Shown: positions 1 through 64,000 of the stretch, piece after piece
How positions within the stretch are numbered: the stretch's first letter is position 1
How the letters are laid out: each line of letters starts with the position of its first letter
Assembly: GCA_016235045.1 (NCBI GenBank)
Contig: JACRME010000004.1
Location: 248,001 to 312,000 of the forward strand
Length of the DNA: 64,000 nt
Reading direction: 5' to 3'
DNA from: Nitrosomonadales bacterium
GTDB lineage: Bacteria > Pseudomonadota > Gammaproteobacteria > Burkholderiales > Gallionellaceae
Program-made: the position numbers and the translations under genes
Notes under the pieces: model-generated
The model's database searches: none
Seen by the model: only the letters and a program-made list of their open reading frames with translations
Told to the model about the DNA's origin: nothing

Positions 1-554
1 CGGGCGCGAAAATCTTCCAACGTTTTTTCCACGTTGGGCGCAAAACTAAACAGGGATTTTACGTCTCCGGTTTGCTCCAATTCCCCCCGCAACTCGTTAG
101 CCGTGCTTTGGCGTCCATACAAGCTGTGATGGATTTTGGAATAAAAGAAACGTCCGAATGTGCCGCTGCCCGATACCAGCAGCATGCACAGCATTGCCAC
201 CGCCGCGTTCGGCGAACCGATGGGATGGATGTACGGGATATAGACGTGGTAGGTGGAGTGGAAAATAATGGTCAGCGGCCCCAGAATTCCCAGCACCATA
301 TGCCACTTGAACCAGCTCGGCAGAAAACCGAAGTTTTCGAAGAACTTGACCCGCTTGCGCAACGGGTAAAGCAGCAGTGTCAGCATCATCAGGCCGCCGG
401 CCAACCCGAGGTTGTAACCCAGATCGAAAAGCTGCTCGCCCGGCTTGTATAACGTTTGCGGATAAAGCACCGGATATGCCGCAAGGGTAATAACCGCGAC
501 GATGCCGATAAACACCAGCCAGTGCAAATGCTCAGATTGTGTTTTTGCGCTCAT
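1..554 (-). CDS. Haem-type membrane protein, partial (C-terminus off window)
   Basis: The reading frame starts at an ATG at 552-554 and runs left off the window, so only about 184 residues are visible. At least four hydrophobic segments are seen, near residues 13-30, 45-62, 80-100 and 112-130. Histidines lie where b-type haem ligands sit in ferric-reductase-like proteins: one in WFKWHMVLG and two in IIFHSTYH. A basic stretch GRFFYSKIHHSLYG follows the last visible helix. It is divergent from a ferredoxin/FAD oxidoreductase 400 bp away, which suggests the two form a membrane electron-transfer module. The haem role and the substrate are inference; the family is not firmly recognised. Confidence 0.6.
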   Translation of the reverse strand, partial: MSAKTQSEHLHWLVFIGIVAVITLAAYPVLYPQTLYKPGEQLFDLGYNLGLAGGLMMLTLLLYPLRKRVKFFENFGFLPSWFKWHMVLGILGPLTIIFHSTYHVYIPYIHPIGSPNAAVAMLCMLLVSGSGTFGRFFYSKIHHSLYGRQSTANELRGELEQTGDVKSLFSFAPNVEKTLEDFRA

Positions 555-954
555 CAGTCTCTTCAAAACATCTTTATATTCAGCCCCATTCGGGCGGCGC
601 CGATTGTAACTGCAAATTTATCGCCTACAAAACAAAGCCGGCCCGATTCTGGCGTTTTTCATTATTTTCTTTCCGATCATTAAAAGCAGAGGCCATACGA
701 CGCTGGAAATTTCACAGAGTTTTGACATTACAAAAAAAATCGGGCGCAAACCTGACATTAGCTGACATTCGCCGGGGGGCCGTGTCCATTGCAGAGTATT
801 CTCCAAAACTTAAGGATTGCTTAATTGGCCGGTTGAACTGGAATCAACATTAATTGTCACAGCATTGGTCTCGACATAGAATGCCCTCCTTCAACAATGG
901 CATTAAGCGGGCGAAATTCCGGCCAATCCAAATATCCCAACACTCCCGACGCTC
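555..954. promoter_or_regulatory. Divergent intergenic region with TGACATT direct repeats
   Basis: This 400 bp gap separates two divergent genes and holds no convincing reading frame. TGACATT occurs three times in the same orientation, at 723-729, 753-759 and 763-769, spaced 30 and 10 bp, so the copies lie on one face of the helix. The first is part of a TTGACA that could serve as a -35 box. The region probably carries both promoters and a shared regulator site; this is inference from spacing only. Confidence 0.35.
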
Positions 955-2250
955 ATGAATATTGAATCTTTTGCTATCTACCTGGCACCGCTTGCATTGA
1001 TCGTTTTCTTTTATCTTCGCGGTCGGCATAAAAAAGAATCTTCCTCCATTGAGGTACTCAACGAGGCCATCGAAGCGGGACTGACCGAACCCTCCTCCTT
1101 GCACCCCGAAATCAACCCCAATATCTGCATGGGTGCAGGTAGCTGCATCACCGCCTGCCCGGAAGAAGCGATCGGCATGATCAAAGGCAAGGCAGTGCTG
1201 ATCAACCCGACCCATTGCATCGGCCACGGCGCGTGCGCCACCGCCTGCCCGCACGACGCGATCAAGCTGGTTTTCGGTACCTCGAAACGCGGCATGGACA
1301 TCCCGCAAGTCAATCCCAACTTTGAAACGAATGTGCCCGGCCTCTACATCGCGGGCGAACTCGGTGGCATGGGATTGATCCGCAAAGCGGCGACGCAAGG
1401 CAGCCAGGCGATAGATCACATCGCCAAACTCAAGGGCAGCAGAAACCCCTACGATGTTGTCATCGTCGGCACGGGCCCGGCCGGATTGGCCGCGACGCTT
1501 GGCGCAATCGAGCACAAGTTGCGCTATGTCACCGTCGAGCAGGAAAGTTCGCTAGGCGGCTGCATCTTCCAGTATCCGCGCAACAAGGTCGTCATGACGG
1601 CCCCGGTGAAACTTCCCGTCGTCGGAAAAATGCAATTCAAGGAGGTCAGCAAGGAAAAGCTGCTTGAATTCTGGCACGGGATCATCATCAAGGCCGGAAT
1701 GAAGCTGAATTACAACGAACGCATGGAGAACGTCACCAAAACCGACAAGGGCTTTATCGTCAAGACCAGCAAAGGTTCCTACGAAACCCGCGCAGTGCTG
1801 CTCGCCATCGGACGCCGCGGCACACCGCGCAAATTGGGAGTTCCCGGCGAAGATCTGCCGAAAGTGGTGTACCGCCTGATCGAACCCGAACAATACAAGA
1901 ATATGCATGTCCTGGTGGTAGGCGGCGGCGACAGCGCCCTGGAAGCCGCCATGGCCATCGCCGAGCAACCCGGCACCACCGTTACGCTTTCCTACCGCAG
2001 CGATGCTTTCGGCCGCGGCAAACCCAAGAATCGCGAGCGCCTGAAGGAAATGTCGGACCGGAGGATGCTCACCGTGCGCCTGAAATCGAACGTGAAACTG
2101 GTCGAGAAAGACAAGGTTGTACTGGAGCAGGATGGCCAGAAAATCGAAATTCCCAACGACGGAATCATCGTTTGCGCCGGAGGTATCCTGCCGACGCCGT
2201 TCCTCAAAGAGATCGGGGTGATCGTCGAAGCCAAGTTTGGCACTGCATAA
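955..2250 (+). CDS. Membrane-anchored 2[4Fe-4S] ferredoxin fused to FAD/NAD(P) oxidoreductase
   Basis: A 431-residue fusion protein. Residues 5-22 form one membrane anchor. Residues 50-105 hold two ferredoxin-type [4Fe-4S] clusters, CMGAGSCITACP and CIGHGACATACP. The rest is a pyridine nucleotide-disulfide oxidoreductase fold: FAD site VVIVGTGPAGLAA near residue 170 and NAD(P) site VLVVGGGDSALEAA near 320. There is no CxxC redox disulfide of thioredoxin reductase, so it resembles the YpdA-like branch. It should pass electrons between NAD(P)H and a ferredoxin or quinone partner at the inner membrane. The divergent haem-type membrane protein is the obvious partner. A strong terminator follows. 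Direction of electron flow is unknown. Confidence 0.8.
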   Translation: MNIESFAIYLAPLALIVFFYLRGRHKKESSSIEVLNEAIEAGLTEPSSLHPEINPNICMGAGSCITACPEEAIGMIKGKAVLINPTHCIGHGACATACPHDAIKLVFGTSKRGMDIPQVNPNFETNVPGLYIAGELGGMGLIRKAATQGSQAIDHIAKLKGSRNPYDVVIVGTGPAGLAATLGAIEHKLRYVTVEQESSLGGCIFQYPRNKVVMTAPVKLPVVGKMQFKEVSKEKLLEFWHGIIIKAGMKLNYNERMENVTKTDKGFIVKTSKGSYETRAVLLAIGRRGTPRKLGVPGEDLPKVVYRLIEPEQYKNMHVLVVGGGDSALEAAMAIAEQPGTTVTLSYRSDAFGRGKPKNRERLKEMSDRRMLTVRLKSNVKLVEKDKVVLEQDGQKIEIPNDGIIVCAGGILPTPFLKEIGVIVEAKFGTA

Positions 2251-2270
2251 AGCAAACAGGAAAACAATAA

Positions 2271-2297
2271 AGGCTTGCAGCGATGCAAGCCTTTTTT
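2271..2297 (+). terminator. Rho-independent terminator after the oxidoreductase
   Basis: AGGCTTGCA (2271-2279), loop GCGA and TGCAAGCCT (2284-2292) form a perfect 9-bp stem followed by a T run. It lies 20 bp after the stop codon at 2250, just outside the integrative element. Confidence 0.9.
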
Positions 2298-2304
2298 ATT
2301 TTTT

Positions 2305-2319
2305 ATTGGTGCGCTTGTC
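2305..2319 (-). repeat. Degenerate att copy of the tRNA-Thr 3' end (distal end)
   Basis: ATTGGTGCGCTTGTC matches the tRNA-Thr 3' end ATTGGTGCCGCTTGTC at 8200-8215 in the same orientation, with one base deleted. A short further match (ATTC) lies two mismatches beyond. Position and orientation are what integration at a tRNA 3' end predicts. The lost base suggests an old, decaying site. Confidence 0.6.
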
Positions 2320-2382
2320 TCATTCACATTGATTGCGCCAAGCCTTGCCCCTGCTTGATCTTGGCAAGTTTTATTTGATATG

Positions 2383-2401
2383 TACCCCCAAATATACCCC
2401 C
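2383..2401. promoter_or_regulatory. Integrase arm-type sites, distal end
   Basis: Two copies of TACCCCC, at 2383-2389 and 2395-2401, are 12 bp apart. They are in the opposite orientation to most of the GGGGGTA copies next to the integrase. Paired motifs at both ends of the element fit arm-type binding sites of P4-like integrases; this function is inferred. Confidence 0.5.
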
Positions 2402-2508
2402 CAAGCACCCTGCATCAAGTCGCCGATATTTCGTTACCATTGCCTCTCCGCGACATTAGCGACAGATGTGTTGCCATAGCAACGCCTACTCAATCCAAGG
2501 GGGACGCA

Positions 2509-2985
2509 ATGCAATTTGAAAGCCAGCAAAAAAGAAATATTCTGATTTCTGCGGCCTTAAGTCTTGTTCCAGACGTTCTGATCTCAATTGCCATCGCATG
2601 GCTATCTGACGAGGGCGTGCCAGTATTTTTCGTCGCCCTTCTCGGCCTGCAAGTGCTTTATTTCGCCCTGTGGGCAAAGAACTCAATTTGGTCTTGGCTT
2701 TATTTCCAGATCAGGGGGCGAGAACAGGCAGTCAAACACATGACCAACTATTTATGGCAAAACGATTATCCCGAGCCAAAAGACTATGAGAAATCAGTCG
2801 AATCGTATCTTGTGGATATTGTTGCAGATGATAACCAGCCAACAGAACTCAGAATGAAAGCAGCAGGCAGTTTAGCTGAATTGGAATTCATGCGAGCTAG
2901 AGGTTTGTTTCAAGACCTTTTGCGAATCACAATGGCATATGAAACGGCTTTGGAAAATCACAAGCGAGCTTTTTCACACGCCTAG
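2509..2985 (+). CDS. Hypothetical two-helix membrane protein
   Basis: A 158-residue protein of unknown function and the only plus-strand gene of the element. The ATG at 2509 is chosen over an upstream in-frame start because AAGGGGG lies 6 bp before it, the same type of site seen before other genes of this element. Residues 11-33 and 37-57 look like membrane helices separated by a short loop. The C-terminal 90 residues are charged and probably cytosolic. Codon use is more AT-rich than in the host genes, in keeping with acquired DNA. It ends tail to tail with the minus-strand gene that follows, overlapping by 4 bp. Confidence 0.6.
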   Translation: MQFESQQKRNILISAALSLVPDVLISIAIAWLSDEGVPVFFVALLGLQVLYFALWAKNSIWSWLYFQIRGREQAVKHMTNYLWQNDYPEPKDYEKSVESYLVDIVADDNQPTELRMKAAGSLAELEFMRARGLFQDLLRITMAYETALENHKRAFSHA

Positions 2986-3191
2986 CACCTGCCGAGAATT
3001 GATCGTTGCTCACGCAACAGCGCCGCCATATCGCGCAGCATAGCGCGCAACCCGCCCTTGTAAGCGTTCCGTGACGATACCGCCCTGCCTTCCGGTGTAC
3101 GCGCCCCCGTTGATCTAGTCCACGGCTTCCACTGCCTGATTTTCTCTGATTGCTGCGCCCGTTGTGTGTGCGTCCAGTGTCTCGCCGCCAT
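2982..3191 (-). CDS. Small conserved basic protein of integrative elements
   Basis: A 69-residue basic protein with a central STGARTPEGRAVSSRNAYKG stretch. I recall this type of motif (GARTPEGKA..SRNA.KGG) from short proteins in proteobacterial islands; the function is unknown. Its first 77 bp overlap the 3' end of the preceding minus-strand gene in another frame, so translation may be coupled. The many Arg and Lys residues would suit nucleic-acid binding, which is only a guess. The start at 3189-3191 gives the expected MAARHWT opening. Confidence 0.5.
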   Translation of the reverse strand: MAARHWTHTQRAQQSEKIRQWKPWTRSTGARTPEGRAVSSRNAYKGGLRAMLRDMAALLREQRSILGRC

Positions 3192-3723
3192 GCTGCACCT
3201 CTATTAGTTCGTTTTGCTGAATTATATTTTTCTCCGCGCGCGTATCTGGTACGGGTGTGCCGTTGTTCACTTGCTGGTTGCCGTTGCCTTGATTGATATT
3301 GGCTTGCTTAGCAAACACCACTGGCGGGTTCTTGATTGTCGCCAATGTTTCCAGCGTCATGCGGCTTTGATTCTGCGCCTTCAATGCAAGGCGCAAAAAG
3401 GTTTCATAGTTCTTCACATACTCCTGATTGACTGCCCGCCTTGCCAGGCTCACAAAGATGGATTGCAGGGCATTGGCCTGTCCGACCAGCATTGATTCGC
3501 AGTAGTGCAAATCGCCATTCTCCACCTTGTCGAATTGTGTGCGTAGCTCATCAATCAACACGTTAATGTCTGCCTCGCCAAATGCGCCTTTGCTAAATGC
3601 TTCAACAACTGCCGCGCCGTTTGCGCTGGGTTTTAATGCCAGCTTTGAGACAAGCTCCGTCCTTTCCTTGGCGGACATTGCTGGTGGCTTTGCTTCGGTC
3701 TTTGCTGTTTTCTTCGTTGCCAT
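3115..3723 (-). CDS. Conserved hypothetical protein of integrative elements
   Basis: A 202-residue soluble protein. The ATG at 3723 is preferred to one 18 bp upstream because GGAAGG lies 6 bp before it. The N-terminus is Lys/Ala-rich, the middle (about residues 25-125) is helical, and the C-terminus is polar with an Asn/Gln-rich stretch, INQGNGNQQVNNGTPVP. I recall similar proteins beside P4-type integrases in betaproteobacteria, none with a known role. The iteron-like palindrome array begins about 50 bp upstream, so transcription may be controlled from it. The small basic gene at 2982-3191 overlaps its 3' end. Confidence 0.6.
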   Translation of the reverse strand: MATKKTAKTEAKPPAMSAKERTELVSKLALKPSANGAAVVEAFSKGAFGEADINVLIDELRTQFDKVENGDLHYCESMLVGQANALQSIFVSLARRAVNQEYVKNYETFLRLALKAQNQSRMTLETLATIKNPPVVFAKQANINQGNGNQQVNNGTPVPDTRAEKNIIQQNELIEVQHGGETLDAHTTGAAIRENQAVEAVD

Positions 3724-3774
3724 GTTTAACCTTCCCTGCAAGATGCAGTGTATAGATGGTAATTCTAGATAGGT

Positions 3775-3911
3775 ATGCAGCTAGTGCATCAGCGCCAGTT
3801 TGAAAAGTTCCGCTAGTGATGCAGCCAGTGCATCAGTGAGGAATTTACCCTTCGCCCTCTAGTGCAGCCACTGCATCAGTTAGCGCACCTGTGATGCTGC
3901 CAGTGCATTAA
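3775..3911. repeat. Iteron-like array of four palindromic 18-bp repeats
   Basis: Four related copies of ATGCAGCNAGTGCATCAG lie at 3775-3792, 3819-3836, 3862-3879 and 3894-3911. Start-to-start spacing is 44, 43 and 32 bp, close to four, four and three helical turns. Each copy has a TGCA-N6-TGCA-like dyad core. The array sits between two divergence-free genes, and the last copy is inside the 3' end of the winged-helix-like gene. Phased iterons are typical of replication origins or cooperative operators; which applies is not shown. Confidence 0.65.
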
Positions 3912-4353
3912 GGGGTGCGTTTTTATCAACCACCTTCAGCACTGGTCGCGGGTCTTTCAACCTGTACGCACCGCGCGGGAATGACTGCGCACTAATATCC
4001 AGTTTCCCGCCGCAATCATCCATCGCATACCATGTCACCGCGTACAAGCTCGCCTTGCTGGGGCGCGAACCTGTGCGCGTTTCCACGATCAAGCCCGCCT
4101 CTATCAATTCCAGCTTTGCCTTATGCAGCGTGTGCGTGGATTTCCACCCGCGCAACTTCATCATGCTATAGGCCGCGCACAGGTCGCCGTTATTGTCGCC
4201 GCGATACTGCGCCACCAGATCAAACAGCAACATCCGTGCATGGGAACTCACGCCCAGATAAGCCGCCCCATTCAACACACTCAACGGCAGCGTGATAAAC
4301 GTGCCCCCGTCGCGCTTGTCCGCCGCGTTCTTGTATCGGTTCTTTTTTGCCAT
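3880..4353 (-). CDS. Winged-helix-like DNA-binding protein, possible replication initiator
   Basis: A 157-residue protein starting MAKKNRYKN. Residues 17-110 read like a winged helix-turn-helix: hydrophobic helices alternate with polar turns, followed by ELIEAGLIVETRTGS..SKASLYAVTW, which has the shape of a wing of the kind found in plasmid replication and regulatory proteins. The C-terminus is basic and low-complexity. Its stop codon abuts iteron-like copy 3, and copy 4 lies within its coding end, so it may act on the array. No exact family is recognised. It begins 3 bp after the 47-residue gene and belongs to the alpA operon. Confidence 0.55.
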   Translation of the reverse strand: MAKKNRYKNAADKRDGGTFITLPLSVLNGAAYLGVSSHARMLLFDLVAQYRGDNNGDLCAAYSMMKLRGWKSTHTLHKAKLELIEAGLIVETRTGSRPSKASLYAVTWYAMDDCGGKLDISAQSFPRGAYRLKDPRPVLKVVDKNAPLNALAASQVR

Positions 4354-4356
4354 TGC

Positions 4357-4500
4357 TCAACCATCCGCAAGGCGCGACAGGAACAGATACAAGCCCCATG
4401 CTTCGACTATTGAGAGCGCGGCTATATCAGCTCCTATGCCAAGGTGTGAAAACCGCACAGAGAGGTATTGCAGGCGATCCAGCCAGCCCAGGTTATGCAT
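4357..4500 (-). CDS. 47-residue conserved small protein
   Basis: A short frame opening MHNLGWLDRLQYLSVRF and ending FLSRLADG. Its ATG overlaps the terminal codons of the broken HTH gene and its stop lies 3 bp before the next start, a tight operon arrangement. The pattern of an amphipathic N-terminal helix followed by an ALSIVEAWGLYLFLSRL helix resembles short proteins I recall from similar islands. Function unknown. It may associate with a membrane or with a partner protein. Confidence 0.5.
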   Translation of the reverse strand: MHNLGWLDRLQYLSVRFSHLGIGADIAALSIVEAWGLYLFLSRLADG

Positions 4501-4739
4501 CGGACACCTCGCGCGGCTTCAAGACATAAAGCGCGACTCGGTGCACCTTGCCGCAATCAGTTTGCCGATCAATCCAAACGGTTTCGATCTCGCTGCCGCG
4601 CCGCTACAGTGTCAATCGGGGCGACTTTCAATCGCTCAAGCAGCCTTTGCCGCTGTGCGTGCGCACTGTTAGAATTGTCGCATGGTGTTGTTGAGGGCGT
4701 GCCGCTCCGAGGTGCGCCCTTGTTGTTCGTGGTGTCCAT
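4493..4739 (-). pseudogene. Frameshifted small HTH-type protein gene
   Basis: Frame 1 starts at ATG 4739 after an AAGGGGG site and encodes ...RQRLLERLKVAPIDTVAARQ before stopping early. A second frame resumes with EIETVWIDRQTDCGKVHRVA and ends at 4493. As I recall the family, the two halves are normally joined by about 17 residues that include an LD.MHPAARV..L-type helix. The gene therefore seems to have lost roughly 50 bp out of frame near 4582-4600. It lies between alpA and the 47-residue gene, and the downstream genes stay intact and tightly spaced. Confidence 0.6.
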
Positions 4740-4748
4740 GTCGCCCCC

Positions 4749-4973
4749 TTACTTTGAGGGCTGCGATGCAGCGATGCGGGATTGCGCCCAAGCCTCTACG
4801 TCCGCCGCGTTCCATGCAGTGCAGTTTTCAGATAATTTGATTGGTTTCGGGAATGTCCCCGCCTTTGTCCATGCCCAGATGCTTGAACCGGACACATTCA
4901 GGCGCGCTTTCAATTGCGGCAGTCGGTAAAACTGCGCGGGGTGAGGTGTGGTTTGTTGCATTGCGTTACCCAT
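4749..4973 (-). CDS. alpA: AlpA-family transcriptional regulator
   Basis: A 74-residue protein of MerR-like excisionase type. Residues 15-60 contain the typical AlpA core FYRLPQLKARLNVSGSSIWA followed by FPKPIKLSENCTAWNAADVEAW, in which a short HTH precedes a wing. AlpA proteins control integrase or excision genes of P4-like elements. It heads the minus-strand operon that runs to 2982, and its stop codon overlaps the ribosome site of the next (broken) gene. AGGA lies 8 bp before the start. A 6-6-6 palindrome at 5001-5018 lies between the likely -10 box and the start and may be its own operator. Confidence 0.85.
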   Translation of the reverse strand: MGNAMQQTTPHPAQFYRLPQLKARLNVSGSSIWAWTKAGTFPKPIKLSENCTAWNAADVEAWAQSRIAASQPSK

Positions 4974-5000
4974 GTTTGTTTTCCTTTACTCTGGAATACA

Positions 5001-5036
5001 CAAGGCGAGATTGCCTTGCATGGGTATGGCATTGTA
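5001..5036 (-). promoter_or_regulatory. Candidate alpA promoter and operator
   Basis: Read on the minus strand, TACAAT (5031-5036) could be a -10 box. It is followed by the perfect inverted repeat CAAGGC-N6-GCCTTG at 5001-5018, 28 bp before the alpA start. A dyad in this position would suit autorepression. The -35 is weak. Confidence 0.4.
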
Positions 5037-5097
5037 GGCATAAAAAAACGCACTACCAGCCTACTATCAGGCATGGTGTGCAGGTTGCTGGGTGAGC

Positions 5098-5682
5098 TTA
5101 CGTTTTGCAAGCAGAAGGTATATTTTGCAGCTCTTTCTTGGCTTGGCCTACATATTCCGAAAGCTTGCGCACAGACAATTCAGGGAAGGAATCTTTGAGC
5201 CACTCACCCGCCTTCTCATTTGAAAGCTTCGGATGGTTTGGATATATATGCTCGCGCCAGTGGGCTTTGACTGCATCTTGCTTTGCGTAGGTTGGAATAT
5301 GACGAGTGATGGCGCCAAGTCTGGATAGCTCCTCCTTCGCTCTCTCAAAGGAATCTTCTTTGTCCGCATGAGTACAAAGGCGTAACGCCCCTTCGGCTGC
5401 TGCAAAATCCATTATCGCGCTACTGAAGTAGCCCGCGACCAATTCGTTCTCTCCAAGCTCGGTCATAAATGCAGCCCTTCTAATGCCATATCTTCTTACT
5501 TTTTCAGGTGAGTCGAATCTGTCTCTAAACCACTCCCACTTTTCTTCGGAGGACAAAGCCTGAAAGGCTGATAGATCATCACCTGAGTGGCATAGCTCAA
5601 ACTCGATATTTCCCTTTAGGGATTTGTGCCACGCCTCTAACACCGCCCGAATCTGATTTAATTCTTCTGCTGCCTTTGGCAT
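5098..5682 (-). CDS. Hypothetical protein of the integrative element
   Basis: A 194-residue soluble, highly charged and helix-rich protein of unknown family. AAGGGAG lies 5 bp before the ATG at 5682, supporting this start. No signal peptide, membrane segment or catalytic motif is evident. The 3' half (about residues 110-185) is rich in Lys, Glu and aromatic residues, with EHIYPNHPKLSNEKAGEWLK. Codon use is more AT-rich than in the host. Placed between the toxin-antitoxin-like pair and alpA, it is most likely accessory cargo. A defence or regulatory role cannot be excluded, but nothing in the sequence shows one. Confidence 0.55.
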   Translation of the reverse strand: MPKAAEELNQIRAVLEAWHKSLKGNIEFELCHSGDDLSAFQALSSEEKWEWFRDRFDSPEKVRRYGIRRAAFMTELGENELVAGYFSSAIMDFAAAEGALRLCTHADKEDSFERAKEELSRLGAITRHIPTYAKQDAVKAHWREHIYPNHPKLSNEKAGEWLKDSFPELSVRKLSEYVGQAKKELQNIPSACKT

Positions 5683-5752
5683 ACGCTCCCTTTCATGCCT
5701 CTCAAGTTGAATTCACGACAGAGGATAAGGGTTGACCGACCCTCGAAACTCG

Positions 5753-6199
5753 CTATGCGGCCAGCCGCGTTTTCCATTTGCCTTTGGTTTCTTCGGCGAT
5801 GATTCGATCACGGCCTTGTTGGTCTATTTCATTGATGCGTTTGATCGTGGCTTGGATCGGGGCGTTGCCGTTTTCGTGTTCGACATAAATAAGGCGTAGC
5901 AATCTGTCTGCCGTTTTGGGCAGGCGGCCTATTTTTTCCCACTTTGCGACAGCCTGATCGGTAACGCCCAGCAGTTCCCCAAGGCCGCGCTGAGACATGC
6001 CCATTTCCTTGCGCAGAAAGCGCACTTCCGCCCCGGTCAGGTGCGACTTGTTTGCCAAGGCTTGGGCGATGGCGCGGTGCAGGCCGTCCACGTCGCGGAT
6101 GGAAATACCTTCGCCATAGTTCGTTTTCCGGGCGGTGAAGCCGTTTGCCAGCCAGATATTGCGCAGGCCGCTTTCGGTGTAGTGATAAGCATTTTTCAT
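5753..6199 (-). CDS. HTH antitoxin-like protein (MqsA/HigA type)
   Basis: A 148-residue protein starting at ATG 6199. The N-terminal 50 residues (ESGLRNIWLANGF..RKTNYG.GISI) resemble the leader part of antitoxins paired with DUF4258 or MqsR-like partners. Residues 55-105 are an XRE-type helix-turn-helix, with LRKEMGMSQRGLGELLGVTD and QAVAKWEKIGRLP. The C-terminus is helical. It follows the DUF4258 gene by 14 bp, in toxin-first order as in mqsRA and higBA. It probably neutralises that partner and represses the operon through the palindrome at 6543-6561. The pairing is inferred from order and domains. Confidence 0.7.
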   Translation of the reverse strand: MKNAYHYTESGLRNIWLANGFTARKTNYGEGISIRDVDGLHRAIAQALANKSHLTGAEVRFLRKEMGMSQRGLGELLGVTDQAVAKWEKIGRLPKTADRLLRLIYVEHENGNAPIQATIKRINEIDQQGRDRIIAEETKGKWKTRLAA

Positions 6200-6213
6200 T
6201 TGGTTTTCCCCGT

Positions 6214-6528
6214 TCAGGCCATGACTGTTACGACCACGGCCAAGTCGCCGTCTTCCTGTTTTTCGATGGCGACCGCGACCTTGACCATGTCGCCCGCATA
6301 CTGGTGCACCAGCGTCGCTTTCCAATCGCCTTGGATGGTGAGGTGCGCGGGTTCGCAGATACGCCCCTTGCGCAGGCATTCCAGCACTTGCCGCAGGTTG
6401 ACCCGGCGTTGCACCATGCGCTGCTTGGCGTGGGGTGTCATGTACACGCGATGGCTATCCTTGGCGATGGCGCGCAGCCGTTTCAGGAAGCTGGCGTCGG
6501 AAAGCGGCAGTGTTCTTACAGAACCCAT
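6214..6528 (-). CDS. DUF4258 toxin-like protein (MqsR/RelE-like)
   Basis: A 104-residue protein with the DUF4258 signature TPHAKQRMVQRRVNLRQVLE near residues 31-50, followed by a beta-rich half (KATLVHQYAGDMVKVAVAIE). DUF4258 proteins are generally placed near MqsR/RelE-type mRNA interferases, and the basic HAKQRM segment is the conserved core. It is the first gene of a two-gene operon with the HTH protein. Toxicity and RNase activity are inferred from the family, not shown. A perfect palindrome lies 15 bp upstream of the start codon. Confidence 0.65.
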   Translation of the reverse strand: MGSVRTLPLSDASFLKRLRAIAKDSHRVYMTPHAKQRMVQRRVNLRQVLECLRKGRICEPAHLTIQGDWKATLVHQYAGDMVKVAVAIEKQEDGDLAVVVTVMA

Positions 6529-6542
6529 AAATACTAACTGAC

Positions 6543-6561
6543 ACCTATACAGTTTATAGGT
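6543..6561. promoter_or_regulatory. Palindromic operator of the toxin-antitoxin-like pair
   Basis: ACCTATA-CAGTT-TATAGGT is a perfect 7-5-7 inverted repeat, 15 bp upstream of the DUF4258 start. The ACCT...AGGT ends resemble MqsA-type operators. It overlaps the likely promoter, so autorepression by the HTH protein is expected. Confidence 0.6.
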
Positions 6562-6652
6562 ATGGGCAGGTAAGTCAATCCCCCGTGAAAACGTCCGCAG
6601 GATTGTATTGCGCAGTTAAATTGGATCGTGTTCATGTCGGTGTTGGGGCCGG

Positions 6653-7927
6653 TCATGCGCGCAATACTACCACTTCCGCCGCTCGGTATTTTGCCCCATG
6701 CGGCTCATAGTCCGCCCACTTGGGCAGCTTGCCGCCCTTCTCCATCTTGTCCAGCGTGTCCGCCCAGAATTGCATCATGGCTTTGCGATATTCCATGTAG
6801 TCCGCCCGATTGTATGCGGCGCGCACTTGGTCTTTGTCGCCGTGGGCTAGTTGTGCCTCGATCATGTCGGGGCGGATCGTGCCCAGATTGTTGAGGTAGG
6901 TTGAGGCGACTGAGCGGAAGCCGTGCCCAGTCATGCGGCCTTTGTAGCCGATTCGCTCTATAACCTTCAGCACGGTGTTTTCGCTGATTACCGCACCCTC
7001 ACCGTTGCGACTGGGGAACAAAGTCGGTAGGTGGCCTGTGAGGGGTTGCAGGGCACGTATAACTTCCACAGCTTGCCGCGATAACGGGACAGTGTGCGGG
7101 GCACGGGCTTTCATGCGTTCGGCGGGGATAGTCCACAGCCCTGCATCTAGATCAAACTCGCCCCACTGTGCACCCCGCACCTCACCCGTGCGGACAAAGG
7201 TTAAGGCCAGCAAGCGGGTGGCAGCGAACACGATAGGGCTGGACTTGGCGCGTAGCTGGTAATCGGTCAGGGCGCGCAGAAATTCCGGCATTTCTTTTTC
7301 GGACAAGGCGGCGAAGTGCTGCACCTTGGGGCGGGGTGCCAGTGCGCCGTTGATTTCCGATGCTGGGTTATGGCGTGCCCGACCGCTGGCAATGGCATAG
7401 GCGAACACGGCACGCACCCGCTGCAATACCCTGCCCCGCACCTCGAACGCTCCACGCGCCTCAATTGCACGCAGTACGTCCAGCACGTCCGGCGCTTCGA
7501 TTTCAATAATCGGGCGGCTTCCGAATTTCGGGAAGGCTTCGCGCTCTAGGGTGTTGAGCCAGTCGGTAGAGTGATGCTCTGTCCAGATTGGGGACTTCAT
7601 CGTGTGAAATTCGCGGGCGATTGCCTCGAATGAATTTGCCGCTGATATTCTGTCTTGCCGCTTCTGGGTGCGCTTTACTGCGCTGGGGTCGCTGCCATTG
7701 GCTAACAGCTTGCGCGCCTCATCACGCCGCCCGCGTGCATCTTTAAGGCTCACGTCTGGATATACCCCAAAAGCAAGCAGCTTTTCCTTTCCGTTGTGTC
7801 GGTACTTCAGCCGCCAATACTTTGCGCCGTTGGGTTGCACCAACAGAAACAGCCCGCCGCCGTCTGCCATCTTGTAGGGCTTGGCTTCCAGCTTGGCCTT
7901 CTTGATCGCTGTATCGCTCAGTTTCAT
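6653..7927 (-). CDS. int: P4-type tyrosine integrase
   Basis: A 424-residue site-specific recombinase. Residues 1-90 form the DUF4102 arm-binding domain (KPYKMADGGGLFLLVQPNG). Residues about 100-190 are the core-binding domain, and the rest is catalytic. The active-site residues are visible: R246 in TFVRTGEVR, H335 and R338 in TGHGFR, H362 in LAHGD and the nucleophile Y372 in AAYNRADY. The length is normal for the family and the gene looks intact. It lies beside tRNA-Thr with a 270-bp gap holding six GGGGGTA motifs, likely arm sites that also overlap its promoter. It should catalyse integration and excision at the tRNA 3' end. Confidence 0.93.
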   Translation of the reverse strand: MKLSDTAIKKAKLEAKPYKMADGGGLFLLVQPNGAKYWRLKYRHNGKEKLLAFGVYPDVSLKDARGRRDEARKLLANGSDPSAVKRTQKRQDRISAANSFEAIAREFHTMKSPIWTEHHSTDWLNTLEREAFPKFGSRPIIEIEAPDVLDVLRAIEARGAFEVRGRVLQRVRAVFAYAIASGRARHNPASEINGALAPRPKVQHFAALSEKEMPEFLRALTDYQLRAKSSPIVFAATRLLALTFVRTGEVRGAQWGEFDLDAGLWTIPAERMKARAPHTVPLSRQAVEVIRALQPLTGHLPTLFPSRNGEGAVISENTVLKVIERIGYKGRMTGHGFRSVASTYLNNLGTIRPDMIEAQLAHGDKDQVRAAYNRADYMEYRKAMMQFWADTLDKMEKGGKLPKWADYEPHGAKYRAAEVVVLRA

Positions 7928-7941
7928 GGCTTCACCTCACT

Positions 7942-8087
7942 GGGGGTACAAAATTTTCCACTCGGGGTACTTTTGGGGGTATTTGTTTTGGCCTTCCTGA
8001 TTGCTGCATCGGGCATCTGCATGGGCACGCACCTCGCTGGGGGTACAAATTTCGCATCTGGGGGTATCTGGCCCGAAATATACCCCC
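7942..8087. promoter_or_regulatory. Integrase arm-type sites, integrase end
   Basis: GGGGTA motifs occur at 7942-7948, 7963-7969, 7975-7981, 8039-8045 and 8060-8066, most with five G, plus one inverted copy TACCCCC at 8081-8087. They fill the gap between the integrase start and the tRNA. The same motif recurs at the other end of the element (2383-2401). Likely arm-type integrase sites; inferred. Confidence 0.55.
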
Positions 8088-8139
8088 ACATAGCGTGCGA
8101 TTGCAATAGACGCGGATGGGCGAGAAAAGACGCAAGAAG

Positions 8140-8158
8140 CCCTATGTGATAGGGTTTT
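8140..8158 (+). terminator. Hairpin followed by TTTT between integrase region and tRNA
   Basis: CCCTAT-GTG-ATAGGG (8140-8154) is followed by TTTT. It could terminate plus-strand transcripts, or on the other strand act weakly beyond tRNA-Thr. Confidence 0.45.
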
Positions 8159-8199
8159 CGCTTGATTGCTGGATGGTATCGGACGGGATAAAACAGGGA

Positions 8200-8215
8200 A
8201 TTGGTGCCGCTTGTC
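8200..8215 (-). repeat. att site within the tRNA-Thr 3' end (integrase side)
   Basis: ATTGGTGCCGCTTGTC covers the tRNA 3' end and two downstream bases. The matching copy at 2305-2319 lacks one base. Confidence 0.6.
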
Positions 8216-8277
8216 GGATTCGAACTGACGACCTACCGCTTACAAGGCGGTTGCTCTACCAACTGAGCTAAAGCGGC
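8202..8277 (-). tRNA. tRNA-Thr(TGT)
   Basis: A complete 76-nt tRNA with encoded CCA. The acceptor stem GCCGCTT/AAGCGGC pairs fully, the anticodon stem is ACCGC/GCGGT, and the loop CTTGTAA gives anticodon TGT (threonine). The T-arm holds GTTCGAATCC. It is co-transcribed with tRNA-Lys 11 bp upstream. Its 3' end is the integration site of the neighbouring element, and the gene has stayed intact. Confidence 0.97.
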
Positions 8278-8288
8278 GGGTGTGAAAC

Positions 8289-8364
8289 TGGTGGGTCGGG
8301 CGAGATTCGAACTCGCGACCAACGGATTAAAAGTCCGCTGCTCTACCGACTGAGCTACCGACCC
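8289..8364 (-). tRNA. tRNA-Lys(TTT)
   Basis: A complete 76-nt tRNA with encoded CCA. The acceptor stem is GGGTCGG/CCGACCC and the anticodon stem GCGGA/TCCGT, with loop CTTTTAA giving anticodon TTT (lysine). The T-arm sequence is GTTCGAATC. It is the first gene after a near-consensus promoter. Confidence 0.97.
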
Positions 8365-8382
8365 CTCCTGAAAGGAGCGCGC

Positions 8383-8410
8383 ATTATACGGGTTTGACTT
8401 CGAGTGTCAA
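8383..8410 (-). promoter_or_regulatory. Consensus sigma-70 promoter of the tRNA-Lys/Thr operon
   Basis: On the minus strand, TTGACA (8405-8410) and TATAAT (8383-8388) are separated by 16 bp and lie about 20 bp before tRNA-Lys. Both hexamers match consensus. The -35 half also belongs to a GTTTGAC-N7-GTCAAAC palindrome (8392-8412), which may end queC transcripts. Confidence 0.9.
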
Positions 8411-8427
8411 ACGAACGAGCCGACTGG

Positions 8428-9102
8428 CTATTCAGTGCGATAGCGCGTGGAATCTGGCACTCCGGCCGATTGAAATCCTTCGCGCCGCAAACGGCATGAA
8501 TCGCAGCGACCGCATGCCCGGCCTTGCCCGTCGGCCTGATAACAGGAGACGGTCATTCCGTAGTCGACTCCGAGCCGAACGCCTTCCCGGATGATCTCGG
8601 CCTTGCTCAAGTGCAGCAACGGCGCATGCAAGGCAAGCGGCTTGCCTTCCACTGCCGCCCTGGTAGCCAGATTTGCCATGCGCTCGAAAGCCTCGACATA
8701 TTCGGGTCGGCAATCCGGGTAACCGGAGTAATCCACCGCATTCACGCCAATAAAGATGTCCTGCGCGTTCAACACCTCCGCCCAGGCCAGGGCAAGCGAC
8801 AACATAATGGTGTTGCGCGCCGGAACATAGGTTAAGGGGATGCCGCTGCCCGCAAGCTCGGGAACGGCAATTGTTTTGTCGGTCAGCGCCGATCCGCCGA
8901 ACCCGGTGAGATCGATGTTCACCACCCGGTGTTCGCGCGCACCAAGTTTCCGCGCCACCCGGCTTGCGGCAGCCAATTCCGCATGATGACGCTGCCCGTA
9001 GTCAACACTCAAAGCGTAGCACTCGAACCCTTGCGCCCTAGCCATCGCCAATACGGTAGCCGAATCCAGCCCGCCGGAAAGTAGCACCACTGCCCTCTTC
9101 AT
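8428..9102 (-). CDS. queC: 7-cyano-7-deazaguanine synthase
   Basis: A 224-residue enzyme converting 7-carboxy-7-deazaguanine to preQ0 with ATP and ammonia, in queuosine biosynthesis. The N-terminal PP-loop [17 protein letters not shown] (residues 4-20) is the adenylation site. The C-terminal zinc cluster is [17 protein letters not shown] 9102 is preferred over an in-frame TTG six bases earlier because GGTGGGG is well spaced before it. It overlaps or abuts the end of queE, so the two are translated together. It is last in the tol-pal-que operon, 18 bp before the palindrome near 8412. Confidence 0.95.
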
Positions 9103-9104
9103 AC

Positions 9105-9758
9105 TCAACGCCCCACCTCGTTACCCCATAGCAGTTTGTGCAACTGCACCTGCAAACGCACCGGCAGGCGATCGCGCAATATCCAGTCGGCGACATCCCT
9201 GGCGGCAAGCTGTCCCTGCGCCGTCGCAAACAATACTGCACAGCGCTGCGCCAACCCGCGCTCCCGCAGTACCGCTTTCGCCCACTGATAATCCGCCTCG
9301 TCGCACAGCACGAACTTGATCTCGTCATGCGGATTGAGATGCTCCAGATTACTCCACAGATTCTTTTCCACTTCCCCGGAAGCAGGCGTTTTGATGTCCA
9401 GCACTTTCACCACGCGCGCATCCACCCCGCTCACATCGAGCGCGCCCCCGGTCTCCAGCGAAACCTTGTAACCCGCATCGCATAAAGCCCGCAGCAACGA
9501 CAGGCAATTTCTCTGCGCCAACGGCTCGCCGCCGGTGACGGTGACGTAATGGGCTCCGTGCCGTTTCACCTCGGCCATGATCGACTCCAGCGTCATGGTT
9601 TGCCCGCCGCTGAAAGCATAGGTCGTGTCGCAGTAAGTGCAACGCAACGGGCAGCCGGTCAGGCGCACAAACACGGTCGGCAGGCCGACGCGGCTGGTCT
9701 CGCCTTGCAGGGAATAGAATATCTCGCTGATACGCAATGAATCGCTCGCGGAGGACAT
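9105..9758 (-). CDS. queE: 7-carboxy-7-deazaguanine synthase
   Basis: A 217-residue radical SAM enzyme forming the deazaguanine ring of queuosine precursors. The cluster motif is [10 protein letters not shown] near residue 30. The N-terminal [11 protein letters not shown] and the internal VTVTGGEPL are typical. The ATG at 9758 is chosen over an upstream GTG because GGAG lies 8 bp before it. It precedes queC directly and follows cpoB by 14 bp, which links queuosine genes to the Tol-Pal operon as in many proteobacteria. Confidence 0.95.
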
Positions 9759-9772
9759 ATCAAGCACTCCGC

Positions 9773-10528
9773 TTACTTGATGGCAGCAAGGCGCTTCTTC
9801 GCCTTCTCCGATGCGTCGCTTCCCGGGAACTGGGAAATGAGTTGCTTCAAAGTCTTTCTTGCCGCCGCATTGCTCTTCAAGGTCAACTGACAGTCGGCGA
9901 TGTTAAGCATCGCTTCCGGCGCGCGGGGGTGATCCTGGTATTTCTCGATCAGCGACTGATAGTTGCTCACGCTGCTCTTGCAATCCTTGAGCAGAAAATT
10001 GGAGTTCCCCATCCAATAGAGGACATTCGGCTCATGCGCAGACTGCGGATAGCTCTTCAGGAAATCGCGAAACGCGGTTGCCGCATTCGCATAATTCTCG
10101 GATTTATAGAATGCGTAAGCCGCCTCGAATGCGCGGCTCTCATTGGCCGGATTGGCTGAACCGCTTCTGGCATCGGCACGGTCGGATGCGGCAGAATCGC
10201 CGGCCTCAAGGCGGCGCACGCGCGTATCCAGATCGATGTAGAAATCCTTCTGGCGTTTTTCGGCTTCGGCCAGGTTATGCGCGAGTTCTTCGTTCTGCCC
10301 GCGCAACTTGCGCAAATCGGTGCTCAAACCCTCCATCTGTATCTGCAGATCGAGAATCGAGCGTATGTATTTCTCTTTGTCCGCATCCGCTGCGACCAAA
10401 GCCTGCTCGAGTTTGACGACACGCGCTTCCAGTTGTTGCACCTGTTTGCGCGCATCGTTGTCCGCGAACAGCCCCGCCGCAGCGTGACTGCTCGCAACAC
10501 ACAAACAGATCAACAACCAGAAACGCAT
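9773..10528 (-). CDS. cpoB: Cell division coordinator CpoB (YbgF)
   Basis: A 251-residue periplasmic protein. Residues 1-18 are a signal peptide. Residues 25-105 form a coiled coil (KQVQQLEARVVKLEQALVA) that mediates trimerisation. Residues 130-250 hold TPR repeats, with FEAAYAFYKSENYANAATAF and YWMGNSNFLLKDCKSSV. CpoB couples peptidoglycan synthesis by PBP1B to outer membrane constriction by Tol-Pal. It lies directly after pal, its usual position. Confidence 0.93.
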   Translation of the reverse strand: MRFWLLICLCVASSHAAAGLFADNDARKQVQQLEARVVKLEQALVAADADKEKYIRSILDLQIQMEGLSTDLRKLRGQNEELAHNLAEAEKRQKDFYIDLDTRVRRLEAGDSAASDRADARSGSANPANESRAFEAAYAFYKSENYANAATAFRDFLKSYPQSAHEPNVLYWMGNSNFLLKDCKSSVSNYQSLIEKYQDHPRAPEAMLNIADCQLTLKSNAAARKTLKQLISQFPGSDASEKAKKRLAAIK

Positions 10529-10541
10529 GACGACGTCTTAA

Positions 10542-11054
10542 TTACTTATAGACGATATCTGCACGGCGGTTCTGCGACCATGACGCTTCGTCATGTCCGG
10601 TCGCACGCGGCTTCTCTTCGCCGAAGCTCATCGTTTCGATCTGCGAAGTTTTGGCGCCGGAGAGAACCAGCAGTTTCTTCACGTTGTTGGCACGGCGCTG
10701 GCCCAACGCAAGGTTGTACTCGCTGCTGCCGCGCTCGTCGGCATTGCCTTCCACGCGCACCTTCGCGCTTGGGTTATTACCCAGATATTCGCCGTGCGCC
10801 TGAATTGCGGAACGATCCGATTCCTGCACCGCATCCACGTCAAACGGGAAGTAGGCGCTGCGAATTTCGGGGATAGCCGGCTCTGCAGCAGCGACTGGAG
10901 CAGTTTCGGTTGGCGCCGGCTCGACGGGCGCAGCCACGGGTGCCGCAGCTTCGGTCGGCGCCGGAGTCGGCTCGCTCACTTCCTCTTTCGCCGGCTCGCT
11001 TGCGCAAGCTGCAAGAAGATTGACCAAAACAAAACCCAGAATAATTTTCTTCAT
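10542..11054 (-). CDS. pal: Peptidoglycan-associated lipoprotein Pal
   Basis: A 170-residue outer membrane lipoprotein. The lipobox LLAACAS ends near residue 18. A Pro/Ala/Glu-rich linker follows (residues 20-60). The OmpA-like peptidoglycan-binding domain spans residues 65-170, with VRVEGNADERGSSEYNLALG and QRRANNVKKLL. The ATG at 11054 has GGAG 7 bp before it; an upstream in-frame start is less likely. Pal binds TolB and peptidoglycan and completes the trans-envelope Tol system. Confidence 0.95.
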   Translation of the reverse strand: MKKIILGFVLVNLLAACASEPAKEEVSEPTPAPTEAAAPVAAPVEPAPTETAPVAAAEPAIPEIRSAYFPFDVDAVQESDRSAIQAHGEYLGNNPSAKVRVEGNADERGSSEYNLALGQRRANNVKKLLVLSGAKTSQIETMSFGEEKPRATGHDEASWSQNRRADIVYK

Positions 11055-11067
11055 CGTGATCTCCATA

Positions 11068-12327
11068 TTACTGTTTAAGGAAAGGACCCCAGATCGGCTC
11101 ACGTATGTCACCGCGTTGCGCGACCATCTTCTGCTTCACTCTGCCATCGCTGGAAACGGTCGCCAATATACCACGACCTTGCGACTCGGTTGCGAACAAG
11201 ACCAGCTTGCCATTGGGCGCGAAACTCGGTTTCTTTTCCCACCCGCCACTGGTCAGTACTTGCATCTGCTTGTTCTCGAAATCCTGCACGGCGATATAAA
11301 ACACGCCGTCGACGAAGTGAGAAAACACGAAATATTTTCCGTCCGGGCTGACCCGCGGCGAGAAATTATTGCTGCCCTCGAACGTCAGGCGTTCGGCATA
11401 ACCGCCCTCCACGGGCACCCGATAAATCTGCGCGCTGCCGCCGCGATCCGAGGTAAACAACAGCGTCTTGCCATCGGGCAAAAAATTCGGCTCGGTATCG
11501 ATGGCCTCGCTGAAGGTGATGCGGCGCAGGTTGCTGCCGTCGCTGCGCGCCAGGTAAAGCTGCGAAATACCGTCGCGCGTCAACACCAGTGCAAGCTGCT
11601 GTCCATCGGGAGACCATGTCGGCGCGCTATTGCTGCCCGGAAAATCGGCCACCATAATGCGCTGCCGCGTCGCCAGGGATTGCACAAATACCGCAGCATG
11701 GCCGCGCTCGAAACTCACATACGCAAGCTGCTTCCCGTCCGGCGACCAGGCCGGAGACATGATGGGTTCGTTCAATGCCAGCAGGGTCTGTTCGCCGAAT
11801 CCATCGCTGTCCGCCACCACCAGGCGATATTTTTTTCCTTCACGATTCACATAGGCAATGCGCGTACTGAACACACCGGCCGCGCCCGTCAATTTTTCGT
11901 AAACCAGATCGGCGACGCGGTGCGCGATGGCGCGCAACTGTTCCTTTTTGGCAGTCACCGCCAAACCGACCAACTCAGTCTGGCGCACCATATCCATGAG
12001 CCGGAACCTTACCTCCACGCGACCACCGTCGAGCGAACGCACTTTGCCGATAAGCAATGCATCCACCCCCGGCCACTCCGCATAAGCTATCTCGCTCGGC
12101 TCATGCGGCACCTTGCCGGCCGGGTCAACCAGCTTGAACAGTCCGGTGCGCAACAGATCGTTTGACACCACACTGCTGACCGACTGCCCCGTCATCTGCT
12201 CTTCCCCGGCAAATCGCACCAGCGAGACAGGAATCTGGTGCTCACCCGCGCCCGTAATCTCGATGGTCAACTCAGCCCTGGCCGACAACGCAACGCACAA
12301 CAAAACAACGGCACTCCAAAAACGCAT
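11068..12327 (-). CDS. tolB: Tol-Pal periplasmic protein TolB
   Basis: A 419-residue protein. Residues 1-18 are a signal peptide, residues 20-150 the N-terminal domain that docks to TolA, and the rest a six-bladed beta-propeller. The propeller contains repeated WSPDG motifs (SPAWSPDGKQLAYVSF, APTWSPDGQQLALVL), SPRVSPDGKYFVFSH and SFAPNGKLVLFAT. It binds Pal at the propeller mouth. The gene sits between tolA and pal with short gaps. Confidence 0.96.
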   Translation of the reverse strand: MRFWSAVVLLCVALSARAELTIEITGAGEHQIPVSLVRFAGEEQMTGQSVSSVVSNDLLRTGLFKLVDPAGKVPHEPSEIAYAEWPGVDALLIGKVRSLDGGRVEVRFRLMDMVRQTELVGLAVTAKKEQLRAIAHRVADLVYEKLTGAAGVFSTRIAYVNREGKKYRLVVADSDGFGEQTLLALNEPIMSPAWSPDGKQLAYVSFERGHAAVFVQSLATRQRIMVADFPGSNSAPTWSPDGQQLALVLTRDGISQLYLARSDGSNLRRITFSEAIDTEPNFLPDGKTLLFTSDRGGSAQIYRVPVEGGYAERLTFEGSNNFSPRVSPDGKYFVFSHFVDGVFYIAVQDFENKQMQVLTSGGWEKKPSFAPNGKLVLFATESQGRGILATVSSDGRVKQKMVAQRGDIREPIWGPFLKQ

Positions 12328-12339
12328 ATACGTCCTCTT

Positions 12340-13082
12340 CTACGGTCTGATCGACAATTTCAACTCGCGAAACATCTTCTGCAACGATTCATCTGTCGGC
12401 ACCGGCAGGGGCTCTGCAGACAAAATGGCGCGCGCTGCAGCATCGTCATATGCGGGAAAGCCGCTGCTCTTAACCAGCACCGGGTTCTCCATCAACATGC
12501 CGTCCGGCAGCAGGGTGATCTTGAATATCGCTTCGGCATTTGCCGGAACATCGGCCACCATTTTCATTTTGCGCCGTATCTTGTTGCGTATCATGTCCTG
12601 GTAGCGCTCGACCTGCACCTTCGTCGCCGCGCTTACTTCGGCCCGAACCCGCTCCTGCTCTGCCTGCACCCGCACCTGCTCATTTTTCCTGATCCGTTCC
12701 GAATACGCTTCCAGTTCGCGCAACTCGGCCTCTTGTCTGGCTTTGGCTTCCTTCTTCGCGTCCTTTTTGGATTGCTTATCCTTCAAATCCGGCTTTTTGC
12801 TTTTCTTGTCGCGCACTTCGATGTCCGCCTTCACCGGCGGCAGCACGGGCGGTACGACCTTGGGGGGCGGTATTGGTTCCATTTTGGGGGGCGGAAGCGG
12901 CTCCAACTCGGACACAGCCTCGGCATTCGGCAGGTTGTCCCACATCTCCACCGTGAAACTCTCGGGCGGCCTGGATTGCCAGCGGACGCCAAAGTACAGC
13001 ATGGCGAAGAACGCAAGGTGCATCGCCAACGCCAGCATTCCGGCGGAAAAACGATAGGGCTCGTTATATGCCGGCGCAGTAC

Positions 13083-13086
<4 letters not shown>
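12340..13086 (-). CDS. tolA: Tol-Pal protein TolA
   Basis: A 248-residue inner membrane protein. Residues 15-37 are the single membrane anchor that meets TolQR. A Pro-rich stretch follows (LPPPKMEPIPPPKVVPPVLPP) and then a long charged helix rich in Lys, Glu and Ala (about residues 85-160). Residues 165-248 are the TonB/TolA-type C-terminal domain. It is shorter than the enteric protein, mainly in the central helix. It transmits energy from TolQR to TolB/Pal. Confidence 0.92.
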
Positions 13087-13498
<412 letters not shown>

Positions 13499-13502
<4 letters not shown>

Positions 13503-14176
13503 GGCTGCCTTTGAAGCACATTCGAGAATTCTTCGATGAAGCTCTCGAACCGGGAAGAAAGGCGCGTGATGTCATAAGCGTAGCGGTTGTATGCCACCAC
13601 GGCCGGAATCGCCGCGAACAAGCCCATCGCTGTCGCCACCAGCGCTTCGGCAATGCCGGGTGCGACCTGCGCCAGGGTTGCCTGTCCCACGTTGGACAAA
13701 CCCTGGAACGCATTCATGATGCCCCATACCGTGCCGAGCAAACCCACATACGGACTGACCGAGCCGACCGTCGCAAGAAAAGACAGATGGGATTCCAGAT
13801 GGTCCATTTCGCGCTGATACTTGGCGCGCATCGCCCGGCGCGCGCCGTCCATCACCGCCGAGCTGTCCACGCCGTGCGTCTTTTTCAGTTTGACGTATTC
13901 GGCAAAGCCCGCCGAGAAAATGCGCTCCAGCGCGCCGATGTCGCGCCGCGCCTTGCTGTTCGCCTGTTGGTAAAGCGCATTCAGGTTCGGATTGCCCCAG
14001 AAGGCATCCTCGAATTCATTCGCCTGATTCACCGCCGCGCGCACCGCGAACATCTTCAGGAAGATGTACCACCACGACATCAGCGACACCAGCAGCAACA
14101 ATCCCATCACCAACTGCACCGGCAAGCTGGCGTTGGAAACCAGATGAACGAACGACAAGTCCTGGATCAGTTCCAT
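13499..14176 (-). CDS. tolQ: Tol-Pal motor protein TolQ
   Basis: A 225-residue MotA/TolQ/ExbB proton channel. Three membrane helices lie near residues 18-40, 130-155 and 165-190. The conserved LGLLGTVWGIMNAFQGL and EALVATAMGLFAAIPAVVAYN mark helices two and three. It forms the stator pentamer around TolR at the division site. It is the first tol gene, 4 bp after ybgC. Confidence 0.95.
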
Positions 14177-14180
14177 TTGC

Positions 14181-14585
14181 TCAATCCCATTGTTTTCGCA
14201 ATATCTCCGGCACGCTCACCGGCTTGAAAGTCTGCACGTCCACACACACCAGATGCACCTCGCCCTCGGTCAGCAACTCCTCACCCCGCGCAATCGTTTG
14301 CGTCAGCGTGACACGGCTGCGCCCGACCTCCTTGATCAGCGCCGAGACCTGCAACAGGTCATCGAGCTGCGCGGGGCGCAGGTAATCCAGCCTGATCGAG
14401 CGCACCACGAACATCACGCCCAGTTCCTTCATCATTCCTGCATTGCTGTAACCGAAAGTACGCAGCCACTCTGTCCGCGCCCGTTCCATAAAGTTCACGT
14501 AATTGGCGTGATACACCACGCCGCCCGCGTCGGTGTCCTGGTAGTACACGCGTACCGGCAGCGAAAATATCCTGTGCTTACTCAT
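14181..14585 (-). CDS. ybgC: Acyl-CoA thioesterase YbgC
   Basis: A 134-residue hot-dog thioesterase of the 4-hydroxybenzoyl-CoA type. The catalytic motif [16 protein letters not shown] lies at residues 14-29. The helix [12 protein letters not shown] follows. It acts on acyl-CoA or acyl-ACP and commonly heads tol-pal operons. It overlaps the end of ruvB by 8 bp, joining the DNA-repair and envelope blocks. Confidence 0.93.
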
Positions 14586-15633
14586 CCCACAGTTCCTTGT
14601 TGTTGCCGTTGCGCGGCTGGATCAGCCCGAAATGCTGGTAGGCGTTGGCCGTCGCCATGCGACCGCGCGGCGTACGCTGCAGGTAGCCCTGCTGGATCAG
14701 GTACGGTTCAATTACGTCTTCGATGGTGTCGCGCTCTTCGCCTATCGCTGCCGCAAGGTTATCTACACCGACTGGCCCGCCCATGAATTTTTCGATGACG
14801 GTCTGCAGCAAACGCCGGTCCATAATATCCAGTCCGCGCGAGTCCACATCCAGCATGGTCAGCGCGGAATCCGCCACTTCGCGCGTGGCGTTGCCGTCGG
14901 CACGGACATCGGCGTAATCGCGCACGCGACGCAACAGGCGATTGGCGATGCGCGGCGTGCCGCGCGAACGTTTGGCGATCTCCAGCGCACCGTCGGGGGA
15001 AATGGGCAATTCCAGCAATCCGGACGAACGGGTGACGATGCGCTGCAATTCCTCCGGCGTGTAAAACTCCAGCCGCGCCACGATACCGAAGCGGTCGCGC
15101 AGCGGATTGGTGAGCATGCCCGCGCGCGTGGTCGCGCCGACCAGCGTGAACGGCGGCAGGTCGATTTTCACCGAGCGCGCCCCCGGGCCTTCGCCGATCA
15201 TGATGTCGATCTGGTAGTCCTCCAGCGCGGGGTACAGAATTTCCTCCACCACTGGCGACAAGCGATGGATCTCGTCGATGAACAGCACATCGTTGGGTTC
15301 CAGATTGGTGAGCAAGGCAGCCAGATCGCCGGCGCGCTCCAGCACCGGCCCTGAGGTATGGCGGATATTGACGCCCATCTCGCGTGCAATGATTTGCGCC
15401 AGCGTAGTCTTGCCCAGACCGGGCGGGCCGAACAGCAACACATGGTCCAGCGGTTCTTTGCGCTGTTTCGCGGCCTGGATGAATATCTCCAACTGCCCGC
15501 GTATCTTCTCCTGCCCGACATATTCGTCGAGCTGTTTGGGACGCAGCGCGCGCTCCAGCGCTTCCTCCTTCGGTGAGGCAGCAGCGGCAGAAATGATGCG
15601 CGGCTCGGCGGAAAGGTTGTCGTTGTGGATCAT
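14578..15633 (-). CDS. ruvB: Holliday junction helicase RuvB
   Basis: A 351-residue AAA+ motor. Walker A is [13 protein letters not shown] near residue 69 and Walker B is [11 protein letters not shown]. Sensor 1 is LVGATTRAG, and the arginine-finger region follows (TNPLRDRFG). The C-terminal winged helix binds DNA ([20 protein letters not shown]). It drives branch migration with RuvA. It overlaps ruvA by 4 bp. Confidence 0.97.
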
Positions 15634-16211
15634 GCTTTGGATAATAACTTAAGCGCCTGGCGGATGCCGTCCGATACCCCGGCCTCCTTGGGCAATTGTT
15701 TAGCGGCCCAGTCGGCTTCTTTTTCGTTATAACCCAGCGCCAGCAGCGCGTTGACAATGTCGTTGGCGGAGGAGGCGACGGTAGCACCCGGTGCAGCACC
15801 CGTACCGCTCACGCTGAACTTGCCCTGCAGTTCCAGCAGCAAACGCTCGGCGGTTTTCTTGCCCACACCTGGAATCCTGGTCAGGCGCGTTGCATCCTTG
15901 TTCGCCACCGCCGTTGCGAGGTCTGCGAGACTCAGCCCCGACAACACCGACAAGGCGAGCTTGGGACCGACGCCGCTGATCTTGAGCAACTGGCGGAAAG
16001 CCACGCGTTCCTCATGCGTCAGAAAACCAAACAGCAGGTGGGCATCCTCGCGCACGATGAGCTGGGTATGCAGCACCACTTTTTCATGCAACGCGGGCAG
16101 GTTGTAGAAGGTGCTCATCGGCACATCGACCTCGTAGCCCACGCCCTGCACTTCCAGCACGATCTGCGGCGGGTTCTTTTCCAGCAGCGTGCCGCTCAGT
16201 CTTCCGATCAT
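15630..16211 (-). CDS. ruvA: Holliday junction branch migration protein RuvA
   Basis: A 193-residue junction-binding protein. Residues 1-62 form the OB fold ([20 protein letters not shown]). Two helix-hairpin-helix motifs follow, [18 protein letters not shown] and [20 protein letters not shown]. The C-terminal domain that contacts RuvB is at residues 145-193. It is separated from ruvC by a prenyltransferase gene and a palindromic repeat. Confidence 0.97.
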
Positions 16212-16235
16212 TCGTTTCCCTTATTCAAACCGCCT

Positions 16236-16313
16236 GTAGGGTGGGCATGTTTTTCGTGCCCACGCGGGACAATCCCGGCTGACAGCGTGGGCACAAAAAT
16301 GTGCCCACCCTAC
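16236..16313. repeat. Palindromic GTAGGGTGGGCA element
   Basis: A 78-bp imperfect palindrome: GTAGGGTGGGCA... at the left, ...TGCCCACCCTAC at the right, with an internal CGTGCCCACGC/GCGTGGGCAC arm pair. It abuts the prenyltransferase stop codon and lies before ruvA. It is a dispersed-repeat type of sequence and could fold when transcribed. Confidence 0.75.
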
Positions 16314-17258
16314 CTATGCTTTGCTGAATATCAGCGCCACCGACAGCAGCGTGCCATGCACCATCATCGCACCGATGGTCGCCTTGATCGCATCGCCCAG
16401 TTGCCGCGGCTGCGCGGCATGGCGCATCAACGAAAGCGCGGCCTTCACGCTCAGCGGCAGCGCCAGGAACGCCAGCAGCGCCAGCAGCGGCAGCCAGCCC
16501 AGCAACACCGTCAACAACAGCCAGGCATATGCCATTGCCACGATCAGCGCATAACCCCAGCGCGCCGACTGGATCGGGAGTCGCGCCACCCAGTGCAGCT
16601 TGCCTGCTGCCGTGTCGGCGGTGCGGTCGGGAAACTGGTTGATATAAAGCAGGTTGGTCACCAGCAGCGCGTAGGGCAATCCGGCAATGAACGGCATGGT
16701 GTCGAAGCCTTTGCGCTGCACAAAATCGGTGCCGACGGTGATGGCAAGGAAACCCGCTGCCACGCACAGTTCGCCCAGCCCGCGGCTGTTGAGCTTGAAC
16801 GGCGGCGCGGAATACGCCCAGCCGATGAACAGCCCGGCGAGGCCGACATAGATCAATTCCGGCGCGGAGCGCTCCATCAGCCACAAACCCGCCAGCGCCA
16901 CGCCGGCAAACAGCGCAAAACCGTAGTTGCGCATCTCGGCACTGGACATCACGCCGTTCTGGATAAAGCGGCTGCCGCCGGTGAACGGAAAAATGCGCTC
17001 GGTATTCTGCGCATCGGTGCCGTTGAGCGCGTCGTAGTAATCATTGAGCACGTTCACCCCGGCCTGAGCCAGCAGCGCGAACAGCAAGGTAACCAGCGCC
17101 AGCACAATATCGAAGCCGGGATCGCCGCGCCATGCGGTCGCCATGCCGATCACGCAAGCCATCAGGCTGGCAGTCAGGAAGGCGGGGCGCGTCGCGGCAA
17201 AATAGCGGGCGAGCGGATTTTGAAATGTTGCGAGCGTCGGTTCCAGCGGTTGCGTCAT
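16314..17258 (-). CDS. UbiA-family prenyltransferase, MenA-like
   Basis: A 314-residue polytopic membrane enzyme with about eight helices. The first aspartate-rich motif is [14 protein letters not shown] near residue 75, the second [14 protein letters not shown] near residue 200; both bind magnesium-prenyl diphosphate. The overall pattern is closest to 1,4-dihydroxy-2-naphthoate octaprenyltransferase (menaquinone), though a different aromatic acceptor is possible. AAGGGAG precedes the ATG at 17258. It overlaps ruvC by 4 bp and so is co-translated with a DNA-repair gene, which is unusual. No other menaquinone gene is in the window. Confidence 0.75.
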
Positions 17259-17773
17259 ACCAGTCTCCCTTGTCGTACACGAAAACCCTTGGTCGCCAAT
17301 GCGCCCAGACCCATGCCGCCGTGCGCATGGCAGATCGCGCAAGCCAGCGCGTCTGCCGCATCGGGGCTGGGCGTGCCGGATAGTTTCAACAATCGTTGCA
17401 CCATCGCCTGCACCTGTTCCTTGCCGGCGTGGCCGTTGCCGACCACCGCCTGTTTCACCTGCAACGCCGTGTATTCCGCCACCGGCAGATCGGCCTGCAC
17501 TGCCGCGCAAATGGCGGCACCGCGCGCCTGGCCGAGCAACAATGTGGATTGCGGGTTCACGTTCACAAACACCTTTTCCACCGCCACGTGCTCCGGCAGA
17601 TGCTGCGCGATAACCTCCCCCAGCGAAGCCAGGATCACTTTCAGCCGCTCCGGCAATTCGGCATCCGGCGTCTTGATGCAACCGCTGGCAACGTAATGCA
17701 AGTGCCGGCCTTCCTTGCAGATCACGCCAAACCCGGTGATGCGCAGGCCGGGGTCGATGCCGAGGATGCGCAT
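17255..17773 (-). CDS. ruvC: Holliday junction resolvase RuvC
   Basis: A 172-residue RNase H-fold endonuclease. The first catalytic aspartate is in [17 protein letters not shown] glutamate follows in [10 protein letters not shown], and the C-terminal acidic pair is in [15 protein letters not shown]. It cuts Holliday junctions presented by RuvAB. Its start is adjacent to the end of yebC (1-bp overlap), giving the common yebC-ruvC order. Confidence 0.96.
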
Positions 17774-18498
17774 TACTCTGAGAGTACTGCGTTGGTATAG
17801 ACCTCCTGCACATCACCGAGGTCTTCCAGCGCATCCAGCAGTTTCTGCATCTTCACCGCGTCGTCGCCGGTGAGTTCCACGTCGGTCTCCGCCTTCATGG
17901 TGACTTCGCCCATCTCGGCTTTGAAACCGGCCGCTTCCAGGCGCTGCTTCACCGCCACGAAATCGTGGGGCGAGGTGATGACCTCGATACTGCCGTCGTC
18001 GTTGCTGACGATGTCCTCCGCGCCCGCGTCCAGCGCCACCTCCATCAACGCGTTCTCGTCGGTGCCGGGGGCGAAGATCATCTGCCCGCAATGTTTGAAC
18101 AGGAACGAAACGGAACCGTCGGTGCCGAGGTTGCCGCCGTATTTGGCGAAGGCGTGGCGCACGTCGGCCACGGTGCGCGTCTTGTTGTCGGTCATGCAGT
18201 CGACCATCACCGCCGCGCCGTTGATGCCGTAGCCTTCGTAGCGCAGCTCCATGTAGTCCACGCCTTCGAGCTCGCCCGCGCCGCGCTTGATGGCGCGTTC
18301 GACGTTGTCCTTGGGCATGTTCTGGTCATAGGCCTTTTCCATCGCCAGACGCAGGCGCGGATTGATATCGGGATCGCTGCCGCCCAGTTTCGACGCGACG
18401 GTGATTTCCTTGATCAGGCGGGTGAATACCTGGCCGCGCTTGGCGTCCTGACGCCCTTTGCGGTGCTGGATGTTCGCCCATTTGCTATGCCCTGCCAT
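17773..18498 (-). CDS. yebC: YebC/PmpR-family protein
   Basis: A 241-residue TACO1-like protein. The N-terminus [20 protein letters not shown] is diagnostic, followed by the acidic three-domain fold with [18 protein letters not shown] and a central [17 protein letters not shown]. Family members act as transcription regulators or as ribosome-associated factors easing translation of proline stretches. First gene of the block that continues through ruvC. Confidence 0.95.
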
Positions 18499-18655
18499 GA
18501 TTCTTCCTTGCGACGCACAATAAGCCGGATGGTAACATTTCGCGCCATATTGACCAAAACACCTTGCGCGAACAGGCGATTGACTTGCATCAAGAAATGA
18601 AAGAACCTGCCGCTATAGATTCCGCAAGACATTTATCCATTTAAAGGAGCATTCC

Positions 18656-18967
18656 ATGAAGTATCGTCATTTGCTGATTCTGTCCTCCGGCCTGCTGCTG
18701 GCGGGTAACGCGCTCGCCGACGAAGCGTTGCTCAGGAAGAGCGGCTGCTTTGCCTGCCATACCGTAGACAAGAAACTCGTGGGGCCGGCGCTGAAGGATA
18801 TCGCGGCCAAATACAAAGGAGTCCCCGGCGCGGTTGCCACGCTGGCAAAGAAAGTACGCGCGGGCGGCTCCGGCACCTGGGGCACGGTGGCAATGGCGCC
18901 GGCGCCCGCCACAGTAAGCGATGACGATCTCAAGAATTCAATCGCCTACATCCTCACCCTCAAATAA
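18656..18967 (+). CDS. Class I c-type cytochrome (c551/c552-like)
   Basis: A 103-residue periplasmic electron carrier. Residues 1-21 are a signal peptide. The haem-binding CFACH is near residue 31, and the distal methionine is in TVAMAPAPATVSDDDL. The mature size of about 80 residues suits cytochrome c551/c552. AAAGGAG lies 7 bp before the start. It is monocistronic and followed by a hairpin. It probably feeds a terminal oxidase or a peroxidase such as the di-haem enzyme at 22709-23704. Confidence 0.92.
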   Translation: MKYRHLLILSSGLLLAGNALADEALLRKSGCFACHTVDKKLVGPALKDIAAKYKGVPGAVATLAKKVRAGGSGTWGTVAMAPAPATVSDDDLKNSIAYILTLK

Positions 18968-18983
18968 GTCCTGCAATATGCAA

Positions 18984-19006
18984 CAGGCCAGCTTCAAGCT
19001 GGCCTG
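18984..19006 (+). terminator. Hairpin after the cytochrome c gene
   Basis: CAGGCCAGC-TTCAA-GCTGGCCTG is a perfect 9-bp stem 16 bp after the stop codon. No long T run follows, so termination may be partial. Confidence 0.6.
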
Positions 19007-19052
19007 CTCTCCACCCCAGGGGCAGAATAAAGGAAGCGCTGATTAATTCTTC

Positions 19053-19111
19053 ATACCGGCGAAGGCCGGTATCAGTGCCTTTATTTAACTGGGTTCCGGC
19101 CTTCGCCGGAA
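19053..19111. repeat. Two adjacent CCGGC hairpins (dispersed repeat type)
   Basis: ATACCGGC-GAAG-GCCGGTAT (19053-19072) and TTCCGGC-CTTC-GCCGGAA (19094-19111) lie 21 bp apart and have complementary arms. Similar CCGGC arms border the hairpin element at 27439. Confidence 0.7.
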
Positions 19112-19151
19112 CGACGAAACCGAACAATCAGCACTCCCGCCCTCCGGAAAG

Positions 19152-19625
19152 TTACCGGTCGGGCTTCATCATCGGTTCGCCGCGCTTTTCATGCATTTTC
19201 TTCATGTAGCCGCTTAATTCCTCTTTGCTGAACTTGCCGTCCCCGTTGGCGTCGACCTCGTCGAAGTGCTTGAATAGCATGGGCATCCCGATTTCCGCCT
19301 CGTCCTTGTCCAAAGCGCCGTCGTTGTTGATATCGACTTCGTCGAAGCGCTGGTCAAAGCTCACATCGCACTTGTCGACCTTGTTCTCGTGCACGGCCTC
19401 CAGCTCCTGCGGAACGAGTTTGCCATCGCCGTTGTTGTCCATTTTCCTGAAAAGGGCGCCATGGAACGCCTCGAATTCTTTCCGGCTGACCGCGCCGTCG
19501 CCATTCTTGTCCAGCGCCTTGAAGGATTCCCCGCCGCAATCGCCCTGGTGTTTCACATCGCAAGCCTGTACCAACGGTGCGGCGCATAGCAGGCAGCCCG
19601 CCACGATCAATCTGGACACTTTCAT
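19152..19625 (-). CDS. Secreted EF-hand calcium-binding protein
   Basis: A 157-residue protein with a signal peptide at residues 1-21 ending in VQA. Four EF-hand loops are visible: DKNGDGAVSRKEF, DNNGDGKLVPQEL, DINNDGALDKDEA and DANGDGKFSKEEL. Each has Asp/Asn at the calcium positions. Three further cysteines (in CDVKHQGDC and KCDV) could form disulfides. It lies divergent from the RNase II-like gene and has no obvious operon partner. Likely a periplasmic or outer-surface calcium buffer or sensor. Confidence 0.85.
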   Translation of the reverse strand: MKVSRLIVAGCLLCAAPLVQACDVKHQGDCGGESFKALDKNGDGAVSRKEFEAFHGALFRKMDNNGDGKLVPQELEAVHENKVDKCDVSFDQRFDEVDINNDGALDKDEAEIGMPMLFKHFDEVDANGDGKFSKEELSGYMKKMHEKRGEPMMKPDR

Positions 19626-19756
19626 ACTTTCTCTCCCGTATAGTTAATGAACCCGCCTGCCTTTCCGGCGGCGTCCTTGGAGACAGATTAACACGAAGGA
19701 AGTTCGTCGGCAGACTGGCGGGTTATAATCCGCCGGAATTTTTTCAGCACTACCCA

Positions 19757-21607
19757 ATGAACATATTTTACGAAGAAGACGGCGGTTTCAAGGTCGGCAA
19801 TATCCTTACCGACAACACCACCTCCTTGCAGGTCGAAAACACCCACGGCAAGCGCAGCAAGATCAAATCGGCCAACGTGATGCTGCGTTTCGCCCAGCCC
19901 GGCCTGTCCGAATTCCTGGCCCAGGCGGAGCAAGTAGCCGCCGACATCGACGTGGACTTCCTGTGGGAAGCCTCGCCGCCGGATGAATTCGAATTTGGCA
20001 CCCTGGCCCAGGAATATTTCGGCCATGTACCCAACCCCATCGAAGCGGCGGGGGCATTGATCCGTTTGCATGGCTCGCCGATGCATTTCTACAAAAAAGG
20101 CAAAGGCCGCTACAAAGCCGCGCCCCCCGACGCCCTGAGGTCTGCCCTCGCCAGCGTGGAAAAGAAGCGCCTGCAGGCCGAACTGCAGGCGCGCTATACC
20201 GAACAACTGAGCCACTTCCAGTTGCCGACCGAATTCGCCGAGCACCTGTCGATGGTGCTGTACAAACCGGACCGCAACACGATTGAGGTCAAGGCACTGG
20301 AAGCCGCCTGCGCCGCCACGCATATGTCCGCCGCGCACCTGCTGCATCGCTGCGGCGCGCTGCCTTCCACGCACGATTACCACCTGAACAAATTCCTGTT
20401 CGAGAATTTCCCGCGCGGCACCGGCTTTCCTGAGGTTACGGTGAAAGAGAATCCCGAACTGCCGCTGGCAGGTGTTAATGCTTTCAGCATCGACGATGCC
20501 AGCACCACCGAAATCGACGATGCGTTCTCGCTTGAAAAATTGCCGAACGGCAACTGGCGCATCGGCGTCCACATCGCCGCGCCCACGCTGGGCATCGCCC
20601 CGAACTCGCCCATCGACGCCATCGCAGCACAGCGCATGTCCACCGTGTATATGCCCGGCGACAAGATCACCATGCTGCCGGACAACGTGGTGCAGGCCTT
20701 TACGCTCTGCGCCGACAAGGTCTGCCCCGCGCTCTCGCTATATGTGGAAGCCGATGCAGAAACGCTGGCTGTCGTCGGCAGCGAAAGCCGCATCGAACGC
20801 CTGCACATCGCCGCCAACCTGCGCCATGACACGCTGGAACCCCTGTTCAACGAAGAAACGCTGGCCGCGGGCAAGCTCGACTACGCCTACGCACCCGAAT
20901 TGAAACTGCTGTGGGACTTCGCCAACAAGCTGGAAGCCGCGCGCGGCAAATCCGCCGACAACAGCACACAACAGATCGACTACACCTTTGATGTCGTGAA
21001 CGACCGCATCACCATCGGCCACCGCCTGCGCGGCTCGCCCATCGACAAGGTGGTGTCGGAACTGATGATCCTGGCCAACAGTAGCTGGGGCAAACTGCTG
21101 GACGACAACAACGTGGCCGGCATCTACCGCACGCAAAGCAACGGCAAGGTGAAAATGAGCACCGTCGCCGCGCCGCACCAGGGCCTGGGCGTGGCGCACT
21201 ACGCCTGGTCGAGTTCGCCGCTGCGACGCTATGTCGACCTGGTGAACCAGCGCCAGATCATGAGCGTGTTGCGCGGAGAGACGCCGACCTACGCCAGGAA
21301 CGACACCGCGCTGTTCGCCATCCTGCGCGACTTCGACACCGCCTACACCACCTACAACGAATTCCAGCGCAATATGGAACGTTACTGGTGCCTGCGCTGG
21401 TTGATACAGGAAGATGTGAAGCAGGCTGAAGCAACCGTGCTGCGGGAAAACCTGGTCAAGCTGGCCGACATTCCGCTGATCGGTCGCATCCCGTCGCTGC
21501 CGGAAACGCCGCCCAATACCAGGGTGACTCTGGAAATCGGCGAGATCGATTTGCTCGACCTGAATTTCGATGCACGCTATGTGGCCAGCCTGGAGGTTGC
21601 GGCATGA
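19757..21607 (+). CDS. RNase II-family exoribonuclease
   Basis: A 616-residue RNB-domain 3'-5' exonuclease. The start at 19757 (MNIFYEEDGGF) is chosen because it gives the family N-terminus. The catalytic RNB block begins at AFSIDDASTTEIDDAFSLE near residue 240; its aspartates bind magnesium. The domain ends near GVAHYAWSSSPLRRYVDLVN. Compared with RNase R it lacks extended C-terminal basic sequence. TATAAT at 19724-19729 is a candidate -10 box. It overlaps the tonB-like gene by 4 bp. Confidence 0.88.
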   Translation: MNIFYEEDGGFKVGNILTDNTTSLQVENTHGKRSKIKSANVMLRFAQPGLSEFLAQAEQVAADIDVDFLWEASPPDEFEFGTLAQEYFGHVPNPIEAAGALIRLHGSPMHFYKKGKGRYKAAPPDALRSALASVEKKRLQAELQARYTEQLSHFQLPTEFAEHLSMVLYKPDRNTIEVKALEAACAATHMSAAHLLHRCGALPSTHDYHLNKFLFENFPRGTGFPEVTVKENPELPLAGVNAFSIDDASTTEIDDAFSLEKLPNGNWRIGVHIAAPTLGIAPNSPIDAIAAQRMSTVYMPGDKITMLPDNVVQAFTLCADKVCPALSLYVEADAETLAVVGSESRIERLHIAANLRHDTLEPLFNEETLAAGKLDYAYAPELKLLWDFANKLEAARGKSADNSTQQIDYTFDVVNDRITIGHRLRGSPIDKVVSELMILANSSWGKLLDDNNVAGIYRTQSNGKVKMSTVAAPHQGLGVAHYAWSSSPLRRYVDLVNQRQIMSVLRGETPTYARNDTALFAILRDFDTAYTTYNEFQRNMERYWCLRWLIQEDVKQAEATVLRENLVKLADIPLIGRIPSLPETPPNTRVTLEIGEIDLLDLNFDARYVASLEVAA

Positions 21608-22479
21608 GTTTCGCGGCCGCCGCTGTTCTGCAGCAACCTAAACAACGCCTGTCGCTCTCCGCGCTGTTTTCAGTCAGCCTGCACGCCTTCGTCCTGTTCG
21701 GCATCAGCTTCGTCGTGCCGGATTTGAAAAGCATCCCCATCATCAGCCAGCCGCTGGAAGTCGTGCTGGTCAATAGCAAATCGGGCAACCGCCCGGGCAA
21801 CGCTACCGCCTATGCCCAGTTCAACCTGGAAGGCGGCGGCAACACCGACGACGAGCATCGCGCCAAGACCCCCTTCCCGGTGCTCGGCGACGCCAAGCGT
21901 TTCACCCCGGAGCAGGTCGCCCAGCGTCTGCGCCAACTGGAGCAAGAAAGCCGGCGCCTGCTCACGCGCAACAAGAGCGACTACAGCGTTGCGGACAACC
22001 AGCTTCAGCAACAGAAAAAAGACAGTTCCGGCTCGGACGGGCACGACCTGCTGCAACGCTCGCTGGAAATCGCGCGGCTGGAAGCGCAAATCAGCAAAAG
22101 CCTGGACATGTACGAAAAATTGCCGCGCCGCAAATTCATCGGCGCGCGCACCCAGGAATACCGCTATGCCCAATACGTGGAAGACTGGCGCGCCAAAGTC
22201 GAGCGCATCGGCAACCTGAACTACCCAGAGGTTGCGCGCCGCGACAAGATCTACGGCAAGCTCGCCCTCACCGTCTCCATCCGCGCCGACGGCAGCGTGG
22301 AAAGCATCGAAGTCAACCGCCCCTCCGGCCAGCGCATCCTCGACGCCTCCGCCATCCGCATCGTCAAACTCGCCGCGCCCTTCCCACCCTTCCCGCCGGA
22401 CATCCGCAAGGACACCGACGTCCTCAGCATCACGCGCACCTGGATATTCACCAGCACGGACAAATTGGAAAGCGAATAG
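21604..22479 (+). CDS. TonB-like energy transducer
   Basis: A 291-residue protein. Residues 17-38 form one membrane anchor (LSALFSVSLHAFVLFGISF). The periplasmic part has a charged linker, LRQLEQESRRLLTRNK, and a helical middle. Residues 205-285 are the TonB C-terminal domain, with NLNYPEVARRDKIYGKL and TVSIRADGSVESIEVNRPSG. It lacks the Pro-Lys/Pro-Glu repeats of classic TonB. It overlaps the RNase II-family gene by 4 bp. No exbB/exbD is nearby, so it must use a motor encoded elsewhere. Confidence 0.85.
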   Translation: MSFAAAAVLQQPKQRLSLSALFSVSLHAFVLFGISFVVPDLKSIPIISQPLEVVLVNSKSGNRPGNATAYAQFNLEGGGNTDDEHRAKTPFPVLGDAKRFTPEQVAQRLRQLEQESRRLLTRNKSDYSVADNQLQQQKKDSSGSDGHDLLQRSLEIARLEAQISKSLDMYEKLPRRKFIGARTQEYRYAQYVEDWRAKVERIGNLNYPEVARRDKIYGKLALTVSIRADGSVESIEVNRPSGQRILDASAIRIVKLAAPFPPFPPDIRKDTDVLSITRTWIFTSTDKLESE

Positions 22480-22580
22480 CGCGTTCTCAGTGAACAAAAC
22501 CGCCGCCAACCCACAGTTGCAGGCCGCCGACTTGCCGCCGTTGCCGTAATCGCGGCGTGCCGCGCTTCAACCCCTTGTAA

Positions 22581-22655
22581 TTGGACTCCTCCGACATCCT
22601 CGGCATTACCCGCATCTGGATGTTCACCAATACCGATCGGCTGAAGTTCGAATAA
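22581..22655 (+). pseudogene. Remnant of a tonB 3' end
   Basis: This stretch reads SDILGITRIWMFTNTDRLKFE followed by a stop. The intact gene just upstream ends DVLSITRTWIFTSTDKLESE. Only about 25 codons survive, with no start or signal, so it is a leftover of a duplicated or recombined tonB-like gene. Confidence 0.65.
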
Positions 22656-22660
22656 CGCCC

Positions 22661-22689
22661 AAAAAAAGGGGGCTGCTCGCCCCCCTTTT
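22661..22689. terminator. Bidirectional terminator between tonB-like and peroxidase genes
   Basis: An A7 tract, GGGGGC (22668-22673), loop TGCTC, GCCCCC (22679-22684) and TTTT. The symmetry lets it end transcripts from both the plus-strand tonB region and the minus-strand peroxidase gene. Confidence 0.9.
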
Positions 22690-22708
22690 AGATACCCGCT
22701 TGAAGCCG

Positions 22709-23704
22709 TTATTTCTTCGCGAACGGTTGCGGACGCTGCGTCATGTCGGTGGAAGGCGGCAGGATCGGCAGCGTGAAGCTGGGCTGATCGCCGGTCAGCG
22801 TCTTCAGGAAAGCAACCACCTTGGCGTTTTCCGCTTCGGTGAATTTCTTGCCCAGTTGCAAACGCCCCATGGTGTCGACTGCTTCGCCCAGCGTGTTGGC
22901 GGCACCGTCGTGGAAGTAGGGATAGGTCATTTCCACGTTGCGCAGCGTCGGCACCTTGAAGTTGAAGCGGTCGCTGTCCTTGCCGGTGACCGCGCTGCGA
23001 CCTTCCGCCGGGCTGTTCGCCTTGTAGGGTTCGACTACGCCCATTTTCTGGAACGAATTGCCGCCCACTGCCGGGCCGTTGTGGCAGGCGACGCAGCCGC
23101 TTTCCTTGAACAGCTTGTAGCCGGCCATCTCGTCGGCGGTCAGCGCATCCTTCTTGCCCAGCAACCACTGGTCGAAACGCGAATTCGGGGTGACCAGGGT
23201 CTTCTCGAATTCGGCGATGGCCAGCGTGACCTGGTCGATGTCGATCTTGTCCTTGCCGAACACCTGCTTGAATTCGCGCTTGTAGGCCGGGATGGAATCC
23301 AGCACGCCCAGCGCCAGCGTGTGCGTGAACGCCATCTCGCCGGGATTGGCGATGGGGCCGCCCGCCTGCGCCTTGAGGTCGGCGGCACGCCCGTCCCAGA
23401 ATTGGGCGAGGTTGAGGCTGGAATTCAGCACGGTCGGCGCGTTGATGGGACCTTGCTGCCAATGGTCGCCGATGGAGGTCGGGATGTTGTCGGTGCCGCC
23501 CATCGACAGGTTATGGCAGGAATTGCAGGAAATGAAGCCGGACTTGGACAGACGCGGATCGAAGTAGAGTTTCTTGCCCAGCTCGACCATGCCCAGGTTG
23601 ATTTGCTTGGGTGGTACGATGGGTTGTATGGGTTCATCGCTGGCTGCCCAGGCCAGCGGCAAACCGAGGAAAAAGAGTGAAGCAGCGAGTACACGAACTT
23701 TCAT
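22709..23704 (-). CDS. Di-haem cytochrome c peroxidase
   Basis: A 331-residue periplasmic enzyme reducing hydrogen peroxide with electrons from cytochrome c. Residues 1-20 are a signal peptide. The low-potential peroxidatic haem is at CNSCH (60-64), the high-potential electron-transfer haem at CVACH (204-208). The conserved NPGEMAFTHTLAL (about 120-132) carries the catalytic glutamate. It is divergent from oxyR with an AT-rich gap of about 140 bp, so peroxide induction through OxyR is likely. The cytochrome c at 18656-18967 could be the donor. Confidence 0.94.
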   Translation of the reverse strand: MKVRVLAASLFFLGLPLAWAASDEPIQPIVPPKQINLGMVELGKKLYFDPRLSKSGFISCNSCHNLSMGGTDNIPTSIGDHWQQGPINAPTVLNSSLNLAQFWDGRAADLKAQAGGPIANPGEMAFTHTLALGVLDSIPAYKREFKQVFGKDKIDIDQVTLAIAEFEKTLVTPNSRFDQWLLGKKDALTADEMAGYKLFKESGCVACHNGPAVGGNSFQKMGVVEPYKANSPAEGRSAVTGKDSDRFNFKVPTLRNVEMTYPYFHDGAANTLGEAVDTMGRLQLGKKFTEAENAKVVAFLKTLTGDQPSFTLPILPPSTDMTQRPQPFAKK

Positions 23705-23843
23705 AATGGTCTCCTTACGTTGTGAAAAACAGATGCAACGGCAGAAGACTACTCCCGCAAAATGATATAAAATTGATACAAATCAAATACTTGATATAGT
23801 ATTACATTATACGGGGTATAACCATTCTTTATAGGTGGCCATG
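23705..23843. promoter_or_regulatory. Divergent oxyR / peroxidase control region
   Basis: An AT-rich 139-bp gap rich in TATA-like steps (23761-23830), in sharp contrast to the GC-rich genes beside it. TATAAT lies on the minus strand at 23806-23811. OxyR normally binds such shared regions. I could not define an exact ATAG-type operator. Confidence 0.55.
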
Positions 23844-24749
23844 ATGAAACTGTCGGTTCTGCGTTATCTGGTGGCTTTTGCCGATGCGAAATCCTTCAGC
23901 CGCGCGGCTGAACAATGCCATGTCAGCCAGCCCGCCCTGAGCGTGGCCATACAGAATCTCGAAGCGGAGTTGGGCGTGACCCTGATCGAGCGCGTCGCAG
24001 GCCATGTCGCCCTGACCGAAATGGGCTATCAAGTAGTCGCCCAGGCGCGGCGGGTGCTGGAAGAAGCAAGGCGCGTGGAGCTGGTTGCCCAGCGCGGCAA
24101 AGACCCTCTCAAGGGTGAATTCCGCCTCGGCGTGATCCACACCATCGGCCCTTACCTGCTGCCCGGATTGATCTCGGCCATGCGCGGCACCGCGCCCGAC
24201 ATGTCCTTATATATAGAAGAAAGCATGACCGCGCTGCTGGCCGACTACCTCCGGTTCGGCACCGTCGACGCCGCGATCATCGCCCTGCCGTTCGACATTC
24301 CCGGTATCGAGTCACGCGCACTGTACGACGAAGCCTTTCAGGTCGTCGTACCCAAAGGCCACCCTTGGGCGAAACGCAAACACATCCATCCGGAAGAAGT
24401 GCGCGGCAACGACGTGCTGGTGCTGAAAGCGGGCAACTGTTTCCGCGAACAGGTGCTCGATGCCTGTCCCGACATCAGCCATGCCGAAGGTTCGCTGCAT
24501 CAGGGACATTCCATTGAAACCATACGCTGCATGGTGGCATCGGGTTACGGTATATCCGTGCTGCCGGGAGGCGCACTTTCTTCACCCTACCAGTCCGACC
24601 TGGTCAAGGCGATCCCGTTCGAAGAGCCGGTTCCAGCCCGCCGCATCGCACTGGCCTGGCGCCGCAACCACTCCCGCCCGCAAGCACTGGACGCCATCGT
24701 TGCCGCCGTGTCATCCCTGCAAGATCCAAGCTATCGCCTGCTGGTATGA
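23844..24749 (+). CDS. oxyR: Peroxide sensor and transcription regulator OxyR
   Basis: A 301-residue LysR-type regulator. Residues 1-60 are the winged HTH (SFSRAAEQCHVSQPALSVAI). The redox cysteines are C199 and C208 in AGNCFREQVLDAC, the same numbering and spacing as in E. coli, so disulfide sensing should be intact. The start at 23844 is used because AGGTGG lies 5 bp before it; an ATG 3 bp earlier is equally possible. It is divergent from the di-haem peroxidase gene, its probable target. Confidence 0.94.
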   Translation: MKLSVLRYLVAFADAKSFSRAAEQCHVSQPALSVAIQNLEAELGVTLIERVAGHVALTEMGYQVVAQARRVLEEARRVELVAQRGKDPLKGEFRLGVIHTIGPYLLPGLISAMRGTAPDMSLYIEESMTALLADYLRFGTVDAAIIALPFDIPGIESRALYDEAFQVVVPKGHPWAKRKHIHPEEVRGNDVLVLKAGNCFREQVLDACPDISHAEGSLHQGHSIETIRCMVASGYGISVLPGGALSSPYQSDLVKAIPFEEPVPARRIALAWRRNHSRPQALDAIVAAVSSLQDPSYRLLV

Positions 24750-24794
24750 AGCGCGCTTGCCCAACACCGGCAGCTTTGTTAAGGTGACGCCGCC

Positions 24795-25100
24795 ATGAAA
24801 TCTTCGCGCCTGTTGCTACCGTTGTTCCTGCTCCTTGCCCTGCTGTTCGCGCAGCAAGGCGCGGCGACGCACGGCATTTCGCACGTGCTGGCGGAGCAGT
24901 CGCATGACCAGTCGCTGCCGCACGACAAGCAATGCGACCTGTGCGCGGCCTATGCGCAAATCGGCAGCGCGGTCGGCTGCGATGGTATCCACTTCGATTT
25001 CGCTTCGCACGCGGAGGAAACGCTTGCCGTTCATTCCGTCGCGTTGCTCCCTTCCACCTTCGCCGCCTTCGCGGCGCGCGCACCGCCCTACTCCGCATAA
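24795..25100 (+). CDS. Small exported His/Cys protein (DUF2946-like)
   Basis: A 101-residue protein with a signal peptide at residues 1-24. The mature part is rich in histidine (ATHGISHVLAEQSHDQSLPH) and has a CDLC motif, both suited to metal binding. Similar small proteins precede zinc or copper uptake genes. AAGGTGA lies 7 bp before the ATG. It is followed by a porin-like gene and by znuA/znuB-like genes, so a periplasmic metal-chaperone role in zinc uptake is proposed from context. Confidence 0.65.
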   Translation: MKSSRLLLPLFLLLALLFAQQGAATHGISHVLAEQSHDQSLPHDKQCDLCAAYAQIGSAVGCDGIHFDFASHAEETLAVHSVALLPSTFAAFAARAPPYSA

Positions 25101-25191
25101 TTCCCGTCTCCTGCGCACGACATGCGGGAGCCAGTTGCTGGCTCCTGCAAAAATCGTGAGCTTCGATCACCCATTATTGTTGGAGCAAGAC

Positions 25192-26400
25192 ATGTTCAAA
25201 CGTTTCTGTTCGAGTACGGCCATCGCCGTATTGTTGTGCCATGCCATCCCGGCTGCCGCTGCCGACAGCGGCAACCCGGAGAATGCTTTCAACCCCGCCT
25301 TCTCGCTCATCCTGTCCGGCACCTACGGCAGCCTGCGGCAAGACCCCGCCATCCCCGCCACCGGCTTTGCCATGAATCCCAACCCGGGACATGAGCAGGG
25401 CTTCAACCTCGGCGAATCGGAGATGGGCATCTCCGCCAATATCGATCCGCAGTTTCGCGGCGTTGCCACTTTGGCGCTCGACCCGGCCGGCGGCATCGGC
25501 GTGGAGAACGCCTTCGTGCAGACCACCTCGCTGGGCGACGGGCTCAACCTGAAGTTCGGCCGCTATTTTTCCGGCCTGGGTTACCTCAACGAGCAGCATG
25601 CGCATGCCTGGGACTTCACCGACCAGCCGCTGGTGTACGCGGTGCTGTGGGAGAACCAGTTGGGCGAGGACGGCGTGCAGCTCAAGTGGCTGGCGCCGAC
25701 TGAAACGTTCCTTGAGTTCGGCGGCGAGATCGGCAAGGGCCGCGGCTTCCCCGGCACCGAGCGGGCGAAGAACGGCAGCGGCGCGGGGGTGGTGTTCGTG
25801 CATGCGGGCGACGACATCGGCATCGAACATAGCTGGCGTGCGGGCGCTTCGCTGCACCGCACGCGGCGCGTGGCTGCGGAGAGCGCCGATGTGCCCGACC
25901 TCGGCGGCAACGCGGTGACCAACCTGTTCAGCGGCGACAGCCAGACCGTCGGCATGGATTTCGTGTGGAAATACGCGCCCAACGGCAACATCCGCAACCG
26001 CTACCTGAAAGTGCAGGCCGAATATTTCCGGCGCAGGGAGAACGGCGACCTGACTTACGACACGGCGGGCGCGAACGTCACCGACACTTACGCCGTCACG
26101 CAAAGCGGCTGGTATGCGCAAGGCGTTTACCAGTTCATGCCGCTGTGGCGCAGCGGCCTGCGTTACGACCGTCTCGATCCGGGCAAGGCCGCGGTGGGTG
26201 CGCTGAATGCAGGCAACGTCATCGCCGACTATGCGTATAACCCGTCGCGCATCACCTGGATGCTGGACTACAGCCCAAGCGAATTCTCGCGCTTCCGCCT
26301 GCAACTGGCGCACGACAATTCGCGCCGGGGCATGGCCGACAACCAGTTGTTCGTGCAATACATCATGAGTCTGGGCGCGCATGGGGCGCACCAATATTGA
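25192..26400 (+). CDS. Outer membrane porin-like protein of the zinc locus
   Basis: A 402-residue protein with a signal peptide (residues 1-24, ending AAAA). The rest shows alternating hydrophobic beta strands and ends in a C-terminal aromatic (GAHGAHQY), typical of outer membrane barrels. There is no TonB box or plug domain, so it is not a complete TonB-dependent receptor. It lies between a small His/Cys-rich protein and the znuA-like gene. It may let zinc or a zinc complex across the outer membrane; the substrate is inferred. Confidence 0.65.
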   Translation: MFKRFCSSTAIAVLLCHAIPAAAADSGNPENAFNPAFSLILSGTYGSLRQDPAIPATGFAMNPNPGHEQGFNLGESEMGISANIDPQFRGVATLALDPAGGIGVENAFVQTTSLGDGLNLKFGRYFSGLGYLNEQHAHAWDFTDQPLVYAVLWENQLGEDGVQLKWLAPTETFLEFGGEIGKGRGFPGTERAKNGSGAGVVFVHAGDDIGIEHSWRAGASLHRTRRVAAESADVPDLGGNAVTNLFSGDSQTVGMDFVWKYAPNGNIRNRYLKVQAEYFRRRENGDLTYDTAGANVTDTYAVTQSGWYAQGVYQFMPLWRSGLRYDRLDPGKAAVGALNAGNVIADYAYNPSRITWMLDYSPSEFSRFRLQLAHDNSRRGMADNQLFVQYIMSLGAHGAHQY

Positions 26401-26405
26401 AGCAC

Positions 26406-26491
26406 CCTCTCCCGCGCTGACGCGCACCCCTCTCCCGCGCTGACGCGCACCCCTCTCCCGCAAGCGGGAGAGGGGCTGGGGGAGAGGGCTG
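26406..26491. repeat. 23-bp tandem repeat followed by an inverted arm
   Basis: CCTCTCCCGCGCTGACGCGC opens a 23-bp unit repeated at 26406, 26429 and (partly) 26452. It is followed by the complementary arm GCGGGAGAGGGG. This is a dispersed CCTCTCCC-type palindrome expanded in its left arm, and it lies between the porin-like and znuA-like genes. Confidence 0.75.
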
Positions 26492-26524
26492 TGCTGAATT
26501 GCATTCACAAATCAAGGAAATCTC

Positions 26525-27418
26525 ATGAAAATATTTCTCTTCATTTTTTTGTTGCTGCTAAGCAGCCAAGCCCACGCCGCCCTCAACGTGTTCGCCTGCG
26601 AACCGGAGTGGGCGGCGCTCGTGCAACAACTCGCGGGTGACAAGGCCGACATCTACACCGCCACCGGTGCGTTGCAGGATCCGCACCGCGTCGAGGCGCG
26701 CCCCAGCCTGATCGCCAGGGCGCGCCGCGCGAACCTGGTGGTGTGCACCGGCGCGGAACTGGAAGTCGCGTGGTTGCCGGTGGTGTTGCGCGAATCCGGC
26801 AACAGCACGGTGCAGCCCGGCGGCACCGGCTACTTCGAGGCCGCATCGGCGGTGCGCATGCTGGAAGTGCCGACCCGGCTGGACCGCAGCGAGGGCGATG
26901 TGCATGCGCTGGGCAATCCGCACATCCAGACCGACCCGCGCAATTTCCTGCCCATCGCCGACGCGCTGGCCCAGCGCCTGAGCCGGCTCGATCCGGCCAA
27001 TGCGGATGAATACCGCCAGCGACTCGCCAACTTTACGCAGCAATGGCGCGCGGCGATTTCGAAATGGGAACAGCAGGCCGCCCCGCTCAAAGGCGTGACG
27101 GTGGTGTTGCAGCACAAGGGTTTTCCCTATCTCAGCGACTGGCTGGGCCTGAAGGAAGTCGCCACGCTGGAGCCCAAACCCGGCATGGAACCGAGCGCCG
27201 CCTACCTGACGCAGGTGCTGGGCACTTTGCAGCAGCACCCGGCGCGCCTGGTGCTGCGCGCGGCCTACCAGGATGGACGCCCGTCGGAATGGATCGCGGA
27301 ACGTGCGCATATTCCCGCCGTGATCGTGCCCTATACCGTGGGCGGCACGGCACAGGCGACGGATTTGTTTGCGCTGTTTGACGATACGATTGCGCGATTG
27401 TTGGCGGGATTGAAATAA
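26525..27418 (+). CDS. znuA: ZnuA-like metal-binding periplasmic protein
   Basis: A 297-residue solute-binding protein of the metal (cluster A-I) family. Residues 1-18 are a signal peptide. Candidate ligands are His in LQDPHRVEARPS (about 54), His in LGNPHIQTDP (about 140), His in QHKGFPYL (about 199) and Asp in QATDLFALFDD. There is no His-rich loop. It should deliver zinc (or manganese/iron) to the permease encoded 110 bp downstream. No cognate ATPase gene is adjacent. Confidence 0.85.
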   Translation: MKIFLFIFLLLLSSQAHAALNVFACEPEWAALVQQLAGDKADIYTATGALQDPHRVEARPSLIARARRANLVVCTGAELEVAWLPVVLRESGNSTVQPGGTGYFEAASAVRMLEVPTRLDRSEGDVHALGNPHIQTDPRNFLPIADALAQRLSRLDPANADEYRQRLANFTQQWRAAISKWEQQAAPLKGVTVVLQHKGFPYLSDWLGLKEVATLEPKPGMEPSAAYLTQVLGTLQQHPARLVLRAAYQDGRPSEWIAERAHIPAVIVPYTVGGTAQATDLFALFDDTIARLLAGLK

Positions 27419-27438
27419 CACCGTCTTTCCGGCGCCTA

Positions 27439-27498
27439 AACCAGCGACTTTGCTGGCGTTGTTTGCCAGCTTGGTCGAATGGCTAGTAGTTCCATCAG
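27439..27498. repeat. Two-hairpin mobile repeat, copy 1
   Basis: A 60-bp unit starting AACCAGCG and ending TTCCATCAG. It contains the hairpin GCTGGC-N7-GCCAGC and a second small stem in GAATGGCTAGTAGTTCCATC. A related 54-bp copy lies at 37706-37759. The flanks TTCCGGC and GCCGGAA form an older palindrome that it appears to interrupt. Confidence 0.65.
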
Positions 27499-27529
27499 GC
27501 CGGAATGACGAACTACTGAAGGAATCACC

Positions 27530-28288
27530 ATGAACAATCTCGAACTCGACATCCTTCTTCCGGCCTTCCTCGCCGGACTACTGATCCTCGCCACGCATAT
27601 TCCCTTCGGCATGCGCATATTGCAGCGCGGCGTGATTTTTGCCGACCTTGCCGTGGCGCAGATTGCGGGATTGGGGGTGGTCATCGCCGGATTGCTCGAT
27701 CTCACCGATCAACCGCTGCTGGTGCAGCTCGTCGCGATAACCAGCGCGCTGTGCGGTGCAGCGTTGCTGGCGTGGATTGAGCGGCGCGCACCGGAGGTAA
27801 AGGAAGCCTATATCGGCCTCACCTTCGTGCTCGCCGCCACTCTGGGCATCCTGCTGATGAGCCGCGACGTGCATGCGGGCGAACACCTGAAAGACCTGCT
27901 GGTCGGGCAGATTCTGTGGGTAAACAACGCGCAACTCGTTGCCACCGCGCTGCTCACCGCGACGCTGCTCGCGATCTGGAAAAGCCTGCGCCAGCGCCTC
28001 GGCCACTTCGGCTTTTATGCCCTGTTTGCTGCCGCCATCACGGCGTCGGTGCAATTGGTCGGGGTGTATCTGGTATTTGCCAGCCTGATCGTGCCGGCAC
28101 TGGCGACCTATCGCCGCGGGAGACGGCGCTATCCCCGGGCTTTTGCGGTCGGCATTTCCGGCTACGCACTCGGCCTGCTGGCATCCGTCTGGTTCGACCT
28201 GCCCGCGGGCGCGGCAATCGTGTGGGCAATGATGCTGTGCGGCAGCGTGGTTCTGATCGCGCGGACGAGGACTGACCGGCCGGACTAG
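27530..28288 (+). CDS. znuB: ZnuB-like metal ABC permease
   Basis: A 252-residue ABC-3 family permease with about seven to eight membrane helices. The sequence RGVIFADLAVAQIAGLGVV near residue 35 and VQLVGVYLVFASLIVPALAT near residue 175 are typical. It pairs with the ZnuA-like protein upstream; the gap holds the hairpin repeat copy 1. The ATPase partner (ZnuC) is missing from the window and must be elsewhere or shared. Confidence 0.88.
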   Translation: MNNLELDILLPAFLAGLLILATHIPFGMRILQRGVIFADLAVAQIAGLGVVIAGLLDLTDQPLLVQLVAITSALCGAALLAWIERRAPEVKEAYIGLTFVLAATLGILLMSRDVHAGEHLKDLLVGQILWVNNAQLVATALLTATLLAIWKSLRQRLGHFGFYALFAAAITASVQLVGVYLVFASLIVPALATYRRGRRRYPRAFAVGISGYALGLLASVWFDLPAGAAIVWAMMLCGSVVLIARTRTDRPD

Positions 28289-28356
28289 TCCATCCTGCCT
28301 GCATCCGCGCAACACGAGGTATGCTATATTCGCCCTCCGCATACAAGGGATGACGC

Positions 28357-28929
28357 ATGTCGTTGGGTAGAAAGGTCTTTGCTGCACCTGCCAGACTTTG
28401 GATGAACTGGCCGCTGTGGGGCGGCTTGCTGGCAATGTTGTTGCTGGCAAAGCATGTCTGGGTGCTGTTTGCGCCCGCCGAACATGCCATACCCGGCACC
28501 ACGGTTGCGCCGCAAACGGCGCAGGCGGAGCAATTGTTCGGCACGGTCAGTACCGTCTCCCTGTCTGCTTCGCTCAACGGCATCCGCCCCATCGGCATTT
28601 TTGCCAGCAGCAAAAACGGCTTTGCCGTGATGATGACCGAAACCGGGCAAATCGGCGTGGGACTGGGCGGACAAGTCGCTCCGGGCGTGACGCTGGTCGA
28701 AACCCATGCCGACCATGTGATTCTGGAGCGCAACGGCGCGCGGCAACGCGTCGACCTGAGCAAGGCGCCGACGGCCAGCGGCGGGATTACCCCGGTTACC
28801 CAGATTACCCCGGCGGTGCGCGGCATGACCGTCCCCCCGGCGGGCGGACAACTGCTCGACCAGCTCACGCCGGAACAGCAGGCGATATTGCAACAACAGC
28901 AACAAGATTTGATAAGGGGAAGACATTGA
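28357..28929 (+). CDS. gspC: Type II secretion protein GspC
   Basis: A 190-residue inner membrane protein. Residues 22-40 form the membrane anchor. Residues 58-130 are the HR domain (EQLFGTVSTVSLSASLNGIR) that contacts the secretin. There is no C-terminal PDZ domain; instead there is a short Gln-rich tail, so it is a short GspC. AAGGGATG precedes the start. It opens the operon, and its stop codon overlaps the TTG start of gspD. Confidence 0.88.
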   Translation: MSLGRKVFAAPARLWMNWPLWGGLLAMLLLAKHVWVLFAPAEHAIPGTTVAPQTAQAEQLFGTVSTVSLSASLNGIRPIGIFASSKNGFAVMMTETGQIGVGLGGQVAPGVTLVETHADHVILERNGARQRVDLSKAPTASGGITPVTQITPAVRGMTVPPAGGQLLDQLTPEQQAILQQQQQDLIRGRH

Positions 28930-30962
28930 TTACCAGCATCGTGCGACGAACCCTGCTGATTTGCAGCCTGGCACTACTCATCGCAACACCGTGTCACGCG
29001 GAAAAGCAGCCGGAAGAAGAACTGGTCTCGTTGAACTTCGTCAACGCCGACATCCAGGAAGTCATCCGCGCCATCTCGCAAATCTCGAAAAAGAACTTCC
29101 TGGTCGATCCGCGCGTAAAGGGCACTATTAATATAGTCTCCGCCACGCCGGTTTCGCCCGCGCTGGGCTACGACATCCTGCTCTCCGCCCTGCGCCTGCA
29201 GGGCTATGCCGCCGTCGAATCGGCCGGGGTGACCAAGATCATTCCCGAGGCCGATGCCAAGCTGCATGTCGACTCGCTGGCACAGGGCCGCGGCGACAAA
29301 CTGGTCACGCGCGTGTTCATCCTGAAATACGAATCCGCCTCGCAACTGGTCAACATCGTGCGCCCCATGATCGCGCCGAACAACGTGGTGGTGGCCTACC
29401 CGTCCAGCAACGCGCTGGTGGTGACCGATTACGCCAGCAGCATCCGCCGCATCGAGAAGCTCATCGACTCCATCGACCAGCCCAACGCCGATGCCCCGCT
29501 GCTCCTTCCCGTCAGGCATGCCTCGGCAGTCGACCTCGCCAACATCATCAACAAGCTGATGCCGGAAGCGGCGACCCCGGCTGCGGGCGGCGACGACAAC
29601 CAGCGTTTCGTGCTGGTGGCGGACAGCCGCACCAACGGCCTGCTGCTGCGCTCGGACAATCCCGGCCGCATCGCCCGCGTCAAGGAACTGGTGGCCAAAC
29701 TCGACAGCGCCGCCAACGTACCGGGCAACATCCACGTGGTGCCGCTGAAGAACACGGATGCCACCAAGCTCGCGCAGACGCTGCGCTCGGTGATGAGCGG
29801 CGACACGTCGGCTGCCGCACCGCAAGGCACCGCACTGCAAGGCCTCGCCCAGCAGACCGGCAGCAGCGCACCGTCCGGCGGCGGCATGATCCAGGCCGAC
29901 ACCAGTTCCAACTCGCTGATCATCACCGCCTCCGAACCGGTCTATAACAACCTGCGCTCCGTGATCGAGCGGCTGGATGTGCGCCGCCCGCAAGTCTTCG
30001 TCGAAGCGCTCATCGTCGAAGTGACGGCGGACAAGGCCTCCGAGTTCGGCATCCAGTGGCAAAACCTGGAAGGCGCGGCCAAGAGCACGACCAGCATCAT
30101 CGGCGGCACCAACTTCGGTACCGCCAACAATATCGTCAGCGCATCGACCAACATCGGCACCGTCGGGCAAGGACTGAACATCGGCATCGTGAGCGGACAA
30201 ACCACGCTGCCCGGACTCGGCACCGTGCTCAACCTCGGCATGCTGGCGCACGCGCTGGAAACCGACACCAACGCCAACATCCTGTCCGCGCCCAACCTGA
30301 TGACGCTGGACAACGAGGAAGCCAAGATCGTGGTCGGACAGAACGTACCGTTCATCACCGGGCAATATGCCCAGACCGGCTCGTCCACCACCGCCACCCC
30401 GTTCCAGACCATCGAGCGCAAGGACGTCGGCCTGACGCTGAAGATCAAGCCGCAGATCATGCAGGGCGGCTCGGTGAAGCTGCAGATTTATCAGGAAGTG
30501 TCGAGCGTGGTCGCTTCCGCCACCACCACGGCGGGCGTCATCACCAACAAGCGCTCGATCGAATCCAACATCCTGGTGGACGAGAACCAGATCGTGGTGC
30601 TGGGCGGCCTGATCCAGGATTCGGTCAACGACGTGCAGAACAAAACGCCGGTGCTGGGCGACATCCCGCTGCTCGGCAACCTGTTCCGTTACGAGACGCG
30701 CCAGCACACCAAGACCAACCTGATGGTATTCATCCGTCCTTACGTCATGTATCAGTCGGACGGCTACAAGAAGCTCACCGACGACCGTTACGACCAGATG
30801 AGCAAGCGGCGCGAAGACGCGCGCCTGCCCGACCACTGGATATTGCAGAACGACGACAAGGACAAGGCATTGCCGCCCAAGCCGGAGGCACCGGCGCCTG
30901 TTCCGGCTCCCGCCAGCGCCCCGGCCGCCGCTTCCACCGTCGAACTCTTCACCCAGCCGTGA
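28926..30962 (+). CDS. gspD: Type II secretion secretin GspD
   Basis: A 678-residue outer membrane secretin. A TTG start at 28926 is proposed; GGGGAAG lies 3 bp before it and it gives a clean signal peptide (residues 1-24, ending CHA). An internal GTG is possible. N0-N2/N3 domains cover residues 30-320 (LVSLNFVNADIQEVIRAISQ). The secretin core covers about 360-600, with VPFITGQ and LLGNLFRYETRQHTKTNLM. A Pro/Ala-rich tail closes the protein and may bind a pilotin. Confidence 0.93.
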   Translation: MITSIVRRTLLICSLALLIATPCHAEKQPEEELVSLNFVNADIQEVIRAISQISKKNFLVDPRVKGTINIVSATPVSPALGYDILLSALRLQGYAAVESAGVTKIIPEADAKLHVDSLAQGRGDKLVTRVFILKYESASQLVNIVRPMIAPNNVVVAYPSSNALVVTDYASSIRRIEKLIDSIDQPNADAPLLLPVRHASAVDLANIINKLMPEAATPAAGGDDNQRFVLVADSRTNGLLLRSDNPGRIARVKELVAKLDSAANVPGNIHVVPLKNTDATKLAQTLRSVMSGDTSAAAPQGTALQGLAQQTGSSAPSGGGMIQADTSSNSLIITASEPVYNNLRSVIERLDVRRPQVFVEALIVEVTADKASEFGIQWQNLEGAAKSTTSIIGGTNFGTANNIVSASTNIGTVGQGLNIGIVSGQTTLPGLGTVLNLGMLAHALETDTNANILSAPNLMTLDNEEAKIVVGQNVPFITGQYAQTGSSTTATPFQTIERKDVGLTLKIKPQIMQGGSVKLQIYQEVSSVVASATTTAGVITNKRSIESNILVDENQIVVLGGLIQDSVNDVQNKTPVLGDIPLLGNLFRYETRQHTKTNLMVFIRPYVMYQSDGYKKLTDDRYDQMSKRREDARLPDHWILQNDDKDKALPPKPEAPAPVPAPASAPAAASTVELFTQP

Positions 30963-32449
30963 CCCAACCCGCGATCAACCGCCGCGCCGCGCGCCGCCTG
31001 CCCTACACCTTCGCCAAGGCGCAGGGCGTGGTGCTGACGGAGTGCGAACAGCGCGCTGCACTCGCGGTGCGCCGCGACGCAAAACCCGAAGCCATCGCCG
31101 AAGTGATGCGCCAACTCGCGCTGCCGGTCGATGCCACGCTGGTCGATGCGGAAGATTTCGAGCGTATCCTCGCCGATGCCTATTCGCAGGCCGACGAATC
31201 CACCGCCACGCTGCTCGACGATGCCGAACAGGACATGGATCTGTCGATGCTGCTGCACGACCTGCCCAAATCCGCCGACCTGCTGGAATCGGAGAACGAT
31301 GCGCCCGTCATCCGCATGATCAATGCATTGCTGGCGCAAGCCGTGCGCGACAACGCCTCGGACATCCACATCGAACCGTTCGAGACACGCTCGGTGGTGC
31401 GCTTCCGTCTCGACGGCACATTGAAAGACATCGCCGAACCTCACCGCGCGCTGCACGCCGCGATGGTGTCGCGCATCAAGGTCATGGCCGATCTGGACAT
31501 CGCCGAGAAGCGCCTGCCGCAGGATGGCCGCATCGCATTGCGCCTGGCGGGCCGCCCCGTCGACGTGCGCGTTTCGACATTGCCCACCGGACACGGCGAA
31601 CGCGTGGTGATGCGTCTGCTCGATAAGGAAGCGGGACGCCTCGACCTCACCAAGCTCGGCATGGGCGCAAAATCGCTCGAAGCCATGCTGCGCCTCACCA
31701 AACAACCGCACGGCATCGTGCTGGTCACCGGCCCCACCGGCTCCGGCAAGACCACTACTTTATATGCGGCGCTGTCGTGCATCGACGCCACCACCACCAA
31801 CGTGATGACGGTGGAAGACCCGGTGGAATACGACCTCGACGGCATCAGCCAGACGCAAGTGAACCCGCGCATCGACATGAGCTTCGCCCGCGCCCTGCGC
31901 GCCATCCTGCGCCAGGACCCGGACGTGATCATGATCGGAGAAATCCGCGACCTCGAAACCGCGCAGATCGCGGTGCAGTCCAGCCTCACCGGCCATTTGG
32001 TATTGGCCACCTTGCACACCAACGACACCGTGAGCGCCGTCACCCGCCTCACCGACATGGGCGTGGAACCTTTCCTGCTCTCTTCCAGCATCGTCGGCGT
32101 GCTCGCGCAACGCCTGGTGCGCTGCCTGTGCCCGGATTGTCGCGAAGCCTATAAACCGGATGAAGCAGAACTGGCGTTGCTCGCCCGCTTCGGCAAACCG
32201 GACGTGATCTACCGCCCCGTCGGCTGCGCCAAATGCAACCAGACCGGCTACCGCGGACGTACCGGTATCTACGAATTGCTGGAAGTGGATGAACACCTGC
32301 GCAGCATGGTCCACTCGCGCGAAAGCGAACAGCACCTGCGCGACTATGCGATGAAGAACGGCATGCTTAACCTGCGCGACGACGGATACCGCTGGGTGGT
32401 ATCAGGCAATACTTCGCTGGAAGAAGTGATTCGGGTGACGCGGGATTAA
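30959..32449 (+). CDS. gspE: Type II secretion ATPase GspE
   Basis: A 496-residue hexameric ATPase. A GTG start at 30959 overlaps the gspD stop. Walker A is GPTGSGKT (258-265), the Walker B region DPDVIMIGEIRD (about 320-331), and the His box LVLATLHTNDT. The zinc knuckle uses CLCPDC (391/394) and GCAKCNQTG (423/426). It powers pseudopilus assembly from the cytosolic side through GspL and GspF. Confidence 0.96.
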   Translation: MTQPAINRRAARRLPYTFAKAQGVVLTECEQRAALAVRRDAKPEAIAEVMRQLALPVDATLVDAEDFERILADAYSQADESTATLLDDAEQDMDLSMLLHDLPKSADLLESENDAPVIRMINALLAQAVRDNASDIHIEPFETRSVVRFRLDGTLKDIAEPHRALHAAMVSRIKVMADLDIAEKRLPQDGRIALRLAGRPVDVRVSTLPTGHGERVVMRLLDKEAGRLDLTKLGMGAKSLEAMLRLTKQPHGIVLVTGPTGSGKTTTLYAALSCIDATTTNVMTVEDPVEYDLDGISQTQVNPRIDMSFARALRAILRQDPDVIMIGEIRDLETAQIAVQSSLTGHLVLATLHTNDTVSAVTRLTDMGVEPFLLSSSIVGVLAQRLVRCLCPDCREAYKPDEAELALLARFGKPDVIYRPVGCAKCNQTGYRGRTGIYELLEVDEHLRSMVHSRESEQHLRDYAMKNGMLNLRDDGYRWVVSGNTSLEEVIRVTRD

Positions 32450-32559
32450 GGTAGCAGATGAAGCCTTTCAGGAATCTATCGAAAAATCTGCCATTTGCCC
32501 TGAGCTTGTCGAAGGGCTTGTTATGTCGAATGTAAGATAAAGTACATGGGACAATCGCG

Positions 32560-32934
32560 ATGGGTATCCAAGATAGAGATTACATGCGAGAACAACATCG
32601 CGATGATGACCCTCCCGCCAAGGGTAATCGGAACCGGTGGCTTCTCATTGGAACTGTTCTGGCAATTATTTTTGGCTTTGCTCTTGTTAGCCCTCGAATT
32701 CCAACCCACGGTACAACAACACTGGCTCGCCCTGCGGTCGTAAACGTGAATCGCGCTTCATTGGCCGAGTTGGATGCGCTACCACATATCAGCGAGGCTG
32801 TTGCCCAATCCATTATTGACGGCAGGCCGTACTCTTCTGTAGATGATCTGATTCGGATATATGGTATTGGTCCGAAAACATTAGAAAGCATCCGCCCATA
32901 CGTGAAAGTAAAAGATGAAAATCCACCACCATGA
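32560..32934 (+). CDS. ComEA-like helix-hairpin-helix protein
   Basis: A 124-residue protein. Residues 27-45 are a membrane anchor, and residues 60-118 carry a double helix-hairpin-helix of ComEA type (VVNVNRASLAELDALPHISE and LIRIYGIGPKTLESIRPY). ComEA proteins bind DNA in the periplasm during uptake. Here the gene sits between gspE and gspF, has more AT-rich codons than its neighbours, and is followed by palindromic repeats. It may be an insertion into the secretion operon. No other competence gene is nearby. Confidence 0.8.
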   Translation: MGIQDRDYMREQHRDDDPPAKGNRNRWLLIGTVLAIIFGFALVSPRIPTHGTTTLARPAVVNVNRASLAELDALPHISEAVAQSIIDGRPYSSVDDLIRIYGIGPKTLESIRPYVKVKDENPPP

Positions 32935-32991
32935 ACCTGCCCGAGCGGGGTTGCACTCAGGCGCACCTATATTATTGAAATTCAAAACCCA

Positions 32992-33093
32992 TTAGCCACA
33001 GAGGACACAGAGATCACAGAGAAAGCTGATTCAAATCACCGAAGCCGTACACACCGCCTCTTTCTCTGTGTACTCTGTGTTCTCTGTGGCTAA
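32992..33093. repeat. CACAGAG palindromic repeat, copy A1
   Basis: A 102-bp unit bounded by TTAGCCACAGAGG and CCTCTGTGGCTAA-type arms, each containing CACAGAG at roughly 10-bp spacing. A second copy in the same orientation lies at 33209-33304. Confidence 0.85.
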
Positions 33094-33105
33094 TTGTTTT
33101 AGCTC

Positions 33106-33183
33106 GTAGGATGGGTTGAGCGTAGCGATACCCATCGCCAATATTGAAAAATGATGGGTATCGCTACGCTCAACCCATCCTAC
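33106..33183. repeat. Perfect 31-bp inverted repeat (GTAGGATGGGTTGAG family)
   Basis: Left arm 33106-33136, a 16-bp loop, and an exactly complementary right arm 33153-33183. The arms begin GTAGGATGGGTTGAGCGTAG. It lies between the two CACAGAG copies. Confidence 0.9.
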
Positions 33184-33208
33184 GCATTACTGAGATTCAA
33201 AAACATTT

Positions 33209-33304
33209 GCCACAGAGGACACAGAGATCACAGAGAAAACCAATTCAAAACACCGAGACCAAACGCACCGCCCCTTTCTCTGTGTACTCTGTGATCTCTG
33301 TGGC
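33209..33304. repeat. CACAGAG palindromic repeat, copy A2
   Basis: A second CACAGAG palindrome, clearly similar to copy A1 with the same arms and more divergent loop. It ends 36 bp before the gspF start, so the gspF upstream region is nearly all repeat DNA. Confidence 0.85.
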
Positions 33305-33340
33305 TAATTTTTGTATTTGATTTTTTACAATTTCAAAACC

Positions 33341-34564
33341 ATGGCCGCATTCCACTACAACGCGCTAGACGCAGCAGGCAAACCCAGCACCGGCATGATC
33401 GAAGCCGACTCGGCACGGCTCGCCCGTACCCAGTTGCGCGATAAAGGCTTGTTCGTGGTCGAACTGGATGCGCTGTCCGACACGTCCACACAAAAAGGCG
33501 TGCGCAGTTTCAACCTGCCGTTCCGCAAACGCATCCCCCTGTCCGAAGTCAGCCTCATGCTGCGCCAGCTTGCCACGCTGCTGGAAGCCGGATTGCCGCT
33601 GGAGCAGGCGCTGGCCGTATTGATCGAACAGGGCGACAACCCCGCCATGCGCCAGGTGATCGCCGCGATGCGTTCGGAAGTGCTGGCCGGTAACACACTG
33701 GCGCGCGCCATGGACAAGCACAGGGACACCTTCCCCGAGATCCACCGCGCGCTGATCAACGCGGGCGAAGCCTCCGGCGAACTCGCCACGGTAATGGACA
33801 AGCTCGCCAGCTACTCGGAAGCGCAACAGGCGCTGCAACAGAAGATCGGCCTGGCGATGGTGTATCCGGCCATCGTCATCACCGTCGCGGTGCTCGTGGT
33901 CGGCGGTCTGTTGCTGTTCGTGGTGCCGCCCGTGGTGGAGGTGTTCCAGCAAACGCGCCAGGCGATGCCCATTCTCACCCGCGCACTCATTGCGATAAGC
34001 GATTTCCTCACCGCCACCTGGCTGTACCTGATCGCCTTCCTCGTGGCTGGCAGCATCGGTGCTCATCGCGCATTGCAGCAGGAAGCATTGCGCTTCCAGT
34101 TTCATCTCAGGCTGTTGCGCCTGCCCATCGTCGGCAAATTGATCCGCGGCAGCAACACCGCGCGCATGGCCAGCACCTTGTCGATTCTGGTCGGCAGCGG
34201 CGTCGGCCTGCTCACCGCGCTCAACGCCGCCTGCGGCGTGGTCACCAACCTGCCGATGCGCCGGGCGCTGGAAGATGCCGCCACGAAAGTGCGCGAAGGC
34301 GTGACGCTGAGCCGCGCGCTGGCCGCCTCCGGCCTGTTCCCACCGGTGCTGGTGCACCTCATCGCCAGCGGCGAACAGAGCGGTCGCCTCGACACCATGC
34401 TGGATCGCGTCGCCAAACAGCAGACGCAGGAAGTCTCCGGCTTCACCACCGCGCTGACTTCCATCATGGAGCCCTTGCTGATCCTGTTCATGGGCGCGGT
34501 GGTGCTGCTGATCGTGCTGGCGATCCTGCTGCCCATCATCCAGATGAATCAGATGGTTAAGTGA
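33341..34564 (+). CDS. gspF: Type II secretion inner membrane protein GspF
   Basis: A 407-residue platform protein with two T2SSF domains and three membrane helices. The domain motifs are LRQLATLLEAGLPLEQAL (near residue 68) and STLSILVGSGVGLLTALNAA (near residue 280). Helices lie near 170-205, 225-245 and 375-400. Full length for the family, in contrast to the shorter paralogue at 59542-60519. It is separated from gspE by an inserted gene and repeats, so it may have its own promoter. Confidence 0.94.
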   Translation: MAAFHYNALDAAGKPSTGMIEADSARLARTQLRDKGLFVVELDALSDTSTQKGVRSFNLPFRKRIPLSEVSLMLRQLATLLEAGLPLEQALAVLIEQGDNPAMRQVIAAMRSEVLAGNTLARAMDKHRDTFPEIHRALINAGEASGELATVMDKLASYSEAQQALQQKIGLAMVYPAIVITVAVLVVGGLLLFVVPPVVEVFQQTRQAMPILTRALIAISDFLTATWLYLIAFLVAGSIGAHRALQQEALRFQFHLRLLRLPIVGKLIRGSNTARMASTLSILVGSGVGLLTALNAACGVVTNLPMRRALEDAATKVREGVTLSRALAASGLFPPVLVHLIASGEQSGRLDTMLDRVAKQQTQEVSGFTTALTSIMEPLLILFMGAVVLLIVLAILLPIIQMNQMVK

Positions 34565-34667
34565 CCTGACACAAATTCCTCACGCCGCAGCAATATAAAT
34601 TTCATCGGCCTGTTATTTTGGCCGACTAGCCTGTCGCTTCCTTTCTACACTCACTTGGAGGCTTCAG

Positions 34668-37019
34668 ATGGATATGCGCGTGAAAACAATTTACCTGGCA
34701 GTTGCATCGGCCCTTGCCCTGGCGGGATGCGGCGGGGGCAGCAGCAGTTCAACCCCGGCCAGCACTGCGCTAACCGGAATCCTGTCCGACTCTTATGTCA
34801 AAGGCGTGACTTATTCCACCAGCGGCGGCGCCTCCGGCGTTACCGGCACCAACGGCGAATTTACCTACGCGGCAGGAGATACCGTCATCTTCAAAGTCGG
34901 CCAGGCGAATCTGGGGTCCGTGAGCATGAGCAAAACCGCGCTGAGCGACCTGAGCGGAAACAAGGTCGTTCGTCCCAAGGATATCGCCGGCGTGACCGAC
35001 GAGACCGACCAGAAGGCGCTCGCCGTCGCGCAGGTCATCCAGACCGTCGCCGGCGCCTCCACCACCGCCACCAATATCGACGTCAGCGCCAACGCCGGCC
35101 TGCTCACCGCCGCGTCCACCATCGACTCCCTCGCCGCAGCCAACACAGCGCTGACCGGCGCGGGCCTGACACCAACCCCGCTCTCCGATGTCGCGACGCA
35201 TTTGCTGAATGCGCCCGCCAAGGTGAAGTCGGTGAAATTCACGCCGACCGACATCACCGGTTTGTCCGACGCCAACCGCGCGATTGCCTACACCACATCG
35301 AGCGTGGATGTGACCTACACCGACGGCAGCGTGAAGAATTACCCGCTCAGTTTCGTGAACCTGTTCAACAACACCGACACCAACAAGACTGCCGACGGCA
35401 CCGCCGCGGCCGCCGTCCATAACAAGGCCGGAACTGTCCTGAACGAAGTCAACGGCAGCGCCTATATTCCGCAAACCCCGGATGCCAACTCCCTGATTGA
35501 CATCGGCGGCACGCCGTATCTGGTGACGCACTTCGAATACATGAACAACGACAGCGCCGGAACCAACTGGTACGGCAAGCAACCGATGCTGATGACGCTG
35601 GCCAAGCTCAACCAGAGCAGCACCGACGGCAAGTTCAGCGTGGACTCGATCAAGCAGGTCGATTTCTCCGGCGTCAACGGCCTGTGGATCCCGTGTGCGG
35701 GCAGCCGCTCGCCCTGGAACACCCATCTGGGTTCCGAGGAGTATGAGCCGGATGCGCGTTGCGAAGTCGATGCCACCTACGCGGCCATCGCCGGCGGCTC
35801 CTGTGCCGCCATGGAATACACCGCGCGCATGGACGCCTTCCGCGTTGCCTACGGCGAAGCCACCGCGATGCCCTACCAGTATGGCCGCGTACCGGAAGTG
35901 ACCATTGCCGCGAATGGCACAACCACCGTGGAAAAGTGGTACACGCTGGGCCGCATCTCGCGCGAGAAGGTGCAGATGTTCGGAGATTCGCGCACCGCGA
36001 TCCAGGGCGACGACGGCACCTACACCAGCCTGACCATGTTCGTGGCCGACAATCCCGGCGACCTGTCCGCAGGCAGCCTGTTTGCGGCGAAATGGAACCA
36101 GATGTCGCCGGTGGGCACGGACGGCGGCGAGGCCAACTTGTCCTGGATCAAGCTGGGCCATGCCACCCATGCCGAGATCAAGGCCGCGGTCGATGCGGGC
36201 GTGACCTTCAACGACCTGTTCCTGACCTCCACGACTGCGGCAGCCGGATTTACCGCAGTCAAGACCGGACATGAAGTTGCCAAGGTCGAGTACCTGCAAC
36301 TGAAAGCCGGCACGTTCGGCGTGGCGGCAACTCCGATCGCCACGCTGGCCGCCTTCCTGGAAACCCGCCGTTACGCCGCCCTGCTGGGCGCAACGACCGA
36401 GTTCGAGAAATTCGAAGGTGTCGCCTACAACGCCAAGGAGAACAAGGCCTATGCCGCCTTTTCCCGCATGTCGAAAGGCATGGAAGACGTAGCCGCCGAT
36501 CCGGCCAACCACATCCGTATCAAGAAGAATCTCTCCGGCGGCGTTTATGAAATGTCGCTCAAGCCGAACCAGGGGGATTCTTTGGGCGCCGCGATCAACA
36601 GCGACTTCGTGCCGGTTTCCATGAAGGCGATTGTGGTCGGCAAGGACATCACCGCGGACGCAGACGGCAATAAATCGGATTTGAACGGCATCGCCAGCCC
36701 CGACAACCTGTGGTTTTCCGACCGGATGCGCGTGCTGTTCATCGGCGAGGATTCCGGCAACCACGTCAACAACTACCTGTGGGCGTATCACGTCGACACC
36801 GGCAGCCTGGTGCGCATCCTCTCGCTGCCGATGGGTGCCGAATCCACCGGCCTGCAGATCGTGGACAACCTGAACGGCCACGCCTACATCATGAGCAACT
36901 ACCAGCATGCCGGCGACCTGAACGGAACCAACCCGACCGTGCATGCCCGCATCCTGCCGCTGATCAACACCAACAAGGCCGAAGTCGGCTATCTCGGCGG
37001 TTTGCCCGCAATGCACTGA
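34668..37019 (+). CDS. PhoX-like lipoprotein phosphatase (DUF839)
   Basis: A 783-residue lipoprotein with the lipobox LALAGCGGG near residue 20, followed by a Ser/Thr linker. Residues about 250-780 resemble the PhoX/DUF839 alkaline phosphatase fold. The active-site-type motif CAGSRSPWNTHLGSEEYEP corresponds to the CAGG.TPWGTWLT.EE block of PhoX, and NLWFSDRMRVLFIGEDSG fits the late conserved block. GGAGG lies 6 bp before the start. Lying inside the gsp operon, it is a plausible secreted substrate. Catalysis and metal content are inferred. Confidence 0.72.
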   Translation: MDMRVKTIYLAVASALALAGCGGGSSSSTPASTALTGILSDSYVKGVTYSTSGGASGVTGTNGEFTYAAGDTVIFKVGQANLGSVSMSKTALSDLSGNKVVRPKDIAGVTDETDQKALAVAQVIQTVAGASTTATNIDVSANAGLLTAASTIDSLAAANTALTGAGLTPTPLSDVATHLLNAPAKVKSVKFTPTDITGLSDANRAIAYTTSSVDVTYTDGSVKNYPLSFVNLFNNTDTNKTADGTAAAAVHNKAGTVLNEVNGSAYIPQTPDANSLIDIGGTPYLVTHFEYMNNDSAGTNWYGKQPMLMTLAKLNQSSTDGKFSVDSIKQVDFSGVNGLWIPCAGSRSPWNTHLGSEEYEPDARCEVDATYAAIAGGSCAAMEYTARMDAFRVAYGEATAMPYQYGRVPEVTIAANGTTTVEKWYTLGRISREKVQMFGDSRTAIQGDDGTYTSLTMFVADNPGDLSAGSLFAAKWNQMSPVGTDGGEANLSWIKLGHATHAEIKAAVDAGVTFNDLFLTSTTAAAGFTAVKTGHEVAKVEYLQLKAGTFGVAATPIATLAAFLETRRYAALLGATTEFEKFEGVAYNAKENKAYAAFSRMSKGMEDVAADPANHIRIKKNLSGGVYEMSLKPNQGDSLGAAINSDFVPVSMKAIVVGKDITADADGNKSDLNGIASPDNLWFSDRMRVLFIGEDSGNHVNNYLWAYHVDTGSLVRILSLPMGAESTGLQIVDNLNGHAYIMSNYQHAGDLNGTNPTVHARILPLINTNKAEVGYLGGLPAMH

Positions 37020-37194
37020 TACACGCATCGGGTTCCTGCATCTCCCCGCTCCGGCAGCCGAAAGCTGCCGGAGTATTTTCTTTGGTTGAACGTCATCCTG
37101 AATGACCGCCTGCCGCGCGCAAACGGTTTGTTTGCATCTTCCAAAGGCAGATTTGCTAAACTCTGCGCATTCTTCTACTCAAGGACGAAAAACG

Positions 37195-37635
37195 ATGAAA
37201 TCCCGGAACAGTCTGCAACGCAGCCAAGGCTTCACCCTGATCGAATTGATGGTCGTCATCCTCATCATCGGCGTGCTGGCCGCGCTGGTCGTGCCCAAGG
37301 TGATGAGCCGCCCGGACGAGGCGCGCATCACCGCCGCCAAGCACGACATCGCCACCATCTCGCAGGCGCTCAATCTCTACAAACTGGACAACCAGCGCTA
37401 TCCCACCACCGAACAGGGTTTGCTGGCACTGGTAAAAATGCCCACCATCGCCCCCGTCCCCACCAACTGGAAGAGCGAAGGCTATCTGGATCGCGTGCCG
37501 AAAGACCCGTGGGGTTCGCCCTACCAGTACCTGCAACCCGGCGTGCATGGCGCAATCGACATATTCAGCTTCGGCGCGGACCGCGCCAGCGGCGGCGAAG
37601 GCAACGACGCCGACATCGGGTCGTGGCAGGACTGA
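37195..37635 (+). CDS. gspG: Major pseudopilin GspG
   Basis: A 146-residue pseudopilin. The start at 37195 has AAGGA 9 bp before it. The prepilin site is RSQG^FTLIELMVVILIIG (cleavage after residue 12), with the conserved Glu5. The C-terminal half carries the calcium-site region of GspG proteins (GYLDRVPKDPWGSPYQYLQP..GAIDIFSFGAD). It builds the pseudopilus shaft. Confidence 0.96.
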   Translation: MKSRNSLQRSQGFTLIELMVVILIIGVLAALVVPKVMSRPDEARITAAKHDIATISQALNLYKLDNQRYPTTEQGLLALVKMPTIAPVPTNWKSEGYLDRVPKDPWGSPYQYLQPGVHGAIDIFSFGADRASGGEGNDADIGSWQD

Positions 37636-37705
37636 CGTTCCTTCGAACAAGAGTGATTGTTCCTCAGCACTTTTTCCCTCATCCCAACCCCTCTCCCTCT
37701 GGGAT

Positions 37706-37759
37706 AACCAGCGGCTTGGCGGCTTTGCCGCCTGCTCGAATGGCTAGCAGTTCCATCAG
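37706..37759. repeat. Two-hairpin mobile repeat, copy 2
   Basis: A 54-bp unit beginning AACCAGCGG and ending TTCCATCAG, with the hairpin GGCGGC-TTT-GCCGCC. It matches copy 1 at 27439 with paired changes in the stem. It lies between CCCTCTG and CAGAGGG arms, just upstream of the gspH ribosome site. Confidence 0.65.
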
Positions 37760-37778
37760 AGGGATTGAGGGTGGGGGA

Positions 37779-38249
37779 ATGCGCGGCTTCACGCTGCTGG
37801 AAATGCTGGTGGTGCTGGTCGTCGCCAGCATCATGCTCACGGTGGTAACCCTGAACCTGATGCCGAGCGCGCAAACCGTGCTGCGCGAAGAATCGCAACG
37901 CCTCGCCTTCCTGATGGAAAACGGCGCGATGGCCTCGCAGGCAGGCGGTCAACCGCTGGCCTGGTCCGGCACCGGCAACAGCTACCGCTTCTGGCTGCGC
38001 ACCAGGGAAGGCGAATGGGTGCGCATCGAACGCGACAACCTGCTGCACCCGCGCACCCTGCCGGATGCGGTGCGCATCGGCGAAGTCAACTTCAACGGCC
38101 GCCGCCTCGAACCCGGTTCACTGGTCGTGCTCAGTCCCGAACTGTCGGCGAAAGATTTTCGCGTAAGCCTGCATAACAGCGAACTGGTTGCCGATATCGT
38201 CGGCAACGGGCTGGGCAAGGTGGAAGTGGTGGCGGGGAAAACACCATGA
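37779..38249 (+). CDS. gspH: Minor pseudopilin GspH
   Basis: A 156-residue pseudopilin with a very short leader, MRG^FTLLEMLVVLVVASIML. The start at 37779 follows GGGTGGGGGA, which is the end of a palindromic repeat. The C-terminal part is GspH-like, with YRFWLRTREGEWVRIERDN. It overlaps gspI by 4 bp. It helps form the pseudopilus tip complex. Confidence 0.9.
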   Translation: MRGFTLLEMLVVLVVASIMLTVVTLNLMPSAQTVLREESQRLAFLMENGAMASQAGGQPLAWSGTGNSYRFWLRTREGEWVRIERDNLLHPRTLPDAVRIGEVNFNGRRLEPGSLVVLSPELSAKDFRVSLHNSELVADIVGNGLGKVEVVAGKTP

Positions 38250-38704
38250 ACATACTTGGCTCGACAAACCTGACATCCCCTCTCCCTTGCAGGGAGAGGG
38301 CTAGGGAGAGGGTAGAAACGCCACCAACCCCGCGTCCCACTTGCCGTGGCTTCACCCTCCTCGAAGTCCTCGTCGCCCTCTTCATCCTCGCCATCACCAT
38401 GGCCGCCGTATCCCGCACCGCCAGTTCCAGCATCCAGCACGTCGATGCCCTGCGCACCCGCGTCATCGCCGACTGGGTGGCGCAGAACCGATTGGCGACG
38501 CATCAGGCGCGCGGCGACTACCCGCAACCCGGCATCCAGACCGGCAGCGAAGAACAGGCGGGGCAAACCTACCCGTGGCAGGAAGAAATCATCGCCACCC
38601 CCAACCCCACCATGCGCCGCATCATCGTCAACGTGTATGCGCCGGAGGATACGAAGCATTCGTTGCGCGAGTTGACCGGGTATCTGGTGCAGAATCCGCG
38701 ATGA
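38246..38704 (+). CDS. gspI: Minor pseudopilin GspI with repeat-extended leader
   Basis: A 152-residue pseudopilin. The cleavage site is TCRG^FTLLEVLVALFILAITM, at residue 34, so the leader is unusually long. Residues about 11-23 (SPLPCRERARERV) are encoded by a CCCTCTCCC palindrome that elsewhere is intergenic. No in-frame start codon lies closer to the site. The mature part is normal GspI (VNVYAPEDTKHSLRELTGYL). It nucleates the tip complex with GspJ and GspK. Confidence 0.88.
   Translation: MNILGSTNLTSPLPCRERARERVETPPTPRPTCRGFTLLEVLVALFILAITMAAVSRTASSSIQHVDALRTRVIADWVAQNRLATHQARGDYPQPGIQTGSEEQAGQTYPWQEEIIATPNPTMRRIIVNVYAPEDTKHSLRELTGYLVQNPR
38278..38312. repeat. CCCTCTCCC palindrome inside the gspI leader
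   Basis: CCCTCTCCC-TTGCA-GGGAGAGGG followed by CTA and a second GGGAGAGGG. Lies in frame within gspI. Confidence 0.8.
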
Positions 38705-38829
38705 GGAAGACATGGAGATTTTCCTGACAAATGATTGGGATACAGGTGCATATCCCTGCCGCATCGATCGAATATCCGGATAAGTTTTCGCGTATTGACT
38801 TTGATGTTTATCAGGGTCAACCTTAAAAC

Positions 38830-38847
38830 GTTGATGTATCCATCAAC
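38830..38847. promoter_or_regulatory. GTTGATG-N4-CATCAAC dyad upstream of the small lipoprotein
   Basis: A perfect 7-bp dyad about 30 bp before the lipoprotein start, in an AT-rich gap (38705-38877) after gspI. It may be an operator or hairpin. TTGACT near 38796 could be a -35 box; the -10 is unclear. Confidence 0.4.
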
Positions 38848-38877
38848 AACGATTTACGTTACAGGAAGGGGGCTGTC

Positions 38878-39027
38878 ATGAAACTCTGCTTGCGAATGAT
38901 CGTTGTCGCGTTGCTCGTCGCACTCACCGGTTGCGGAGGGGAGGGAGGCGGTGGCGGCACGACGTCTGGTGACACGACCTGCACGTGGGATAGTTCGACC
39001 TGGGACAACTGTAAATTGGGGAATTGA
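38878..39027 (+). CDS. 49-residue lipoprotein within the T2SS operon
   Basis: A short gene with a very strong ribosome site (AGGAAGGGGG) 6 bp before the ATG. The signal peptide ends in the lipobox ALTGC at residue 19. The mature peptide of about 30 residues has a Gly-rich start and the motif CTWDSSTWDNC, which could form a disulfide hairpin. No family is recognised. It lies between gspI and the repeat protein, so it may be a pilotin-like helper or a cargo lipoprotein; both are guesses. Confidence 0.6.
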   Translation: MKLCLRMIVVALLVALTGCGGEGGGGGTTSGDTTCTWDSSTWDNCKLGN

Positions 39028-39095
39028 AACCCGAATTGGGTAAGCTGCCGCCGGTTGCATTATGTTGATAACCGATAGCACGAGGAGGAATAGCC

Positions 39096-40061
39096 ATGAG
39101 CAAGAGAAGAAACAGGAATATCCGTACATCGCCGTTGCCGCAACCCCAGCCCCCGAACCGGCTCGCACGCTTCAAGCCCAGCCGCGCCCAGATCGTAAGC
39201 GGCGCACTGATCTTTTCTGCCGGGATGCTGGCCTTCGCGGTCGTGCCCAACAGCTTCACCGTCGGCACCACCATCAGTTCGGCGGCGATGAATGACAATT
39301 TCAGCGCGCTCGATGCGCGCATCGCGCTGCTCGAAGCCAAGCTCGCCAGCGTTACCAACGAAACCGTCAACGGCCAGCCGACGGTGCGCTTCACCGGCGT
39401 GAACGTGCAGGTGGTGAACGGCTTGAACGCCACCGCCACCGCCAACGGCAGCGGCAACCTGATTGTCGGTTACGACGAGGCGCTTGACACCGGCACCCCC
39501 CGTTGCACGATCGGCACCGATCCTGTGAGCGGCGTGATCGTCGTTGATGAGACAGCGTGCACTGCCGCCGGCGGCAGTTGGCTTATCAGCTTCAAGACCG
39601 GTTCGCACTATATCGTGAGCGGCAGCCAGAACAATTACTCGCGCTGGGGCGGTTTCTTGGCCGGAAATGGGAACACCAGCAACTACGACTATGCCAGCGT
39701 GAGCGGGGGGCAGTTCAACATCGCCAGCGGCCAGTACGCCAGCGTGAGCGGGGGACAGTTCAACACTGCCAGCGGCCAGTACGCTAGCGTGAGCGGGGGA
39801 CAGGGCAACACCGCCAGCGGCCAGTACGCTAGCGTAAGCGGGGGACAGGCCAACACCGTAAGCAGCAGCTTCGCCAGCGTGAGCGGAGGCCGGTCTAACA
39901 CCGCCAGCGGCGAATACGCCAGCGTGAGCGGGGGCCGGTCTAACACCGCCAGCGGCCACTGGGCCAGCGTGAGCGGGGGACAGGGCTGCACCACCGCCGT
40001 GACCTACAAATGGACCGTCGGCGGGTTGACTGCGGGTTGCAGCGCGACCTTGGGCAACTGA
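39096..40061 (+). CDS. Exported protein with seven 15-residue ASVSGG repeats
   Basis: A 321-residue protein. A basic N-terminus (residues 1-30) is followed by one hydrophobic segment (about 33-52) that may be a signal anchor. Next comes a short coiled segment (NFSALDARIALLEAKLASV). Residues 199-303 hold seven repeats of the type YASVSGGQ.NTASGQ, resembling the beta-roll repeats of YadA-like heads. A terminal region with two cysteines follows. GAGGAGG precedes the start. Likely a surface fibre or secreted protein, placed among gsp genes as possible T2SS cargo. Confidence 0.7.
   Translation: MSKRRNRNIRTSPLPQPQPPNRLARFKPSRAQIVSGALIFSAGMLAFAVVPNSFTVGTTISSAAMNDNFSALDARIALLEAKLASVTNETVNGQPTVRFTGVNVQVVNGLNATATANGSGNLIVGYDEALDTGTPRCTIGTDPVSGVIVVDETACTAAGGSWLISFKTGSHYIVSGSQNNYSRWGGFLAGNGNTSNYDYASVSGGQFNIASGQYASVSGGQFNTASGQYASVSGGQGNTASGQYASVSGGQANTVSSSFASVSGGRSNTASGEYASVSGGRSNTASGHWASVSGGQGCTTAVTYKWTVGGLTAGCSATLGN
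39690..40004 (+). repeat. Seven 45-bp in-frame tandem repeats
   Basis: Each unit encodes 15 residues beginning [YFW]ASVSGG. The copies differ mainly at residues 8-11 and 15. The period is a multiple of three and all copies stay in frame, so this is protein structure rather than a CRISPR or satellite. Confidence 0.95.
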
Positions 40062-40130
40062 GGGATGCGGACTGCGAACCCGTCTTTTCGGCAGCCAGCG
40101 CGGTGGTCATGCGATAAGCAGCGGACTCTG

Positions 40131-40170
40131 CGCAGTAACGGCGTTCAGGCGACTGGGCGCCGTTACTGCG
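40131..40170. terminator. 13-bp perfect hairpin upstream of gspJ
   Basis: CGCAGTAACGGCG (40131-40143) and CGCCGTTACTGCG (40158-40170) pair perfectly around a 14-nt loop. No T run follows. It lies between the repeat protein and gspJ and may cause partial termination or protect mRNA. Confidence 0.5.
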
Positions 40171-40197
40171 TGCGTTATCCACGATGACAAGGCCCAC

Positions 40198-40836
40198 ATG
40201 AAACTGAACGACTGCGGTGCCAACCCCGCACGGCAGCACCCTCTTTGCGGTGGTTTCACCCTCATCGAACTGCTAGTCGCACTGTTCGTGTTCGCCATTT
40301 TGGCCGTGACCGCCTATCGCGGCCTGAATGCGGTGACGCAGACGCGCGCGCATCTCGATCAGGAGACGCGCAAGTGGCAGGCCCTGGAGCGCTTCTTTGC
40401 GCGGCTGGACGGCGAGACGGCGCAGGTGTTGCAGCGTCCGGTGCGCACTGCGAACGGTGCGGAGGCGCCCGCCTGGGTGGGCACGCCTTCGGCCACGGGC
40501 AGCTTGGAAGATGTGCAACTCGCGTTCACGCGCAACGGCGGTTTCGATGCCGAGGGGGCGCCGCTGCCGCCGCAGCGCATCGGTTATCGTTTGCGCCAGG
40601 ACAAGCTGGAGTTGTTGCGCTGGACTGCGCTGGACAGCGCCCCGTACAATGCGCCGTCGGTGGATACGGTGCTGGATAACGTGGGCGAATTCAATCTGCG
40701 CTACCTGACCAGCCGCATGCAATGGGAAACGCAGTGGCCGCCGAAGATCGCCGACCAGGCGCTGCCAAAAGGGGTGGAGGTGGTGCTGGTGTTGAAGAGC
40801 GGCGAGAAATTGACGCGGTTTTTTTCGCTGCAATGA
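40198..40836 (+). CDS. gspJ: Minor pseudopilin GspJ
   Basis: A 212-residue pseudopilin with prepilin site LCGG^FTLIELLVALFVFAIL after a 19-residue leader. The C-terminal domain is GspJ-like (VEVVLVLKSGEKLTRFFSL). It overlaps gspK by 4 bp. With GspI and GspK it forms the pseudopilus tip. Confidence 0.92.
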   Translation: MKLNDCGANPARQHPLCGGFTLIELLVALFVFAILAVTAYRGLNAVTQTRAHLDQETRKWQALERFFARLDGETAQVLQRPVRTANGAEAPAWVGTPSATGSLEDVQLAFTRNGGFDAEGAPLPPQRIGYRLRQDKLELLRWTALDSAPYNAPSVDTVLDNVGEFNLRYLTSRMQWETQWPPKIADQALPKGVEVVLVLKSGEKLTRFFSLQ

Positions 40837-41750
40837 ATAGCAATACGCAACGCGGCGTGGCCCTGGTGATGGTGCTGCTGATCGTGGCCATGGCCACCAC
40901 CATCGCCGCGTTCATGGCGCAGCAGCAGGGTTTCTGGCAGCGCGAAATGGAGAACGGGCGCGACCGGGCGCAGGCGCGGCGCATTGCCGAAGCGGGCATT
41001 GACTGGGCGCGCGCGGTGCTGGCGGACGATGCGGCGATTAACCAGTCCGACAACGCCAAGGAAATGTGGGCAATGAAATTGCCCGCCATTCCGGTGGAGG
41101 GCGGCGAGGTGCAGGGCACCATTTACGACCAGCAGGGATTGTTCAACCTGAATAATCTGGTGCGCAACGGCACGGTGAGCGCCATCGACTTGGCGCGCTT
41201 CCAGCGCCTGCTGGCCGCGCTGGGCCTGCCGCAGGAACTGGGCGGCGCCTTGGCGGACTGGATGGATACCAACAGCGAGGTCGCGGCGAACGGGGCGGAA
41301 GACGAGTACTACACGAACCTCGCCAAGCCCTACCGTTGCGCCAACCGGCAGCTTTCCGACATCGGCGAACTGTCGTGGGTGAAGGGTTTCGATGCCAGCA
41401 TCATCAAACGGCTGGAACCGTTTGTGAGCGTGTTGCCGGAATCGAATACGGCAGTGAATGTAAACTTCGCCCCGCCGGAGGTGTTAATGGCGATACTGCC
41501 GGGATTGACATTGCAGGATGCGCGGCAGATCGTGACGCAGATCAAGACCACGCCGTTCAAGAGCACGGCGGAATTTACACAACAACTCCCCAGAAGCGTA
41601 ATACAGGACAGCACGATGAACCTTAGCGTAAGCACCCAATATTTCATGGTCACCGGCTATGCCACCCAAGGCGACGGTGCTTCGGCGGCACATACGTTGT
41701 TGAAGCGCAGCAACATGTGGGCAACCCAAGTCAGAAAGAGTTTGCAATGA
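40833..41750 (+). CDS. gspK: Tip pseudopilin GspK
   Basis: A 305-residue pseudopilin. The ATG at 40833 overlaps the gspJ stop. The leader site is QRG^VALVMVLLIVAMATTIA and, as usual for GspK, position 5 is not Glu. The large alpha domain contains LARFQRLLAALGLPQELGGAL and DWMDTNSEVAANGAEDEYYT. GspK caps the pseudopilus and limits its length. Confidence 0.93.
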   Translation: MNSNTQRGVALVMVLLIVAMATTIAAFMAQQQGFWQREMENGRDRAQARRIAEAGIDWARAVLADDAAINQSDNAKEMWAMKLPAIPVEGGEVQGTIYDQQGLFNLNNLVRNGTVSAIDLARFQRLLAALGLPQELGGALADWMDTNSEVAANGAEDEYYTNLAKPYRCANRQLSDIGELSWVKGFDASIIKRLEPFVSVLPESNTAVNVNFAPPEVLMAILPGLTLQDARQIVTQIKTTPFKSTAEFTQQLPRSVIQDSTMNLSVSTQYFMVTGYATQGDGASAAHTLLKRSNMWATQVRKSLQ

Positions 41751-42955
41751 ACCTGCGCATCTACCTCACCGCACACTGGCAGGACGCCGCCTCGCCCTGC
41801 GCCTGGGCGCTGCTGGACGACGACGGCGGCCTGCGCGAATCCGGCACGGGCAATCTGGCGGCGATGCCGCAAAGCGACGATGCGACGGTGATCGTTTCCG
41901 CCGAACGCGTGCTGGCGACCACCGCCGTGCTGCCCAAGATCAAGCGCAGCAAGCTGGAAACGGCGCTGCCCTTTGCGCTCGAAGACGCATTGATCGACGA
42001 CGTCAGCGAGGCGCATGTCACCACCGGCGCCAAGTTGCCGGATGGACGCACGGCGCTGTACACGCTCAACAAGAATTGGCTGTCGCGTTTCCTCGATGCC
42101 AGCACTGCAGCCAAAGTACGCGTGCGCCGCATCGTGCCGGAATTCTGCCTGCTGCCAACACGCGCCAGCGAATGGAGCGTGGCGTGGGATGGCACGGAGG
42201 GTTTCCTGGCGACGGCGCACAGCCTGGGCGGCGCGCTGGACAGCGGCGACGATGCGCGCGCGCCGGTCGGACTGCAATTGCGCCTGCAAACCGATGCGCC
42301 CGCCGCATTGCGCCTGTTCGCGCTCGGCAGCGAAGTGCAAGCGCCGACCTGGGGCATCAAGGTACCGGTGATTTTCGAGAAACAGAGTTTCGATTGGCGC
42401 AGGGCGGACATCCCCGCCGACGCGCCGAACCTGCTGTGGGGCAAGTTCGCCCCGCCGCCGCGCATCAGCGAATATTTGCCCTGGCTGCGTCCGGCCCTGA
42501 TGGCGGCGCTGCTGCTGTTCGGCGTGGAAGTGGCGATCACCAACCTGGAATGGGCGCTGCTCGCCAACGAGAAACGCCAGTTGTCGAACGGCATGACCGA
42601 GACGTTCCGGGAAACCTTCGGCGCGGATGCCACCATCGTCGATGCGCCGTTGCAGATGCGGCGCAACGTGGCGCGCCTGCGCCATGCGGCGGGTGTCAGC
42701 GACGATGCGGATTTTTCGCCGCTGCTGGAAAAATTTTCCGGCGCATCGGCCGGCGTGCCCGGCAGCACTTTGCGCACGCTGCGTTATGACGACGGCAAAC
42801 TGGACATCGAAATGACGCTCGCCAGCGCGGACGCGCTCGGCACGTTGCAGCAACGCATTGCGGAAACGGGCTTGTCGGCGCAAGTGGTGGACCAGCATGA
42901 GGCGGGCAGCGGCATGAATATCCAGTTGCGCGTTGCGGCAGGAGGTGTGAAATGA
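41747..42955 (+). CDS. gspL: Type II secretion protein GspL
   Basis: A 402-residue bitopic protein. The start at 41747 overlaps the gspK stop. Residues 1-245 form the actin-like cytosolic domain that holds GspE. A membrane helix lies near 252-268 (PALMAALLLFGVEVAI). The periplasmic ferredoxin-like domain follows and pairs with GspM. Confidence 0.92.
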   Translation: MNLRIYLTAHWQDAASPCAWALLDDDGGLRESGTGNLAAMPQSDDATVIVSAERVLATTAVLPKIKRSKLETALPFALEDALIDDVSEAHVTTGAKLPDGRTALYTLNKNWLSRFLDASTAAKVRVRRIVPEFCLLPTRASEWSVAWDGTEGFLATAHSLGGALDSGDDARAPVGLQLRLQTDAPAALRLFALGSEVQAPTWGIKVPVIFEKQSFDWRRADIPADAPNLLWGKFAPPPRISEYLPWLRPALMAALLLFGVEVAITNLEWALLANEKRQLSNGMTETFRETFGADATIVDAPLQMRRNVARLRHAAGVSDDADFSPLLEKFSGASAGVPGSTLRTLRYDDGKLDIEMTLASADALGTLQQRIAETGLSAQVVDQHEAGSGMNIQLRVAAGGVK

Positions 42956-43455
42956 AACAACCCCTCGCCCAACTCAAGGCAAAACACTGGGACACGCTGA
43001 GCGCGACCGAGCAGAAGACCATTCTGCGCGGCGCATGGATACTCTTGCCGCTGCTGATGTACGGCCTGTTGTGGCAACCCGCGCATGAGGCGTTGCCCAA
43101 ACTGCAGGCGGCCCTGCCGCATTTGCGCGCACAGGCCGACCAGATGCAGACGCTCGCCGGACAGGCGCAATCGTTGCGCCAGCAGGCGCAGCTTGCCGTG
43201 CTGGACAGCGACGCGCTGAGGACTGCCGTGGAGAAAGCGGCGAAGGAAGCCAACCTGCCGTTGCTGGTGGTGCCGGGCGAACAGAACAGCGTGCGCATCA
43301 GCGCCGACAGCATCGCCTTCGCGCAGTGGCTGCAATGGCAGCGCGGCCTGGAGCAGACGCAGCATATCCGCGTGGCGTCGGCGATGCTGGTGGCCTCGCC
43401 CGAGCCGGGCATGGTGAAGGTGCAGGCGACGCTGACCAACGGGGCCGATCTGTGA
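42952..43455 (+). CDS. gspM: Type II secretion protein GspM
   Basis: A 167-residue protein with one helix near residues 28-44 (AWILLPLLMYGLLW) and a periplasmic ferredoxin-like domain preceded by a coiled stretch. It partners GspL in the assembly platform. It overlaps gspL and gspN by 4 bp each. Confidence 0.9.
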   Translation: MKQPLAQLKAKHWDTLSATEQKTILRGAWILLPLLMYGLLWQPAHEALPKLQAALPHLRAQADQMQTLAGQAQSLRQQAQLAVLDSDALRTAVEKAAKEANLPLLVVPGEQNSVRISADSIAFAQWLQWQRGLEQTQHIRVASAMLVASPEPGMVKVQATLTNGADL

Positions 43456-44198
43456 CGTCACGCCGGGTGTTGCAGATTCTGCTGTTCGGCTGCGTGTTCC
43501 TCGCCGGGCTGATCGGCTTTGCTCCCGCTTCGCTGATGGGTTCCGCGCTCGAACGCGCCTCCGGCGGCACGCTGACGCTGGCGCAGACGACAGGCAGCCT
43601 GTGGCGGGGTTCGGGCATCGCGCTGCTGCGTCTGAAAGCCCGTTCCCAGACGCTGGGCAGTTACCGCTGGAACCTGAAACCGTTCAGCGCCGCCCTGCAA
43701 GTGCAGGCGGGCGAAGCGACGCCGATGACGGTGCGTTATGTGCCTTTTGCCGGACGCATCGATATCGACAATTTGCATTTCACCCTGCCCGTCTCGGTAC
43801 TGGAAATCGCCGCACCGCAACTTGCCCCCTACCAATTCCAGGGTTCGCTCGACGCACACAGCGAACACCTGGCGCTGGATGCGGCCGGAATAAAAGGGCA
43901 GGTTTCGGTGGACTGGCTGGGCGCCGCTTCCGGCCTTTCCGAAATACGCCCGCTGGGCGACTACCGCATCCTGCTGCAGGGAAACGGCGCAGCGCTGGAT
44001 GCACAACTGTCGACCCTGTCCGGCAAATTGCAGTTGGCCGGCAAAGGCAGTTTCGACAAGGCGTCGGGCATGCGCTTCAACGGCACCGCGCAAGCCGCGC
44101 CCGGCGCGGCCGAGATGGAACTGAACGAGTTGCTGCACCACATCGGGCCGGAAGTCAGGCCGGGCGTGTTCACCTTGGCGCTGATGCCGCAGACTTGA
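43452..44198 (+). CDS. gspN: Type II secretion protein GspN
   Basis: A 248-residue protein with a GTG start overlapping the gspM stop. Residues 8-26 are a membrane anchor and the rest is a beta-rich periplasmic domain (TTGSLWRGSGIALLRLKARS). GspN is an accessory T2SS component of some proteobacteria. It closes the operon, and no gspO peptidase follows. Confidence 0.88.
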   Translation: MTSRRVLQILLFGCVFLAGLIGFAPASLMGSALERASGGTLTLAQTTGSLWRGSGIALLRLKARSQTLGSYRWNLKPFSAALQVQAGEATPMTVRYVPFAGRIDIDNLHFTLPVSVLEIAAPQLAPYQFQGSLDAHSEHLALDAAGIKGQVSVDWLGAASGLSEIRPLGDYRILLQGNGAALDAQLSTLSGKLQLAGKGSFDKASGMRFNGTAQAAPGAAEMELNELLHHIGPEVRPGVFTLALMPQT

Positions 44199-44200
44199 AA

Positions 44201-44236
44201 AACGAAAAGGGCGCTGTCTTTTGCAAAACAGCGCCC
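44201..44236 (-). terminator. Terminator of the Spy/CpxP-like gene
   Basis: GGGCGCTGT/ACAGCGCCC (44209-44217 with 44228-44236) is followed on the minus strand by TTTTCGTTTTT. It lies 26 bp after the minus-strand gene's stop, and may also end the gsp operon from the other side. Confidence 0.85.
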
Positions 44237-44261
44237 GCCACTCGTAAAAACCACCCGGTTG

Positions 44262-44717
44262 TTATTTCCAGCGGCGATGCCCGCGATCCCCGAACCCCGG
44301 CATTTGCTCGTCGAAGACTTTTTGCTGCTCCGGCGTCAGCACCGCATAGAACTCTTTCAATGCGGCCAGATGCTCGGTCATCTTCTTTTCCATCGTGCGC
44401 ATGTGCTCCAGGCCTTTTTCCATGCGCTGCGGCGCATTCAGCTTGTCCATTTCATCCGGATCGGGACGTGCCCCGCCCGCCATCGGGTTGACTGCCGCGA
44501 ATTTCTTCCACGCCGGTTCCTGCTGGGCGGTCAATTTCAGTTTGTCGTGCAGCGTGGCAAGGTGCTTCTCGTGCATTTTTTCCATGCGCCCGCTGTCCAT
44601 GCCCATCATTCCGCCGCGTCCGCCATAGCCGCAATCTTCGCCGCCGCGCGCATACACGCTCGCCGACAGTGCGGCAATTGCCATGCCTGCCATCAACATC
44701 TTCACTGACTTGTTCAT
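44262..44717 (-). CDS. Spy/CpxP-family periplasmic stress protein
   Basis: A 151-residue protein with a signal peptide (residues 1-22). The LTxxQ-type motifs of Spy/CpxP proteins are present: LTAQQEPAWKKF and LTPEQQKVFDEQ. The mature N-terminus is rich in Gly, Met and His (GGMMGMDSGRMEKMHEKH), suggesting metal binding. GGAG lies 7 bp before ATG 44717. It is divergent from an OmpR/EnvZ-type pair, matching the cpxP-cpxRA layout. It may be a chaperone and a feedback inhibitor of the sensor. Confidence 0.82.
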   Translation of the reverse strand: MNKSVKMLMAGMAIAALSASVYARGGEDCGYGGRGGMMGMDSGRMEKMHEKHLATLHDKLKLTAQQEPAWKKFAAVNPMAGGARPDPDEMDKLNAPQRMEKGLEHMRTMEKKMTEHLAALKEFYAVLTPEQQKVFDEQMPGFGDRGHRRWK

Positions 44718-44869
44718 GATCGTTCTCCATTGTTGGTTGAATTGCGTGCCACCAGGCACGGTGCCCATTTAACCCGGCGCATGTATCCGGCGTATGTCGG
44801 CTGGCGGCGGTTTTGTACGGATTTGTATCCGTTGCCCGCGGGAGCGGATTTCGTTGTAATGTCCGCTTC

Positions 44870-45598
44870 ATGACGACTTCCACTCCATCGCCGCGCATCC
44901 TGATCGTGGATGACGATGCGGATATCCGCAGCCTGCTGGCCGATTATCTCGGCGAGCAGGGCTGGCATATCAGCACGGCAGCGGACGGAATGGAAATGCA
45001 GCAGGTGCTGGATACCGCCTCCATCGACCTGATCGTGCTCGATCTCACCCTGCCCGGCAGCGACGGGCTGACCTTGTGCCGCGATCTGCGCGCCCGCTCC
45101 GCCATTCCGGTGATCATGCTCACCGCACGCAGTGCGCCGCTGGACCGCATCCTCGGGCTGGAAATGGGCGCCGACGACTATTTATGCAAGCCGTTCGAGC
45201 CGCGCGAACTGCTGGTGCGCATCCGCAACGTGTTGCGCCGCAGTGATTCGACCTCCCGCGACGGCGGCAGTTCATCCGCGCTGTGGCACTTCGCCGGCTG
45301 GACGCTGGACGAAACCACGCGCCAATTGCAAAACACCGCCGGCCTTGTGGTCATGCTTTCCGGCGGCGAATACCGCCTGCTCAAGGTGCTGCTGGAACGC
45401 CCCAATCGCGCGCTCAACCGCGACCAGTTGCTGACGCTGACCCAGGGGCGCGAGACCGACCCGCTCGACCGCTCCGTCGATCTGCACATCAGCCGCCTGC
45501 GCCAGAAACTGGGCGACGATGCGCGCGCGCCCAAACTCATCAAGACGCTGCGCAACGAAGGTTACTTGCTGGCAGCTACTGTAAAGCGGGGTGAATGA
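44870..45598 (+). CDS. OmpR-family response regulator (CpxR/RstA-like)
   Basis: A 242-residue regulator. The receiver domain (residues 8-122) has the acidic pocket VDDDAD and phospho-acceptor D58 in LIVLDLTLPG. The C-terminal winged helix (about 145-238) is PhoB-type (GGEYRLLKVLLERPNRALNR, DRSVDLHISRLRQKLG). The ATG at 44870 gives the normal N-terminus; an upstream in-frame start is less likely. It overlaps the sensor gene and probably controls the divergent Spy-like gene. Confidence 0.92.
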   Translation: MTTSTPSPRILIVDDDADIRSLLADYLGEQGWHISTAADGMEMQQVLDTASIDLIVLDLTLPGSDGLTLCRDLRARSAIPVIMLTARSAPLDRILGLEMGADDYLCKPFEPRELLVRIRNVLRRSDSTSRDGGSSSALWHFAGWTLDETTRQLQNTAGLVVMLSGGEYRLLKVLLERPNRALNRDQLLTLTQGRETDPLDRSVDLHISRLRQKLGDDARAPKLIKTLRNEGYLLAATVKRGE

Positions 45599-46943
45599 TA
45601 TGTTTTCGATGTTCCGCTCCATGCACGGACGCCTGTTCCTGATCCTGCTGGTGGGCATCATCGTCACGGCAACCGGCACCATGCTGCTCACCCACAGCAG
45701 GCAACACGAGATGTTCGAGCGCGTGCGCGCCCACCATCTGGCGACCGAGATCGAGGATCTGGTCGAGATACTGAAAGACATGCCGCTATCGGAACGCGAC
45801 GATTTCCTGCGCGCGCCGCACGGCATGGGCATACGCGGCCGCCTGGAGCACGGCGACGCGCCGGCGTTCGGCATGCGCGACGACATGCTGGAAAAAGTGC
45901 TGCACCGCCGGCTGGACGACGTGCATGCCGAAGCGGAACTGCCGAGCAAGGCTGCCTGCGGCGACGACCCACCGGAACGGCACCGGCACATGCCCGCACC
46001 GCCCCTGTGCCAGCGCGTGCGCCTCGCGCTGGAAGACGGCAGCACCCTGGCGCTGACGATCCCGATGCCGCCCATGCGCGAACCGGCCTACACGCCGCCG
46101 ACCTGGAGCGCCATGCTGCTGTTCGCGTCCTGCATCGGCCTGCTCGCCTGGCTGGTGGCGCGCATCGCCACCCGTCCGTTGCGGCAACTGGCCGATGCGG
46201 CCGACAAGCTCGACATCGCCCGCGTCGGCGAACTGCTGCCCGAGCGCGGCAGCAGCGAGGTGCGCGCCGCCACGCGCGCGTTCAACCGCATGCAAAAGCG
46301 CATCTACGAGGACGTGCGCGAACGAACCGGCATGCTGGCCGCGATCACCCACGACTTGCAGACCCCGCTGACGCGCCTGCGCCTGCGCCTGGAAAAATTG
46401 CCGGACGAAGCGCTGCGCAACAAACTGGTCGGCGACATGCAGGCCATGCAGCAGATGCTGCAGGAGGGACTGGAACTCGCGCGCAGCATGGACAGCAGCG
46501 AAACGCAGCAACTGCTCGACCTCGATTCGCTGCTGGACAGCCTGTGCAGCGACGCGGCCGAGGCCGGACAGCAGGTCGAGTATGCCGGGCACGCCACCGT
46601 GCGCCTGAAGGCGTATCCGTCGGCATTGCGCCGCGCCCTGTCCAACCTGCTCGACAATGCGGTGAAATACGGCCAGCGCGCCGAGGTTTCGTTGACGCGG
46701 GATGCGCAGCATTGCCACATCCGCATCCGCGATTTCGGCCCAGGCATCCCGCCGGAATTGATGGATACCGTATTCACCCCGTTCTACCGCATCGAACGCT
46801 CGCGCTCGCGCGAAACCGGCGGCACCGGGTTGGGACTCGCTATCGCCCGCAACATTGTGCAGCGCCACAATGGCGAATTGACGCTGTCCAATCATCCCGC
46901 GGGCGGGTTGCAAGCGGACGTCGTACTGCCGCTAACCGGTTAG
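45591..46943 (+). CDS. Histidine kinase with His-rich periplasmic sensor loop
   Basis: A 450-residue sensor if it starts at GTG 45591; ATG 45600 is an alternative. Helices lie at about 15-35 and 173-192. The periplasmic loop between them is rich in His, Met and acidic residues and has two cysteines, as expected for metal sensing. A HAMP domain follows. The phospho-acceptor is H254 in AAITHDLQTPLTRLRLR. ATP-binding boxes are LLDNAVKYG, DFGPGIP and GGTGLGLAIA. It pairs with the OmpR-type regulator upstream. Confidence 0.92.
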   Translation: MNDMFSMFRSMHGRLFLILLVGIIVTATGTMLLTHSRQHEMFERVRAHHLATEIEDLVEILKDMPLSERDDFLRAPHGMGIRGRLEHGDAPAFGMRDDMLEKVLHRRLDDVHAEAELPSKAACGDDPPERHRHMPAPPLCQRVRLALEDGSTLALTIPMPPMREPAYTPPTWSAMLLFASCIGLLAWLVARIATRPLRQLADAADKLDIARVGELLPERGSSEVRAATRAFNRMQKRIYEDVRERTGMLAAITHDLQTPLTRLRLRLEKLPDEALRNKLVGDMQAMQQMLQEGLELARSMDSSETQQLLDLDSLLDSLCSDAAEAGQQVEYAGHATVRLKAYPSALRRALSNLLDNAVKYGQRAEVSLTRDAQHCHIRIRDFGPGIPPELMDTVFTPFYRIERSRSRETGGTGLGLAIARNIVQRHNGELTLSNHPAGGLQADVVLPLTG

Positions 46944-46955
46944 GGGTGCCCTCCG

Positions 46956-46977
46956 CTATAATCTGCACCCTTTGCAG
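46956..46977 (+). promoter_or_regulatory. Candidate aroE promoter with adjacent dyad
   Basis: TATAAT (46956-46961) lies 31 bp before aroE, with only a weak -35. It is directly followed by the dyad TCTGCA-N5-TGCAGA (46961-46977), possibly a regulator site. Confidence 0.45.
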
Positions 46978-46991
46978 ACGCACGTGCCCGC

Positions 46992-47798
46992 ATGACCGAC
47001 CGTTACGCCGTTATCGGCAATCCCATTTCGCATAGCAAATCGCCGCTGATCCACCGTCTGTTCGCCGAACAGACCGGGCAGGACATGAGCTATGAAGCCA
47101 TCGAGGCGCCGCAGGAGGGCTTCGCCGCCACCGTGCAGCGTCTGCGCGCCGAAGGCTATCTCGGCTGCAACGTGACCGTGCCGTTCAAGTTCGAGGCCTA
47201 TGCGCTGTGCGACCAGCTCGGCAGCCGGGCGCGCGAGGCCAAGGCCGTCAACACGCTGCTGTTCCGGGACGGCGAGATCCTCGGCACCAACACCGATGGC
47301 GTCGGCCTGCTCGCCGATATCGAGAAGAATCTTGGCTTCAAGCTGATGTGGAAAGACGCGCTGCTGCTCGGCGCGGGCGGCGCGGCTGCGGGCGTGGTGT
47401 GGCCGCTGTTCAATGCCGGCGCGGGCGTGGTCATCGCCAACCGCACCGTCGCCAAGGCGCAACTGCTGGCCGAGGAATTCACCGGAGCGGGCACGGTGTA
47501 CGCGCGCCGCTACGACGAATTGGCGGGCAAGCAGTTCGATCTCGTGATCAACGCCACTTCCAGCAGCCTGGCGGACGAATTGCCGCCCTTGCCCGACGGC
47601 TTGTTCAAGCCCGGCGCCCTGGCCTACGACATGATGTACGGGCGCGAAACGCCGTTCATGGCGTTTGCGCGCAGGCAGGGCGCCGCGATTGTTTCCGATG
47701 GCCTCGGCATGCTGGTGGAACAGGCGGCCGAGGCCTTTTACCTGTGGCGCAATGTGCGACCGGATACCCAACCCGTACTCGATAAGCTGCGCAAATGA
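46992..47798 (+). CDS. aroE: Shikimate dehydrogenase
   Basis: A 268-residue enzyme reducing 3-dehydroshikimate with NADPH in aromatic amino acid synthesis. The substrate site has NPISHSKSP, NVTVPFK with the catalytic lysine, and GTNTDGVG with the catalytic aspartate. The NADP site is LLLGAGGAAAGVV, followed by VIANRTVAKA. It overlaps mtgA by 4 bp, the usual betaproteobacterial pair. Confidence 0.97.
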   Translation: MTDRYAVIGNPISHSKSPLIHRLFAEQTGQDMSYEAIEAPQEGFAATVQRLRAEGYLGCNVTVPFKFEAYALCDQLGSRAREAKAVNTLLFRDGEILGTNTDGVGLLADIEKNLGFKLMWKDALLLGAGGAAAGVVWPLFNAGAGVVIANRTVAKAQLLAEEFTGAGTVYARRYDELAGKQFDLVINATSSSLADELPPLPDGLFKPGALAYDMMYGRETPFMAFARRQGAAIVSDGLGMLVEQAAEAFYLWRNVRPDTQPVLDKLRK

Positions 47799-48490
47799 AA
47801 ATCGTTAAAAGCCTGTTCTGGCGCGTGGTGCTGGCGCTGTTACTGCTGTTGGTGCTGTATCAACTGTGGCTGTTCGCGCATATCTGCTGGTGGATCAAGT
47901 TCAACCCGGCCACCAGCGCCTTCATGGAAGACCGCCTGGAACTGATGCAGGACAAAAACCCCAAGGCCGGGCTGAAATACAAATGGGTGCCCTACGCAAA
48001 GATTTCCGGCAACCTCAAGCGCGCGCTCATCGTCGCCGAGGACGCCAGATTCGTCGACCACGAAGGCTTCGATTGGGAAGGCATTGCCAAGGCGTACGAA
48101 AAAAACCTGAAGAAGGGCAAGATCGTCGCGGGCGGTTCCACCATCAGCCAGCAACTGGCCAAGAACCTGTTCCTCTCCACCAAGCGCACGCCCTGGCGCA
48201 AAGCCGAGGAAGCGGTCATCACCCTGATGCTGGAAGCGACGATGGACAAGCGGCGCATTTTCGAGATTTACCTGAACGTCATCGAATGGGGCAACGGCGT
48301 GTTCGGCGCCGAAGCGGCGGCACGGCATTATTTCGGCGTCAGTGCCTCCGAGCTCGGCCCGGAGCAAGCCGCCAAGCTCGCCGCCATGGTGCCCAACCCG
48401 CGCTACTACGACCGCAACCGCGAAGCGCCCGGCATGCTCGCCAAGACCTTCGTCATTCTCGACCGCATGATCGATGCGGAAATCCCCTGA
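47795..48490 (+). CDS. mtgA: Monofunctional peptidoglycan transglycosylase
   Basis: A 231-residue GT51 glycosyltransferase. Residues 8-28 are the membrane anchor. The catalytic glutamates lie in VAEDARFVDHEGFDW and in FEIYLNVIEWG, with the conserved GGSTISQQLAKNLFL between. It polymerises lipid II without a transpeptidase domain. Confidence 0.95.
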   Translation: MKIVKSLFWRVVLALLLLLVLYQLWLFAHICWWIKFNPATSAFMEDRLELMQDKNPKAGLKYKWVPYAKISGNLKRALIVAEDARFVDHEGFDWEGIAKAYEKNLKKGKIVAGGSTISQQLAKNLFLSTKRTPWRKAEEAVITLMLEATMDKRRIFEIYLNVIEWGNGVFGAEAAARHYFGVSASELGPEQAAKLAAMVPNPRYYDRNREAPGMLAKTFVILDRMIDAEIP

Positions 48491-48550
48491 GACGTACGTG
48501 CATTGCGAAGCAAGAAGGCGTTAGCCCGAATTTTTCATGAGGCAGTTTTT

Positions 48551-48615
48551 GTAGGAGCCCGGCTCGCCGGGCGATTTCCGCATAAACCTTATCGCGCAAC
48601 AAGTTGCGCTCCTAC
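48551..48615. repeat. GTAGGAGC palindromic element
   Basis: A 65-bp unit with GTAGGAGC/GCTCCTAC ends and two internal hairpins, GCCCGGC-TC-GCCGGGC and GCGCAAC-AA-GTTGCGC. It is a REP-like dispersed repeat after mtgA. The rest of the 48491-48716 gap shows no gene. Confidence 0.8.
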
Positions 48616-48716
48616 GGGCAGGCTGGTAATCCAAATTGGATTTGGCTCGATGAGTCCTTATTCAAATAGCCATGCGATTTCGGCGATTCGCGGAGGAAGT
48701 TGGTGAACTATCCGGG

Positions 48717-49343
48717 CTAGAACGACTCGCCCCGGTACTTGCGGTATAAATCCAGCACCTGCGGCACATAATTCGTCGTCTCGCGATACGGGGGAATCCG
48801 GTTGCCGTATTTCGCGACGGCGGTCTCGCCCGAGTTGTAGGCGGCCAGCGCCAGGCTGACGTCGTTGTCGTATCGCTTCAGCAGATATTGAAGGTACCTG
48901 GCGCCGCCGTGCAGGTTCTGCAGCGGATCCAGCGGGTCGGCCACGCCATAGCGCCGGACAATGTTCGGCATGAGCTGCATCAAACCTGCCGCACCCTTCC
49001 TTGAAACGGCCTTCGACCGGTAGCGCGATTCCACGGTGATCACGGCATGCAGCAACGCGCTATCCAGGCCGTAGGTTACGGCGACCTTCTCGACGGCCCT
49101 GTCGTAACGCGCCTTCTTGGCAATCGCCGGCGACGGATTGGCCTCGGGCGCGGCCGCTTTGACAACCGGTGCGCGCACCAGCAACTGGTAGCGGTCATCC
49201 GCGGGGACATTGCTCAGATTCACCGTGCCGTCGTTCGCGGTAAAGGAGTAGACGCTGGCCTCGGCCGGATGCCCAATGCCGAGCGTGGCCGCCATCAATG
49301 CCGGCAAGGCCGGATACAGCAGGATGTGTCCCGATGCCACCAT
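48717..49343 (-). CDS. Lytic transglycosylase (Slt domain)
   Basis: A 208-residue exported enzyme with a signal peptide at residues 1-27. A short DUF4124-like segment precedes the SLT domain at about 90-200. The catalytic glutamate is in HAVITVESRYRSKA, followed by GAAGLMQLMPNI and the YNSGETAV block. AGGGAG lies 6 bp before ATG 49343; upstream in-frame starts add no recognisable sequence. It cleaves peptidoglycan and may make room for envelope-spanning machines. Confidence 0.88.
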   Translation of the reverse strand: MVASGHILLYPALPALMAATLGIGHPAEASVYSFTANDGTVNLSNVPADDRYQLLVRAPVVKAAAPEANPSPAIAKKARYDRAVEKVAVTYGLDSALLHAVITVESRYRSKAVSRKGAAGLMQLMPNIVRRYGVADPLDPLQNLHGGARYLQYLLKRYDNDVSLALAAYNSGETAVAKYGNRIPPYRETTNYVPQVLDLYRKYRGESF

Positions 49344-49508
49344 GTCTGCTCCCTGTGTGTACGACCGTTTCCGGTTGTCGTATGGGCGCAGGTTAAGCGT
49401 GAAAATCCCCTTGTTCAATAAGGTGAACACCGTAAATCCGGGGTTGTTCAATTGTGAAATGTGCTGCAAAGTAGTAACTGGTTCGGCAACAAGAGCTACG
49501 GAATCGAT

Positions 49509-50870
49509 ATGTTCAAATTACAGCGCTTCTATTCGTTATCCAGCTTCATCGTCATTTTTGTCGCTGCTGCGCTCGTGACCCTGTTTTTCCGGCAAGTGAC
49601 CCTGCATTGGGTTCGGCACCTGACGGAAGCCAGCCATCAGGCCGTGGCGCAGACGGCGCTGAATTCCGTCTCCGCCGAACTCGAGGCTTACCTCGACACC
49701 GCCAATGCGAGCGGGCGCGAACCCGGTTGGCCCGGCCTGCCGGCCGGGCTGGCGGCAAGAATCCGGAAAATGACGCAGGGCACATCGGTGGACAGGATCG
49801 ATATCTACCACCGCAACGGCTTGCTGCTCTTCTCAACCACAGGCACACCGGACGACGATATGCGCAACACCCCGGCTTTCCAGTCGGCCCTGGCCGGCAA
49901 CGCGACCAGCACCATGATCGTCCGCGGCTTCTTCAACCGCCTCCAGGCCGCCACCGACAAAGACAACGTAATGCAAACCTATGTACCGATCCGCAGCGAA
50001 CCCGCCGCGCCGGTAACGGGCGTGTTTTATATCCATTCCGACATGAGCCACCTGGTCGGGGAAAGCGACAGGATGATGCTTTACATCATGGCGGGGGCCG
50101 AACTCATCCTTGCGCTCATGTTCGCCATATTGCTGCTGGTCGTGCGCTATGCCAGGAACATCATCGATACCCAGCACACGACCATGCGGGACAGGACCGC
50201 CAGCCTGGAAATCCTTTCCAGGCGCTTGCTGAAAGGCGACGAGTTGCAGAAAAAGAAAATAGCCACCGACCTGCATGAAGGGCTGGCGCAGACGCTGAGT
50301 GCCATCAAGGTCAATGTGGAGAGCACCAGGCTGAAAAAAACCGCCGCCGCCAACGCGCCGTCGCTGGAATCCATTGTTCCGGTGCTGCAGCATGCCATTC
50401 ACGAAGTCCGCACCATCGCGACCGAATTGCATCCCGCCAGCCTGGACGACCTCGGCCTGCTGCCGACCATCAACTGGTTTTGCCGCGAATTCGAGCGCCA
50501 GCATCCGGAAATCCGCATCCAGCGGGAGATTTCGTTGCAGGAAGCAAGCATCCCGCCGCAACTGAAAATCGACATTTACCGCATCGTCGAATCCGCCTTC
50601 AAGAACATCGCGAAATACTCGAACACCGACCGGATCAATTTTGGCCTGCGCCAGGCCGGTGACATGATCCACCTGATCATAGAAGACACCCCGACCGTGC
50701 AGCCCGCGGCGGCGCACACCGCTACCGCTCAGACCGATTCCGGCGCCTATCCGAAATACCGCTTCGCCGAGGTCATGGAGCGCACGTCGTTGTCGGGCGG
50801 AATTTTCTCGACTTCGATGGAAAAATTCGGCGGAGTCACCCTGCACGCGTCGTGGGCCTGCGGGGAATAG
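49509..50870 (+). CDS. NarX-type sensor kinase with degenerate ATP-binding domain
   Basis: A 453-residue membrane sensor. Helices lie at 12-28 and 190-212 around a periplasmic domain. The HisKA_3 phospho-acceptor is H256 in IATDLHEGLAQTLSAIK. The ATPase domain keeps LHPASLDDLGLLPTINW and an N-box-like SAFKNIAKYS. The usual D-N-G-x-G-F box is replaced by IIEDTPTVQPAAAH, and the second glycine box is poor (KYRFAEVMERTSLSGG). It is convergent with a NarL-type regulator. It may lack kinase activity and act as a phosphatase or partner protein. Confidence 0.82.
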   Translation: MFKLQRFYSLSSFIVIFVAAALVTLFFRQVTLHWVRHLTEASHQAVAQTALNSVSAELEAYLDTANASGREPGWPGLPAGLAARIRKMTQGTSVDRIDIYHRNGLLLFSTTGTPDDDMRNTPAFQSALAGNATSTMIVRGFFNRLQAATDKDNVMQTYVPIRSEPAAPVTGVFYIHSDMSHLVGESDRMMLYIMAGAELILALMFAILLLVVRYARNIIDTQHTTMRDRTASLEILSRRLLKGDELQKKKIATDLHEGLAQTLSAIKVNVESTRLKKTAAANAPSLESIVPVLQHAIHEVRTIATELHPASLDDLGLLPTINWFCREFERQHPEIRIQREISLQEASIPPQLKIDIYRIVESAFKNIAKYSNTDRINFGLRQAGDMIHLIIEDTPTVQPAAAHTATAQTDSGAYPKYRFAEVMERTSLSGGIFSTSMEKFGGVTLHASWACGE

Positions 50871-50882
50871 ATCGCGCGCAGG

Positions 50883-50900
50883 CACCGGCCTCCGCCGGTG
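50883..50900. terminator. Hairpin between convergent sensor and regulator genes
   Basis: CACCGGC-CTCC-GCCGGTG, a perfect 7-bp stem in the 51-bp gap between the two convergent genes. Confidence 0.6.
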
Positions 50901-50921
50901 TGACGACTGATCGGCAACTCC

Positions 50922-51578
50922 CTAAGTGACAATCAGCCCTTTTTCGATTGCATAGGCAGTGAGCATCGATGCGTTGTGCAAATCGAGTTTCTTCATCAGG
51001 TTGGAGCGGTGTTTTTCCACCGTCTTGATACTCAGGCAGAAGTAATCGGCTATGAACTTGTTCGGGTGTCCTTCGGCCACCAGCTTCAGCACCTCGCGCT
51101 CGCGGTGGGTCAGCGTATCCCAGGGGCTGGTGGGCGTGTTCGCCTTGTCCGTGCCCAGATAGCCGCTGATCACTTTCGACGAGATGTCTGGACTCAGGTA
51201 AGTCTTGCCGTTCAGCACGCTGCGGATCGCAATGCGCAGTTCGTCGTGCGACGCGTCTTTCAGGATGTAACCGTCCGCTCCCGCGCGCAGGCTTTCGTGG
51301 ATGTACTCGTCGGTCTTGTGCACGGTCAGCACCAGCACGCGTATCGCGGGAAAGCGCCGCTTGATGTCCACGATGGCCTCGATGCCGTTCATGCCCGGCA
51401 TCGACAGGTCGGTCAGCACGAGGTGCGGTGACAGCGCGGCTATCATCTGGATCGCGTCGCGGCCATTTTCGGCCTCCCCGACAATTTCGATATCCGGATC
51501 CTGGGCCAATAGCGCCCGGAGACCGGCGCGCAGCAGGGTGTGGTCTTCTACGATCACCAAGCGCTTTCTTTCAATCAT
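50922..51578 (-). CDS. NarL-family response regulator
   Basis: A 218-residue LuxR-type regulator. The receiver has VEDHTLLRAGL and phospho-acceptor D57 in LVLTDLSMPG; the switch lysine is in GYILKDAS. The C-terminal HTH (about 150-210) is LTHREREVLKLVAEGHPNKF with SIKTVEKHRSNLMKKL. It is convergent with the degenerate sensor kinase and lies directly beside the second pseudopilus cluster, which it may control. Confidence 0.92.
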   Translation of the reverse strand: MIERKRLVIVEDHTLLRAGLRALLAQDPDIEIVGEAENGRDAIQMIAALSPHLVLTDLSMPGMNGIEAIVDIKRRFPAIRVLVLTVHKTDEYIHESLRAGADGYILKDASHDELRIAIRSVLNGKTYLSPDISSKVISGYLGTDKANTPTSPWDTLTHREREVLKLVAEGHPNKFIADYFCLSIKTVEKHRSNLMKKLDLHNASMLTAYAIEKGLIVT

Positions 51579-51615
51579 GTTGGCCTCCCGCTTTCATTGT
51601 GCTTCATTTTATACC

Positions 51616-52140
51616 TCAGTTTCCCGGCGATGGACTGGCCGGACGCTGGCCCGGAACATGCATGAACACCCAGTCCGCGTATTTCGTCTTGCCCTCGAAA
51701 TTCCGGTCGGCGAGGCTGAAATTGCTTTTCTTCATCGGCTCGTCTTCAGACAGGCTGTGCACCCCGTATATCTCCCCGTCCGGCCCCCTGACCAACCCCC
51801 ACTTTTCGCCGCCGCCGACGGGATCCGCGAATATCTTGCGCAAATAACGTTGCGTCGACTGGTAGCGCGGATCCTTGAGCAAGTCTTCCAGGCGCAACGG
51901 ATAACGCCGTTCGCGGCCGGGCGTATGCTCGTAATAGCCGTTGAGCGCCTGGCGGAACTGGTTGCCGATAAACAGCAATTCGCGTTCCTTCTCGCGCTTC
52001 TGCGCAGTGTGCCAAACCTCGCTGGTCGTCACCAGCCCCACCCCCATGATAGTGACAATCAGCAACAGGCCTATATAGGTAAAACCGCCTACACGGCATG
52101 CCTGCTTTCTGCTTCCGCTTTTGTTCCAGGCAATCCGCAT
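51616..52140 (-). CDS. Pseudopilin-like protein of the second cluster
   Basis: A 174-residue protein. The N-terminus CRVGG^FTYIGLLLIVTIMGV is a prepilin-like site, but position 5 is Gly instead of Glu. The coiled segment HTAQKREKERELLFIGNQFR and the YPLRLEDLLKDPR block resemble GspG-like minor pilins. The start at 52140 overlaps the previous gene's stop. It is the last gene of the cluster. Lack of Glu5 suggests a tip (GspK-like) position. Confidence 0.72.
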   Translation of the reverse strand: MRIAWNKSGSRKQACRVGGFTYIGLLLIVTIMGVGLVTTSEVWHTAQKREKERELLFIGNQFRQALNGYYEHTPGRERRYPLRLEDLLKDPRYQSTQRYLRKIFADPVGGGEKWGLVRGPDGEIYGVHSLSEDEPMKKSNFSLADRNFEGKTKYADWVFMHVPGQRPASPSPGN

Positions 52141-52520
52141 CACCAATCCCCGTATTTCGAGCCGTCGCGCGCAATTCCGGGCGCCCCGCTCCGGATGTCG
52201 AAGACGCCGCCCTTTTCCGGAGTATCGGGCGGCACCACAAGCCACGCCGTGCTGTTGCCGGTAAAAGGGTCGGCCGGCAGGCTGCGCAAATATTTCTTCC
52301 TGACCAGGTCTTCCAGGCTGTCGGGATAGCGGTTGTTGTCGCCGTAATATTTGTCCAGCGCCGTCCGCGTCAGCGCTAGATTCTGGTGCAGCACCGCCTC
52401 TTTGGAATTCTCCACGCTGTGAAAATACCGCGGCACCGCAATCGTCAGCAGCGTTGCGATGATCGCCATGACCACCAGCAACTCGACCAGGGTGAAGCCT
52501 TCTTTTGCATGCCTGCTCAT
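52140..52520 (-). CDS. GspG-like pseudopilin of the second cluster
   Basis: A 126-residue pseudopilin with site AKEG^FTLVELLVVMAIIATLL and intact Glu5. The C-terminal half has the short GspG layout (YYGDNNRYPDSLEDLVRKKY), ending in SKYGDW. It overlaps the next gene by 1 bp. Confidence 0.85.
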   Translation of the reverse strand: MSRHAKEGFTLVELLVVMAIIATLLTIAVPRYFHSVENSKEAVLHQNLALTRTALDKYYGDNNRYPDSLEDLVRKKYLRSLPADPFTGNSTAWLVVPPDTPEKGGVFDIRSGAPGIARDGSKYGDW

Positions 52521-52533
52521 CTGTGCCTGCTCC

Positions 52534-53016
52534 TCACCAGTTCCGGTAGGGAACGCCGTTCATGCCGACGCCGAAGGATTGGGAGTACACGTCGAAAACA
52601 TCCTCCCCTTCTTCCGGTTCCTCGGCGCCGCTTGCGTAACTGCGTTTGCCCCATGTTTCCTCATCCTGCATGTCCGCATCGGCGGCCATCGGATCGCGCG
52701 GGATGCGCCGCAGGAAATATATCCTGTCCTTGCCGTCCGGGCTGGCGGCATCCGGCACGCCTTCCACCAGCGCCTTCAGCGACGGCGGATAGCCCGACCT
52801 GATCAGCGAGTGCATGACGCGTCCCTCGTCCACCGCGCGTTTGTAGGCATCCAGGCCGTCGCGAATCTCGCGCAGGGCCAGGCGCAGTTCCTGTTCCTTG
52901 CTGCGCTGCACCGCAAGCTCCGTCATCGGCAACACCACCGTCGCCAGCATGCCGACGATGGCCACCGTGATGACCAGCTCGATCAGCGTGAAACCTTTTG
53001 CGGCGGACATCGTCAT
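52534..53016 (-). CDS. Pseudopilin of the second cluster
   Basis: A 160-residue pseudopilin with site AAKG^FTLIELVITVAIVGML and Glu5. A coiled stretch (ELAVQRSKEQELRLALREIR) is followed by a domain with YPPSLKALVEG and FLRRIPRDPM. It overlaps the secretin gene end by 4 bp. It is one of three pseudopilins downstream of the secretin. Confidence 0.85.
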   Translation of the reverse strand: MTMSAAKGFTLIELVITVAIVGMLATVVLPMTELAVQRSKEQELRLALREIRDGLDAYKRAVDEGRVMHSLIRSGYPPSLKALVEGVPDAASPDGKDRIYFLRRIPRDPMAADADMQDEETWGKRSYASGAEEPEEGEDVFDVYSQSFGVGMNGVPYRNW

Positions 53017-55298
53017 GGCGCGACCGCAATGAAATGCGGGGCGGGCGCCTTAAACGCCAGCGCCTCCCCGCCCGTGCCGGACAAGGCCACGCGGCTGACC
53101 GTAACCGGTGACCGTGCGGTGGCGGCAGTCACTTCGAACGTCAGCGTGACCACGCTGCCCTCGCCGTCGGCGGCCGAACCCTTCATGTCCACCAGAATCT
53201 GGCCGCCCGCCTGGTCTATCGTTTTGGTGAAATTCGGCGGTAAATTGTCCTGCTGCATGAAGTCGCCCGCGGCGGCATCGGTCGCCTTCAGCACGGCCGG
53301 ATCGAACCCCACCAGGAAGCCGAGGCCGCTCACGCCCTGCGCAGCCTGCGTGCTGAGCGTCAGGCTGATCTTGTCGCCGACCCTGGCCTGTTTCGGCCCC
53401 TGCCATGAAAACACCTGCGGTTGCGCCGCGGCTTCCGGCCGGGCCTGGGCAACCTCCTGCCGGGCGCGCGCAGACGCGCTGCCGCCGCCGTTGACGGCGA
53501 CCACGCCGAGCTGATTCATCACCAGCGGCTTGTTGCGCAAGCTGGTTTCGGTGCCGGACCAGTACTCCACTTCGCGCGCATCCGGAAGCCGGTTGTTGCC
53601 GACGATGTGCGGCGTGATGGAAAGCACGATTTCCGTCTTGCTGCCGTTATCCTTGTTGCTGGCAAACAGGTGCCCGAGCAGCGGCAACTGCCCCAGCCCC
53701 GGCACCTTGCTGGCGGTGTTGCGGTCTTCGTCGTTGATCAGGCCGGCCAGTATCTGCGTTTCGCCATCGCGCAGGCGCAGCACGGTCGAGGCATTGCGGG
53801 TGCCGACCTGGTACGACAGCGTGCCGGACACCTTGTTTTCCACCTCCTTGATGATGGAACTGACTTCCAGGTTGATCTTGATGGCCACCTCGTTGTCGAG
53901 ATAGACCTCGGGCTCGACTTCCAGCTTGAGGCCGACGTCCAGATACTGCACGCTGCCGGTGATCACCGGGCTGCCGGTCGTCACCGGCGTCACCGCATTG
54001 GTGATGACCGGCACGCGGTCGCCGATCATGATCTTGGCCTTCTCGCGATTGCGCGCGCGGATGCGCGGGCTGGCCAGCAGATTGGTATCGCCGTCCTGCA
54101 GCAGCAGGTTGAGCGTGACCGCCGTTGCCGGGCTGGTCAGGATATTGTTGCTGTTGATGTGCTTCAGCGCTTCGAGGGTCGGCCCCGAGTCGGCGGTGGC
54201 GCCCTGTGCCGAAAGGGTCAACTGGCTGGGAAACTTGATGCCGATCTCGGACAGGCGCGAACTGCTGATCTCGATCACTTCCACTTCCAGCATCACTTCC
54301 GGATCGGCGATATCCTGGTCCGCCACCATTTTCTCGGCCAGGCGGATCGCTTCCGGCGTGTCCCGCATCACCAGCGAATTGGTCTTCTCGTGCACGAACA
54401 CGTCCCTGGTCTTGAGCAGCGTCTTGATCATGGTCAGCATCTGCTTGGGGTCGGCGTTGGTGAGATGGAAGCTCCTGATCTTGAGGTCCTGGTAGTCCTT
54501 GATCTTGGCCGGCGTATTCGGGTAGATGAACACGGTGTTGTCGCTGACGATCTTTTTCTCCAGTTGGCTCTGCAGCAGGATCAGGTCGATCGCATCCTCC
54601 ACCGAAACGTCCTTGACGAAAATCGAGGTCTTGATATCCGGCCTGACATCCTTGTCCAGCAACACGTTGATGCCGCTGGTGCGCGACAACGCCTCGAACA
54701 CCATCTTCACGTTGGCATCGCGGAACTGCAGCGTGACGGGTTTCTTGAACTTCGCCTTGAGCGACGGCCCCTCCAGCATCCCCTTGGCCGCCAGCTCGTC
54801 GATCTGGCGCTGCAACTGGAGCGCCTGCCCGTGTTTCGGGTTTTCCAGGAACAACGGCACCAGCGCTGCGCGCGCCGCCTCGGTATCTCCCTTTTTGAGC
54901 AGGTTGCGCGCTTCATCCATCATCGCGTTGTAGCGCCGGTCCGCCGCCAGCGCTTCCAACCCCATCCCGGCCCGGCCGTTGCCCGGATCGATCTTGAGGA
55001 TGCGTTCGTAGATCGCCTGCGCCGCCTCCAGGCGCCCGGCGGAACGCTCGCCATTGGCGGCCGCGAGCAATCGGGTGGTCAGTTGCTCGCGGTTGCGCAG
55101 CCAGTCCTTGCGGTAGGTCGCATTGTCCGGCTCGGCCTTGCTCGCCTGTTCCAGTTTCACCAGGGCTTCTTCCGCACGGCCCTCTTCCAGCAGCGACATG
55201 CCGTCGCGGTGCAGCTTGTTCCCGGCGCAAGCCGCCAGGGTGATGGCGACCAGCACCGGCAGCGCATTGCGTCCGAATTCGATCCATAGTCCACGCAT
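53013..55298 (-). CDS. Lipoprotein secretin with TPR and C-terminal cohesin-like domain
   Basis: A 761-residue outer membrane secretin. AAAGGGG precedes ATG 55298. The lipobox is ITLAACAGN, near residue 24. Residues 25-165 are TPR-like helices (GRLEAAQAIYERILKIDPGN). N0/N1 domains follow (VTLQFRDANVKMVFEALSRT) and then the secretin core (about 330-590, ending LPLLGHLFASNKDNGSKTEI). After a linker, residues about 640-745 resemble a cohesin domain (ARVGDKISLTLSTQAAQGVS, GFLVGFDPAVLKATDA). Such a domain could bind substrates or surface partners outside the cell. Confidence 0.88.
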   Translation of the reverse strand: MRGLWIEFGRNALPVLVAITLAACAGNKLHRDGMSLLEEGRAEEALVKLEQASKAEPDNATYRKDWLRNREQLTTRLLAAANGERSAGRLEAAQAIYERILKIDPGNGRAGMGLEALAADRRYNAMMDEARNLLKKGDTEAARAALVPLFLENPKHGQALQLQRQIDELAAKGMLEGPSLKAKFKKPVTLQFRDANVKMVFEALSRTSGINVLLDKDVRPDIKTSIFVKDVSVEDAIDLILLQSQLEKKIVSDNTVFIYPNTPAKIKDYQDLKIRSFHLTNADPKQMLTMIKTLLKTRDVFVHEKTNSLVMRDTPEAIRLAEKMVADQDIADPEVMLEVEVIEISSSRLSEIGIKFPSQLTLSAQGATADSGPTLEALKHINSNNILTSPATAVTLNLLLQDGDTNLLASPRIRARNREKAKIMIGDRVPVITNAVTPVTTGSPVITGSVQYLDVGLKLEVEPEVYLDNEVAIKINLEVSSIIKEVENKVSGTLSYQVGTRNASTVLRLRDGETQILAGLINDEDRNTASKVPGLGQLPLLGHLFASNKDNGSKTEIVLSITPHIVGNNRLPDAREVEYWSGTETSLRNKPLVMNQLGVVAVNGGGSASARARQEVAQARPEAAAQPQVFSWQGPKQARVGDKISLTLSTQAAQGVSGLGFLVGFDPAVLKATDAAAGDFMQQDNLPPNFTKTIDQAGGQILVDMKGSAADGEGSVVTLTFEVTAATARSPVTVSRVALSGTGGEALAFKAPAPHFIAVAP

Positions 55299-55342
55299 GA
55301 TCTGTGCCCCTTTATTATTTTGGAAAAAAGGTGTCCCGTTTT

Positions 55343-55855
55343 TCATAATGCCCCGCCGCCGTTGCTCAGCGTTTGCCGGGTGTTCAGCGGCAGGTAAGTC
55401 ATTTCCACCGTGCCGGGCGTGACACGCTCGATGCGGTAGGTATTCTCGATGACCTCCCCTTCGGCAACCGTGTACATCCGCTCGCCCTTGAGCAGGATGG
55501 CCAGCAATGTCGGCGCATCCGCATACAGGCCGAGATAGGTGAACGGTAGCGGCGGCGCCGTCGGCACCGACGGCGGTGCGGGCGGCGGCGCGGGCCGCGG
55601 CGGCTGCACATACCATGAGGTGACGCCGAACGCGTTGCCTATCCCCGCCTTCGGTTGCGGCCGGTTCAGGCGCTCCAGCTCGACCTGTCCCGTTTCCGGC
55701 TGCTGACCGAGACGCGCCGGTTCGCGCTCGGCCCGCGCGGCAACGCGCGTCGGCTCTGCCGCACCCTCTTCCCCCGGCGTTGCCGCCATGACGATGGCCG
55801 TCGCCACCGCGCCGAGCGCCACCCACCAGCCCAGCTTGCGCGGCAGCCGTCTCAT
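55343..55855 (-). CDS. PilP/GspC-like periplasmic linker protein
   Basis: A 170-residue protein. Residues 9-25 are a membrane anchor or signal (WWVALGAVATAIVMAA). A Pro-rich linker leads to an HR-type beta domain at about 105-160 (FTYLGLYADAPTLLAILLKG, YTVAEGEVIENTYRIERV) like that of PilP, MshK and GspC, which binds secretin N domains. The start overlaps the PilO-like gene by 4 bp. Confidence 0.75.
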   Translation of the reverse strand: MRRLPRKLGWWVALGAVATAIVMAATPGEEGAAEPTRVAARAEREPARLGQQPETGQVELERLNRPQPKAGIGNAFGVTSWYVQPPRPAPPPAPPSVPTAPPLPFTYLGLYADAPTLLAILLKGERMYTVAEGEVIENTYRIERVTPGTVEMTYLPLNTRQTLSNGGGAL

Positions 55856-56487
55856 GGCGATTGCTCCATAAAAAGCGCCAGCCGGATGCGCGCCTCCACC
55901 GACGAGTCGGTGACGTTCTCGCGGGTGAACTGGACGTTTTCCAGCGCGACGATGGGTATCTCCACCGCCAGCGCCGCGAGGAAACGGCGTATCTGCCGGT
56001 ATTCGCCCTTCACCGGCAGCACCATCTGCAGACGCATCAGCCGCCCCGCCTTGTCCCGCGTCGCCTTGTATTCCCCCTCCTGCAGACCGAGTCCGTTCTT
56101 CCCGGCCAGTTCGACCAGCTTCTTCAGCCACTGCGGCGCAGAACGCTCTTCCGGAAAAATGCGGTAAAACTCTTCGAGCTGTCCGGCCGGCGTGGCGCGG
56201 CTGCCGTCAAAGGATTTGCTGGCATGCTGTATCTGTTCGCGCAGCGAAAGCGTGCTGCGGCGTGCTTCTTCCAGGCGCTGTTGCGCCGGGGCGATCGCCG
56301 AAAAATAGAACGGCGGAAGCACGCACAGCATGCCGATGGCCAGCACGCCGGGCTTGCCCAGCATGCGCAACCCGCGCCGCAACATCCAGCGCAATTGAAC
56401 TCCCAGCGGCACGGCCGACGACAGGTCCAGCCATTGCGCAACCCGGCCCGACGCAACGCCCGCCCACTTGTGCGCAAGGCTTCTCAT
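55852..56487 (-). CDS. PilO-like assembly protein
   Basis: A 211-residue bitopic protein with one helix near 47-64 (VLAIGMLCVLPPFYFSAI), a coiled coil (QRLEEARRSTLSLREQIQ) and a periplasmic ferredoxin-like fold (LVLPVKGEYRQIRRFLAALA). In pilus systems PilO pairs with PilN on the inner membrane. Start and stop overlap both neighbours by 4 bp. Confidence 0.78.
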   Translation of the reverse strand: MRSLAHKWAGVASGRVAQWLDLSSAVPLGVQLRWMLRRGLRMLGKPGVLAIGMLCVLPPFYFSAIAPAQQRLEEARRSTLSLREQIQHASKSFDGSRATPAGQLEEFYRIFPEERSAPQWLKKLVELAGKNGLGLQEGEYKATRDKAGRLMRLQMVLPVKGEYRQIRRFLAALAVEIPIVALENVQFTRENVTDSSVEARIRLALFMEQSP

Positions 56488-57017
56488 GGCTGCCCCCGCC
56501 AGTCGGCAATCAGCGCAAAACGCACCGGCCGCTCGGGGTCCTGCAGTTGCACCTGGTGGCTTTGCAGGAATACCGAGCCGAACGCTTCCTGCTCTTCCAG
56601 CCGCGCGATGTAGTTCAGCATCACCAGCATGTCCCTGGCCTCGCCGCTGATCTTCACCTGCTGCTTTTCAATATCCGGCTCCAGCGCCAGCAGGGTGACC
56701 TTGCGGTCGCCGGCCGCTTCCACCGTCTGGAACAGTTGTTCCCACGGCAAGGTGAGCTGGCGCAACACCTCGTTGGCGCGTTTCACTTCCAGCGCCAGTC
56801 TTTCCGGCTCGTGAGCGCCGCGACCGTCGGCCGTCGGCCGCAAGCCGTGGCCGCGCCCGATCGATTGCAGTTTCTCCTCCCACGCGGCCGCCCTGTCGTT
56901 CAACTGCAGGTAGTACGCGACGCTCAGCAGCAGGGCCAGCAGCGCCAGCGCGAGCAACAGCGGCCCCGCCCAGTGGAACGGCCGGTATTGCTGGTAATCG
57001 AGCCAGAGCGCGGCCAT
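56484..57017 (-). CDS. PilN-like assembly protein
   Basis: A 177-residue protein. A short cytosolic N-terminus (ALWLDYQQYRPF) would fit the groove of the PilM-like partner. A helix follows at 18-40, then a coiled coil and a ferredoxin-like domain (VTLLALEPDIEKQQVKISGE). GGGAGG precedes ATG 57017, 4 bp after the PilM-like gene. Confidence 0.78.
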   Translation of the reverse strand: MAALWLDYQQYRPFHWAGPLLLALALLALLLSVAYYLQLNDRAAAWEEKLQSIGRGHGLRPTADGRGAHEPERLALEVKRANEVLRQLTLPWEQLFQTVEAAGDRKVTLLALEPDIEKQQVKISGEARDMLVMLNYIARLEEQEAFGSVFLQSHQVQLQDPERPVRFALIADWRGQP

Positions 57018-57021
57018 CGCA

Positions 57022-57867
57022 TCACCCTCCCAGCGCCACGGCAAACTGCCGCTCGTATTCCGGCAGGAAGTCCGGCCGGATCGCGGGTTGCAACGCGTGG
57101 ATTTTCCAGCCGGCACTCTGCGGCAATTCCGATTTCTCAAGTTCGGGCGCCCACAGGAAAATTTCGTCCGTCGTCACCTCGCGCTCGGCCAGGTACGCTT
57201 CCCGCTCCAGCGTGAGCGCCAACCTGTCGCGCCAGTCGCTGCCCGCGCGCAGCGTGCGCACGCTGCCCAGCCTGCCTTGCTGCAGCAGGGCGAGGCACAG
57301 GCTGCCCCTCTCGAACAGCACGAACCACGCGCTGCGTCCCTGCAATGTGCCGCGGCAACTGTTGTAGGCCGCCATCAGGCTGGGCTGGATCGAGCGCAGT
57401 TTTATCCCGGCGTCCGCGAACGCGCCGCGCACGCCATGCATCAGCTTGCCGTCCACCGCGCTGGCCAACTGCGGCTCGCCCGCCCGGTCCGGACTCAGGC
57501 GCAACTCCCATGTCTCGGCGGCGGAACCGTACAACTCCCTGAAGAAGTGCCGCGCGACCGCGCGTTCTTCCTCTTCGCCGCCCAGCGCGCCGCTCCACGG
57601 CACCAGGGCATAGCGCATGAAATGATTGGACAGGATCACGGTCGCAAAAGCCGTGCCGTTCGCCAGCCCCGGCAATTCCGCCGCCAGCATCTTGACTGCG
57701 CTGTCCCACTCGTTGTCGCCGCCGTCCGCAACGCCGCACGGGATCGCTTTTTTCTGCAGCACGCGGCGCGTCAGCCCGCGCCATGCGAGCGTGCGCCCGA
57801 TGCGCACCAGCAGCAGTTGCTGCGGCGCCAGCACCACCCGCAATTCCTCACGCAACGAAAGTGACAC
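57022..57867 (-). CDS. PilM/MshI-like actin-fold protein
   Basis: A 281-residue cytosolic protein with a GTG start and AGGAG 7 bp before it. It shows a degenerate actin-like layout (GRTLAWRGLTRRVL, MLAAELPGLANGTAFATVIL, WFVLFERGSLCLALL) as in MshI and the GspL cytosolic domain. The classic PilM nucleotide motif is absent. It should link the ATPase to the PilN-like protein. It overlaps the ATPase gene by 20 bp. Confidence 0.72.
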   Translation of the reverse strand: MSLSLREELRVVLAPQQLLLVRIGRTLAWRGLTRRVLQKKAIPCGVADGGDNEWDSAVKMLAAELPGLANGTAFATVILSNHFMRYALVPWSGALGGEEEERAVARHFFRELYGSAAETWELRLSPDRAGEPQLASAVDGKLMHGVRGAFADAGIKLRSIQPSLMAAYNSCRGTLQGRSAWFVLFERGSLCLALLQQGRLGSVRTLRAGSDWRDRLALTLEREAYLAEREVTTDEIFLWAPELEKSELPQSAGWKIHALQPAIRPDFLPEYERQFAVALGG

Positions 57868-59545
57868 GATTGATCTCCTGTAATGTCGTTTCGCCCCGGA
57901 ACACCATCTCCAGCGCGTCCTCGCGCAGGAAGCGGGTGCCGTTGCGCCGCGCGGCTTCGCGGATCAGGCGCACCGGTTGCCGCGCGACGATGAGTTCGCG
58001 GATCTCGTCGTTCAGGTAAAGAATCTCGGCGATGGCCTTGCGCCCCTTGAAACCGCTGCCGCGGCACTGGCCGCAGCCGCGCCCGGCGCGGAATGTCGCG
58101 CGTTCCGCCTCGGCGGGAGTGATCCCGGACTGCCGCAACAGCTCCGCATCCGGCTTGTCCTCCGCCGCGCAGTGCGTGCAGTTCACGCGCACCAGGCGCT
58201 GGGCCAGGATGCCGTTCATGGCGGAGACGAAACTGTAGGGATCGACGCCCATGTGCATGAAACGGCCGATGACGTCGAACACATTGTTGGCATGCACGGT
58301 GGTGAATACCAGGTGGCCGGTCAGCGCCGATTGCACGGCAATCTGCGCGGTCTCCGGATCGCGTATCTCCCCCACCATGATCTTGTCCGGGTCGTGCCGC
58401 AGGATGGAACGCAGGCCGCGCTCGAAAGTGAGCCCCTTCTTTTCGTTGACCGGTATTTGCAGCACGCCGGGCAACTGGTACTCGACCGGGTCTTCGATGG
58501 TGATGATCTTGTCCTGCCCCTGGTTGATCTCCGAGATCGCGGCGTACAGCGTCGTCGTCTTGCCGCTGCCGGTCGGGCCGGTGACCAGCACCATGCCGTA
58601 GGGTTCGCTGGAAAGGCGGCGCAGCGTGGCGATGGACGGCGCATCGAAGCCCAGACAGTCGAGGCGCAGCCCCTTGATCTGGTCGGACAATGTCTGCTTG
58701 TCGAGAATGCGCAGCACGGCGTCTTCGCCGAAAATGCTGGGCATGATGGACACGCGCAGGTCCACTTCGCGCCGGTTCATCGACACCTTGAAACGGCCGT
58801 CCTGCGGCACGCGCCGCTCGGCGATATCCAGGCCGGAGACGACCTTGATGCGCGAGACCACCTGCTCCGCCATCTCGATTCCCGCCACCGCGCCGACCAT
58901 GCTCAGCACGCCGTCGATGCGGTATTTGATATTGAGACCGGACGGGCCGGTTTCCAGGTGGATGTCGCTGGCCTCGGCCTTCAGCGCGTCGTACACCGTC
59001 GAATTGACCAGCTTGACGACGGGGCTGACATCCTCGCTGATGGTCTTGAACGACAGCTCTTCCACGCCCTCCTCCGGCGTGGCCGCCTTCCCCGCCACCG
59101 CCTGCAGGCTGTCCATGGCATGCAGCGATTCTTCGTAGTGCGCCAGATAGGCGGCGATATCCGCGCGATGCGCCAGGCCCCAGCCGAAATCCCCGGCAAT
59201 GCGCTGTTCCGCCCAGGTTTGCAGACCGGCATCGAACGGGTCGCTCATGATCATGTGCAGCTTGCCGCCGTCCCGCAACGCGATGCATTCCCGTTCCATC
59301 GCCTCGGCAAAATCCAGCGTGTCGAAGGCGGGCGTCATCCGGTTCAGCTCGTCCATGCCGAACGCCGCATAGCCGAGCATGTTGCCCAGGGCGTCGACGA
59401 ATTCCTTCGCCTCCAGGCCGGTCTGTTCTTGCAGCACTTCGGTCACGCTGCGCAGCGTCTGCGCGGCAATGGCGCGCGCTTCGCGCACTTGCTGCGTGGA
59501 CAATATCCGCCCGGTGCGAATGGGAGCCTCGGCGACCAGGTTCAT
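57848..59545 (-). CDS. GspE/MshE-like assembly ATPase
   Basis: A 565-residue ATPase. The N-terminal MshEN/GspE-type domain (residues 30-150) is followed by the ATPase core. Walker A is GPTGSGKT (323-330), then HDPDKIMVGEIRDPETAQ and the His box LVFTTVHANN. The zinc knuckle is CTHC...GCGQCRGSGF. The start at 59545 overlaps the platform gene by 4 bp. It powers assembly of the second pseudopilus. No retraction ATPase (PilT) is present. Confidence 0.93.
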   Translation of the reverse strand: MNLVAEAPIRTGRILSTQQVREARAIAAQTLRSVTEVLQEQTGLEAKEFVDALGNMLGYAAFGMDELNRMTPAFDTLDFAEAMERECIALRDGGKLHMIMSDPFDAGLQTWAEQRIAGDFGWGLAHRADIAAYLAHYEESLHAMDSLQAVAGKAATPEEGVEELSFKTISEDVSPVVKLVNSTVYDALKAEASDIHLETGPSGLNIKYRIDGVLSMVGAVAGIEMAEQVVSRIKVVSGLDIAERRVPQDGRFKVSMNRREVDLRVSIMPSIFGEDAVLRILDKQTLSDQIKGLRLDCLGFDAPSIATLRRLSSEPYGMVLVTGPTGSGKTTTLYAAISEINQGQDKIITIEDPVEYQLPGVLQIPVNEKKGLTFERGLRSILRHDPDKIMVGEIRDPETAQIAVQSALTGHLVFTTVHANNVFDVIGRFMHMGVDPYSFVSAMNGILAQRLVRVNCTHCAAEDKPDAELLRQSGITPAEAERATFRAGRGCGQCRGSGFKGRKAIAEILYLNDEIRELIVARQPVRLIREAARRNGTRFLREDALEMVFRGETTLQEINRVTFVA

Positions 59546-60519
59546 TTGATGCTCCCCGCCAGTTCGAAGATCGGGAAATACATCAGCACCACGATGATGC
59601 CGATGACCAGTCCGACGAACGTCATCAGCAAGGGTTCGAACAGCTTGACGAAACGCTCGACCCAGCGCGCCGTCTCGTCCTCGTAAAACGCCGCGATGCG
59701 CTCCATCATCCCGCCCATCTGCCCGGTGCGTTCGCCCACGCGCAGCAGGCGCAGCGCCAGCGGGGTGGCCAGCCCGTACTGGTCCATGGCCTGCGAGATG
59801 GAACCGCCCTCCCGGATGCGCGTCGCGGCCAGCAGCAGATTCTCGCGCAGCGACGCCTGCAGCAGCCCGCCCACCAGCCGCAGCGAATCCAGCACCGGCA
59901 TGCCGCCCTGCAGCAGCATGCCCAGCGAACGGTAGAAACGCGCCATCTGGTACAGGTGCAGCCGCTTGCCCAGCGCGGGAAACTGCCACAGCTTGCGCTC
60001 GACCCACTGCCTGCAGGCCGGCCGGGTGGCGGCAAACACCAGCCCGCCGCACAGCAGGATGATTCCCGCCAGGAACAGCCGCCAGTGCTCGTCCAGCAAG
60101 CGCCCCCATTGCATCAGCAGCCAGGACATGAGCGGCAGGTCGCCGCCGATATCCGCATAGATGTGGCTGAAGCGCGGCACCACGAACAGCATCAGGAACA
60201 GCATCACCAGTCCGCCGACCACCGCGAGGATCGCCGGGTAGATCGAGGAGGTGATGACCTTGCGCCTGATCCCCTCCATCTGCGACTGGTAGACGATGTA
60301 GCGCGACAGCACTTCGGCGAGCGCGCCGGTTTTTTCGCTGGCGCGCACGGTGGCCACGTCCAGTGCGGGAAAATCCGACCATTGCTGCCTGGCCCTGGCC
60401 GCAATGACGGTATAGCCTTGCGCCTGCGCCTGCGCGGCGGCATCGACGGCATCAGCCGCTTCCAGCATGATCGCCATCAGCCCTTCGCTGCCGCGCAACA
60501 CTTTTACTTCGTATTGCAT
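59542..60519 (-). CDS. GspF-like platform protein, internally shortened
   Basis: A 325-residue inner membrane protein with three membrane helices and a complete second T2SSF domain (RFYRSLGMLLQGGMPVLDSL). The first domain is short: after YTVIAARARQQW it resumes at FPALDVATVRASEKTGALAE. Compared with the other GspF in this window, about 75-80 residues that include the RQLATLLEAGLPL helix are missing. The frame is intact, so this is an in-frame loss or a natural variant. Confidence 0.85.
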   Translation of the reverse strand: MQYEVKVLRGSEGLMAIMLEAADAVDAAAQAQAQGYTVIAARARQQWSDFPALDVATVRASEKTGALAEVLSRYIVYQSQMEGIRRKVITSSIYPAILAVVGGLVMLFLMLFVVPRFSHIYADIGGDLPLMSWLLMQWGRLLDEHWRLFLAGIILLCGGLVFAATRPACRQWVERKLWQFPALGKRLHLYQMARFYRSLGMLLQGGMPVLDSLRLVGGLLQASLRENLLLAATRIREGGSISQAMDQYGLATPLALRLLRVGERTGQMGGMMERIAAFYEDETARWVERFVKLFEPLLMTFVGLVIGIIVVLMYFPIFELAGSIK

Positions 60520-60553
60520 AGACACCCCGCCCCGTTCGTTTGTTTGCCGCCCC

Positions 60554-61003
60554 TTACCAGTTGGTGATGTCGGCCGCCTCGCCCTCGCCGCCGGGTTTTC
60601 CATCCTTCCCGAAGGAGAGCAGGTCGTAGTCGCCGTGCTCGCCCGGCGACTTGAACACATAAGCGTTGCCCCACGGATCGAGCGGCACGCCCTTGCTCAG
60701 GTAAGGCCCGTCCCATTTGGGTTCGTTGGCGGGACGTGTAACCAGTGCCGCCAGCCCGACTTCCATGCTCGGGTAGTGCCCCGTATCCAGGCGGAAATAA
60801 TCCAGCGCCTTGCCCAGCGCATCCACCTGCGCGAGCGCCGCCTTGATTTCCGACTTGCCGATCTGGGAAAAATATTTGGGCCCCACATATCCGGCGAGCA
60901 GGCCGATGATCACCATGACCACCAGCAGTTCGAGCAGCGTGAATCCCCTGCTTGCCCCGCGTTGCCGCCCGGTTGCGCCGGTGCCGGATTGGTTTTTTTC
61001 CAT
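60554..61003 (-). CDS. GspG-like major pseudopilin of the second cluster
   Basis: A 149-residue pseudopilin with site ASRG^FTLLELLVVMVIIGLLA and Glu5. The start at 61003 has GGGAG 9 bp before it. The C-terminus has the GspG calcium-loop pattern (GVPLDPWGNAYVFKSPGEHG, YDLLSFGKDGKPGGEGEAAD). It heads the operon and is probably the most abundant subunit. The 294-bp gap upstream holds no gene. Confidence 0.93.
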   Translation of the reverse strand: MEKNQSGTGATGRQRGASRGFTLLELLVVMVIIGLLAGYVGPKYFSQIGKSEIKAALAQVDALGKALDYFRLDTGHYPSMEVGLAALVTRPANEPKWDGPYLSKGVPLDPWGNAYVFKSPGEHGDYDLLSFGKDGKPGGEGEAADITNW

Positions 61004-61297
61004 TTGCGTCGCGCTCCCTCGAACAGGAATCTCTACGGGCATTACCTTAGCGCCGGCTGCGTGAACTTTCTCTGGGCAGCGGACTGTATTTGCAGGTACA
61101 GGCAACACTGTATTTCCGAAGGGATGGAATCGGGCAGCGGCTGGGGGCCGTTTGCAGCGGAAATCCTTTAGCGGGCACTACATGGTTCTCCCCGGAAAAA
61201 CCAAGTCATTTGCTGATTGGTATGGCGTGGAAGCCGCGCTAGAGTCGAACCAGGGTAATCAGTTCGGGAGGCAGGCGCGTGAATCTCGGGAATAACC

Positions 61298-62320
61298 ATG
61301 GCCGCAAATGACGGGCAATCGCCGCACACGCTGGCGGAGCACCGGCTCGAGCTCGATACATTGCGCTTCGAACTGGGCGAGATGCGCCATCAGCTCGATG
61401 TGGCATCCAGCCTGACCGCGCGCATCATCGAAACCGCGGCCGAGGGCATGCTGATCACCGATGAGCGCCGGATCATCCGTTCGGTCAATCCGGCCTTTGA
61501 AAAATCCACCGGCTACGCCGCGGCCGAGGCCATCGGCCGCACCCCGTCGCTGCTCCGGTCGGGACACCACGACCCGGCTTTTTACCGCGAAATGTGGGAC
61601 AGCCTGGACAAGCTTGGGCAATGGCAGGGCGAAATCTGGAACCGGCACAAGAGCGGCGAAATCTATCCCGAGTGGCTGTGCATCAGCGCCGTCAGGGACA
61701 GCCGGCAAAACGTGAGCCACTACGTGGGAATTTTCTCCGATGCCCACACCCAGGAATACATCCTGGAACGCCTGCATTACCTGGCCTACTACGACGGGCT
61801 CACCGGCCTGCCCAACCGGCGGCTGTTCCTGGATCGCCTCAACGTGTCCCTTTCGCATGCCCGGCGCGACAAGCAAATGCTGGCGGTGATGTTCGTCGAT
61901 CTCGACCGCTTCAAGCAGGTCAACGACACGCTGGGGCACAAGGTCGGCGACAATTTGCTGCGGGGCGCAACGGAACGCATGAAAGGCTGCCTGCGCGACG
62001 CGGATACGCTGGCGCGGCTGGGGGGCGACGAGTTCACCGTGATTCTCCCGTTCCTGCCCCACCCCGATGCGGCCGGCCATGTCGCCGAAAAATTCCTCGA
62101 ATGCTATGCCCGGCCCTTGCCCGTGGACGGGCATAATTTGCGCATCACCGCCAGCATCGGCATCGCCGTTTATCCCCACGACGGCGAGGATGCGGACACT
62201 CTGCTGCAGCATGCGGATGCCGCCATGTACCGCATCAAGGAGTCGGGACGGAACGGCTGTTTGCGCTACAGCGCCGGAATGCTCGCGGGATTGATTCCCG
62301 GCAGCGCATCTTTGCCCTAG
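61298..62320 (+). CDS. PAS-GGDEF diguanylate cyclase
   Basis: A 340-residue soluble protein. A coiled N-terminus (residues 10-38) leads to a PAS domain (about 40-155; GMLITDERRIIRSVNPAFEK, WQGEIWNRHKSGEIYPEWL). The GGDEF domain covers about 165-325. The active site RLGGDEFTV is intact and is preceded by an RDAD I-site for product inhibition. It makes cyclic di-GMP in response to an unknown signal. It is divergent from the second pseudopilus operon, so it may link c-di-GMP to that system. Confidence 0.93.
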   Translation: MAANDGQSPHTLAEHRLELDTLRFELGEMRHQLDVASSLTARIIETAAEGMLITDERRIIRSVNPAFEKSTGYAAAEAIGRTPSLLRSGHHDPAFYREMWDSLDKLGQWQGEIWNRHKSGEIYPEWLCISAVRDSRQNVSHYVGIFSDAHTQEYILERLHYLAYYDGLTGLPNRRLFLDRLNVSLSHARRDKQMLAVMFVDLDRFKQVNDTLGHKVGDNLLRGATERMKGCLRDADTLARLGGDEFTVILPFLPHPDAAGHVAEKFLECYARPLPVDGHNLRITASIGIAVYPHDGEDADTLLQHADAAMYRIKESGRNGCLRYSAGMLAGLIPGSASLP

Positions 62321-62344
62321 GATAAAAAATCCGGTTTCAGTTGC

Positions 62345-62364
62345 AGGGTGCGCCTGCGCACCCT
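62345..62364. terminator. Hairpin between cyclase and convergent sensor gene
   Basis: AGGGTGCG-CCTG-CGCACCCT, a perfect 8-bp stem 25 bp after the cyclase stop and 30 bp before the end of the convergent gene. No clear T run. Confidence 0.6.
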
Positions 62365-62393
62365 AGTTCGGGCCAGCCCAGGGGGGAATGATG

Positions 62394-63227
62394 TCACAGG
62401 AAATCCGACAGCTCGTCGAATGGCCACGAGATGCCGATCCGCGTTCCCTCGCCGCAGGCGGAATGCATCGTGTAATCGCCGCCGGAAAGAACGGCCCGCT
62501 CCCGCATGCTCATCAGTCCCAGCCCGCGGTCGGCGCCGGTGCGGATGGCAACCTCGGCCTGGTCGAATCCGTCGCCGTTGTCCTCGATCGAGAAATGCAG
62601 GGCATCGCCGCTTTTCCCGAGGCGCACCCGCACCAGGTCGGCATTGGCGTACTTGACGATATTGCTGCATGCCTCCTGCACGATGCGGAAGATCGTGATC
62701 TTGAGCTTGCCGGGAATGCTGGTTTCGAGCAGATCGAATTCCTTCTCCACTCTCACTCCCCGGCAGGAGGCCTCGAATTCGCGGAAAAACCATGACAAGG
62801 TGGGCAGCAGCCCGAGGTCGTCCAGCATGGGCGGACGCAGATCCATGGCAACATGGCGCACATCCTCCAGCGCCTCGTGCGCCTTGATCCGCAGACGCTG
62901 CAGGGATGCCGTGGCTTCGCCGACCGCGCCGCCGGCGAGCTGCAGCTCGGTTTCCGCCAGCGCAAACTTGATCATGGTCAACGCCTGCCCGAGCCCGTCG
63001 TGCAGATCCGCGGCAATCCGCTTGCGTTCGTTTTCCTGTATCGACAGCAACTGGTTCGCCATCCAGCGCACTTCGGCTTGCGGCGCGCAGGACGCTTCCG
63101 TTGCCTTGTCGCACTCGGCGGGAAGGTCGCACAGCCTTGGACGGTATTTGATGCTCTTGCCGCCTGGCGCTTCCCTCTCGGCCGCCAGCCGCAACTGCGC
63201 CAACTCCATCATCGTTTCCGTATTCAT
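62394..63227 (-). CDS. Soluble NarX/NreB-type sensor kinase with clustered cysteines
   Basis: A 277-residue cytosolic kinase without membrane helices. AGGGGG precedes ATG 63227. Residues 33, 39 and 47 are cysteines (RLCDLPAECDKATEASCAP), which could bind an Fe-S cluster or sense redox state. The HisKA_3 acceptor is H76 in IAADLHDGLGQALTMIK. The ATP site is complete: SNIVKYA, EDNGDGF and RGLGLMSMRERA. It lies just after a FixJ-type regulator gene on the same strand and probably pairs with it. Confidence 0.9.
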   Translation of the reverse strand: MNTETMMELAQLRLAAEREAPGGKSIKYRPRLCDLPAECDKATEASCAPQAEVRWMANQLLSIQENERKRIAADLHDGLGQALTMIKFALAETELQLAGGAVGEATASLQRLRIKAHEALEDVRHVAMDLRPPMLDDLGLLPTLSWFFREFEASCRGVRVEKEFDLLETSIPGKLKITIFRIVQEACSNIVKYANADLVRVRLGKSGDALHFSIEDNGDGFDQAEVAIRTGADRGLGLMSMRERAVLSGGDYTMHSACGEGTRIGISWPFDELSDFL

Positions 63228-63458
63228 GACGCCCCCTTTTCCCGCAATTCGCGAAATGGTCACTGGTGCGAATGAAATATCCTGCGTTCCGGCATGAGTC
63301 GCGGTTGGCTGCGCTGCGCTCCCTGAATGCCGTGATCGTGAGATATGCTGCGTCAAGCACAATCGATTTTCAATACGGGAAATTACCTATGCACGCGGGA
63401 AGGCACCACTCCGTGCAGGGTCGGGTCATTGAACTGCCCGCGGCGCAGCCCGCACGGC

Positions 63459-64000
63459 TCAATCCTCGCGCAGGGCCAGCCGGTTCTGCACCAACTCGGC
63501 GATGGTGCGGATGTTGAGTTTGCGCATGATGTTGGCGCGGTGGATGTCCACCGTTCTCGAACTGATGCCGAGCTTTGTTCCAATGACTTTGCTCGGGTTG
63601 CCGGCCACCACGAGCTCCATGATTTCCCGTTCGCGCGCGGTCAGCGCGTCGAAGTGGCTGCGCAGCCGGTCCAGCTTCCGGCTTTTCTGGCGATTTTCCC
63701 GCACCTGTTGCAGCGCGGCATGCACGCGCTCCAGCAGGTCGTGGGCGCTGAAAGGCTTCTGCACAAAATCGAATGCCCCCAGCTTCAGCGCGCGCACGGC
63801 CAGCGGAACGTCGCCGTGACCGGTAATGATGATCACCGGCAATGAAACCCCGTTCGCCTTGAGGCTCTCCAGCAACTCCATTCCGCTCATGCCCGGCATG
63901 CGGATGTCCAGCAGGATGCAGCCCTGCAGGCGCGGGTCGCAGAATTCCAGGAACGCGCTCGCATCGCCGAACATCCTGCTGGGGAGGTTCACCGAATCGA
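63459..64000 (-). CDS. FixJ/NarL-type response regulator, partial (start off window)
   Basis: About 180 residues are visible; the frame is open to the right edge, so the N-terminal acidic pocket is missing. The phospho-acceptor is in GCILLDIRMPGMSGMELL, and the conserved IIITGHGDVPLAVRALKLGA and FVQKPFSA follow. The LuxR-type HTH is LTAREREIMELVVAGNPSKV with SRTVDIHRANIMRKLN. The TGHGD motif is typical of FixJ/FixJ-like regulators. The soluble sensor kinase follows after 231 bp. Confidence 0.9.
   Translation of the reverse strand, partial: DSVNLPSRMFGDASAFLEFCDPRLQGCILLDIRMPGMSGMELLESLKANGVSLPVIIITGHGDVPLAVRALKLGAFDFVQKPFSAHDLLERVHAALQQVRENRQKSRKLDRLRSHFDALTAREREIMELVVAGNPSKVIGTKLGISSRTVDIHRANIMRKLNIRTIAELVQNRLALRED

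Follow-up and report, generated by a model that had tools for sequence, protein, structure and literature searches.

Why would a bacterium that carries a gspC-N cluster maintain, within a few kilobases, a second operon that mixes type II secretion system (T2SS) and type IV pilus parts? The question arises from a window of 64,000 nucleotides of a Nitrosomonadales genome. A sequence-only reading had placed eleven minus-strand genes at 51616-61003, and all eleven were found at those positions with intergenic gaps of -4 to +44 bp. We consider it fairly likely that they encode a dedicated second T2SS-like exporter, one that forms a clade of its own within the type IV filament superfamily and is common in betaproteobacteria. 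The operon and its surroundings are composed of the following features.

60554..61003, minus strand: G, major pseudopilin of the GspG type (TIGR01710, 173 bits against a cut-off of 89; PF08334, 9e-41)
59542..60519, minus strand: F, inner-membrane platform of the GspF/PilC type, 325 aa (PF00482)
57848..59545, minus strand: E, assembly ATPase of the GspE/PilB type (PF00437, T2SSE, 411 bits)
57022..57867, minus strand: M, PilM/GspL-type actin-like cytoplasmic protein by predicted fold (start uncertain, 57867 or 57837)
56484..57017, minus strand: N, PilN-like (PF05137, 20.4 bits, below the cut-off of 22.8)
55852..56487, minus strand: O, PilO/GspM-like (PF04350, 27.5 bits, above the cut-off of 22)
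55343..55855, minus strand: P, GspC-HR/PilP type by structure model and a weak Foldseek match
53013..55298, minus strand: D, lipoprotein secretin with STN, Secretin_N and Secretin domains, an N-terminal TPR and a C-terminal cohesin domain (Pfam)
52534..53016, minus strand: pp2, minor pseudopilin (N_methyl)
52140..52520, minus strand: pp3, minor pseudopilin (N_methyl; T2SSG below cut-off)
51616..52140, minus strand: pp4, minor pseudopilin without Glu5 (as scored in relatives), GspK/PilX-like tip candidate
50922..51578, minus strand: NarL-type response regulator, 37 bp after pp4
48717..49343, minus strand: lytic transglycosylase (DUF4124 + SLT), a recurrent neighbor clustered in 20 other loci
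61298..62320, plus strand: PAS-GGDEF diguanylate cyclase, located between the operon and HK2, with relatives in 3 other loci by clustering
62394..63227, minus strand: HisKA_3 histidine kinase, HK2 (Pfam)
63459..63992, minus strand: FixJ-type response regulator, membership doubtful

The part types proposed earlier (G, F and E, PilM/N/O/P-like proteins, a secretin and three further pseudopilins) are borne out by Pfam and NCBIfam matches together with fold comparison. M, P and pp4 match no Pfam family. For M, an AlphaFold2 model with a pLDDT of 90 gave PilM as the top Foldseek match, with FtsA and the EpsL/PulL cytoplasmic domains lower down, and its predicted fold is that of a PilM/GspL-type actin-like protein. 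The GspL counterpart is split into M and N in the window, with N appearing to have a role like that of the GspL periplasmic part, and in two relatives (L035 and L084) M and N are apparently fused in GspL-like fashion, as judged by length and place. O also scores just below the T2SSM_b cut-off in Pfam (21.1 against 21.7 bits). The model of P has a single membrane helix followed by a proline-rich linker and a small beta domain, and its top Foldseek matches (GspC of ETEC, 3oss, TMt 0.78; PilP, 2y4y, 0.65), with an E of 0.014 and none at 0.001, weakly suggest a GspC-HR/PilP domain. Searches of solved structures otherwise returned only general PilB/PilF/GspE and GspD/PilQ relatives.

Among the pseudopilins, pp2 is the best family marker, with 35 invariant columns in an alignment of 12 sequences, and the top NCBIfam match of pp3 is GspG at 49 bits against the cut-off of 89. 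Glu5 was scored in 83 of 83 pp2 relatives, 76 of 77 for pp3 and none of 74 for pp4, and in 56 of 64 for G by the same scoring, which put the cleavage site wrongly in some proteins (e.g. L030 and L032). A lipobox is present in 74 of 83 D relatives. When 58 family secretins were searched with Pfam, all 58 had the secretin domain, 39 had TPR_19 and 19 had cohesin; a cohesin domain was consequently rejected as a defining trait of the family.

The host genome allows a direct comparison with a canonical system. A gspC-N cluster, previously described as 8 kb away, lies 7.4 kb from the operon at 28402-44198; its gspD, E, F, G, I, J, K and L are above NCBIfam cut-offs, the matches to gspC, H and M fall short of theirs, and gspN, which hits no family, takes its name from its position alone. 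The operon shares with the T2SS (Gsp/Xcp) a GspG-type major pseudopilin, E, F, a secretin, a pseudopilin without Glu5 and linked exoenzyme genes, as well as a weakly GspC-like P, a predicted GspL-type fold in M and a GspM-like O. It differs in that E (482 bits against 630), D (173 against 351) and F (217 against 424, a score lowered by the shortening of F) are below the GspE, GspD and GspF equivalog cut-offs of NCBIfam, in the division of GspL into M and N, in its own gene order, and in a secretin that has a lipobox, often TPR and sometimes cohesin. None of pp2, pp3 and pp4 is above the GspH, I, J or K cut-off in NCBIfam. For GspC the comparison is less telling, with P closest in fold to the GspC HR domain (3oss, E 0.014) and the accepted gspC of the host also below its NCBIfam cut-off.

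Trees were built for E and D, and in each the family groups as a single clade with 100/100 support, separate from T2SS, MSHA and type IVa pili; all ten PilB rows pass TIGR02538, while the MSH group of the E tree has a support of only 70/93. The sequence-only reading had regarded placement of all core proteins in a well-studied clade as evidence against a distinct machine, and these two proteins fall outside all three. Plain T2SS membership was rejected on the E, D and F scores and on the position of E and D. Type IVa pilus membership was rejected as well, with E at 473 bits against 676 for PilB and D at 151 against 284 for PilQ, separate clades and no PilT in the cluster. The MSHA pilus belongs to the same superfamily, and E just misses the MshEN cut-off of Pfam (22.5 against 23.1 bits). 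However, the MSHA likeness suggested earlier is not supported: D scores 113 bits against the MshL cut-off of 250, Pfam gives no counterpart among the eleven genes of MshM or of the MSHA component MshN, and MshL-type secretins occur in two other systems of this genome (251 bits, above the cut-off of 250, and 236, just under). The available text of PMC6668835 gives mshM as mandatory for MSH. E and D fall in a clade distinct from those of T2SS, MSHA and type IVa pili, and therefore the family, by its sequences, is not MSHA.

Could the operon still encode a surface pilus or adhesin of an MSHA-like or T4aP-like kind, with the enzyme genes, TPS proteins and PEP-CTERM proteins nearby being biofilm neighbors rather than cargo? 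M, N, O and P are separate genes as in T4aP, a PAS-GGDEF gene adjoins the operon, and a cassette encoding a TPS adhesin and a PEP-CTERM protein recurs in 14-15 loci. We nevertheless judge a pilus quite improbable since the major subunit is of the GspG type, E and D lie outside the MSHA and T4aP clades, P is predicted to have a membrane-helix anchor, unlike PilP, which is a lipoprotein (and is so titled in the Foldseek match), and GH18 genes are linked to the operon as described below. PilT is also absent from the cluster; neither it nor a prepilin peptidase is among the eleven genes, as noted earlier, with three PilT-size ATPase matches all on other contigs and a single PF01478 match in the whole genome. 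The T2SS-like exporter is preferred because of the folds, the candidate tip pseudopilin without Glu5, the linked genes, a G that passes the GspG equivalog and the lack of a retraction ATPase in the cluster. The earlier view of an extra machine beside the T2SS, mixing T2SS-like and pilus-like parts and adjoined by two-component genes, is supported; its observation is confirmed and its interpretation upheld in part.

We identified 91 related loci (90 distinct), of which 68 could be assessed for gene order and 23 were too short or had no called pp2. Gene order is kept in 54 of the 68, an arrangement far beyond chance on that count, with lineages among the compared loci that are not independent. 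Four loci (L074, L098, L099 and L113) have poor gene calls and are uninformative, and the gene caller missed or mis-started some genes elsewhere (e.g. L037, L039, L048 and L068). The family is common in betaproteobacteria, and no paper on it as such was found in the open-licence literature searched. The term "unorthodox T2SS" has been used for Ralstonia. One locus (L038), from the megaplasmid record of Cupriavidus metallidurans CH34, has all 11 family genes, and from its content and replicon we infer that it is Rmet_4704-4713. The consulted portion of PMC2864759 reports this second gsp cluster on CHR2 (gspD, gspEFG, two further gspG genes, and four hypothetical ones) as an extra of one strain and, in that portion, gives no family, function or cargo. 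The probable exporter has been overlooked, and an extra gsp cluster of such make-up was already published, without a function in that portion.

What the machine may export is suggested by its neighbors in relatives, where chitinase, protease, multicopper oxidase and RHS protein genes adjoin the operon. For example, GH18 genes lie beside it in 6 loci of 3 genera, and 7 of the 8 GH18 matches of those six genomes are at the operon; 36 other carrier genomes have 90 GH18 matches, none beside it, and 18 of these 36 have a GH18 above cut-off but elsewhere. Pooling both sets gives 98 matches, with 0.19 expected beside the operon. M4 genes cluster in 3 loci, S8 is present in 2 scanned neighbors, GH64 and GH19 also occur nearby, RHS genes are near the operon in 2 loci and multicopper-oxidase pairs in 4 distinct loci. 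Signal peptides, by a crude call, were found in 65 of 140 same-strand neighbors at places 2-4 versus 18 of 90 at places >=5; place 1 shows no such excess (21 of 80), and 31 of 111 opposite-strand neighbors at places 2-4 have one. The commonest downstream cassette (14-15 loci) encodes a LuxR-type regulator, a PEP-CTERM protein, a protein of ~490 aa and a TpsB/TpsA pair, and counts against a cargo reading since TpsA is expected to exit via TpsB. Because the operon repeatedly adjoins genes for extracellular enzymes, the machine probably exports such enzymes.

In the mechanism that we propose, cargo would use Sec or Tat to enter the periplasm, where it would fold. E, acting via F and via M, which would be bound to N and O, would assemble a short pseudopilus made of G and tipped by pp2, pp3 and pp4, the last in the GspK role, and this pseudopilus would push cargo through secretin D. 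D would be held by a lipid anchor of its own, with the GspC-like P linking it to the inner membrane, while the lytic transglycosylase would open the cell wall and a HisKA_3/NarL pair would switch the operon on. If true, there is a separate type of T2SS-like exporter in many betaproteobacteria that would explain the exit of particular exoenzymes, and the host has this machine beside a normal T2SS. Genomes whose only GH18 gene adjoins the operon would then be a convenient model for cargo recognition, a problem that has long been open in type II secretion.

Whether the host copy works is a separate matter. F has 325 aa, whereas the median length among 69 relatives is 395 aa, and alignment with relatives shows that ~70 residues of the first cytoplasmic domain are absent, a shortening that the sequence-only reading had not noted; therefore the host copy may be impaired. 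One could go further and suppose that the host operon is decaying, with the shortened F rendering it non-functional and export carried out by the canonical T2SS 7.4 kb away. We think this unlikely given that the deletion in F is in frame, that the gap is possibly an assembly error, and that none of the other ten genes is interrupted, all of them having lengths in the range seen in relatives (with O, M and D on the long side).

Two of the adjoining regulatory genes, NarL and HisKA_3, also border the operon in relatives. Both borders are as first described: the NarL gene flanks one end, and the genes for the GGDEF protein, the HisKA_3 kinase and the FixJ-type regulator flank the opposite end. 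The NarL gene is likely in the same operon as pp4; a NarL gene follows pp4 directly on the same strand in five relatives (L029, L041, L042, L051 and L075). Relatives of HK2 immediately precede the operon in L031 (= L110), L041, L051, L073, L075 and L115, and HK2 is likely the partner of NarL. As for c-di-GMP, the link is weak: the GGDEF neighbor is present but a conserved role is unsupported, its relatives being clustered in only 3 other loci, and membership of the PAS-GGDEF gene in the system is doubtful. A PAS-rich kinase gene begins just past the window edge near the FixJ-type regulator.

The top candidate cargo in the host would be the multicopper oxidases, S8 protease and giant protein encoded 9-22 kb upstream. 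They belong to a cassette 7-22 kb upstream of the operon, outside the window, that encodes a cytochrome with a periplasmic-binding domain, SCO1, multicopper oxidases, a large protein and an S8 protease; it is not adjacent, with the GGDEF gene, two kinases and a regulator in between. Oxidase cassettes in two loci (L228 and L229) adjoin HisKA_3 kinase and NarL homologues, the latter 51% and 60% identical. The Geobacter Pul/OxpG system, said in the title of a 2006 paper by Mehta to be an atypical T2SS, is alike in having several pseudopilins and a multicopper oxidase as cargo, and differs in that the present family has a wider range of candidate cargo. That the family is the betaproteobacterial ortholog of this system is possible, if doubtful. 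In the available parts of two reports, OmpB, a multicopper oxidase, depends for its secretion on the Pul system with the pseudopilins PulG, OxpG and TklG (PMC3543383), and the ompB cluster includes MofC-like and SCO1 genes as in the host cassette (PMC5566968); Geobacter was compared through such published descriptions.

For the T2SS-like exporter that we favor, a broader and tentative idea is that metal-oxidizing betaproteobacteria have the operon, its HisKA_3/NarL pair and the multicopper-oxidase cassette as a single unit. Such a unit would export oxidases and a giant surface protein for use on solid metal minerals, as an oxidizing counterpart of Geobacter Pul/OxpG-OmpB, and in other betaproteobacteria the same machine would be loaded with chitinases, proteases or RHS proteins. 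In Sideroxydans lithotrophicus ES-1, known here from excerpts of published descriptions, extracellular copper proteins are raised on magnetite (PMC12016527), and the cupredoxin cluster Slit_1812-1818 shares with the host cassette the cytochrome with a periplasmic-binding domain, SCO1, multicopper oxidases and the large protein (PMC12016527, PMC5566968), with the S8 protease being additional in the host. The word "secretion" is absent from the text of PMC12016527, and if the present reading is true, iron oxidizers would have an export route for these proteins. Of the 6 genomes with a strong pp2 match, 3 encode the oxidase MCOa, versus 4 of 268 others (p 2e-4). Strict coupling of machine and multicopper oxidase was rejected, as 4 of the 7 MCOa genomes have no pp2 match. 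MCOa copies in these four are 53-61% identical to that of the host, and copies near machines elsewhere are 37-53% identical, partly over short stretches. Overall, copies from genomes without a pp2 match are closer to that of the host than are the machine-linked copies.

All eleven genes that the sequence-only reading had proposed as a second pseudopilus machine are present as it described them, in the following interval of the window:

51616-61003, minus strand: eleven-gene operon transcribed in the order G, F, E, M, N, O, P, D (secretin), pp2, pp3, pp4 (the last three being minor pseudopilins)

The gaps between the genes range from -4 to +44 bp, and a gene for a NarL-type regulator lies 37 bp past pp4, at the end of the operon. 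Pfam and NCBIfam confirm the identities of G, F, E, O and D, with N scoring slightly under its cut-off, while Pfam has no family for M, P or pp4. The AlphaFold2 model of M, computed from 54 aligned sequences, has an actin-like fold (pLDDT 90), and a fold comparison places it closest to PilM and then to FtsA and the cytoplasmic domains of EpsL/PulL. P is modeled as a membrane helix joined through a proline-rich linker to a small beta domain whose top fold matches, the GspC HR domain and PilP, are weak (E 0.014, none at 0.001). The window secretin contains TPR, STN, Secretin_N, Secretin and cohesin domains; among family D proteins the three secretin parts occur in 58 of 58, TPR_19 in 39 of 58 and cohesin in 19 of 58, and a lipobox is present in 74 of 83 family secretins. 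As scored by a script that put the cleavage site wrongly in some proteins, glutamate occupies the Glu5 place in 83/83 pp2, 76/77 pp3 and 56/64 G proteins, and in none of 74 proteins for pp4, the GspK/PilX-like tip candidate.

The operon is a real, conserved and distinct T2SS-like machine. Phylogenetic analysis (IQ-TREE, LG+C20) of 64 ATPases placed the 25 family E proteins in one clade (100/100) apart from 16 T2SS, 12 MSHA and 10 PilB rows and one TfpB row, these being 25 of 72 family, 16 of 31 T2SS, 12 of 12 MSHA and 10 of 10 PilB sequences. A corresponding tree of 69 secretins, whose bootstrap had not fully settled, also gave one clade of 25 family members (100/100), apart from 16 T2SS, 16 MSHA and 12 PilQ rows (sampled as 25 of 84, 16 of 29, 16 of 22 and 12 of 15, respectively). 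Reference rows for T2SS, MshL and PilQ were picked by NCBIfam score and the MSHA ATPases comprised ten picked as adjacent to MshL plus two from the host. The PilB rows were picked by score pattern, and all ten passed TIGR02538 in a later check. Neither tree resolved a nearest sister for the family clade. Assignment of the family to MSHA, T4aP or T2SS proper is rejected on the basis of these separate E and D clades.

A search with the M protein gave matches in six of 274 class genomes, the host counted, and a profile of the family marker pp2 gave matches in eight, six of them above 240 bits. When the pp2 alignment was searched against 84,980 species genomes, at least 337 stretches were confirmed (tblastn, E 1e-3), the weak end of which may be other pseudopilins, and the best 80 were used for the locus set. 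Betaproteobacteria are named for 72 of these 80, with a Gallionella locus and a Sideroxydans locus scoring highest. Plasmid records contributed six further loci and class genomes another five, for a total of 91, or 90 distinct ones as L031 and L110 are identical DNA. The operon order is kept without contradiction in 54 of the 68 loci with sufficient gene calls to either side of pp2, and all eleven genes were labeled in 34 loci, which count as part of the 68. Departures, some of which are gene-caller errors, include apparent M-N fusions in L035 and L084 (also in L119, judged by length and place) and a shift of G to the end in L034 and L036. Separately, a divergent, more distantly related sister machine, in which G lies between pp3 and pp4, occurs at L232 (G239:C30) and L233 (G021:C49), with E identities of 52% and 46%; in L232, genes for one RHS and one PKD-domain protein come after it.

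Our literature search found no paper describing the eleven-gene family as such or its function. An excerpt of the CH34 genome paper (PMC2864759) reports a second, smaller gsp cluster, Rmet_4704-4713, whose content matches the eleven-gene family, and also mentions R. solanacearum GMI1000 as having the cluster. Denise et al. (PMC6668835, in excerpt) leave 884 systems as generic.

Neighbor families were defined as protein clusters around the loci, with Pfam run on cluster representatives only.

Recurrent neighbors of the operon
DUF4124-SLT lytic transglycosylase: 20 loci and the window
Response-regulator cluster: 19 loci and the window (window NarL is the best match for 15 of its 26 proteins)
HisKA_3 kinases: 10 loci (9 distinct) and the window
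GH18 chitinases, candidate cargo: 6 loci
GH19, candidate cargo: 5 of the 6 GH18 loci
M4 protease, candidate cargo: 3 loci
Subtilase cluster, candidate cargo: 3 loci
GH64 and NPCBM proteins, candidate cargo: beside the operon
Multicopper-oxidase pairs, candidate cargo: 4 distinct loci (L031 = L110, L038, L041, L073)
RHS proteins, candidate cargo: L035, L037 and beside the sister machine of L232

L041 and L073 have a SCO1 gene along with the oxidase pair, and giant proteins are encoded in L038, L041, L073 and L110. The commonest neighboring cassette encodes a LuxR-type regulator (17 loci), a PEP-CTERM protein (20), a protein of ~490 aa (15) whose representative has no Pfam match, TpsB (14) and TpsA (11). 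This cassette comes after the operon in L063, L068, L083, L091, L092, L094, L095, L107, L111, L116 and others.

The six genomes with GH18 beside the operon have 1, 1, 1, 1, 2 and 2 GH18 matches, and seven of these eight adjoin the operon by position, with one on each side in L106. Since these loci were selected for having GH18 beside the operon, 36 more machine-bearing genomes were searched. GH18 matches were present in 19 of them (over the cut-off in 18), and none of the 90 matches, fragments counted, was beside the machine as judged by clustering and by manual comparison of positions that carried no contig names. Over all 42 genomes, drawn from the 80 of the best pp2 set, 0.19 GH18 matches would be expected within 5 kb of each side of the operon versus seven found (Poisson 2e-9, or 1e-3 if only three events are taken as independent). 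A crude test for signal peptides was positive for 65 of 140 same-strand neighbors at places 2-4, compared with 18 of 90 from place 5 onward; the same-strand figure at place 1 was only 21 of 80, and opposite-strand neighbors at places 2-4 gave 31 of 111. The best reading of the family is that it probably secretes linked exoproteins. The Geobacter Pul/OxpG system was reportedly the subject of a study by Mehta in 2006. This system (PMC3543383) is the closest functional precedent for the family.

In the host, the stretch past the right edge of the window (L125) carries, on the same strand as the operon, a gene for a PAS-rich kinase and a multicopper-oxidase cassette. The cassette encodes a cytochrome that has a periplasmic-binding domain, SCO1, an S8 protease containing cadherin-type repeats, a protein of 179 aa, three multicopper oxidases, one of them with Ig repeats, and a giant protein of 1726 aa. 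Distances from the start of G are 7.1 kb to the beginning of the cytochrome gene, 9.4 kb to that of the S8 protease gene, 12.3-16.8 kb for the three oxidase genes and 22.1 kb to the end of the giant gene. The make-up of the cytochrome is MofC-like as described in an excerpt of PMC5566968. Relatives of the cassette oxidase MCOa occur in seven of 274 class genomes (E 1e-20), three of which are among the six strong machine carriers (Fisher 2e-4), and in all three (G000, G213, G239) a copy lies on the same contig within 25 kb of the machine. Against linkage, however, four genomes (G008, G076, G101, G137) have MCOa without a pp2 match, and copies from pp2-less genomes are mostly closer to that of the host than are machine-near copies. 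The closest relative of all (64%) is in G239, on a different contig from its machine. Secretion of the oxidase cassette by the host machine is a plausible, still tentative, proposal. Two cassettes located away from the machine, L228 (G239) and L229 (G101), are accompanied by genes for a HisKA_3 kinase and NarL. Because these NarL proteins are 51% and 60% identical to the NarL after the window operon, their sequences suggest one regulator type for both operon and oxidase cassettes. A conserved cluster that combines an S8 protease and multicopper oxidases with a giant protein and one of 140-180 aa occurs in L227, L228, L229, L230 and the host L125. Contig ends truncate it in L229 and L230. The genomes of L227, L229 and L230 have no pp2 match, and L228 is from G239, which has its machine on another contig. 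In Keffer et al. (PMC12016527, in excerpt), the ES-1 counterparts are reported to increase on magnetite and to be predicted extracellular; the word "secretion" is absent from the text of that paper.

The proposed function rests more on the family than on the host copy because the window F is shortened, at 325 aa versus a median of 395 aa in 69 relatives, only one of which (L098, a broken assembly) has a shorter F. In the alignment, its first cytoplasmic domain has a clean gap that leaves the reading frame intact. Either the host copy is impaired or a piece was lost in assembly.

The host genome (3.15 Mb, 33 contigs, 95% complete, with the window in contig C12) has five secretins, six GspE/PilB-type ATPase matches, three smaller matches of PilT size and one weak match. 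Two further systems have MshL-type secretins, one above the cut-off (251 bits) and one slightly below (236 bits), and PilQ and a TfpB-type ATPase are located elsewhere. Only one prepilin peptidase match was found, which would have to serve every such system. Near position 226575 of C12 (L023), signaling-like genes surround one for a protein of 798 aa that contains a GspE-type ATPase domain; no pilus genes were recognized in this 20-kb stretch by comparison with proteins of the window and loci only. Within the canonical gsp cluster, D, E, F, G, I, J, K and L exceed their NCBIfam cut-offs, C, H and M match under theirs and N has no NCBIfam match. This cluster includes two additional genes:

28402-44198: canonical gspC-N cluster
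34668-37019, plus strand: 783-aa protein matching PhoX alkaline phosphatase, between gspF and gspG
39096-40061, plus strand: 321-aa protein with a sub-threshold ice-binding beta roll match, between gspI and gspJ

The PhoX-type protein is likely a dedicated cargo of the canonical T2SS.
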